Virus record (IMG/VR): IMGVR_UViG_3300048587_000304
Span: 1-30,249 of that record
Strand: one strand, 5' to 3'
DNA: 30,249 nucleotides
Source of the DNA: a virus
Shown here piece by piece: positions 1 through 30,249 of this stretch. The notes beneath the pieces were generated by a model, which was not told the origin of the DNA, did no database searches, and saw only the letters and a list, made by a program, of their open reading frames with translations. Positions within the stretch are counted from its first letter, which is position 1. Each line of letters starts with the position of its first letter. Position numbers and translations under genes: made by a program.

Positions 1-53
1 CGTCACCATCTGTCCCCCGTTCTGAGTTGCGTTCCCCAACAACCGTCCAGCAA

Positions 54-72
54 CCTTAGGTTCACGTTCACA
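54..72 (+). promoter_or_regulatory. Repeated upstream element, copy 1
   Basis: The sequence CCTTAGGTTCACGTTCACA lies 16 bp before the first + strand gene. A near copy, CCTAAGGTTCCTTCACA, lies at 834-850 before the second transcription unit. Both contain the palindrome CCTWAGG followed by TTC and TTCACA. Shared placement upstream of two separately terminated units suggests an operator or promoter element. No good -35/-10 pair is visible here, so whether it binds a repressor, an activator or RNA polymerase is inference. Confidence 0.4.
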
Positions 73-88
73 CCATGGCAAGCACAAA

Positions 89-760
89 ATGATCGGCTCG
101 CGCAAACCACCCCAAAACGCCGGCAGAAAAGCCGTATTCCCGCCGCCGGAACGTGCTATCGTTGCTGGCGTGGCCACTTCGAACAGTGACGAGAACCGCT
201 TTGTGCTGGATGCGATCCTTGCCCGCCGCGCCGAGCTCGGGTCGGCGGCGCAGGTAGCGCGGGAGATTGGCGTGTCACCTGCCCATGTGAGCGCCGTGAT
301 CCGCCAGGGAAAGCACGCAGCCGGAGGTCAGGTGCTCGCGTGGCTGCTCCACCGCTACTTCGGCGGCAGTCATGACGCATTCGTTGCGGCCGCTCCTATG
401 GGTTGGCACGCCTGGATCTCGCGCGGGGTGCGGCGCCTGCCGGAGCTAGCCCCCGCGCCGACCGTATCTCCCCGCCGCCGATCTACGGTGCCGATCTTGA
501 CCGCGGTGCCGCCGCCAGTGCGCGACAGTGTGTCATCATGGGCGCGCGAGCTCTCCGAGGTGCTGGAGGAGAGTGGCCACGACCCGGCGGCAGTGAGAGA
601 CGTGATCGCGCGCTTGATCATCGAACACGGCCAGCACCACGAGTCCGCGATCCGGTTCGCAACACGCGCCGTGGACATGCTCGGGGCGCTGGCAATCTCG
701 CGAGAATCCGCGGTGCAGTCCGTGTCGCCAGCGCCAAAAGAGCGGGTTCGTAAGGGCTGA
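89..760 (+). CDS. Helix-turn-helix phage regulator candidate
   Basis: A 223-residue protein with one recognisable segment, about residues 50-75, that reads as a helix-turn-helix: AAQVAREIGVSPAHVSAVI, with the turn at IGVS. It is followed by a basic, proline-rich linker and an acidic helical C-terminal half (about 145-210). It is the only gene between the upstream element at 54-72 and the terminator at 781-811, so it is probably monocistronic. That layout fits a lysogeny or early-switch regulator, but the family is not recognised. The ATG at 89 has no strong Shine-Dalgarno; an in-frame GTG near 170 would give a protein starting just before the HTH domain, so the first 27 residues are uncertain. 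Confidence 0.6.
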   Translation: MIGSRKPPQNAGRKAVFPPPERAIVAGVATSNSDENRFVLDAILARRAELGSAAQVAREIGVSPAHVSAVIRQGKHAAGGQVLAWLLHRYFGGSHDAFVAAAPMGWHAWISRGVRRLPELAPAPTVSPRRRSTVPILTAVPPPVRDSVSSWARELSEVLEESGHDPAAVRDVIARLIIEHGQHHESAIRFATRAVDMLGALAISRESAVQSVSPAPKERVRKG

Positions 761-780
761 CGATTTTTCCGGCGTGATAG

Positions 781-811
781 ACGCGGCGCCAGGGTGGCGC
801 CGCGTTTTTTT
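781..811 (+). terminator. Rho-independent terminator after the HTH gene
   Basis: A perfect 10-bp stem, ACGCGGCGCC pairing with GGCGCCGCGT, encloses the five-base loop AGGGT and is followed by seven T residues (805-811). It lies 20 bp after the stop of the 89-760 gene and separates that gene from the early operon downstream. It is the only textbook intrinsic terminator seen in the window. Confidence 0.92.
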
Positions 812-833
812 ATTGCCGTGCCGTCAACCGCCC

Positions 834-850
834 CCTAAGGTTCCTTCACA
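834..850 (+). promoter_or_regulatory. Repeated upstream element, copy 2, with weak promoter
   Basis: CCTAAGGTTCCTTCACA is a near repeat of the element at 54-72. It lies between the terminator at 781-811 and the first gene of the early operon. A weak sigma-70-like pair can be drawn: TTGCCG at 813-818, a 17-bp spacer, and TAAGGT at 836-841 inside the element. The -35 matches 4 of 6 consensus bases and the -10 only 3 of 6. A promoter is needed about here because the terminator precedes it; a sequence-specific operator is the alternative or additional reading. Confidence 0.4.
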
Positions 851-898
851 GGGTTGCGGTGCAAGGGGCGCCGCCACATCCCAGCGGGGGATACGGCA

Positions 899-1174
899 AT
901 GGGGACGATCGCAGCTTGTCCGGTTTGGCTTGAGTCCAAGCGTCACGAGATTGTTAGTTCGCATGACGTAACGACCGAGATCGGTTGTCGCCAGGCGGCG
1001 CGCGAGTTGCGGATCGAGGGGGCGCGAGTAGGTGGCCGGCGTGGCCTCGCACTCGCGGCGTTGGCTCGAGCGTTCGATCGCCTGGGGAGCGCGATCGAAC
1101 AGGACTCGTCAGCGCTGCGGGTGCAGGCCGGACGCGAGCTCGGTCAGGCATACGAGATCGCGAGGGCGGCGTGA
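899..1174 (+). CDS. Small early protein of unknown function
   Basis: This is a 91-residue protein, first in the early operon. I chose ATG 899 rather than the ATG at 854 because a G-rich stretch (about 882-889) lies just upstream and the earlier segment reads as non-coding. The sequence is mostly helical and charged, with a central Arg/Gly-rich part and a C-terminal amphipathic helix. No family is recognised. A small DNA-binding regulator is possible from its size and position, but no clear HTH can be drawn. Its stop overlaps the next start as TGATG. Confidence 0.5.
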   Translation: MGTIAACPVWLESKRHEIVSSHDVTTEIGCRQAARELRIEGARVGGRRGLALAALARAFDRLGSAIEQDSSALRVQAGRELGQAYEIARAA

Positions 1175-1521
1175 TGCGCGGCTCACCTGTGCTCGCGACC
1201 TGCAGCTGCGGGCGCACGTACACCCGCCGCCAGTGGCTCGCGCTGCCGCTGGTAGGCGTGCAGAAGGACCACCACGGGCACCCGGCGCTCAGCTGCCGTA
1301 ACTGCACCTGCGGCAGCACCCGGACCGTGGACGTGGAGCTGGACCCCGAGACCGCCCCGCTGAACGTGTTTCGGCGGAAGCTCGAGGCGCTGGTAAGGGT
1401 CGCACTGGTCCACGCTCACGGGGGCGGCACAGCCGAGGATTGGACCGTGGTCGCGTGCGAGCTCGCGGACCTGGCTCTCGAGGCGCAAACGAACGCGGAC
1501 CGGGTCTCGCGCAGGGGATGA
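1174..1521 (+). CDS. Zinc-ribbon-like early protein
   Basis: A 115-residue protein with an N-terminal Cys cluster: CSCG at residues 10-13 and CRNCTCG at about 42-48, separated by a conserved-looking RRQWLALPLVG segment. This arrangement is typical of a zinc ribbon. The C-terminal half is helical. ATG 1174 overlaps the previous stop, with GAGGG 7 nt upstream; a GTG at 1171 is also in frame. Metal binding is inferred from the cysteines. Partner and role are unknown. The 114 bp after this gene (1522-1635) hold no convincing gene. Confidence 0.55.
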   Translation: MRGSPVLATCSCGRTYTRRQWLALPLVGVQKDHHGHPALSCRNCTCGSTRTVDVELDPETAPLNVFRRKLEALVRVALVHAHGGGTAEDWTVVACELADLALEAQTNADRVSRRG

Positions 1522-1635
1522 ACCCATCTCCCGCCTCGTATCGGGTCAACGATCGAGCAGGCAGCCGCGCACCCCTCCTGGCCGGCGCCGCGGATCGTTT
1601 GCCCGCTACGGGGCGGCAGCAACGGAGCAACGAAC

Positions 1636-1926
1636 ATGCGGACTCTCATGATCCTGATCGCGGCGCTGGCCGCATCCTGCGCGGTGCCGGAAACGCCGGA
1701 GCTGCCGTGTTCGCTCGGCGGCAACGACTGCCCCGACGCGGCCCCGCTGTGCGTCGTGTGGAGCTACACGGACGCAAGGTGCGCGGCACCGCTACCACTG
1801 GAGCCGGGCGCAACGCGGGTGCCGCCGGAGTTGTGCGGGACCTGCGGACAGCCCGTGGCATGGCTCGGACAGCACTACGTGGTTTGCCTGCCGGACGAAT
1901 ATGCGCACAGGTGCCCAAATGAATGA
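1636..1926 (+). CDS. Cys-rich lipoprotein, early region
   Basis: A 96-residue protein with a signal peptide ending in the lipobox LAASC, giving a predicted lipidated Cys at residue 15. The mature part has about nine more cysteines in a compact, presumably disulphide-bonded domain (segments such as CSLGGNDCPDAAPLC and CGTCG). GGAG lies 8 nt before the ATG. It should be exported and anchored in the inner or outer membrane. An envelope lipoprotein in an early operon could act in superinfection exclusion or lysogenic conversion, but this is inference from location. It overlaps the nuclease gene downstream by 8 nt, so the two are probably co-translated. Confidence 0.7.
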   Translation: MRTLMILIAALAASCAVPETPELPCSLGGNDCPDAAPLCVVWSYTDARCAAPLPLEPGATRVPPELCGTCGQPVAWLGQHYVVCLPDEYAHRCPNE

Positions 1927-2743
1927 AGATCGCAACGGCTATGACCTGATTGACGCGGTGAATTACAGCACGCTCAAGCAGATTTGGGCCATGTCGCCCA
2001 GGCATTACCAGCACGCCTTGAGGTACGGCAGCAAGAGCTCGCCCGCGCTGGTGACCGGGACGCTGGCACACACCGCGGTGCTCGAGCCGCACCTGCTCGA
2101 GTCGCGGTATCTGGTGCGGCCGCCGGGGCTGGACGGGCGCACCAAGGCCGGCAAGGAATGGTTGGCGGAACACGCAGAATCCGGGCGCACGATCGTGACC
2201 GAAGAGCAGTATGCGAACGCGCTCGCGATCGGGGAAGCGGTACGGCGCCACCCGTACGCGCGCGAGTTGCTGGCCGCGGGCGTGGCCGAGACGACGGTGG
2301 TTTGGAACGACGAGGAGACCGGGGAGCGACTCAAGGGGCGGATCGATTGGCTGACTCCGGGCCACATCGTGGACCTGAAAACGACCGCGAAGATCAAGCC
2401 GCGAGATTTCCAGGCGCAGGCCGCGCGGCTTGGATACCCGATGCAATTCGCGCTTTACAGTGACGGTGTCGCGGCAACGTTGGGCGCGCGCGGCTTCTTC
2501 GTGATCGCGGTGGAGTCCGCGCCACCGTTCGATGTGGTCGTGTACTCGATTCCCGAAGACGTGATCGAGCAGGGTCGCGAAGACTACCGCGAGGCGCTGC
2601 ACACGCTCATACGCTGCCGCGAACTCCGGGAGTGGCCGGGCGTCGCGGGCGTGGCGCCGATCGAGTTTCGGCTGCCAGCGTGGGCGGTGGGGAGCGATGA
2701 GGACGATATGAGCGATCTGGATTTCGGAGGTGAGACAGCATGA
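1919..2743 (+). CDS. RecB/RecE-type PD-(D/E)XK exonuclease
   Basis: A 274-residue protein of the phage PDDEXK family (DUF3799, related to the exonuclease VIII/RecE C-terminal domain). Visible motifs are in the expected order: H51 in GTLAHTAVLEP, E124, D143 in GRIDWL, D152 and K154 in IVDLKTT, and the RecB-family QxxxY motif Q176 to Y180. All predicted catalytic residues are present. Such enzymes resect double-stranded DNA 5'-to-3' to leave a single strand for annealing in phage recombination and replication. The start is ATG 1919, with AGG 8 nt upstream, rather than ATG 1901, which would overlap the lipoprotein gene further. The next two genes overlap it by 4 nt and probably handle the single-stranded product. 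No RecT or Red-beta homologue is recognised beside it. Confidence 0.85.
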   Translation: MNEDRNGYDLIDAVNYSTLKQIWAMSPRHYQHALRYGSKSSPALVTGTLAHTAVLEPHLLESRYLVRPPGLDGRTKAGKEWLAEHAESGRTIVTEEQYANALAIGEAVRRHPYARELLAAGVAETTVVWNDEETGERLKGRIDWLTPGHIVDLKTTAKIKPRDFQAQAARLGYPMQFALYSDGVAATLGARGFFVIAVESAPPFDVVVYSIPEDVIEQGREDYREALHTLIRCRELREWPGVAGVAPIEFRLPAWAVGSDEDDMSDLDFGGETA

Positions 2744-3207
2744 GCAAGCCAGTTGATTACGATCAGTTGTTCCCCGGAAGATTCCTGAAGGCCGGCCTCC
2801 TCGGTGGCAAAGCGGTCACGCTCGAGATCGTGGACGTGGACGTGGAAGCGCTGCCGCAGGACAACGGCAAGGATCGCGTGCGCGGTGTCATCTCGTTCCG
2901 CGGGACTGACAAGCAGCTCGTGCTCAACAGCACGAACGGCCAGTGCTTCCGTGCCATGTTCGGGAAGCGCGTGCCGGACTGGATCGGGAAGCGCGTCACC
3001 CTGCGCCCGGATCGCGATCGGTTCGGCGGCAAAGTTGTGGATTGCATCCGCATCGCCGGCAGCCCCGACATAGCCGAAGCGCTCGAGGTGGAGATCGCGC
3101 TGCCGCGCAAAAAGCCGCGCATGGTCCGCCTCGAGAAAACGACCACGAAACCGGCCGCGAACGAGCCGGCGCAGCAGCAACCTACGAACGAGGAGCCTAG
3201 CAAATGA
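2740..3207 (+). CDS. Conserved phage protein beside the exonuclease
   Basis: A 155-residue protein opening with YDQLFPGRFLKAGLLGGK and containing a FRAMFGKRVPDWIGKRVTL segment. I recognise this pattern from phage genes of unknown function often placed near recombination genes. The core of alternating beta strands (about 25-125) could be an OB-like fold. The tail from about 130 is polar and rich in Pro, Asn, Gln and Glu, as if disordered. Because it is translationally coupled to a RecE-type nuclease and to an SSB-like gene, it may bind or anneal single-stranded DNA. That role is inferred from context only. GAGG lies upstream of the ATG. Confidence 0.7.
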   Translation: MSKPVDYDQLFPGRFLKAGLLGGKAVTLEIVDVDVEALPQDNGKDRVRGVISFRGTDKQLVLNSTNGQCFRAMFGKRVPDWIGKRVTLRPDRDRFGGKVVDCIRIAGSPDIAEALEVEIALPRKKPRMVRLEKTTTKPAANEPAQQQPTNEEPSK

Positions 3208-3521
3208 GCGGTGGAGCAAAGAGGTTTGATTGTCTGGTCGGGCGCAAGTACAAGGCGCGCGACGGGTCCGAGAAAACGAACTGGACCAAGATCGGCGTCG
3301 CATTCGAGGGGCGTGATGGCGGCATGAACGTGACGCTGGACGCGTTCCCGGTCGGGGGCGGCTTTATCATCCGCGAGCCGAAGGAGTACGATCCGAACGC
3401 CGCCCGCGGTGGAGCTCGAGGCGGCGGCGGAGGTGGTGCGGCTCGAGGTGGAGGCGGGTTTGACGATGCGGACTACGGCGCAGGCATGAACTCGCCACCG
3501 GACGACGACATCGGATTCTGA
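3204..3521 (+). CDS. Small SSB-like protein with acidic C-terminal tip
   Basis: A 105-residue protein in three parts: a compact beta-rich N-terminal domain (about 5-62), a Gly/Arg-rich flexible linker (about 67-88), and the C-terminal end DDDIGF. Bacterial SSB ends in a Gly-rich linker plus DDDIPF, the hub that recruits replication and repair proteins. The tip and linker here are a close mimic, while the N-terminal domain is about half the length of a standard SSB OB fold. It overlaps the preceding gene by 4 nt and completes a nuclease/partner/SSB-like set. The likely role is coating single-stranded DNA and recruiting host SSB-interacting proteins. Single-stranded DNA binding by this short domain is inference. 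Confidence 0.6.
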   Translation: MSGGAKRFDCLVGRKYKARDGSEKTNWTKIGVAFEGRDGGMNVTLDAFPVGGGFIIREPKEYDPNAARGGARGGGGGGAARGGGGFDDADYGAGMNSPPDDDIGF

Positions 3522-3531
3522 TCTAGACGCA

Positions 3532-3550
3532 GCCCCGGACAGCACGGGGC
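3532..3550 (+). terminator. Weak hairpin after the recombination genes
   Basis: GCCCCG (3532-3537) pairs with CGGGGC (3545-3550) around a 7-nt loop, followed by only CTTTG. It lies 10 bp after the stop of the SSB-like gene. The short T run makes full termination unlikely; an attenuator or mRNA 3'-end stabiliser fits better. Confidence 0.3.
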
Positions 3551-3600
3551 CTTTGCCAGCCGACGCTGACCCGGAACAAGCGGCGCGCTCGAGCGTGAAG

Positions 3601-3616
3601 GGATTCGTTTGAATCC
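3601..3616 (+). promoter_or_regulatory. Perfect short inverted repeat before the small-gene run
   Basis: GGATTC and GAATCC form a perfect 6-bp inverted repeat around GTTT, 32 bp upstream of the 3649 gene. The 127-bp gap 3522-3648 is the only sizeable break in the early operon and holds both this repeat and the hairpin at 3532-3550. It may be an operator or a second promoter region, but no good promoter hexamers are visible. Confidence 0.25.
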
Positions 3617-3648
3617 GCGAAATTAACAGCCGGAGAATTTAACGAGCC

Positions 3649-3885
3649 ATGAAACTCTGTATCCACGTAAGACCGCGAGATGACGGGCAAGGTTGGGCCG
3701 TTGACGTGTTCGACGGACGCCGCGCCTGGACCAAAACCCACCTCGGAGAGAGCCCTCTGAACAAGGCTGAGGCTCACAGGCTGGCTCACAAACTCCGCGA
3801 CCCGAAATTTTACACCGCACGAACGAAGCGCGCGGTTAACAGCCTGACCGTCGAGCGCGGGCCGAAGGTGGTGCCGCATGAGTAG
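3649..3885 (+). CDS. Small hypothetical early protein
   Basis: A 78-residue basic protein with no recognised family. It begins with a beta-rich stretch (LCIHVRPRDDGQGWAVDVFD) and continues into a helical segment with several Lys, His and Arg residues. It starts the second group of early genes after the 3522-3648 gap. Its TAG stop follows the ATG of the next gene, an 8-nt overlap. No Cys cluster, membrane segment or catalytic motif is visible. Confidence 0.6.
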   Translation: MKLCIHVRPRDDGQGWAVDVFDGRRAWTKTHLGESPLNKAEAHRLAHKLRDPKFYTARTKRAVNSLTVERGPKVVPHE

Positions 3886-4135
3886 CCCCGGACATGACGA
3901 GCTACGCCGATGGCGAGAGCAAGGGCGAGCGCCGGCCGGGTCTTGCCCGTTTTGCGCGTCGCGAATCTCTGTGGTCGAGCGCGACGGCGTCTTTGTGGCT
4001 CGCTGCTCGCACAGGGGATGCGGGGCACGAGGACCGAAGCACCATGACCTGACTCGTGCGTGCGATCTCTTTTGCTGCCCGCCGCAGAGGACGGCTGGCG
4101 GCATGGGTGGCATCGATGCCGGAGGTGTGCTGTGA
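3878..4135 (+). CDS. Lar-like zinc-ribbon protein, candidate anti-restriction
   Basis: An 85-residue protein with CPFC at residues 23-26 followed by ARCSHRGCGARGP (C43 and C48). CPFC, then C-x(2-4)-C-G-A-x-G-P, is the signature of the Lar/restriction-alleviation family. In the Rac prophage, Lar reduces type I restriction by stimulating host modification. Two more cysteines near residues 66-67 fall outside the motif. The family is also used by phages as a general zinc ribbon, so the anti-restriction role is likely but not certain. A Mom-like gene lies later in the same run of genes. Confidence 0.6.
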   Translation: MSSPGHDELRRWREQGRAPAGSCPFCASRISVVERDGVFVARCSHRGCGARGPKHHDLTRACDLFCCPPQRTAGGMGGIDAGGVL

Positions 4136-4371
4136 GCAATTCCCAGTGGCACGACGACCAGGCGACGGGCGAACGCGCGTTGCGCGAGCACAAGCGCCGC
4201 GCCGATCTTGACTCGCGACTGGGTGACGCGTTGCGCGCTAGCGGCATCAACGCGGCCGACGCGCTTGCGGTGCAGGCGCTCTACGCGACAGCCGGGCAGT
4301 CGGGCTCACACCGGATCGTCTCGGCCCTGCGAGCCATCGAGGCATGGCTCAGAGAGGGAGGCGCGCTGTGA
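4132..4371 (+). CDS. Small helical hypothetical protein
   Basis: A 79-residue protein starting at GTG 4132, inside the stop region of the Lar-like gene (GTGA overlap). It is predicted almost all-helical and charged: a polar N-terminus, a basic helix (about 16-35) and an Ala-rich C-terminal half. No cysteines, membrane segment or known motif. The GTG start was chosen because it continues the coupled-overlap pattern of the operon and because the extension upstream would lie inside the neighbouring gene. Confidence 0.55.
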   Translation: MSNSQWHDDQATGERALREHKRRADLDSRLGDALRASGINAADALAVQALYATAGQSGSHRIVSALRAIEAWLREGGAL

Positions 4372-4892
4372 GCGACGAGAGTGTCTGCTCGGTCTGCTCA
4401 CGCCTCACCGGCTTTGGCGACGAGGATCGGTTTGAGCCGCCCGTGAACCTCGCCCGGTGCCCTGCTCCAGGTGGCCTGGAGTGCCGAGCCGTAGCGCAAG
4501 CGGTTGCCCCGCTCCGACGCGAAAACGAGGTTCTGCGCTCAAATAGCGACCATCTCAGCTCTGAGAACGCCTCGCTGTCCAGGCAGGTCGAGTCGATGGC
4601 GATGCGCATCGAGAGCCTCGCCGAGGAGCTGGCCAAGCCGGAGGACGTGAGACTGCGCGATGTGCTCGATGCGCTCGACGGGCGCGCGGTCATCTTCGAC
4701 AGCCTGGGGGCACGTGTGACGCACTTGCTCGACGAGATGGGCGAGTGGATCGCTCGGGCGGGAGAGGCCGAGCGGCTCGTAGAGGCTGCTCGCCGCAGCC
4801 TGGCTTCCGTAGGCGAGAGCATGACCGAGCACGCCTACCAGGAGCTCGCCTCTGCACTTGAGGCGCCTCCGGCTACCGATGGGGCAAAGTGA
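4368..4892 (+). CDS. Cys-motif plus coiled-coil protein
   Basis: A 174-residue protein starting at GTG 4368 (GTGA overlap with the previous stop). The N-terminus has a CSVC pair (about residues 7-10) and further cysteines near 33 and 42, suggesting a small zinc site. A long heptad-patterned region (about 50-90, including ENEVLRSNSDHLSSENASL) predicts a coiled coil. The C-terminal third is helical. It is the first of a series of coiled-coil early proteins. Function is unknown; oligomeric scaffolds or host-takeover proteins are possible. Confidence 0.6.
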   Translation: MSDESVCSVCSRLTGFGDEDRFEPPVNLARCPAPGGLECRAVAQAVAPLRRENEVLRSNSDHLSSENASLSRQVESMAMRIESLAEELAKPEDVRLRDVLDALDGRAVIFDSLGARVTHLLDEMGEWIARAGEAERLVEAARRSLASVGESMTEHAYQELASALEAPPATDGAK

Positions 4893-5320
4893 TGGACCGG
4901 TCGTATCGTGACTCGGACGGCAATCGTGTTGACCTGGCTGTTCTCTGCGTGCGTGAACCGGGGTGGGCCACGAACCGCATCCTGGAACTGACCCGACAAG
5001 TCGACGCGCTCTTGCGCGGCAACGACCAAATGAGGCTGATTGCCGGGCTTCCGCTGCCGCCTGAAGTCGTAGCCAAGTTGAGAGAGGCCGATCGCCTCCG
5101 CAAGCTGTTCGACGACGCGGGACAGGGCGAGCACAACGTGCTGGCTCTGGTCGACCACTACCAGCGCAACTCGATGGACGCCGACGAACGGCTCCGTGCG
5201 GTCCGCAAACTCCTTGAGGAAAACGGGTGCGAGTGCCCATGCGACCACCACCCGGATGAGCGCGGACCGGACTGTGAAATCTGCCTCGCGTGTCTCATCG
5301 GAGAGGCGGTGGGGAAGTGA
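4889..5320 (+). CDS. Helical protein with C-terminal Cys/His cluster
   Basis: A 143-residue protein; the start is GTG 4889, or ATG 4892 immediately after. Residues 30-110 are mostly helical and charged. The C-terminus packs a metal-binding-like cluster, CECPCDHH followed by CEICLAC (about 113-135). It overlaps the previous gene by 4 nt. The pairing of a helical body with a Cys cluster recurs in this operon. No family is recognised and no enzymatic motif is seen. Confidence 0.6.
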   Translation: MMDRSYRDSDGNRVDLAVLCVREPGWATNRILELTRQVDALLRGNDQMRLIAGLPLPPEVVAKLREADRLRKLFDDAGQGEHNVLALVDHYQRNSMDADERLRAVRKLLEENGCECPCDHHPDERGPDCEICLACLIGEAVGK

Positions 5321-5364
5321 GTTCGTGCAGAGCAACGAATGCGAACGCACAATGAGGCAGACCC

Positions 5365-5664
5365 ATGCGCGCTCTAATCCTGGCCATGCTGCTCTCCGGA
5401 TGTGCGCTCGAATCTGCAGGCGAGAGTCGCACTCCTGTCATCAACGTTGAAGTTGACGAGATGCGCGAATGCGATGTGCTGAACCCGCAATGCGCAGAAG
5501 ACGAAGTATGCGTCCGGCATCTCGAGCCAGCGCCAGAGGTCATCGCTTGCGCAAAGGATGCGGAGAAGGCGCAGAGCTGCGAGTGCATCACGAATGCTGT
5601 AGGCAAGGGCGGCGCAACAGTTTGGATCTGCGTTGATGCGTGGGTCTGCGAGGAGGCAACATGA
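5365..5664 (+). CDS. Second Cys-rich early lipoprotein
   Basis: A 99-residue protein with a short signal peptide ending in the lipobox LLSGC (lipidated Cys at residue 13). The mature chain is acidic and has about eight further cysteines, including CDVLNPQCAEDEVC and CEC. Its style resembles secreted Cys-rich proteins of Myxococcota. It has no obvious sequence identity with the lipoprotein at 1636-1926 beyond this design. It lies 44 bp after the preceding stop and ends in an ATGA overlap with the coiled-coil gene. A surface role such as superinfection exclusion is inferred from its early position. Confidence 0.65.
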   Translation: MRALILAMLLSGCALESAGESRTPVINVEVDEMRECDVLNPQCAEDEVCVRHLEPAPEVIACAKDAEKAQSCECITNAVGKGGATVWICVDAWVCEEAT

Positions 5665-6425
5665 GCAGATGGGTGAATGCGATTGCAACACTGATCGAAG
5701 GCTGCGCGGATGCCATGCGCGAGGCCGCGGGCGCTCACTCTGAGTTTGAGTACAAGCAGATCAAGCAAGAGCTGCTGGATCTGAAAGCTCAGCTCATCGA
5801 GGCGAACGCGGAGCGCGATGAGATCTATGACGAACTCGACTTCGCGCGGAAGGAGCACGAAGCGCACAAGGCGTATGTGCTGAAGCAGTCGAACGAACTT
5901 CGCGATGCGCTTGAGCCGCTGCGCAACGAAGGCGAGGCGCACGACACGAAAACGCTCTTGGGTCGAATTGGAAACATGGTTGTCGAGCGCAACGCGGCCG
6001 TTAGCGAAGCGGCCCGGCGGCTTGATGAGCTCGTTGATTGCGATATAGCAGCCGAGACGGCAGACGCTGATCTGCGCGCGGCGCTCGGCGAGTTCCTTAC
6101 GAAAAGCGACTTTGAGACGCCGCTTGATGCCGTGAGACACCTGGTGTCATGGCTGTCAGCCAGCAGAGCCAACGGCGCAGAGCTTGAGCGGCAACTGCGA
6201 GCCGCCAAGGATGACGCCGACCATCAGCGGATGCTTGCCAAGTCGTATCAGGACTCAGACCACGCGGCGCGGGCGAAGGTGCGGGAGCTTGAAGCTCAAC
6301 TCGAAGCCATACGCATCAGGCAGCCGCAGGTGAACGTCATCACGACAGCCGATCCTGAGAGCCAACGACGAGCGGCGGAAGAGCTCAAGGAGTTCTTTCC
6401 GCAGCGGACCGAGGTTGGACTATGA
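5661..6425 (+). CDS. Long coiled-coil early protein
   Basis: A 254-residue protein starting at ATG 5661, preceded by an ideal AGGAGG 4 nt upstream; the in-frame ATG at 5640 lies inside the lipoprotein gene and lacks this signal. Charged heptads fill about residues 28-90 and 170-220 and predict two coiled-coil segments. There are only two cysteines and no transmembrane segment or catalytic motif. It is an elongated, probably dimeric cytoplasmic protein of unknown function. It overlaps both neighbours by 4 nt. Confidence 0.65.
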   Translation: MSRWVNAIATLIEGCADAMREAAGAHSEFEYKQIKQELLDLKAQLIEANAERDEIYDELDFARKEHEAHKAYVLKQSNELRDALEPLRNEGEAHDTKTLLGRIGNMVVERNAAVSEAARRLDELVDCDIAAETADADLRAALGEFLTKSDFETPLDAVRHLVSWLSASRANGAELERQLRAAKDDADHQRMLAKSYQDSDHAARAKVRELEAQLEAIRIRQPQVNVITTADPESQRRAAEELKEFFPQRTEVGL

Positions 6426-6649
6426 CCCGCCGCATCGCCCTCGAGATATTCGATGACGCGGAGCGGTGCTCTGACGGGTACGTGGCCCAATGCAAAAACC
6501 TGTCATGGGATAACGACGGCACCAGCAAAGAGTGGTTCTGGTGTAGCGCGTTCGGCGTAGAACTTGGGCGAGACTGCGACACGTTCGGAACCCCCATCCG
6601 CTGCCCCGAGTGCAAAGCGGCGGAGATACGGGAGGTGACCGATGGCTGA
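6422..6649 (+). CDS. Small Cys-rich protein
   Basis: A 75-residue protein with six cysteines: RCSDGYVAQC, WCSAFG, RDCD and the C-terminal RCPEC. The final CPEC with upstream cysteines suggests zinc binding. There is no signal peptide, so it is likely cytoplasmic, unlike the two lipoproteins. It overlaps the previous gene as ATGA. Just before its stop lies GGAGGTGA (6631-6638), the Shine-Dalgarno of the next gene. Function unknown. Confidence 0.6.
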   Translation: MTRRIALEIFDDAERCSDGYVAQCKNLSWDNDGTSKEWFWCSAFGVELGRDCDTFGTPIRCPECKAAEIREVTDG

Positions 6650-7187
6650 CCTCGAGAAGCTGTTAGACGAGCACCGGCGCGCCGCTCGCGAGGTCATTTT
6701 CCAAAAACTCGAAGGCAGCATGACCGACGTGGACTATGCGCAGACCGAGCTCGACACCGCCCGCGCAGCCATTATCGCCCACGTTACGGAGCTGCGGGAG
6801 CGCGCGGAGGAGGCTGAGGGCTACCTCGTGCGAATCGAGGAGCGCCTAAACGCGGCCGGTTTCGGTGTCGGTCCCAAGGAGTCTACTGCGCGATTATCGC
6901 GACTTGCGGAATGCGTTGACGGCCTGGCTCGGCAGCGCGATCGAGCCGTCGAGCTAGGAGAGAGTGCGTTGGCGGCGGAGGCGAAGCTCGAACGGGTTGA
7001 GCGAAAACTCGCAATGGCCGAGAAGGTGGTAGCGCGCGCCCGGGAGCTTGGGTCCTACCAATGGGAATTAAGGCTCGACGATAGCGGAGTCAGCGACGAC
7101 GCCAAGCACGACGCGTGCAGGCTGCGTAGCGCCGTCTACCACTACGACAACGCGGACCGGATCCGCGAAGCACTGGGGGACGAATGA
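6642..7187 (+). CDS. Coiled-coil early protein
   Basis: A 181-residue, highly charged, almost entirely helical protein. ATG 6642 follows a very strong Shine-Dalgarno (GGAGGTGA at 6631-6638) and overlaps the previous stop by 8 nt. Heptad-like segments occur at about 40-75 and 95-140; a short acidic C-terminal part contains an aromatic stretch (YHYDN). It lies directly before the coiled-coil/Mom-like fusion, whose N-terminal half has the same character, so the two may hetero-oligomerise. That is inference. Confidence 0.6.
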   Translation: MADLEKLLDEHRRAAREVIFQKLEGSMTDVDYAQTELDTARAAIIAHVTELRERAEEAEGYLVRIEERLNAAGFGVGPKESTARLSRLAECVDGLARQRDRAVELGESALAAEAKLERVERKLAMAEKVVARARELGSYQWELRLDDSGVSDDAKHDACRLRSAVYHYDNADRIREALGDE

Positions 7188-8131
7188 GTGACGAATTCGG
7201 AGCGATAGTCGTGCGGACAGTCGAACAGGTCTCCGCACTCGTCGGCGAGAACACGGAACTTCGTGTCCGCGCCGAACGCGCGGAGCGGGAGCGGGACGCG
7301 TTGCGCGCCTCGCTAGAAGACACGACGCTGGAACTGGAAATCTCGAGACGTGAGCGAGACGGCGCGCTGGTGTCACTCCGGGCCGAACGCGCAACGCTGA
7401 TAGTGGCGCAAGACAGCCTTAAAGAGGCCCGGGAGCGTGTGGATTGCTTGGTCACGTCACTAGCGGAAGGCGACAACGTCGATGCCGCCCTTCGCGCCCG
7501 CATCGAAGTGGCGGAGCGGGAGCGGGACGAAGCACAGGCTATCGCTCAGGCGGCTTGCGGTGACTTTTACATGGCAAGAGCGATTGCGCACAACGCTCGC
7601 GCCTGGGCTCGGCGGTGGAAGCTGGCGGCGAAGCGGTATCGCTCAGAGCCGCGTCTGCAGACCCGAGTGATGCTCGAAGTCGTGCCCAAGTTTCACGCGC
7701 CGTCTGCGCAGCTAGCGGACCGCCACTATTCGCGGCGTACCGTAGGCAGCCCGCAATTTATGCCGCCCGGGGAGACGCTGGTGCTTGCGGCGCCGGGGGT
7801 CGTATTTGGATGGTGGCGGCCGCACCCGAATAGCGGAATCCTAAGCATGAATGGCCTCGACGGCTGGACGTGTTCGATCTTCCGCAACGAGTCCGAGACG
7901 CGATCAAGCGAGCTGATTCTCGCGGCAGAGCGCGCTCTAGCGGAGTCGGGGCGCGGGTGCGGCCCCGACGGGATGTTGACGTACGTATGGGATCGCAAGG
8001 TGAAATCTCGCAATAAGGGATATTGCTTCAAGTGCGCCGGGTGGGTTGTGCATCCGGCCAAGCCGCGGTCCGCCGACGGGAAGAAAACTCTATTGTGGAA
8101 GCCGTTTGATGCGGCAGGGAGGGTGCCGTGA
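7184..8131 (+). CDS. Coiled-coil protein fused to Mom-like GNAT-fold domain
   Basis: A 315-residue protein with two parts. Residues 20-125 form a long coiled coil containing a duplicated AERERD block (19-bp DNA repeat at 7280-7298 and 7511-7529). Residues 160-310 form a compact domain with HYSRR (H181, Y182), a basic/aromatic strand near FGWW, IFRNES (R234) followed by SSELI, TYVWD (D270) and GYCF (Y280) near the end. This order and the HY, R, D and Y positions match what I recall of the phage Mu Mom family, GNAT-fold enzymes that add a methylcarbamoyl group to adenine in phage DNA. The domain alone is widespread in phages as a hypothetical protein. DNA modification is likely but inferred; the coiled-coil extension is unusual. 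Confidence 0.6.
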   Translation: MSDEFGAIVVRTVEQVSALVGENTELRVRAERAERERDALRASLEDTTLELEISRRERDGALVSLRAERATLIVAQDSLKEARERVDCLVTSLAEGDNVDAALRARIEVAERERDEAQAIAQAACGDFYMARAIAHNARAWARRWKLAAKRYRSEPRLQTRVMLEVVPKFHAPSAQLADRHYSRRTVGSPQFMPPGETLVLAAPGVVFGWWRPHPNSGILSMNGLDGWTCSIFRNESETRSSELILAAERALAESGRGCGPDGMLTYVWDRKVKSRNKGYCFKCAGWVVHPAKPRSADGKKTLLWKPFDAAGRVP

Positions 8132-8211
8132 GGGAGCTGTGCGCCTATTGCGCTGACAAGGTTTGGCGACTCGTGCAGCCAATGGGGCGAGCGGAAACGG
8201 GGGAGATGTGA
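8128..8211 (+). CDS. Microprotein with a CxxC pair
   Basis: A 27-residue reading frame starting at GTG 8128, overlapping the stop of the Mom-like gene as GTGA. It contains CAYC near the N-terminus. It is supported mainly by the chain of 4-nt overlaps: its TGA overlaps the GTG of the next microprotein, whose own TGA overlaps the ATG at 8288. Without this gene and the next there would be a 156-bp gap in an otherwise gapless operon. A real product is plausible but unproven. Confidence 0.35.
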   Translation: MRELCAYCADKVWRLVQPMGRAETGEM

Positions 8212-8291
8212 ACCGCCGACTCCGCGTAATCCGGAGCGCTATCCGGGAAAGGTCGAAACGGCTCAGCGGCAAGCGTTTAATGGCACGATGA
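8208..8291 (+). CDS. Basic microprotein
   Basis: A 27-residue frame starting at GTG 8208 with about ten Arg or Lys residues, predicted as one basic helix. Both ends overlap neighbours by 4 nt (GTGA before, ATGA after), which keeps the translational-coupling pattern. It could be a coupling leader for the 8288 gene rather than a functional peptide. Confidence 0.3.
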   Translation: MNRRLRVIRSAIRERSKRLSGKRLMAR

Positions 8292-8521
8292 CGACGTTCT
8301 TCTGCGAACGCTGCGGCAACGGGTTTGGGGGCGATTCGTGGATCGACTATCTCGACCCTAGGCACTCGGACCGGTGCATAGAGGTTTGCCGCGCCTGCTA
8401 CGCCGCCCGCAACTGGCCCGCGGTGCCGGAGGTGCAGTGGAGGCCGTACCGGGACGAGTGGGTGTTCCGGGTGCGCGGGCAGCTGCGCGGAGCCACAGCG
8501 GCGGGCGGCGGCGCGCGATAG
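8288..8521 (+). CDS. Zinc-ribbon-like protein, last early gene
   Basis: A 77-residue protein with CERC at residues 6-9 and C30/CRAC (34-37), a two-pair arrangement that fits a small zinc ribbon, followed by an aromatic and basic C-terminus. It ends with TAG at 8519-8521. It closes the + strand block; the convergent - strand block ends only 53 bp further on, with no hairpin terminator between them. Confidence 0.55.
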   Translation: MTTFFCERCGNGFGGDSWIDYLDPRHSDRCIEVCRACYAARNWPAVPEVQWRPYRDEWVFRVRGQLRGATAAGGGAR

Positions 8522-8573
8522 CCGGAGCGTGGCCGAATGGGCGCGGATGGCGCTGCTGCGGGCGTGCGAGTGA

Positions 8574-8984
8574 TCACGGCCGCTGGTGCGGCACCAGCAC
8601 GGACGGCGCCGACACTGCCGGCACCTGCGGCACCTGGTGACCGCACGACTGCGCCAGGGAAGCGGCGGCAGCGATAGCCCCGCCCACGGCCGCGAATACG
8701 ATCCAGCCCCCGAGACGGTCCCAAGCGGCCGCCAGGATGGGGCTGGACGCGTTTCCGTTCGCCGGCCGACCATCGCCAGCCCGGTCCCGCGAAACGGCCA
8801 GCACGGCGGCGTGTAGGCCGTCCAGTGACTGCCGGATCGCGCGGAGCTCGGCCCCGTGCTCGGCCAGCGTTGCCGGCATGGTCTCGACCGCGCGTAGTCG
8901 CGCCTCGTGGTCGTGACTCGCCGCGGTCAGCAGCTCGAGCTCGGTCGCGATCTTGCGCGCGGCGGGCGAGTGTGGCGGCGTCAT
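8574..8984 (-). CDS. Coiled-coil plus transmembrane protein, lysis-associated
   Basis: A 136-residue protein with a helical, heptad-like N-terminal half (about 10-65) and one strongly hydrophobic segment, GGWIVFAAVGGAIAAAASLA (about 91-110), then a Pro/Val-rich tail. The N-terminal coil followed by a C-terminal membrane helix recalls XhlA-type holin-associated proteins rather than an i-spanin, which has its membrane helix first. It is the last gene of the late transcript and overlaps the endolysin gene by 4 nt, which supports a lysis role. The exact function is not established. Confidence 0.5.
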   Translation of the reverse strand: MTPPHSPAARKIATELELLTAASHDHEARLRAVETMPATLAEHGAELRAIRQSLDGLHAAVLAVSRDRAGDGRPANGNASSPILAAAWDRLGGWIVFAAVGGAIAAAASLAQSCGHQVPQVPAVSAPSVLVPHQRP

Positions 8985-9751
8985 GACCTGGACTCCCTGA
9001 TCACGCGGCGGGCCAGATCGGCGGCAATGGCCGCTATGTTGTCGTCATCCGCCTCGATTACCGGCAGCGGTCCGGGTAGCGCCGGGCCAGTGGGCGGCGC
9101 CTGGATCACGCGCTCGGGCACGGGTGACTGGCCAAGCCCGGGTTGCTCCGCGAGCGCTTTCGAGATCGCGGCGCAGTTCCGGGACAGGGCCGTCTCGTGG
9201 TACGCGATTTTCTCCTCGCGCGATCCCGGCGGCCCTTCGTAGTAACGCGCCTCGAACATCCGCGTGGACACGGACCGAAACGTCCTCGAGGTCACGGACG
9301 CGGACGCGCTTCCGATCACATTCATGCGCAGGAGGATGCGCGCAACGTGGGCGAACGCCTCGGTTGGGTCCGCGTAGCAGCGATACGGGCCGACGTACCA
9401 GAGCCGGGTCTTACCGTCGGGTGCCGGCCGCGAATCGACCGCAAGCGCGCAGCAGCCCGGGACCGCGGACGGGACCACATGGTGCTGCAGGTTCGGCATA
9501 GGGCCGGCGGCTGGCTTGGTGCCGAACTGCGCCCAGTGCTTTGTGCACTGGACCGCGCCCATGTTCAGGCTCGCGACCATGTCCGGGGCGTGCGGCGGCG
9601 AGCGCCAGCCGGCCCCGTAATACGACTCCAGCCGGGTCACGCCCTGCAGCGCGTACACCTCCGCCGCGTACGGGTCGCGCCCCAGCACGCCCGCGAGCGC
9701 CCGCAGCACGTACGGACGCGCCCACACATCGCGATTTGCCGGGGCTGTCAC
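8981..9751 (-). CDS. Lysozyme-like endolysin candidate
   Basis: A 256-residue protein with a lysozyme-fold signature: RLESYYGAGW (candidate catalytic E42), then SLNMGAVQ (about 65-72), and later YRCYADPTEAF, which matches the F/Y-x-x-Y block of glycosidase-type murein hydrolases. Such enzymes cut the peptidoglycan glycan strand. No signal peptide is seen, so release would need a holin. The last 70 residues (about 185-256) are Pro-rich then helical and may be a targeting tail. The start is GTG 9751, overlapping the previous stop. Neighbours include small membrane proteins and a lipoprotein, consistent with a lysis cassette. Confidence 0.6.
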   Translation of the reverse strand: MTAPANRDVWARPYVLRALAGVLGRDPYAAEVYALQGVTRLESYYGAGWRSPPHAPDMVASLNMGAVQCTKHWAQFGTKPAAGPMPNLQHHVVPSAVPGCCALAVDSRPAPDGKTRLWYVGPYRCYADPTEAFAHVARILLRMNVIGSASASVTSRTFRSVSTRMFEARYYEGPPGSREEKIAYHETALSRNCAAISKALAEQPGLGQSPVPERVIQAPPTGPALPGPLPVIEADDDNIAAIAADLARRVIRESRS

Positions 9752-9975
9752 CTGGCCACCGCCCGGAGCTCGAGCAACGTCTGAACCCGGGATAGCGCGC
9801 GTGACGGCACCATCACGCAGCTCGCCGCCTCTCGCCGGACCTGTTCGAGCACGTCCAGCACGTCCAAGATCCGCACGACGGGTTGCGACTCGAGCGCGGC
9901 CCGTAAAGCCTCCGCGTCACCCGCCTCGCGCGCAGCCTAGATCGTGTCAACGGCTGTCTCCACGATTTCGGCCAT
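9748..9975 (-). pseudogene. Short late ORF interrupted by an in-frame amber codon
   Basis: Reading from ATG 9975 gives MAEIVETAVDTI, then TAG (9939-9937), then 62 further codons that read as a good charged helical protein (for example REAGDAEALRAALES and VVRILDVLDVLEQVRRE), ending in a TGA that overlaps the endolysin GTG. There is no convincing start after the amber; only an ATG at 9813 would give a 21-residue peptide. The simplest reading is a nonsense mutation or a sequencing error. Amber suppression or recoding is an alternative: all recognisable - strand late genes here end in TGA or TAA, none in TAG. The start overlaps the previous gene by 29 nt. Confidence 0.45.
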
Positions 9976-10126
9976 GCTCGAGTTCTCGCTTTCGCTTGTC
10001 CGCAGCCTGCCGCAGTTCGTCCTGCAGTTCGCGCGTGGTACGGGGGCGGCCGCGCAAACGATCGTACAGCGCCACGAGCCGCTCCGCCGCGTCGAGCCCG
10101 AGAGGCAGCCAGCGTAGGATCGACAT
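9947..10126 (-). CDS. Small basic helical protein in the lysis region
   Basis: A 59-residue protein starting at ATG 10126, overlapping the lipoprotein stop as TGATG. A short amphipathic N-terminus (MSILRWLPLGLDAAERLVAL) is followed by a very basic helix rich in Arg, Lys and Glu. No family is recognised. The hydrophobic start could associate with membrane, but is too short and charged for a clear transmembrane segment. Its position between a lipoprotein and the endolysin suggests a lysis accessory role, which is inference. Confidence 0.5.
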   Translation of the reverse strand: MSILRWLPLGLDAAERLVALYDRLRGRPRTTRELQDELRQAADKRKRELEHGRNRGDSR

Positions 10127-10323
10127 CACAGGCACCGCGCCTCTTGCAAGGTGCGGCACGCGAGATCAATCCGCTCCACGTCCTGCGCCGTTTTCGCGTT
10201 TTCGATCGTCTTGAGGCACACGGCCTGCAGCACCTCCGCGGCCACCGGCGTGCACGGGTCCGGGGGACGCCCGCAGCCGATCGCGAGCAGCAGCGGCAGC
10301 AGGCCGAAACGGTGACGGGTCAT
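10126..10323 (-). CDS. Small lipoprotein in the lysis region
   Basis: A 65-residue protein with a signal peptide (basic MTRHR, hydrophobic GLLPLLLAI) ending in the lipobox LAIGC, lipidated Cys at residue 17. The mature part is 49 residues with four cysteines and a helical core. An outer-membrane lipoprotein next to an endolysin is the usual place for an o-spanin (Rz1-like); the mature length fits, but the typical proline richness is limited to PPDPCTP after the lipobox. It overlaps both neighbours. Confidence 0.55.
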   Translation of the reverse strand: MTRHRFGLLPLLLAIGCGRPPDPCTPVAAEVLQAVCLKTIENAKTAQDVERIDLACRTLQEARCL

Positions 10324-10574
10324 TCGCTCGCCTCGGGTTGGTACCCCTGCGCGGCCGCGAGAACGAGCGGGGTGACCGCGCTCACGATCGCGACAACGAC
10401 GTCAAGATCGCTGGTCGCCCCGGGGAGCGTGACTTGCAACGCTCCCACGGCCGAGATCACCGCGCCGGGCAGCCAACGAAAGCGCTCGGGAACGAGCGGA
10501 ACGAGCGCGCGGAGCGGCCGCCAGAATGCCATGACGGCGCCAAGGACCATTAGGATTTGGGGGACGTATGTCAT
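10320..10574 (-). CDS. Small multi-pass membrane protein, holin candidate
   Basis: An 84-residue protein with three hydrophobic stretches: about 5-19 (ILMVLGAVMAFW), about 36-52 (LPGAVISAVGALQVTL) and about 57-76 (LDVVVAIVSAVTPLVLAAA). Size and topology fit a class I-type holin, and it begins the lysis cassette. I use ATG 10574, which overlaps the upstream stop as ATGA; the TTG at 10583 is less likely. No family signature beyond topology is seen. Confidence 0.5.
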   Translation of the reverse strand: MTYVPQILMVLGAVMAFWRPLRALVPLVPERFRWLPGAVISAVGALQVTLPGATSDLDVVVAIVSAVTPLVLAAAQGYQPEASE

Positions 10575-11275
10575 GGGTACCAACCTAAAATGGTGCGCAT
10601 TTGCGCGTCGAAAAAGTCGCAGTTAGCGTCACTCAACACTGACGGAATCACGCCAGCGGAATAAACCGTAATCGCTGCGGGGCCGGTCGCGTCGGAACGC
10701 CTGCCGATTGTGCCGCCGGCGGTGTTGCCGATAGACGTTGGAATCGTGCCAACAGAGGATAGAGACTGCTCCACATTGGCGAGGCGCACGCGGCATTTCG
10801 TCGTGTTCGTTCCCGCTGCGCCATCGAACCGACAAAGCATCATGTATCGGGTGCCCGCGACCAGCGCGCCCCATTGCACATAGTTTCCGGACGACGCGAC
10901 CGCAATTCGCGGCGCAGTCCCCACCCACATCATCGCGAAGTTTAGCGCACCGATCGAAAACGGATAGACGGTGCCGCTCACCGCGTCGGGACGAAACGCC
11001 ATCCAAAACGTAAACCCCGTGGACCCCGAGATTCCCACACGCGACACATTTATACCGTCGGTTCCGGTGAATTGCAGCGCCGAGTCAGTACCATCCACGA
11101 TCGCGGCAGGCTCCGCGCCTACGATGTTCGTGGCATGTCTCGCGTTCGGAGAACGATCTGAAAGACTGTCGCCAAGAATCCACCAAGCGGGCGAAAGCGA
11201 GTTAATGTTCGCCGCAGCGATGTCCGCCGCGCTGCGTGCGCGCCCGCCGCGGAAACCGAGCTTGATCCCGATCAT
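10571..11275 (-). CDS. LamG-like tail fibre or receptor-binding protein
   Basis: A 234-residue protein. After a short N-terminal segment (1-60, including SPAWWILGDSLSDRS) comes a concanavalin/laminin-G-like beta-sandwich (about 65-230) with FTFWMAFRPDA and a closing FFDAQMRTILGW helix typical of this fold in phage fibres. Such domains bind carbohydrate. It is the last structural gene before the lysis cassette and is likely the distal, host-binding component. ATG 11275 overlaps the tailspike stop; the longer upstream frame is an artefact within that gene. Confidence 0.6.
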   Translation of the reverse strand: MIGIKLGFRGGRARSAADIAAANINSLSPAWWILGDSLSDRSPNARHATNIVGAEPAAIVDGTDSALQFTGTDGINVSRVGISGSTGFTFWMAFRPDAVSGTVYPFSIGALNFAMMWVGTAPRIAVASSGNYVQWGALVAGTRYMMLCRFDGAAGTNTTKCRVRLANVEQSLSSVGTIPTSIGNTAGGTIGRRSDATGPAAITVYSAGVIPSVLSDANCDFFDAQMRTILGWYP

Positions 11276-12648
11276 ACTGTCACCCACGTTCCCGGGAAGC
11301 CGCCGACCGTGCAACGCCATCCGAACGTAGAGCCCGCAACGTTGCTGCGAATGAAGTCGCCAGGACGCCAAACTCCGATCGTGGGCGCGCCGGAGCCGAG
11401 CAGCGCGCCGGTTGAGTCGAGTCGAAATGTGTTCGTTGTCGCCGACGAGTCTTCGAGCACGATCCCGCCGTATTCCAGGACGCCGGCGCCCCACGAGCCC
11501 TGTTCACGGATGATCCGATACTGATTGCCGAATGAGTCCCAATTTGTTGCGGGAACCGCGTTATCACCCACGTATTCACGCACGGCTTTCGAGAGGTCAC
11601 CGGCGCACGACATCTCCACGGTGTTGCAGCGTGAGTCGTAGACTTCCACGAGATACGGCGCCGTCGTCGGGGCGTTCGCGGTACCGCGGATCGCGCGCAC
11701 CGTGCAGACCTGCGCGCGGTTTCGCAACTTGAGGATCGGGAATTGATCCGCTTCCCAGTAGCCGCCGGTCCAGTTGCACCCGTACACGCCGTCAAGCAGC
11801 ACAGACTCAGCGGTCCCCGAAGTGTTGCAAAACTCAGTGCCGCAACCGAGCAGGGAGCAGGACCCGGATTGCACTTCGCCCGCGCCTGGGCCCGTGATCC
11901 ACCAACCCTGATCCGTCGTGTTGTCGGCGAAGCACCCGACTGCGATCGTCCCGTTGGGCGCCTTGAGGTAAAAACCGATCTTGCCGTAGGAGATGCGGAC
12001 GTAAGCGAGATTGATCCGCCCGAGCTTGTTGTGGATACCGTAGCGGGCCGGGCGCCAGATCCAGCAGTCCTCCACAACCGTGCCGTGCGCAGGGTCCAAG
12101 ACGATCCCGTCGTCCACGACGCTATTGCAGTCAATCTCTACTCCCTGGATTCGAGAGTCGTTCACGCTTACCCGGAGCAGGTAGCTACCCGAGCCGCCAG
12201 CGGAGTTTGCGATCAGGGTAACGTTCTTCTCCGCGAGCAAACGCAAAGGTCGCGTGGTGCAATTCAGAACGTTCGGGTTGATCTTGTACGTGCCTCCGCG
12301 CAGGTACAAGCACGATCCCGCGGGCGCGCCGTTGTAAGCGGCCATGATCTGCGCGCTCGTTTCGGTCGCGCCGGTGTTGTCGGCGCCATACTCGTTTACC
12401 ACGTCAATATAGACGCCCATGTCGTCCCCACTTGAAAACGCCGGCGCGAAGCCGAGCAAAACCAGATCCGCGGCGCTTCCGGCGCCAATCTCACGGACCA
12501 CGAGTGACAGGTCCGAAACGCTCGGGATCGTGCGCGTGGAGCCGTCGTTTTCGCCACGGACCACGGCCGCGCCGTTGCTTGCGGATCGTAGCCACGTTGG
12601 ACGGAACCCAACCGCAGAGCCAACAGACGATCGTGAGGGGAACCTCAT
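11272..12648 (-). CDS. Pectate-lyase-like beta-helix tailspike
   Basis: A 458-residue protein from ATG 12648, which overlaps the previous stop. Around residues 85-130 it carries the signature of pectate-lyase-3-type tailspikes: VNEYGADNTGATETSAQIM, then YLRGGTYKI. About 200 residues of short beta-strand repeats with Asn, Gly and Cys at turns follow (for example GCFADNTTDQGWW), as in right-handed parallel beta-helices. The last 90 residues form a separate C-terminal domain ending with FGWRCTVGGFPGTW. Tailspikes of this type bind and often cleave surface polysaccharides. Catalytic residues cannot be assigned by eye. Confidence 0.75.
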   Translation of the reverse strand: MRFPSRSSVGSAVGFRPTWLRSASNGAAVVRGENDGSTRTIPSVSDLSLVVREIGAGSAADLVLLGFAPAFSSGDDMGVYIDVVNEYGADNTGATETSAQIMAAYNGAPAGSCLYLRGGTYKINPNVLNCTTRPLRLLAEKNVTLIANSAGGSGSYLLRVSVNDSRIQGVEIDCNSVVDDGIVLDPAHGTVVEDCWIWRPARYGIHNKLGRINLAYVRISYGKIGFYLKAPNGTIAVGCFADNTTDQGWWITGPGAGEVQSGSCSLLGCGTEFCNTSGTAESVLLDGVYGCNWTGGYWEADQFPILKLRNRAQVCTVRAIRGTANAPTTAPYLVEVYDSRCNTVEMSCAGDLSKAVREYVGDNAVPATNWDSFGNQYRIIREQGSWGAGVLEYGGIVLEDSSATTNTFRLDSTGALLGSGAPTIGVWRPGDFIRSNVAGSTFGWRCTVGGFPGTWVTV

Positions 12649-13667
12649 AGCGGCCACTCCCGCGCGAGATACGCATCGAGCGCGCTCACGTCCGCGTCCG
12701 CGAGCTGCTTCGCGTACACGAGACTCTCGCCCATGCGCCATGTCGAAACAGTCGAACCTGACACGGTCGCTCCGGCGTTGGTAACGCTCGCGCCGAGCGC
12801 GAAGCAATTGTTCGCTTGAAGGCGATGGTCTCCAGGCGTCCCGCTCGGGCTTCCGGCCGTGAACTGCGCGATCAGTGAACCATTCTTATGCACCGCGAAT
12901 GCGGAGCCGTTGAAGCGCACGATCCATCGCGCCGGGTCGTTCGCGCTTTCCTCCGGGCCGAGCGTGAGAAGCTGCGAATTCGTTTCGGGTGACTGACGGC
13001 GCGTCGCCAGATTGTTATACGGACTCGACCCGTAGAGACGGATCCAGCACTGCGAGTTAGTTGGGCTCGACGGCGCCGCGTCAGTCCAGGATACGAAGCA
13101 TTGAAACCACGAGGCAGAGAACGATTGCCAGTATCCCGCCCACGCGACGGTGAACGGCTTCGCGTACCCGTTGAGGCACGTCGAAAGCGGTTTCACCGCG
13201 TCGTATAGCCACAGGCGACACGACCCGTTGAAGTCGAGCGTGGGCAGCGCGCCGCCCCACGAATTCGCCGCAATGACGGGACGGCGGATCGTGGTCGTAG
13301 GCTCCGCGAGTCCGACCCCGTTCGCACCGGACCAGTCTGGCAAGTACGCGACACGCCCGGACGCGACCACGATCCCGGGGTTCTTCGCGCTAAACCATCC
13401 GACTAGACCCCCCGGATCGTGCGGCTCCCACGCGTTGTTTCGATCCTCGTACGCGAGGAAAGCTCCGGCGGTAGTCCCGACCTTGCGGATCACGCGAAAG
13501 CGGCCCGGGAGGAACGTGCGATCGGGGACCGCGAACGTCCGGTCTGCTGCATCGTCCCGCAGTCGCGCGACGACATTGCCACCCGAAGAGACGTAAATCC
13601 CCTCCGTGCGCGCGCGCGCGTAGTGGTCGCCGTACGCGAGATCGAGCGGTTCGAGCGCCTTAGCCAT
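12645..13667 (-). CDS. Fibre protein: small beta-domain plus LamG-like domain
   Basis: A 340-residue protein with two parts. Residues 20-75 hold a small beta-domain (GIYVSSGGNVVARLRDDAAD ... LPGRF) that recurs in the next gene upstream. Residues 85-340 form a concanavalin-like sandwich beginning LVGWFSAKNPG and ending in ADVSALDAYLAREW, the usual closing helix of phage LamG-type fibres. It likely attaches through the small domain and binds a surface glycan through the large one. ATG 13667 overlaps the previous gene by 8 nt. Confidence 0.65.
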   Translation of the reverse strand: MAKALEPLDLAYGDHYARARTEGIYVSSGGNVVARLRDDAADRTFAVPDRTFLPGRFRVIRKVGTTAGAFLAYEDRNNAWEPHDPGGLVGWFSAKNPGIVVASGRVAYLPDWSGANGVGLAEPTTTIRRPVIAANSWGGALPTLDFNGSCRLWLYDAVKPLSTCLNGYAKPFTVAWAGYWQSFSASWFQCFVSWTDAAPSSPTNSQCWIRLYGSSPYNNLATRRQSPETNSQLLTLGPEESANDPARWIVRFNGSAFAVHKNGSLIAQFTAGSPSGTPGDHRLQANNCFALGASVTNAGATVSGSTVSTWRMGESLVYAKQLADADVSALDAYLAREWPL

Positions 13668-14241
13668 AGACCATACCGATCACGGTGGCCGTTCCGGACG
13701 TGATCTGCTTCCACAGGCCGGGAATACGGGTTCCGGCGGGGACTGTGCCAAAGTCTACGTCCGCGGAGTCCAGAGCCAAACGGCCGACGACACTACCGGA
13801 CGAGGAGATGTAAATCTCGCAAACCTTTCCCTCGAACACGTGCGGTTTAGTTCCGACTGGCTCCGACGCAACGGCTACGGACTCGAACACGCCCCAAAGC
13901 TGCGGAGTCGTTCCGGGCGTCCAGGGTCCAGACCCGATCAGTCGAAACGAGCGCCCGCCGTTCGCAGCCCCATTTAGCACGAGCACTCCCGCTCCTATGC
14001 GGGTTGTGTTCGGGACTCTCGACCACGCGCCGGCGCCCATCACGTATAGGCCATTTTCAGCGGCCGAGGTCTGCTGCCAAACTAGGACGATTTGGCCTGC
14101 GCTGCCCGCGTATCCGTCAATCGTTTGCACGTCCGCGAGTGTCACGTTGCCAGTTGTCGCCGCCACGGCATCGGACAGCCATGTGACAGCGCCGGAATTG
14201 ACCACGGGGCCCCGGAGAATACTGTCCAGAAAGCTCGTCAT
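13660..14241 (-). CDS. Tail fibre connector protein
   Basis: A 193-residue protein with the common phage-fibre module DVQTIDGYAGSAGQIVLVW followed by ENGLYVMGAGAWSRV (about 37-85), often seen near the proximal part of fibres. The C-terminal 60 residues (EIYISSSGSVVGRLALDSAD ...) match the N-terminal domain of the 12645-13667 protein. The two genes therefore share a duplicated module and their products may stack. It overlaps that gene by 8 nt. Confidence 0.65.
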   Translation of the reverse strand: MTSFLDSILRGPVVNSGAVTWLSDAVAATTGNVTLADVQTIDGYAGSAGQIVLVWQQTSAAENGLYVMGAGAWSRVPNTTRIGAGVLVLNGAANGGRSFRLIGSGPWTPGTTPQLWGVFESVAVASEPVGTKPHVFEGKVCEIYISSSGSVVGRLALDSADVDFGTVPAGTRIPGLWKQITSGTATVIGMVYG

Positions 14242-14245
14242 GGGC

Positions 14246-14497
14246 TCACCAGTACACGATCACAGCCACGGTTTGCGTCGCGTCCAGGGATGCCACCTGC
14301 GCCGTGTGCTCGAACCACTGCGGCAGACCGGTCAGGGTCACGGTCGTGCCAGACGGGTCTTGGTACACGAGATTGCCCGCGGCCTTCATGACGATTTTTC
14401 GAGCGGGGAGACCGTTCGCGATCGTGCTGATACCGCCGGTGAAATCCGAGTATTCGGCGCAGGCTGTTGCTGAATAGGTGCCTTCGTTCAATGCCAT
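14246..14497 (-). CDS. Small beta-rich fibre-associated protein
   Basis: An 83-residue protein with alternating beta strands (for example RKIVMKAAGNLVYQDPSGT and QTVAVIVYW). The central part weakly resembles the repeated small beta-domain of the two neighbouring fibre genes, as if a third stand-alone copy. No catalytic or metal motif. Its position among fibre genes suggests an assembly or capping subunit. The start ATG 14497 lies 12 bp after the previous stop. Confidence 0.5.
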   Translation of the reverse strand: MALNEGTYSATACAEYSDFTGGISTIANGLPARKIVMKAAGNLVYQDPSGTTVTLTGLPQWFEHTAQVASLDATQTVAVIVYW

Positions 14498-14509
14498 GTT
14501 CGTGATCCT

Positions 14510-15076
14510 TTACGCCCGATATCCGGCCACAGCGGCCCAGGTTCGATAGGCGATGCACTCGAGCACCATGGTCCGCCAGTACCCCGCGGTGTTCCGCAGC
14601 TCCGGAGCCACGGAGCTGAACAGAGACCCGCCAGAGTCCGGCGCCACAGTCGCCTTGTAAGACCCGTTGTTAGCGTACGCGATCAAGGTAATCTGCTCCC
14701 CGATCTCGCCCTTGATCGTGATCACGCGGTCCGCGGTCAGCAGCGGCAGCACGAACACGTCCCCCGCGTTCGTGTTCGCGTCCGCGGATGCGTCCGTTAG
14801 GTTGACCACGCGCCGGCGGATGCGCCCGTCCTGATCCATGATCAGCGGATCGCGATGCGTCACGGTTCCAGCGAACACCGTCGCCGTGTTGAATGTGTTC
14901 GTGCCCGTGAACGTGTTCACCGCGCCGAGCTTGGCCGTGTTCGTGTTCAGCCACGCCGTCCGGTCCGCCAAGTCCTCGAGCGGCGCGTTCCAAACCGTCG
15001 CGCTGCGGTTGTCCCCGTCGGAGGGGAGCGTGCACGTAGCGTGGAAGGTGTTCGCGCCTGCGTATTCGGTGCTCAT
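14510..15076 (-). CDS. Tail fibre protein, proximal
   Basis: A 188-residue protein from ATG 15076 (ATGA overlap). The N-terminal 50 residues, with FHATCTLPSDGDNRSATVWN and LEDLADRTAWL, form a motif common at the start of phage fibres that join the baseplate. A short repetitive stretch, VNTFTGTNTFNTATVF, is typical of fibre shafts. The C-terminal 100 residues are beta-rich. It follows the gpI-like baseplate gene, so it is probably the fibre attachment subunit. Confidence 0.65.
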   Translation of the reverse strand: MSTEYAGANTFHATCTLPSDGDNRSATVWNAPLEDLADRTAWLNTNTAKLGAVNTFTGTNTFNTATVFAGTVTHRDPLIMDQDGRIRRRVVNLTDASADANTNAGDVFVLPLLTADRVITIKGEIGEQITLIAYANNGSYKATVAPDSGGSLFSSVAPELRNTAGYWRTMVLECIAYRTWAAVAGYRA

Positions 15077-15813
15077 GTGCCATCCCAGTAGACGGCGGCC
15101 GGGTTGCGGTTGCCCCACAGGTCCCAATCGCCGTCAGGTTGATCTGCGTCCCACGCGGCGCCGTCCAGCACCACGATCACGTTCACGCATTGCGCGTGAG
15201 GCGGAGTCCACTGCGAAACGATCGATCGGACCGCGGCCACCTCTTCGACCGTCGCCGTGCTGCCCATGGTGCCAGCTTCGCCGAACACTCCCGGGGCCGA
15301 GTTGATGCCCTCGTCAGTCCATTTGGTGGCGCGCAGAACGACCCAGAACCGCGACCAGAGCTCGGGCGTTGCGTCCCAATCCCAGGTGCCGCCCGTGACC
15401 GAGGGGGCGCCGCTGGAGTCGCGCGCGTAGACGGTGCCGTTGCGGTTGACGACCGAGACCAGTACTCCAGGCGTCTCTGGTGCCAGGTGCGCCCGCAGCT
15501 GCTCGAGCAGCGCGAACGGGTTGCCGGCTCTGCGGTGGGCATCGAACGCGCCACGAAGCCGCGCGGCGTACTGGTCGTCACCCTCGAACGGCCCGCGGAT
15601 GATCCTGCGCTCGCGTCCGATTACCGGGATCGTTTCGGTACTGTAGACGCCCGGGAAGCGCGACTTGACTCCGCCGACCAGTGCATCGGCGACGGCATCG
15701 AGATGCACCCCGAACGCGTACACGAGCCGGCCCGCGCGCGTGACCGCGTTGTCCCCCTGCAGCCAGCGCGGCAGCGAGTTGCGGAGCGTGTCGCGGAACG
15801 TGGTCAGCGTCAC
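15073..15813 (-). CDS. Baseplate/tail protein I-like
   Basis: A 246-residue protein immediately after baseplate J. The N-terminus (FRDTLRNSLPRWLQGDNA) and the block RIIRGPFEGDDQYAARLRGA followed by NPFALLEQLRAHL resemble the P2 gpI/Mu gp48-type proteins that link baseplate wedges to fibres. The C-terminal half, with WDWDATPELWSRFWVV, is a distinct beta-rich domain. The start is GTG 15813, overlapping the J-gene stop. Position and motif agree; exact family is uncertain. Confidence 0.65.
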   Translation of the reverse strand: MTLTTFRDTLRNSLPRWLQGDNAVTRAGRLVYAFGVHLDAVADALVGGVKSRFPGVYSTETIPVIGRERRIIRGPFEGDDQYAARLRGAFDAHRRAGNPFALLEQLRAHLAPETPGVLVSVVNRNGTVYARDSSGAPSVTGGTWDWDATPELWSRFWVVLRATKWTDEGINSAPGVFGEAGTMGSTATVEEVAAVRSIVSQWTPPHAQCVNVIVVLDGAAWDADQPDGDWDLWGNRNPAAVYWDGT

Positions 15814-16979
15814 GGGTCCACCTGCGTTACGGCCGAGCACGTGATGGTACCGGGCTGCAGAACGAACGACGCCCCCACGCTCAGATCGCCACTCGGAGCC
15901 GCAACCGTGGCCGCGAAGATTTCGGGGCGCGCGTTGATGATCGCACCAATCAGCCCGGAGACGTAAAGGTTGCCAGTCACAGTCGGAGTCGCGTTGTCGC
16001 CACCGATCGGACGGGCCGCGATGTAAGCCGTAATCGCGTCAGCAACCGTGGAGCGCACTTGGGCGTCCGTGAGTCCGGCGCTGGAGTAGATCCAAACCGC
16101 GTACGTGACGTTGACCGTCTGCACCGTCGCGGTCTGCACGTTGCACGTCACCCCGAGCGGGACCGCGTTGAGTTGGATCGTGCGGTTGATCGCGCCAAGA
16201 TCCGTGGCGGGGTTGCCAGCGGTGCCAGTGACGCCGCCGGTAGCGGTGGCGCAGGACACGGTCACGGTCCCGTTGCCGCCATTCATGACGCGCGTGCGGG
16301 TGACGCCGATCGCAGTGCCATCGGCGCGGACTGCAGAGCGGGCGAAATAGTCGTAAGCGTTCGCGGGACCGTTCGGCGAAAGCGCCTCAAAACGATCTCG
16401 GCAGCGTGCCTTTAGCGCCGTGTCCGTCTCCTCGTCCGCACCCACGATCGCGTTCGCGTTCGTGACCGTTACGCCCGGCAGCGTCGTCTCGAGTTGCGTG
16501 ATCGTGCCCGGGGCGCTGGTGCTACCCGAGCCAGCCTCGATGGCCTGCACTGCGACAACTAGACCGGACTGGAGCGCGCCAAGCGACGCGGAAGCGGTGT
16601 TGCGGTAACCCTTGCCCGTGGTCGGATTGACTACGATCAGATCGCCAGGATCGAACGCATAGACGCCGCCGCCGGAATTCGAGAGCGTGATGTTACCCGC
16701 CGCGAACGTGGCCGGGATACGCTCCACGCCGTACGTGTGGCGCGCCACCAGAGTCAGCCAAGCGTCGCTCGAATACTCGAGGAACCCGCTCCGGGCGACG
16801 GCCGCGGTGAGCTCCGTGAACGCGGCAAGAACGGTAGACACGCCAGTGATCAGAGCGCGAACGACTGCGCCCGGTTTCCAGCCCGCCGTGTTGACCCCGA
16901 GCGCCGCAAGCACGCCATAGATCGACTCCTGCACCTGCGCGGGCGTCAGTGGCGTGGTCAATTCTGCGAGCGTTGCCAT
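15810..16979 (-). CDS. Baseplate protein J/gp47
   Basis: A 389-residue protein of the baseplate J family (Mu gp47, P2 gpJ). Supporting features: FLEYSSDAWLTLVARHTYGV near 68-90, a beta-rich middle ending around residue 180, ADEETDTALKARCRDRFEAL (about 181-200), and the C-terminal VNVTYAVWIYSSAGLTDAQV block. These are the usual landmarks of the family, and the length fits. It forms the baseplate wedge with the gp25-like protein encoded just upstream. ATG 16979 abuts the previous stop. Confidence 0.88.
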   Translation of the reverse strand: MATLAELTTPLTPAQVQESIYGVLAALGVNTAGWKPGAVVRALITGVSTVLAAFTELTAAVARSGFLEYSSDAWLTLVARHTYGVERIPATFAAGNITLSNSGGGVYAFDPGDLIVVNPTTGKGYRNTASASLGALQSGLVVAVQAIEAGSGSTSAPGTITQLETTLPGVTVTNANAIVGADEETDTALKARCRDRFEALSPNGPANAYDYFARSAVRADGTAIGVTRTRVMNGGNGTVTVSCATATGGVTGTAGNPATDLGAINRTIQLNAVPLGVTCNVQTATVQTVNVTYAVWIYSSAGLTDAQVRSTVADAITAYIAARPIGGDNATPTVTGNLYVSGLIGAIINARPEIFAATVAAPSGDLSVGASFVLQPGTITCSAVTQVDP

Positions 16980-17447
16980 TTACAGGATCTCCCCGACGAG
17001 AGCGCCGCTGTCAGTGACGGCGAACGTGAGCGCAAACGGAGCTTCGGACGCGATGCCGGCGATGGTGATTTCTATCTCCGACCCTGACCTGATCAGCTCA
17101 ACCGTCAAGGCACCATCGTCAATCCGATCGTCCTTGAGCAGCTCTGACCGAACCGCGCCGCGCATGGCCAGCAAATCGGCCGGCGTCTGGCCGCGGTGCA
17201 GGAACGATCGGAGGTCCAGACCGTAATCGGGATCGTCTAGCAGCGTGCCGCGTGCCGTGGTCAGTCGCCGCAACGCCGCCTCCGCAACGAGTCGCACGTC
17301 CGAGCCGTCCAGTTCGCTCCAGTCCTCGGACAGATCGTCAGTACAGGACAGGTCGGAGCCGTACCCGAGATCGCCAGTGGGCGGGTCCGCGATGCGGGAA
17401 GTATTGCTTACATATTCGGCGATCTTGGAAAGAATGGCTGCACTCAT
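16980..17447 (-). CDS. gp25/W-like baseplate wedge protein
   Basis: A 155-residue protein from ATG 17447. The central block, VRLVAEAALRRLTTARGTLL followed by DPDYGLDLRSFL, matches the GPW/gp25 lysozyme-like wedge family (Mu gp46). The acidic N-terminal insert, with DDLSEDWSELDG, is common in Mu-like members. Order spike, gp25-like, J is as in Mu-type baseplates. It is structural; an enzymatic role is not expected. Confidence 0.8.
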   Translation of the reverse strand: MSAAILSKIAEYVSNTSRIADPPTGDLGYGSDLSCTDDLSEDWSELDGSDVRLVAEAALRRLTTARGTLLDDPDYGLDLRSFLHRGQTPADLLAMRGAVRSELLKDDRIDDGALTVELIRSGSEIEITIAGIASEAPFALTFAVTDSGALVGEIL

Positions 17448-17971
17448 GATGTTTTCAGCGCCTGTTGGAGAGCAGCCCATACGCCTGGTTCCGTGGCCAC
17501 AAGCACGAGCGCGTGCCCGGTCGCGCCAGAGCCCGCGAGCGACTGAATCAGCGGCGCCAGTTCGGACCCGATATCCTCGATCGGCCCCTCAGCTTTGAGC
17601 AGGTGAACGCCCGGAGTCCCGAACGTAACGCCGAATCCGAGAGAGAGCGCGAGCTGCGCGTTGAGTTGCCCCAGGAAGATATTTAGTTCCGCGATGATGC
17701 CCGCGATCACGGACAGATCGATCGATGCGGACGGCAGCCCGAGCGCGATCGAAGCCTCGAGGCTTGCCACGAGAGCGAGCGCGGCGGAGAGCGACGCGGC
17801 CAGGCTCGGCGGCGTCAGCGTGAGCGACGCCTGGATCTCGAGCAGCCCCGCGAGCTTGGCCTGGAGTTCCGGCAGCTGCAGCCCCAGCGACACGTCCAGC
17901 GCCGCCTTTGCAGCCACGCCGATCGGGATGCACTCCCCAACGGTGTACTCGCCGACGATTTCGGCGCTCAT
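17444..17971 (-). CDS. Ala/Leu-rich baseplate-region protein of unknown function
   Basis: A 175-residue protein with low-complexity helical sequence rich in Ala, Leu and Ser (for example LSAALALVASLEASIALGL). It has no Lys or Arg over most of the stretch 40-135 but regular acidic residues. It lies between the hub/spike and gp25-like genes, overlapping both by 4 nt. The pattern is amphipathic rather than clearly transmembrane. Expected to be a baseplate component or assembly chaperone; no family recognised. Confidence 0.55.
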   Translation of the reverse strand: MSAEIVGEYTVGECIPIGVAAKAALDVSLGLQLPELQAKLAGLLEIQASLTLTPPSLAASLSAALALVASLEASIALGLPSASIDLSVIAGIIAELNIFLGQLNAQLALSLGFGVTFGTPGVHLLKAEGPIEDIGSELAPLIQSLAGSGATGHALVLVATEPGVWAALQQALKTS

Positions 17972-19146
17972 GCTAGCACCTTCGGATTCCCGGACGAGAT
18001 CACGCCCGTGAGCGGAGTCGCGATCGTGATCGTGCCCGTGAGCGGAGTCGTGGCTGGCGGCACCCCTACCGTCCCGACGATCGGAATCGGGGTCGCGGAC
18101 GAGACGAACACCTGCACCGCGTCACCCACGCGAGCGACCGGCCGCGTCCCGTCAAGGAACGAGAGCAGCGTGGGAGAGAACCCGTTCTCGCCCTTCTGCG
18201 AGAACCCGGTCACGATCGGCAGCGTCGGATCGCCCTCGACAAATTGGACCAGCACTTCGGAGCCCGGGGTGAGCTCCGCGTGTGCCCCGGCGACGCCCGG
18301 CCGTTGCGGCACCGGCAGCACGTCCGGCAAACCGGCGGCCTTGCGGACCGCCTGCAGGTTCACGCGGCCGTCAGCGGCCATAGACACTACGCGGTAGCGC
18401 CAGAGCCCGTGGAGCCTAGAGTCCGTCGCCCGTTGCGCGATCACCGCGAGAAGCTCGGGCAGCTTTGCGCCTTGCTCCGCGCTGCCGCCCGTCCAGCACG
18501 TTGCGCGGAGCTTGCCGGCCTCAACTAGCAGCTCGAGCTCCCGGACCGTCCTGGAGCCGCCCAGGCGCGAGTCCGGAACCACTGCCCCGGGCAGCACGTC
18601 CGTAAGCTCGTCCGAGACCAAGATCGCGATCTCGTTCCGCGGGTCGAACTCGAGCAGCTCCGCGGCGCTCGTGTACGTGGGGCGCGGCCCGATGTTGGTT
18701 TTGCCGTCGAGCCCCACCCACCAAGGAGCGGAGCCGGCGCAGTCCTCGAGCACCCGCGACGCAGGGCACGCCCGCCGGACGTAATCGGCCCCCAGGCGCT
18801 CTTTCGTGGGCGCGAACGATCCCAGGGCTTCCCCGGTCTCGCGGGCCGCGTCCGTGGCAACGTGGAGCGCCTTGACGCCTGCGTCGTTGTGATACGCCTT
18901 GGGGCGCACGAGCCGACCCCAGCCGTCAGCGCCGCCCACGATACGGACGCGCGCGCCGGCCACGAACGAGCCGCCGTCGCGGACGGTTCCGGAGAGCGTG
19001 GCCTCGCCGATCTTGAGCTCCACGCGACCGGAGAGCGTAACGGCCTCGTCCAGATCGCAGTCCGCGAACCAGGCGCCGGCATTCGGAACGCACAGCCGCA
19101 GCGTCGGGACCCGGTTGCCGTTCAGGGTGCAGAAGAATTCGCTCAT
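17968..19146 (-). CDS. Baseplate hub/spike fusion with OB fold and PAAR-like end
   Basis: A 392-residue protein. Residues 1-230 resemble a baseplate hub (gp27/gpD/Mu gp44 type), with LSGRVELKIGEATLSGTV and a long alpha/beta region. Residues 240-320 form a gp45/gpV-type OB fold: RYRVVSMAADGRVNLQAVR, then GSEVLVQFVEGDPTLPIVTG. The last 60 residues (ARVGDAV ... VISSGNPKVLA) look like a membrane-piercing, PAAR-like tip containing the repeat ATPLTG twice. Separate hub and spike genes are usual, so this is a compact fusion. It overlaps both neighbours by 4 nt. Confidence 0.7.
   Translation of the reverse strand: MSEFFCTLNGNRVPTLRLCVPNAGAWFADCDLDEAVTLSGRVELKIGEATLSGTVRDGGSFVAGARVRIVGGADGWGRLVRPKAYHNDAGVKALHVATDAARETGEALGSFAPTKERLGADYVRRACPASRVLEDCAGSAPWWVGLDGKTNIGPRPTYTSAAELLEFDPRNEIAILVSDELTDVLPGAVVPDSRLGGSRTVRELELLVEAGKLRATCWTGGSAEQGAKLPELLAVIAQRATDSRLHGLWRYRVVSMAADGRVNLQAVRKAAGLPDVLPVPQRPGVAGAHAELTPGSEVLVQFVEGDPTLPIVTGFSQKGENGFSPTLLSFLDGTRPVARVGDAVQVFVSSATPIPIVGTVGVPPATTPLTGTITIATPLTGVISSGNPKVLA
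18004..18050. repeat. Two 17-bp direct repeats in the spike-tip codons
   Basis: GCCCGTGAGCGGAGTCG occurs at 18004-18020 and again at 18034-18050, 30 bp apart. On the coding (-) strand each copy encodes part of ATPLTG near the C-terminus of the hub/spike protein, giving a ten-residue periodic unit. It could be a spike-apex beta repeat or a recent slippage duplication. Confidence 0.7.
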
Positions 19147-19646
19147 CCGGCGAGCTCCTTAAGCTGCCCCGTGAGCTGCTCGATTCGCTGATCGTAAGGG
19201 TCCGTGGTCGCACTCTTCGCGCCGTCGGGCTTGGACGACTGCGCGCGCGGCTTCCGGTACTGCAGAAACACGATCTCGATCGTCCACTCACCGTCAGCGG
19301 ATTGGATCGGCTGCTTCCAATTCTTGACGACCACGGACTTGATCCCGAGTTCCTCAAGAAACGGGTGCCAAATGTCGAGCGCCTTGGGACGGGTGCCGAT
19401 CGGGGCTTTGGCGACGAGGTGCTTCCAAAAATCCCAGCGCAGCCAATCGTCATCGGAATACAGCCGCAGCTTGACCGAGAACTCTGAGAGTTCATCGCCC
19501 GTGTACCGGGCAACGGCGCCGCTCATTCCGTAGCCCTGCGCGGAGTCCCATTTGCGGGGCGTGGCCGCGCCCTCAACGTCCGCAATCCCGGGCGAACGCT
19601 CGCCAGCAAGCAGGATGTAGTCGATCGGATTCGTGAGCGGGTTCAT
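19143..19646 (-). CDS. Tail/baseplate protein between tape measure and hub
   Basis: A 167-residue protein. The body is beta-rich with aromatic residues (LRLYSDDDWLRWDFWKHL, IWHPFLEELGI), and the C-terminal 40 residues are charged and helical (QRIEQLTGQLKEL). In Mu the equivalent position is held by gpN, and in P2 by gpU/gpD-type hub adaptors; this protein is shorter than gpN. A tail-tube initiator or hub adaptor role is inferred from position. It overlaps both neighbours by 4 nt. Confidence 0.6.
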   Translation of the reverse strand: MNPLTNPIDYILLAGERSPGIADVEGAATPRKWDSAQGYGMSGAVARYTGDELSEFSVKLRLYSDDDWLRWDFWKHLVAKAPIGTRPKALDIWHPFLEELGIKSVVVKNWKQPIQSADGEWTIEIVFLQYRKPRAQSSKPDGAKSATTDPYDQRIEQLTGQLKELAG

Positions 19647-21421
19647 ACGGCCGGCGCCCCCATCTCGATCGCGACACCTTCAAGGATGCGCTCCAGCTCG
19701 AGCTTCACGGACATTGCCAGTCCGCGCGCATCCGAGCCGCCGCCGTTCACGTTCAGATTCTCGATCACGATCGAGGGGCCGCGCGCTGCAGCGGTGCCGC
19801 GAGGTGCGGCCGCTGGCACGGATACCATCTGCTCCGCGGCGCTTTGCACGTCCGCCGAACCGGCCTCGATACCCTGCGCGGCACCCTCGGCCGTGAACTC
19901 GCCGTAAGCGCGAAAGACTTTGGACGGCGACGCGATACCGAGCGCGCTTGTAAAGCCGGACTTCATCTTTGTGGCGAGCGCCTTCACGGCCTCGAGCACA
20001 GCGCTGGCCCCGGACGTGATGCCGTTGACGAGGCCGTTGATCAGGTTCGTGGCGATCGATCCCCACTCGAGCGTGGACAGGTACATGACGCCGGCCACCA
20101 ACGCAGCCAAGCCAACGAGCGGCAGCGTGAACGCGAACGCGAGAGCCGCAACGGCCGCGACGATACCGAACACTGCGAGCGCCATCGTGAACGCCGTCGC
20201 TGCCCCGACTGCGAGGAAGAGCAACGCGGTGTCCAGCTTGCTCGTATCGATCTTCGCGAACATGTCGCGGAGGTAATTCCGCACCTGGAAAATCTTGATC
20301 GCGATCAGGAGTAGGCCAATCGTAAAGCCCTGGACGAAACGCTTGACCGCTACCTCAGCACCAGAGGCGCCGCCGAATAGCGGATTGAACAGCGACTCGA
20401 CGATCGTTTTCAGCGCGCGCCCCGTGGCCTCGTTCTGCGAGAACATGCGGGTGACGGTCGAGAGCGCGGACAGGAAGCCTTCGATCTTCACGCCCGAGAA
20501 GATGCGCGCGACGTTTTCCCTCAGCTTCGACATTTGGACGCCGAAGTCGAGCGCCTGCGCCTTGGCAATTCCGCCGAGCCTGCTCTTGACCCGGTCCGCC
20601 ATCTTGTCCACGGAGCTACCGACAGCAGCAGCACCGGCGGCCATGCCCATGAACGCGGAGGCCATCTCCTCACCCTGCGCGCTGGCGACGGTCGCGGTAG
20701 CCTCGAGGGCCTTGCTCAAGTTCCCGCCGCGTAGCCCCATCTTGTACAGGCTCGTGGCGTATCCTTCGATCTGACCGCGTCCGAGCGCGCTTTCGCCGCT
20801 GACGCGATCGATCGCCGATTGCAGATCGCTCGCCTTGCCGGCTGCGATCCCCCAATAGTTGATCGTTTTCGTGAGCCCTTCGAGCCGCAGCGCTTCGGCC
20901 CGGCGCGCACCAGCGGACGCGAGCGCAAACGAGGCCATGGCGCCGACCGCAACGCCGATCGCGGCCGCCATTGCGAGCAGCGCGGCGACGGCAGCGACGG
21001 CTGCAGACGCAACGCCGGCAATGCCCGCAGCGCCGGAGAGGTTCTTGAGCATCCCGCCGGCTTGGCCAGCGCGGCCGCCGAGCGCCCCGAGGATATCGTG
21101 CAGCCCTTCGATCTTGACCGCTGACACGGCCGCCGACTTGGCACCCTTCCCGAAGTCGCCCCCGAGCGAAACGATCTCCTCGGCCACGGACGCGGACGAG
21201 GCCTTGAGCGCGGCCATGCGCTTGGACATCTCGCCGATCGCCTGCGTGTTCGGATTCGTGGCGCCTTTGAGTGTCCTCATCACGCGCTGCATTTCGGACA
21301 GCGCCGCCGTGTCCTGCTGGAGCTTGGACTTAAGATCGGACAGCCGCGAGGCCGCCGACTGTGCCGGCGCCGAAACCCCATCCTTGAGGTTTATCGCTAC
21401 GCTGATCGTCTCGTCGGCCAT
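19643..21421 (-). CDS. Tail tape measure protein
   Basis: A 592-residue protein. It has an N-terminal coiled-coil region (about 15-85), a hydrophobic Ala/Val-rich stretch (about 130-170, with AAVAAVAALLAMAAAIGVAV), a second hydrophobic block (about 395-445), and the C-terminal motif GIASPSKVFRAYGEFTAEGA (about 515-535) typical of tape measure proteins. This sets tail length and acts inside the tail tube; the hydrophobic parts may enter the host membrane at injection. About 590 residues predicts a short to medium tail. Preceded by the frameshifting chaperone genes, as is usual. Confidence 0.88.
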   Translation of the reverse strand: MADETISVAINLKDGVSAPAQSAASRLSDLKSKLQQDTAALSEMQRVMRTLKGATNPNTQAIGEMSKRMAALKASSASVAEEIVSLGGDFGKGAKSAAVSAVKIEGLHDILGALGGRAGQAGGMLKNLSGAAGIAGVASAAVAAVAALLAMAAAIGVAVGAMASFALASAGARRAEALRLEGLTKTINYWGIAAGKASDLQSAIDRVSGESALGRGQIEGYATSLYKMGLRGGNLSKALEATATVASAQGEEMASAFMGMAAGAAAVGSSVDKMADRVKSRLGGIAKAQALDFGVQMSKLRENVARIFSGVKIEGFLSALSTVTRMFSQNEATGRALKTIVESLFNPLFGGASGAEVAVKRFVQGFTIGLLLIAIKIFQVRNYLRDMFAKIDTSKLDTALLFLAVGAATAFTMALAVFGIVAAVAALAFAFTLPLVGLAALVAGVMYLSTLEWGSIATNLINGLVNGITSGASAVLEAVKALATKMKSGFTSALGIASPSKVFRAYGEFTAEGAAQGIEAGSADVQSAAEQMVSVPAAAPRGTAAARGPSIVIENLNVNGGGSDARGLAMSVKLELERILEGVAIEMGAPAV

Positions 21422-22058
21422 CAGGATTCCTTCGGAGTCAGCAGCTTGCGGATTAGGGTCAGTTCGTGGAGAGCTTCCGCGATCAGTAGCGCTGCGGTGT
21501 ACCGGCGCGCGTGCGCGGCCTCGGTCTCGTCATCCCGATCGGGCAGCAGCTCGATCAGGCACTCGGCGGCGGCTCCGTAGTCCTTACGAGCCGCCGCCCG
21601 TAGCTCTGTTATTTTCCCGCGAGGTCTTGCCGGTTGATGCCCGCCAATCTGCAGACCGCTTCGGCGGCCAACACGAGAGCCGCGGGGACCTCTTCGCACA
21701 ACGCTTCAAACTCAACCTTGCTCGGGTACACAAGGCAGCTCGAAACGATCTTGTCGATCGCGCCGCTCGCTTCTGGCTTGTCCTGGAACCGCTTCCACAA
21801 CACGTGGTTTGGTCGCTTCACAACGACCGCGCCCGCGTCCGTGTTCACGACCAGGAGCCGCTTCCCGATCGGGCCGTGCTCCGCCTCGAGCTTCGCGAAC
21901 GCTTCGGCTTCCTTGGCCGCGCGCTCCTCGGCTTCCACCTCGAGCTTAAGCACCTCGAGCTGCCGCGCCTTGTCCGCAGCAGCTTCCGCAGCCTCACGAC
22001 GGCGGCGCGCCTCATTGCGGCGCGCCTCGAGCTCTTGAACCGTATTCCCCTCCGACAT
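21421..22058 (-). CDS. Tail assembly chaperone, -1 frameshift product (gpG-T type)
   Basis: The second chaperone segment (about 21612 to 21421, 63 residues from ITELRAAARKDYG to LTPKES) has no ATG, GTG or TTG at a useful position. It is in the -1 frame relative to the 21609-22058 gene. A slip at GGGAAAA (21618-21612 on the - strand) joins the two to give about 212 residues. This is the arrangement of lambda G/GT and of analogous chaperone pairs in P2- and Mu-type phages. The long form would bind both the tape measure and tail tube subunits. It ends in an ATGA overlap with the tape measure gene. Confidence 0.8.
21609..22058 (-). CDS. Tail assembly chaperone, short (zero-frame) product
   Basis: A 149-residue protein from ATG 22058, with GGGAG about 9 nt upstream; a GTG at 22064 overlapping the tube gene stop is an alternative. 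The N-terminal 60 residues are a highly charged Glu/Arg/Ala helix; the rest is a compact alpha/beta domain (GPIGKRLLVVNTDAGAVVVK onward). The TAA stop lies directly after the slip site. Position between tail tube and tape measure is diagnostic for tail assembly chaperones. It should not be present in the virion. Confidence 0.78.
   Translation of the reverse strand: MSEGNTVQELEARRNEARRRREAAEAAADKARQLEVLKLEVEAEERAAKEAEAFAKLEAEHGPIGKRLLVVNTDAGAVVVKRPNHVLWKRFQDKPEASGAIDKIVSSCLVYPSKVEFEALCEEVPAALVLAAEAVCRLAGINRQDLAGK
21612..21618 (-). other. Programmed -1 ribosomal frameshift site GGGAAAA
   Basis: On the - strand the zero-frame codons are GCG GGA AAA TAA. The heptamer G GGA AAA fits the X XXY YYZ rule exactly, and a -1 slip re-pairs both tRNAs on GGG AAA and bypasses the adjacent TAA. 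Lambda uses the related GGGAAAG between G and T. The downstream frame stays open to the tape measure start. No stimulatory hairpin was identified by eye. Confidence 0.85.
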
Positions 22059-22060
22059 GA

Positions 22061-22540
22061 TCACGGACTCCCTTCGCTGGCGTCGAACAGCACGAGGCCG
22101 TTACGCCGGATCAACATGCAGTCGAACTCCACGTCTTCCTTGAGTGGGTCGGCGCCCTCTTCGTCCGTGGCCGAGTTGCTGGTCCACACGCAGCGCTCGA
22201 GCTCGACCGTGATCGGCGTCTCGTCCGCTTCTACGTACTGGATCACCACGTCAAACTCTGCGTCGCCATACGAGGTGTTATCCCCGGCCTTGGCGGCGAG
22301 AGCGACGCGCATCGCCTGCAGCGACGAGCGGAAGCCGGTGACCTTCACGGGCTCCGTGCTGTACTTGCCGCGGCTGCGTCCGCGCGGGCCCTGGTGACGG
22401 GCGCTGCCGTATCCCTTTACCCGCTCTCGCTTGTCCGCGTACGCGATCGAGGTGATGCCGTGGTAGCGATCCCCGTCGATCTTGACGATGATCGAGCCCC
22501 ACGAGAGGAGATTGCCATTGACGCGAATCTGGTCGGCCAT
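22061..22540 (-). CDS. Tail tube protein
   Basis: A 159-residue protein directly after the sheath gene, as in Mu (gpL then gpM). It is beta-rich, with NGNLLSWGSIIVKIDGDRYH at the start, and basic in the middle (HQGPRGRSRGKYS). The length fits tail tube subunits. Identification is from gene order, size and general composition, as no sequence motif is decisive. Its stop overlaps the alternative GTG start of the chaperone gene. Confidence 0.75.
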   Translation of the reverse strand: MADQIRVNGNLLSWGSIIVKIDGDRYHGITSIAYADKRERVKGYGSARHQGPRGRSRGKYSTEPVKVTGFRSSLQAMRVALAAKAGDNTSYGDAEFDVVIQYVEADETPITVELERCVWTSNSATDEEGADPLKEDVEFDCMLIRRNGLVLFDASEGSP

Positions 22541-22541
22541 A

Positions 22542-24002
22542 TCACACCGCCCTCAGTGCCGGATTCGTGAACCCGAGCGAAAGGTTGATCGTTTCGGGGT
22601 ACGCGAGCGGAGTAAGCCGCGCGTCCACGTTCATCGTCTTCGTGCTCAAGAGGTTATCCGTGCGCGAGATCACAACGGACACGCCGGACGCCTTGGGCTT
22701 CGCGAGCAGCACCGCCCGCAGCGCAGCCTCCGCTCCCTTTTCGATCTCGAGCGCTTCGGACTCGAGGATGTAGCCGGTGACCTTGTTCACGCGAACCGGC
22801 TTGTTCAGGCGCGCAATGAAGTAGGCGTGCAGCGTTTGCCAGAACAGGTTGAACACGCGGAGGTGAGGCACGATCGAGAAATCGGAGCCGTCCGGCGAGA
22901 ACACGCGCGGGCGAGTCACGTACACGCCGGGGTAGCCGGGCCAGGTGCGGAGCGTGGTAAAGCGCGCGTCGTCAAGCCCGCCGTTGATCGCCTCGTCATG
23001 CCGGTCCGGGTTCCCGTTCGCGTCGCGAATCTGCACCCCGAGCAGCGGCCCGCCCGGCGCGTTGATCTGCGCGATGTTCACGTCTTGGTCCACGCTCGCT
23101 TCCTTGGCTGCGACTGCGTACGCGATCGGCAGTTCGCGGATCGCGTTACGGCCGGGGAGCGAGGAGGGAACGCGGCACGAGCCGGCGCACAGTTCACCCA
23201 CCGTCGTGGAGTACGCGCTCGAGATCGCCTGCATGGCGGTCAGGTACGTGGACTCACTCTCGGCCAGCGTGGGGACGCGCGTGTTACCGATCCACATGCG
23301 GGGCCGGCCCTGCGCCGCCATCCCGCTGATCAGCGTGTCCAGAGCGCCGCCCACCGTCGCGTCAACCGGCGACGCGAGCAGTAGCAGCTCCCAGTCCAGG
23401 GACGAATTTTTGAGCGCCGTCGCGAGCGCGCCCACGTCTGTAGACGTGCAGATCGGCTGCGTCGTGCGGAGCTTCACCAGATCGCCCGCGATGATCGTGC
23501 CGGCGGCGAGCGCGAACGAGAGCGTGCCGGCGCCGCTGACCGCGATCGAGGTGCCGGTCCCAAGCGCCTGCACCGCGCCGTAATTCGTGCCGCCGTCCAG
23601 CGAGACCTGATAGGTGATGCCGGCGGTGCCGCGGGTGCCACCGGTGACGAACTTGACCCAAATGTCATAGGTGTCATTCGGGACAGTGCCGCCGGTGACG
23701 CTAACAACGCTGGTGCCAGTCACGCCCGTGACATCGATCGTGCCCGCAGCGCCGGCTGTGCTCGCGTCCGTGCGCACGAGAACGACGGGTTTGCCGAACC
23801 GCTCGAGCGCGTAGCACGCAGCCTCTACCAGCGGCCCGCCGCCGAACGTGGCGACCACATCCTTGGTTCGCGCGTAGCCCGCTGGCGCGTTCTTGGTGCC
23901 GGAGTCAGCGGGGCCGGCAATGGCCAGCGGACGCCCGGAGCTCGGGGGCAGCACGCCGAGCGCGCCGTCAATCTTGGTGGTATTCAGGGCCGGAAGCGCC
24001 AT
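22542..24002 (-). CDS. Contractile tail sheath protein
   Basis: A 486-residue protein of the Mu gpL-type sheath family. Landmarks are the N-terminal GVLPPSSGRPLAIAGPADSG, FGGGPLVEAACYALERFGKP (about 50-70), and a C-terminal half with ARLNKPVRVNKVTGYILES followed by the conserved terminal domain (RTDNLLSTKTMNVDARL). A Gly/Thr-rich insertion (about 78-175) may be a surface-exposed domain. A sheath defines the phage as a myovirus-type contractile particle. Confidence 0.9.
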   Translation of the reverse strand: MALPALNTTKIDGALGVLPPSSGRPLAIAGPADSGTKNAPAGYARTKDVVATFGGGPLVEAACYALERFGKPVVLVRTDASTAGAAGTIDVTGVTGTSVVSVTGGTVPNDTYDIWVKFVTGGTRGTAGITYQVSLDGGTNYGAVQALGTGTSIAVSGAGTLSFALAAGTIIAGDLVKLRTTQPICTSTDVGALATALKNSSLDWELLLLASPVDATVGGALDTLISGMAAQGRPRMWIGNTRVPTLAESESTYLTAMQAISSAYSTTVGELCAGSCRVPSSLPGRNAIRELPIAYAVAAKEASVDQDVNIAQINAPGGPLLGVQIRDANGNPDRHDEAINGGLDDARFTTLRTWPGYPGVYVTRPRVFSPDGSDFSIVPHLRVFNLFWQTLHAYFIARLNKPVRVNKVTGYILESEALEIEKGAEAALRAVLLAKPKASGVSVVISRTDNLLSTKTMNVDARLTPLAYPETINLSLGFTNPALRAV

Positions 24003-24014
24003 TTTTCAAACTCC

Positions 24015-24569
24015 TCACGGCGCCACGGCGGGCGCGTTGAACGTAACGGTGATCCCTTGCGATTCGGCCTCGACGGCTGCGTGCGCGTCCGAGAGCGCGG
24101 CGTCCTCGTCATCCGGGATCATTGATTGGATCGAGCACGTGACGATGATCTCGGCGCCGTATCGGCGCTCGCTCTTGTCCGTGTTCCAGCGCGCGCTCTG
24201 GATCTCAAAAGTCCCGTGCGCGGCCAGGTGCATGGCCTTGCGCCACTCATCGAACAGCACCCGCGCGGCCTGGTACTGCGCCAGCTCGTTCTCGGGTGCG
24301 CTCGCGTCGTAGGCAGTCACGTAGACCTGGAACAACTCGCCCAACGTCGCGATCGGACGTGGAGCGCGGCCCACGTGGCGCGGTGGCAGGTCCTCGCCCA
24401 GTGACCCGCTCGAGTCCCCCGGCACGAACACGAGGCGGGCCGCTGGAGCGCCCGTGAGATGCTTCTGGGGCTCGCGCCAACCGAACACGCAAACCGCTCC
24501 AGGGACGGCAGCAACGACGCGCGCGGACACGTCCGCGAACAGCTTGGGGAGCGCGAGCGTGACGGCCAT
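24015..24569 (-). CDS. Tail terminator or head-tail completion protein
   Basis: A 184-residue protein just upstream of the sheath gene, the position of Mu gpK/gp37-like proteins. The mixed alpha/beta body (LFQVYVTAYDASAPENELAQ, then a helix, then strands RRYGAEIIVTCSIQSM) fits the tail-terminator fold. The C-terminal 30 residues are acidic, then hydrophobic. It overlaps the preceding gene as TAATG. Function is assigned by order and predicted fold only. Confidence 0.6.
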   Translation of the reverse strand: MAVTLALPKLFADVSARVVAAVPGAVCVFGWREPQKHLTGAPAARLVFVPGDSSGSLGEDLPPRHVGRAPRPIATLGELFQVYVTAYDASAPENELAQYQAARVLFDEWRKAMHLAAHGTFEIQSARWNTDKSERRYGAEIIVTCSIQSMIPDDEDAALSDAHAAVEAESQGITVTFNAPAVAP

Positions 24570-25006
24570 TAGCGGGCCGCCTTCCTGCGGGTGCTCTTGC
24601 GAATGTCGTGACGGCCTTCGCGCTCAAGAAACGCCTTGCTCACATTCGCGACGCCGAACCGGATCGCGTTACCGATCCGCTTGTTGAGTCCGGCGCTCGG
24701 AAGGATGGGGCGCTTGGGAGTGCGAAAGGTGCCGTACTGGTGCCAGACGTGGTGACCGGACAGCGTCAGGAGCACGACCGTTCCGCGCGCTTCGATCTGG
24801 AGCGCCCCGAGAGCGTTCTGGAGCGCCGGCTTGCCGTCCTTGGTCGCGGGCCATTTCTCGCCGCCCATGCCGCGTTGTGCAGCGATAGCGGCCGCGGCCT
24901 CGTCCTCGAGCACGGGCACGAGAGACTGCGCGATCTGCGGCAGCGCGCCGCCGAACGTGCGGAGACGCTGGATCAGTTCGTCCAACGATTCGAGACCGCC
25001 GCTCAT
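24569..25006 (-). CDS. Virion morphogenesis / tail completion protein (gpG-like)
   Basis: A 145-residue protein with the block HHVWHQYGTFRTPKRPILPS (about 84-103), the hallmark of Mu gpG / P2 gpS-type virion morphogenesis proteins, and a helical N-terminal part. The tail is strongly basic (RKSTRRKAAR). These proteins join heads to tails. It is placed after the DUF1320 gene, which it overlaps by 4 nt; in Mu the gpG gene lies before the capsid genes, so the order differs here. Confidence 0.75.
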   Translation of the reverse strand: MSGGLESLDELIQRLRTFGGALPQIAQSLVPVLEDEAAAAIAAQRGMGGEKWPATKDGKPALQNALGALQIEARGTVVLLTLSGHHVWHQYGTFRTPKRPILPSAGLNKRIGNAIRFGVANVSKAFLEREGRHDIRKSTRRKAAR

Positions 25007-25461
25007 CGGCCGCCCTCCGCCTGTACGTCAGTCCATGTGTACGGAGAGGACTCGGAGTAAGCGAGCGGCGACGGGGCGGTGATAGCGGACGCGGTGGAGT
25101 CGGCGCGCAGGGGGAGATCGAACAAGCCGGCGGCAGCGTCGGCGGCCTCCTTGACCTCGGCCACTGCAGTGTCCGCGTCGGCCTTGATTTCGGCAAACTG
25201 GAGATCGCTCGCGTCCACTCCGCGGCGCAGGTACGCGCGCAGCGTCACGACGCGCGTGACCCACATCTTGACGATCTCGGGTACCGGCGCAGCGAACGGC
25301 ACCGCATAGCGTTTACGAAGCCGCGCGTCCAAATGCACGGACGCGGACAGCAGCTGATTCGCGAGCCAGTTCGGCGCCGCCGCCTCGAGCGCGTCAACGT
25401 CCACGGCCGGCATGACCGTGTAAGTTTTGAATTCCGCGGTTGTGAGGTAGGCGCTCGACAT
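25003..25461 (-). CDS. DUF1320 / Mu gp36-like head-tail connector
   Basis: A 152-residue protein from ATG 25461 beginning MSSAYLTTAEFKTYTVMP. Helical segments follow, with DARLRKRYAVPFAAPVPEIV and WVTRVVTLRAYLRRG, which match the DUF1320 family (Mu gpJ/gp36). These form the connector below the portal. It lies 92 bp after the capsid gene stop, with a hairpin in that gap. The C-terminal 35 residues are Ser/Pro-rich and probably flexible. Confidence 0.8.
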   Translation of the reverse strand: MSSAYLTTAEFKTYTVMPAVDVDALEAAAPNWLANQLLSASVHLDARLRKRYAVPFAAPVPEIVKMWVTRVVTLRAYLRRGVDASDLQFAEIKADADTAVAEVKEAADAAAGLFDLPLRADSTASAITAPSPLAYSESSPYTWTDVQAEGGR

Positions 25462-25524
25462 TGGCAATCACGAATCAGCGCGAGAGAAGAGGCCGGGATT
25501 TGCTGCGCGGAGGGGAAACGCAAC

Positions 25525-25543
25525 GGGCTCCCGGCCAGAGCCC
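25525..25543 (-). terminator. Hairpin after the capsid gene, probable attenuator
   Basis: GGGCTC and GAGCCC form a perfect 6-bp stem around a 7-nt loop in the 92-bp gap between the major capsid gene and the DUF1320 gene. This is the largest gap in the late operon. The following - strand bases (GTTGCGTTT) have only a weak T run. It could partially terminate transcription so that capsid mRNA exceeds connector mRNA, or stabilise the capsid mRNA 3' end. Confidence 0.4.
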
Positions 25544-25553
25544 TAGGGGGAGG

Positions 25554-26585
25554 TCAGGTGGCCTTGCACTTCGCGATCAGGAACGGATGGCCCGGGGCCG
25601 TGGCGTTTCGCCCGTGCACCTGCCACTCGAACTCGCGCATCCGATCGAGCTGCGGAATCACGCCAGCGCCGTAGTTCGTCAGCGAGAACGGCTCGCGCTC
25701 GAGGTAGATCACGCCGCCGAGCTCGGAGGTCTTGGCTTGCTCGAAGATCACGTAGTAGCTCGTTGCGTCCGCGGAGAGCTCCGGCGCCTCGACAGGCTGA
25801 CCGAAACCCATTGCGCCGATGTACGCAGTCATGTCCGCGGTTCCGCCGATCGAGCCGGAGGAAGCCGCAACCGGGAACAGGCCCTTGCCCGCGCACAGAT
25901 TGACCACGCGGGGATACAGCTGGGGCGGCGCCACGATGTACGCCGGGCGCAGGAACCGAGGGTCCTCGCCGTTGGGCATCTTGATCGTGCGCATGTAGGA
26001 ATACAGCTTCGCCAGGTTGTTGATCGCGACCTCGTGAGAGACCGCGTCACCAATCGGCAGAGCGCCCGGATACGCGCCGCTGGCCGAGCTCGTGAACAGG
26101 TTCGCGTACGTGCCGCGAGCCGCGAACCCCGGGCACACCGGATGGTCCGTAGCGAACAGCGCCTTGCCGTCATAGCCAGTCGTGGACTCACCCGCGACGA
26201 GCAGCGCAGCAACCTGCTTCTGTGGCCAATAGGCCATATACGCGCCAACGTCGCGCGCCCAATGCGAGGCGAGATCGAGCCCGCCGCCGTCCGTGTCCTC
26301 GAGCTGCTCACGGCGGAGCTTGAGGCCCGTGGCCGCGTTCTTGTTCGTGATCTCCGTGTACGTGCTCACGAGATCGTCAAACTCAACGTTGCCGCCCGAG
26401 CCCGCGTCCTTGATCTGCGCGGTGGAGAGCAACCAGGAGATGATCTCCTTGCGACCGCTGGATTGCCGAACCTTGGCGACGGACTTCCACCAGAGATTCT
26501 GCTGAAACGCGGCGTATTCCGTGGCCGCGATGGTTGAAAGTCGATCCTCGAAGCCGAGGAATAAACTAGGAGTGAGAGCGCCCAT
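25554..26585 (-). CDS. Major capsid protein, Mu gpT-like
   Basis: A 343-residue protein of the Mu gpT head subunit family (HK97 fold). Recognised segments: FEDRLSTIAATEYAAFQQNL near the N-terminus, TYTEITNKNAATGLKLRREQ (about 89-108), GKALFATDHP (about 160-170), and the C-terminal EREPFSLTNYGAGVIPQLDR. Length fits. GGAGG lies 9 nt before the ATG, a strong signal for a highly expressed gene. It is separated from the next gene by a hairpin. Confidence 0.88.
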   Translation of the reverse strand: MGALTPSLFLGFEDRLSTIAATEYAAFQQNLWWKSVAKVRQSSGRKEIISWLLSTAQIKDAGSGGNVEFDDLVSTYTEITNKNAATGLKLRREQLEDTDGGGLDLASHWARDVGAYMAYWPQKQVAALLVAGESTTGYDGKALFATDHPVCPGFAARGTYANLFTSSASGAYPGALPIGDAVSHEVAINNLAKLYSYMRTIKMPNGEDPRFLRPAYIVAPPQLYPRVVNLCAGKGLFPVAASSGSIGGTADMTAYIGAMGFGQPVEAPELSADATSYYVIFEQAKTSELGGVIYLEREPFSLTNYGAGVIPQLDRMREFEWQVHGRNATAPGHPFLIAKCKAT

Positions 26586-26602
26586 GATTCAATTCCTCCG
26601 CG

Positions 26603-27334
26603 TCACGGCGAGACGTATGCGATTGCAGTCCAGCCCGCGCCGTGGCGGATGGCTCGGACCTGATGAACCTTCGACGCAGTGAGCGCCGTGGTGATGGCAG
26701 TCGTTCCGAAGCGGTACTGAACGGTGTGGCCGTTCTTGGTGCCGTCAGCGTTGAAGATCACTTCCGTCCCGACGCGCACACCGGTAGTGGGGAGCGTGAT
26801 CGTGCTGTTCGCGGCCGACGTGGGGACATCGAACACCGCGCCGTTAACGCACTGGGCGGCAGTGACGACGATATCCGCGGACGAGAACGCGAGCGTGGCT
26901 CCGACCTGGGGAGCGGTCGAAACATCGAGCTTCTCCACGAGGACGCCCTGTGTGCTGCTCACTGCCCAGCAACGGCCGGCGACCGCGCCAGCAGGCGTGA
27001 TCGTGACGGTGGCGTCGTCAGCAACGTATACCGTGCGGCCCACGTCAGCGGCGGCAACTGCGTCAGTCGAGGCAGAGTTAGCGACCCACTCCGCCGTGAT
27101 TTCGCGCTCGAGATCTACCTGCACGGCCTTATCCGCGGATGTTGCATCCACGTTCTGCGCGAACACGCCGATCACCAGATCGGTTGCGGCGGCCGTCGCG
27201 GGAACCACCTTGCCGGTGGGGAGCCGGATGGCGGCCATGCCACCCTTGAAAGCCTTGGTCCCGGACGTGAGCGTGAAATCAAGCGTCTTGAACTGCTTGA
27301 TCGTGCGCGGCTTATCAGCTGCGAGAGCGGTCAT
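26603..27334 (-). CDS. Two-domain capsid decoration-like protein
   Basis: A 243-residue beta-rich protein. Residues 1-140 resemble phage capsid cement/decoration proteins (AFKGGMAAIRLPTGKVVPA, later VGRTVYVADDATVTIT), similar to DUF2190-type proteins encoded beside the capsid gene. Residues 150-243 form a second domain (TITLPTTGVRVGTEVIFNAD) that looks like a small beta-sandwich seen in fibre and decoration proteins. Placement between protease/scaffold and major capsid genes supports a decoration role. Confidence 0.6.
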   Translation of the reverse strand: MTALAADKPRTIKQFKTLDFTLTSGTKAFKGGMAAIRLPTGKVVPATAAATDLVIGVFAQNVDATSADKAVQVDLEREITAEWVANSASTDAVAAADVGRTVYVADDATVTITPAGAVAGRCWAVSSTQGVLVEKLDVSTAPQVGATLAFSSADIVVTAAQCVNGAVFDVPTSAANSTITLPTTGVRVGTEVIFNADGTKNGHTVQYRFGTTAITTALTASKVHQVRAIRHGAGWTAIAYVSP

Positions 27335-27888
27335 TTGTCAGATCCCTTCACCGCCAGCGCGGGGAAAATGGTTCGGTGTGCTTCGCGCTTCACGGAAACC
27401 GTCTCGCGCGTGAGCCCCATCGCGCGATCAAGCGCGGCGAGCTCGTTGGACTCCGGAGCGACCGGAGCAGTGATTACGGTGTTGACCTCGGCCGCAGCGC
27501 GAGCGCCCGACACGGGGCCAGCTGCGAGCTTGGGCAGAGTCTTGAGGACGGCGCGCACGTTCTCGAGCGGCGCCTTGGAGAGTGCCAGTCGCGTTTCCAC
27601 GGGCAGGTCAGCGCGAGCAGCGATCAGCTGTTGCTTTTCGAACTCAGCCTGTGACGCAGCCACGACAGCAGCGATCGAAGGAACGGCGACGGCTTGAGCC
27701 TTCTCCTCTTCCTTCTCTTCCTTGGGCTCCTCTTCCTTCACCGGCTCTTCGGATTCGGCCTTTGCCTCTTCCTCTTTCGGTTCCTCGGTCTCGATCGCGG
27801 CAATGGCCTTGCGAGCCTTGGCGCGCATTTCCTCGGGCTTGGACTCGTCGTCCGCGAGCGCCCGGAGGGCTTTCAATGCCTCTTCCAT
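27331..27888 (-). CDS. Nested scaffold protein from internal start
   Basis: In frame with the protease gene, ATG 27888 (residue 269 of the fusion) is preceded by AAGGAG (27899-27894 on the - strand) with a 5-nt gap, a near-ideal ribosome binding site inside a coding region. It would give a 185-residue protein made of the acidic Glu/Lys-rich segment and the helical C-terminus, with no protease domain. This is the logic of lambda C/Nu3 and Mu I/Z. Expression is predicted, not shown. Confidence 0.7.
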   Translation of the reverse strand: MEEALKALRALADDESKPEEMRAKARKAIAAIETEEPKEEEAKAESEEPVKEEEPKEEKEEEKAQAVAVPSIAAVVAASQAEFEKQQLIAARADLPVETRLALSKAPLENVRAVLKTLPKLAAGPVSGARAAAEVNTVITAPVAPESNELAALDRAMGLTRETVSVKREAHRTIFPALAVKGSDK

Positions 27889-28692
27889 TTGGTCTCCTTG
27901 GGGCTCGTCGCCCGCCTGTGTTGCCGCAACCGCAGCGGGTTGAAGCTCCGCGCTGGCGCTCGACAGGAGCGCAAGCACTTGATCAAAAGTGGCAATCTGA
28001 TCGGCTAGTCCCGCCGCGATCGCCTGTTCGCCGATGAACAGCCCGGCCTCGTATCCGCGAATCTGCTCCGCGGAGATGCCTCGGACGCTGGACACGAGAT
28101 CAAAAAACTTGCCGGCGAACGCGTTGACCTTGCTCTGCTCGACCGCGATCGTCGCGTCAGACTTGACCACGTGCGGGTTTCCGTCGGCTTTGCGCGCGCC
28201 GCTGGTGACGAGCGTGACGCGAACACCCTGCGCGGCGTCCGCAACCGTCGTGTCAATCAGAGTCGAGATCACACCGATCGAGCCAACGACGCCCGCAGTC
28301 GGGATAAAGATTTTGCTCGCTGCCATCGCCAGCGCGTAAGCCGCGGACGTGGTGCAGGCGTCCACGTAGGCGTATATCGGTTTCCCGGTCGCCTCGGCCA
28401 TGGCACGTAGCTCGGTCGGGCAATCGAGGCAGCCAGCGAGATCGCCGCCGGGCGAATCGATCGAGAGCAGGACGCACTTCGCGGGCGACGCCAACGCCGC
28501 AGCAACGCGCGCTTTGACGCCGTCGTAGCTCGGAAACACCGGGTGCTCGTGATGCACCAGCGGCCCCACGACGGAGACCACGGCCACGTTCCCGGACTGC
28601 AGATCGCGCGGCGCCGGGATCTCGAACTCGAGGCCGAGCGCCGACGGTTCGAGCGCGAGCAGCCCGCGAGGGGAGTAGGTTGCTTTCCTCAT
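27331..28692 (-). CDS. S49-family prohead protease with C-terminal scaffold
   Basis: A 453-residue fusion. Residues 35-245 are an SppA/S49-type serine protease: LSIDSPGGD (about 77-84), candidate nucleophile S116 in CTTSAAYALAMAAS, and general-base Lys candidate K168 in SGARKADG. Residues 265-345 are a very acidic, repetitive Glu/Lys-rich segment typical of scaffolds, and the C-terminal 100 residues are helical. In such fusions the protease matures the prohead and degrades the scaffold. A second, nested start at 27888 would produce the scaffold alone. It overlaps both neighbours by 4 nt. Confidence 0.85.
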   Translation of the reverse strand: MRKATYSPRGLLALEPSALGLEFEIPAPRDLQSGNVAVVSVVGPLVHHEHPVFPSYDGVKARVAAALASPAKCVLLSIDSPGGDLAGCLDCPTELRAMAEATGKPIYAYVDACTTSAAYALAMAASKIFIPTAGVVGSIGVISTLIDTTVADAAQGVRVTLVTSGARKADGNPHVVKSDATIAVEQSKVNAFAGKFFDLVSSVRGISAEQIRGYEAGLFIGEQAIAAGLADQIATFDQVLALLSSASAELQPAAVAATQAGDEPQGDQMEEALKALRALADDESKPEEMRAKARKAIAAIETEEPKEEEAKAESEEPVKEEEPKEEKEEEKAQAVAVPSIAAVVAASQAEFEKQQLIAARADLPVETRLALSKAPLENVRAVLKTLPKLAAGPVSGARAAAEVNTVITAPVAPESNELAALDRAMGLTRETVSVKREAHRTIFPALAVKGSDK

Positions 28693-30044
28693 GCTGCCCG
28701 CCGATCGTCAGCAGCAGCCGGGAGCAGTCGCACCGGAGCGGCCGCAACGTCTGGCTTGCCGTCGCCGTCGAGATCACCCTCGATCGGGATTCCAAACCGA
28801 TTGCAGAACTCGGCCGTGTCCAGCGTCTTGCCGTACGGCGCTAGCGCTTCGCCCAGCATTTTGATCGCGTTCGCGGCGCCGATCAGGGCCGTGGCGGTGT
28901 TGTTCTGGTCGCGCGGCGGAGTCGTGTCCCACTCAACGCAGGGCGACTGCTCGATCGAGTCCTCGCCCCAATTGGCAATCACCCACGCGGGAAGGATTTG
29001 GGTGTTGATCGTGTACGCGAGTGAGTCCGCGGTGGCTTGGATCAAGTCCGCGCGGATCGATTTGTGAACGTCAGCGTTCGAGAAGCCTGCACCGCCGGAG
29101 GTAGTGACCTCTTGCCCGGCGACCGCCACAACGAACTCGCGCTCGGACCGCTCGACGGTTGCGGCGAACGACTCGTGGCCGCGGCCGTTGGACTCGAGCA
29201 GCTTCACGTCCCAACCCGGCGTGAGGCTGAAAACCGTGTTCACGCCCCAAGCCATCACGCGCTGAAAGAACCCGCGTTGCTGCTCTTCGGTCGAACCCTG
29301 GGGCGCAATCGCAACGCGCGCAGGATTGGCGAGCTTGGCCTGCCAATTCTGATCGTGAAGTAGAGCGTGCTCCTTGTTGATGAAGGCTCGGCCGACTGCG
29401 CGCCAGAGTCCAGCTTTCCAGGGCGCAATGCGACCGCCAGGGATATGCAAAACCCAGCGACCGTCTCCGGGCGTAATCGGGAGGAAGCCCGCGACGGCGC
29501 GGTAATACCAGCGATTCTCCGCCCAACGGTAATAGAGATTCTCCGGCGGCAGTCGCACCAGCACCGGATGCGAACGGCCCGGGACCGGAACGAGCTCGGC
29601 CACGCCCACGCCCAAACCGATGCCGTCGTCCGCGAGCAGAGCAAGCTCAGCAGGCGGGCACATCTCGTCGAACACGGAGCGAACGGACTCGTGCCCGAGC
29701 TGCAGCTGCGAAACGAACTCTGCGTCTCCGCGAAATTTCTTGGGCAGCCGGACGATCCCGCCGGTGCGCGTCGAGAGAACGCCGGCCAGAATGCCGTCGC
29801 GCTTGCTCGCGTCCCATAGCCGGGCCGCGATCGACATGTCGCCTTGGTCCGCGGCGTACTGCGCGCTCTCAAGATCCTTGAGCAGCCAGCGCGCTTGCGT
29901 GTACGGGATGGGAGCGAGCTGCCCGCCCATCGCCTCACGGATGCGCTCAACCGCTGGATCGCCCAACGACGCGAGCCCGCTCGTGTCCGCCGTATAGGCA
30001 GACACTCCGAGCAGGGCGCGAATCCAGGTGGAGAGGCGAGCCAA
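28689..30044 (-). CDS. Portal protein, DUF935 / Mu gp29-like
   Basis: A 451-residue protein of the DUF935 portal family. Segments that show this: WDASKRDGILAGVLSTRTGG (about 79-98), the middle RWVLHIPGGRIAPW, and the C-terminal half with AGQEVTTSGGAGFSNADVHK and YTINTQILPAWVIANWG. It forms the dodecameric DNA channel at the head vertex. The best start is TTG 30044, since the frame is closed by a TAA at 30074-30072 and no ATG or GTG lies between; no clear Shine-Dalgarno is present, so the start is uncertain. Length is somewhat below Mu gp29. Confidence 0.85.
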   Translation of the reverse strand: MARLSTWIRALLGVSAYTADTSGLASLGDPAVERIREAMGGQLAPIPYTQARWLLKDLESAQYAADQGDMSIAARLWDASKRDGILAGVLSTRTGGIVRLPKKFRGDAEFVSQLQLGHESVRSVFDEMCPPAELALLADDGIGLGVGVAELVPVPGRSHPVLVRLPPENLYYRWAENRWYYRAVAGFLPITPGDGRWVLHIPGGRIAPWKAGLWRAVGRAFINKEHALLHDQNWQAKLANPARVAIAPQGSTEEQQRGFFQRVMAWGVNTVFSLTPGWDVKLLESNGRGHESFAATVERSEREFVVAVAGQEVTTSGGAGFSNADVHKSIRADLIQATADSLAYTINTQILPAWVIANWGEDSIEQSPCVEWDTTPPRDQNNTATALIGAANAIKMLGEALAPYGKTLDTAEFCNRFGIPIEGDLDGDGKPDVAAAPVRLLPAAADDRRAA

Positions 30045-30082
30045 CGGGTTAGGTTTAGACCCGTAACCCGTTTACTCCGCTT

Positions 30083-30104
30083 CCAGGATTGCTAGCGATT
30101 CTGG
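30083..30104. promoter_or_regulatory. 22-bp imperfect palindrome before the portal gene
   Basis: CCAGGATTGCTAGCGATT followed by CTGG is symmetrical about GCTAGC, with two mismatched pairs (18 of 22 positions symmetrical). As + strand RNA the mismatches become G-U pairs; as - strand RNA they are A-C. It sits in the 60-bp gap between the HTH-like gene and the portal gene. A protein-binding operator fits better than a terminator because no T run follows. Confidence 0.4.
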
Positions 30105-30249
30105 TTAACGTTCACCAAACCGCGCCGGCACCGTCCACGTCCAGTGCTCGATTCCTAGTCGAACGTGCATTTGCCACTTCCAGCGATCGGTCGGATCGAG
30201 GTTACCGGACGACCAGTGCCGCACCATCCGCGGTGACGCCCCTACCAGC
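30105..30249 (-). CDS. C-terminal end of a small HTH-like protein (partial)
   Basis: The frame enters at the window edge and ends with TAA at 30107-30105, giving 47 residues. The visible part, GASPRMVRHWSSG then LGIEHWTWTVPARFGER, resembles the recognition helix and following helices of Cro/XRE-type proteins (S-x-R-x-V-x-x-W-x-S-G ... L-G-I). I would have expected the terminase end here from Mu-type order, so an HTH protein next to the portal is notable. The N-terminus lies outside the window; its length is unknown. Confidence 0.5.
   Translation of the reverse strand, partial: LVGASPRMVRHWSSGNLDPTDRWKWQMHVRLGIEHWTWTVPARFGER

Follow-up and report, generated by a model that had tools for sequence, protein, structure and literature searches.

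The window analysed here, a stretch of 30,249 nucleotides of viral DNA, carries on its plus strand a genuine open reading frame of 315 amino acids (7184–8131), the ATG start of which overlaps the stop codon of the upstream ORF 6642–7187 (ATGA). The coordinates of this ORF, as well as its residues H181, Y182, R234, S241/S242, D270 and Y280, are exactly those given in a first-pass annotation of the same DNA. Elsewhere in the window, an Exonuclease VIII-like protein is encoded at 1901–2743 on the plus strand (phrog_412, E 6.9e-76; PF12684), and the minus strand encodes at 15813–30041 the structural proteins of a virion with a contractile tail, namely portal, head protease, major head protein (phrog_371), sheath (phrog_907), tape measure and baseplate. 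The features of the ORF and of its parts are as follows:

7184–8131, plus strand: ORF of 315 amino acids, helical N-terminus followed by a GNAT domain
7184–7645, plus strand: N-terminal helical, coiled-coil-like region, residues 1–154 (AlphaFold2 helices)
7531–7664, plus strand: stretch of 134 bp without a counterpart in the nearest relative (locus L002), separating the helical block from the GNAT domain, both of which L002 shares (blastn)
7665–7672, plus strand: fusion junction GAGTGATG, at which the helical gene of L002 stops (TGA) in overlap with the ATG of its GNAT gene
7664–8128, plus strand: GNAT-fold, Mom-like domain, residues 161–315 (phrog_24928, E = 6e-27; pLDDT 95; Foldseek; dN/dS)
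7724–7735, plus strand: HYSR motif, H181-Y182-S183-R184, just past helix alpha1 (H, Y and R in 98 of 98 family members)
7907–7909, plus strand: Ser242 at the start of helix alpha3, putative equivalent of the Mom catalytic serine (98 of 98)

A profile search of PHROGs v4 matches residues 174–288 to phrog_24928 (E 6.3e-27), a family annotated as of unknown function; the match extends over the conserved core and places the domain within this family. Scans of Pfam, NCBIfam and PADLOC with the domain gave nothing useful, and the family profile, run against the sequences of the PDB, matched none of them. The family is widespread among phages and has hundreds of relatives. In IMG/VR at least 507 relatives were found by one profile and 414 by a second (possibly overlapping sets, with 80 relatives retained from each search), and the domain is present in 33 loci of GTDB genomes. 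A few cultured phages carry the gene as well (Lily, Salinibacter phages, among them M8CR30-2, and one Micromonospora phage).

The AlphaFold2 model of the domain, computed from an alignment of 98 sequences, reaches a mean pLDDT of 95 and a pTM of 0.90. Its secondary structure elements follow the order b1-a1(-a2)-b2-b3-b4-a3-b5-a4-b6-b7, which is the topology of the GNAT superfamily. Foldseek comparison of the model with the PDB displays GNATs as all leading matches, the best being AAC(6')-Ii (E 1.5e-3, probability 1.00); Mu Mom (8bv8_B) appears at rank 6 (E 0.088, probability 0.72, TM 0.47), and the structural resemblance to Mom is no better than that to other GNATs. In the viral library BFVD, GNATs are again on top, with Mom of FSL SP-031 at rank 11. 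Hence, the predicted structure strongly supports a GNAT fold for residues 161–315, as had been proposed in the first-pass annotation for the C-terminal half of the protein. Comparison with L002 yields dN 0.023, dS 0.66 and dN/dS 0.036, values that indicate strong purifying selection on the domain. The canonical GNAT acyl-CoA motif Q/RxxGxG/A is absent from the domain, residues 237–242 reading S-E-T-R-S-S; the invariant S242 stands where this motif has its last glycine.

The full-length AlphaFold2 model places three helices ahead of the domain (residues 2–93, 99–124 and 128–154). The coiled coil of about 105 residues described in the first-pass annotation is retained as a helical N-terminus, which is predicted to be longer; a true heptad periodicity did not emerge from a simple hydropathy test (p about 0.5). 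A single relative of the helical region is present in IMG/VR, on the contig of L002, and no homologue was found in the phage collection. In L002 the domain is 96% identical and is encoded as a separate gene. Alignment of the window with L002 (blastn) displays two blocks, 7239–7530 (99% identity, helical) and 7665–8211 (89% identity, GNAT). The eight bases GAGTGATG are common to L002 and the window, and the fusion exists in the window because they are read in frame there and not as a stop-start overlap. Met163 is a possible alternative start, from which the domain would be made without the helices; no clear Shine-Dalgarno sequence precedes it in the window. Among about 110 other members of the family, nearly all are short stand-alone genes, the clear exceptions being two fusions to C5-methyltransferases (see below). 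Long open frames upstream of the domain in other members, such as L003 and L107, were also considered; they have no Pfam match, look like non-coding high-GC frames and were set aside.

Judging from the position of the junction and the 99% identical helical block, the coiled coil looks like a recent mosaic addition and not like conserved architecture. The fusion reported in the first-pass annotation is thus real in the sequence of the window, but it is absent in L002 and in essentially all other relatives. The same annotation had suggested that the coiled coil serves as a functional scaffold on which a multi-subunit modification complex is assembled. The three long predicted helices ahead of the domain, together with further coiled-coil-like ORFs upstream, would fit such an arrangement, which is however difficult to reconcile with a fusion missing from the nearest relative and essentially all others, and with a junction and helical block that indicate recent mosaicism. 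As the coiled coil appears to be a one-off mosaic fusion, the scaffolded complex is unsupported, and we consider it very improbable. The window clearly illustrates how genes become fused through phage mosaicism, and cautions against deriving function from a single fused ORF. Comparison of L002 (5128–5799) with the window (6642–7530) further displays that L002 joins the segment 7239–7530 to the end of the 6642–7187 gene. Coiled-coil genes are thus shuffled between phages.

Conservation within phrog_24928 was counted over 98 aligned members. Residues H181, Y182, R184, F233, S242, G279 and A285 are invariant (98/98), and R234 (96/98), N235 (93/98), C281 (91/98) and G286 (97/98) are nearly so. S241 is found in 83 of the 98 members, and column 282 is occupied by F in 81, Y in 13 and W in 4. 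The same count over 12 diverse Mom proteins gives H48, Y49, E98, N111, D139, Y149 and N153 as invariant residues, with R101 close to invariant. The His-Tyr pair that follows alpha1 in Mom (H48-Y49) is matched by H181-Y182, and the position of the Mom catalytic serine at the start of alpha3 is matched by S242. The solved Mom structure, 8bv8, is that of the inactive S124A mutant, in which S124 corresponds by alignment to S114 in the 231-amino-acid numbering of AAF01131. S114 would lie at the start of alpha3, where S242 sits in the window domain, and we propose S242 as the equivalent of the catalytic serine of Mom on the basis of topology and register, not of superposed coordinates.

The remaining Mom signatures are weaker or absent. 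Strand beta4, which carries ELNR in Mom (E98, R101), reads WTCSIFRN in the window and lacks the glutamate, and an equivalence of R234 with R101 is ambiguous. The aspartate at the end of beta5 (D139 in Mom) is split in phrog_24928 over two adjacent columns, 270 (D270, 41/98) and 269, one column earlier (another 42/98). Y149 and N153 of helix alpha4 are replaced by F282 and G286, respectively. The first-pass annotation had listed HY, serine, D270 and Y280 as Mom-like residues; the His-Tyr pair and the serine position hold, the aspartate does so weakly, and Y280 does not: it occurs in 57 of 98 members, and Mom Y149 aligns with F282 instead.

Profile searches with PF25680 and phrog_1384 gave no match to the window protein, and BLASTP to Mom was insignificant (E 0.037). 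HHalign of the domain family against the alignment of 12 Mom proteins scored 22.7 (maximum of shuffled controls 17.7, of reversed controls 19.4). Against a deep Mom alignment the score was 15.0, which lies under the best of 30 column-shuffled controls (16.6), whereas the same test scored 61 between Mom and another phrog_1384 subgroup (probability 95%). Membership in the Mom sequence family, as read from motifs in the first-pass annotation, was rejected because the HHalign signal was lost with the deep alignment, and a direct family tie of the domain to Mom is not supported. As His-Tyr and serine agree, while the aspartate is split and the Glu, Tyr and Asn signatures and the profiles fail, the link to Mom consists of the fold and two active-site elements. 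To this extent, the data support a description of residues 161–315 as a GNAT fold that may act in the manner of Mom.

These data also bear on the idea that the domain truly belongs to the Mom family, as a divergent enzyme, and modifies adenine as Mom does. The HYSRR stretch is the same as in Mu, the serine position agrees, and the HHalign alignment is collinear through HY, alpha3, beta5 and alpha4. Set against this, E98, Y149 and N153 are replaced or have no counterpart, D139 is partly matched, and the deep Mom profile is insignificant in a test that does tie Mom to another phrog_1384 subgroup. Moreover, three related contigs carry a separate, distinct phrog_1384 (Mom-like) GNAT at 0.4–1.4 kb from the phrog_24928 gene (L133:5667–6716, L018:6902–7756, L020:3840–4568). 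Such a divergent Mom enzyme appears unlikely to us. A gene resembling Mu Com was not found near the domain; a small, Cys-rich, zinc-ribbon-like ORF that follows the GNAT gene (8288–8521, plus strand) gave no similarity to Mu Com.

Better evidence on the function comes from DNA methyltransferases. At L025:4669–6426 and L124:3411–5426 the domain shares one reading frame with a cytosine-C5 DNA methyltransferase (PF00145, E 1.8e-41 and 3.3e-39, respectively), and the L025 fusion protein also matches phrog_24928 (E 1e-35). The two are divergent, non-identical copies on one 131-kb contig (IMGVR_UViG_3300028802_000007), and that this fusion is known from one contig counts against a reading as DNA modification. 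In phage Lily, the gene immediately precedes genes of Dam-type (adenine) and C5 (cytosine) methyltransferases. In a first set of loci, 7 of the 9 C5 methyltransferase ORFs are at most 1 kb away from the gene, a distance that takes in 21% of the flanking sequence (p 4e-4); this set includes seed loci, and p is about 0.02 without them. In a second, independent set, which represents one branch, this holds for 1 of 4 C5 ORFs, or 3 of 7 if Dam is included. As the clustering was not replicated in the second set, it is suggestive only. Most loci have no methyltransferase nearby, and none was found in the window by the methyltransferase seeds used. Taken together, fusions and neighbours favour a role of the domain in DNA modification, without proving it.

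GNATs acylate many kinds of substrate, which likewise counts against DNA modification; the anti-CRISPR AcrVA5, for instance, acetylates Cas12a. The domain might in this manner acylate a host or phage protein and not DNA, e.g. as a counter-defence acetyltransferase. The best structural matches among ordinary GNATs, the position of the gene in a cassette of early genes that also contains recombination genes and small ORFs, and a Mom membership not borne out by HHalign would all be in line with a protein substrate, while the C5 DNA methyltransferase fusion, the adjacent Dam and C5 genes, and the presence of HY and Ser at Mom positions speak against it. We regard protein acylation as possible, if somewhat unlikely.

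Based on this dataset, we hypothesize that the domain is a phrog_24928 GNAT acyltransferase, most likely involved in phage DNA base modification in a way roughly like Mu Mom, and fused to its N-terminal helices by recombination. The probability of this reading is, in our estimation, about 0.5. The domain would act on phage DNA bases directly or together with DNA methyltransferases, and host nucleases would then fail to cut. A block of host nucleases by base modification is stated for Mom (PMC7824862). The base or an amino group may be held by H181-Y182 and R234, the acyl donor would sit at the noncanonical loop ahead of alpha3 (S242), and the acyl-modified product would block host nucleases. 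The active site would be partly unlike that of Mom, with HY, S242, R234 and C281/F282 as opposed to HY/ELNR/Ser/Asp/Tyr. Recombination inside a shuffled coiled-coil gene may have deleted the stop codon that preceded the enzyme gene, so that the two frames became one. Rather than a conserved scaffold, the N-terminal helices probably represent a passenger that is tolerated, or else a weak tag for oligomerisation. While the predicted fold, the family, its conservation and selection, the fusion junction and the methyltransferase fusions elsewhere come directly from the analysis, we infer the acyl donor, DNA as the substrate, the anti-restriction role, and the fused protein as the expressed form.

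In a more far-reaching version, the phrog_24928 GNATs would form a DNA-modifying lineage of their own, which cooperates with C5 methyltransferases, sometimes in one polypeptide, and produces in hundreds of phages an acylated hypermodification, possibly on cytosine, that has yet to be described; this we consider a long shot. If the family does modify DNA, the phage repertoire of DNA modification would comprise a second lineage of GNATs besides Mom, and the family would offer a compact (about 150 amino acids), abundant and testable enzyme. Substrate and product could then be approached directly through the C5-methyltransferase fusion.

Several known systems may be compared with the window domain. 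GNAT acetyltransferases of the AAC(6')-Ii type (PDB 5e96, 7bxz) are nearest in fold, yet display 16–18% identity, and their drug-resistance function is not implied for the window domain. Mu Mom, a methylcarbamoylase (8bv8), is likewise the product of a phage gene and shares the GNAT fold, an identical HYSRR and the serine at the start of alpha3; its loop RNSES also lacks the glycines of the acyl-CoA motif. It differs in size (231 versus about 150 amino acids), and the window domain has no ELNR, keeps the aspartate partly, and has Phe for Tyr149 and Gly for Asn153. In phrog_24928, the family model of which spans 157 positions, relatives are nearly all stand-alone, whereas the window domain is fused to N-terminal helices. 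In the L025 and L124 fusions the domain is C-terminal as in the window, but the N-terminal partner is an enzyme and not a coiled coil.
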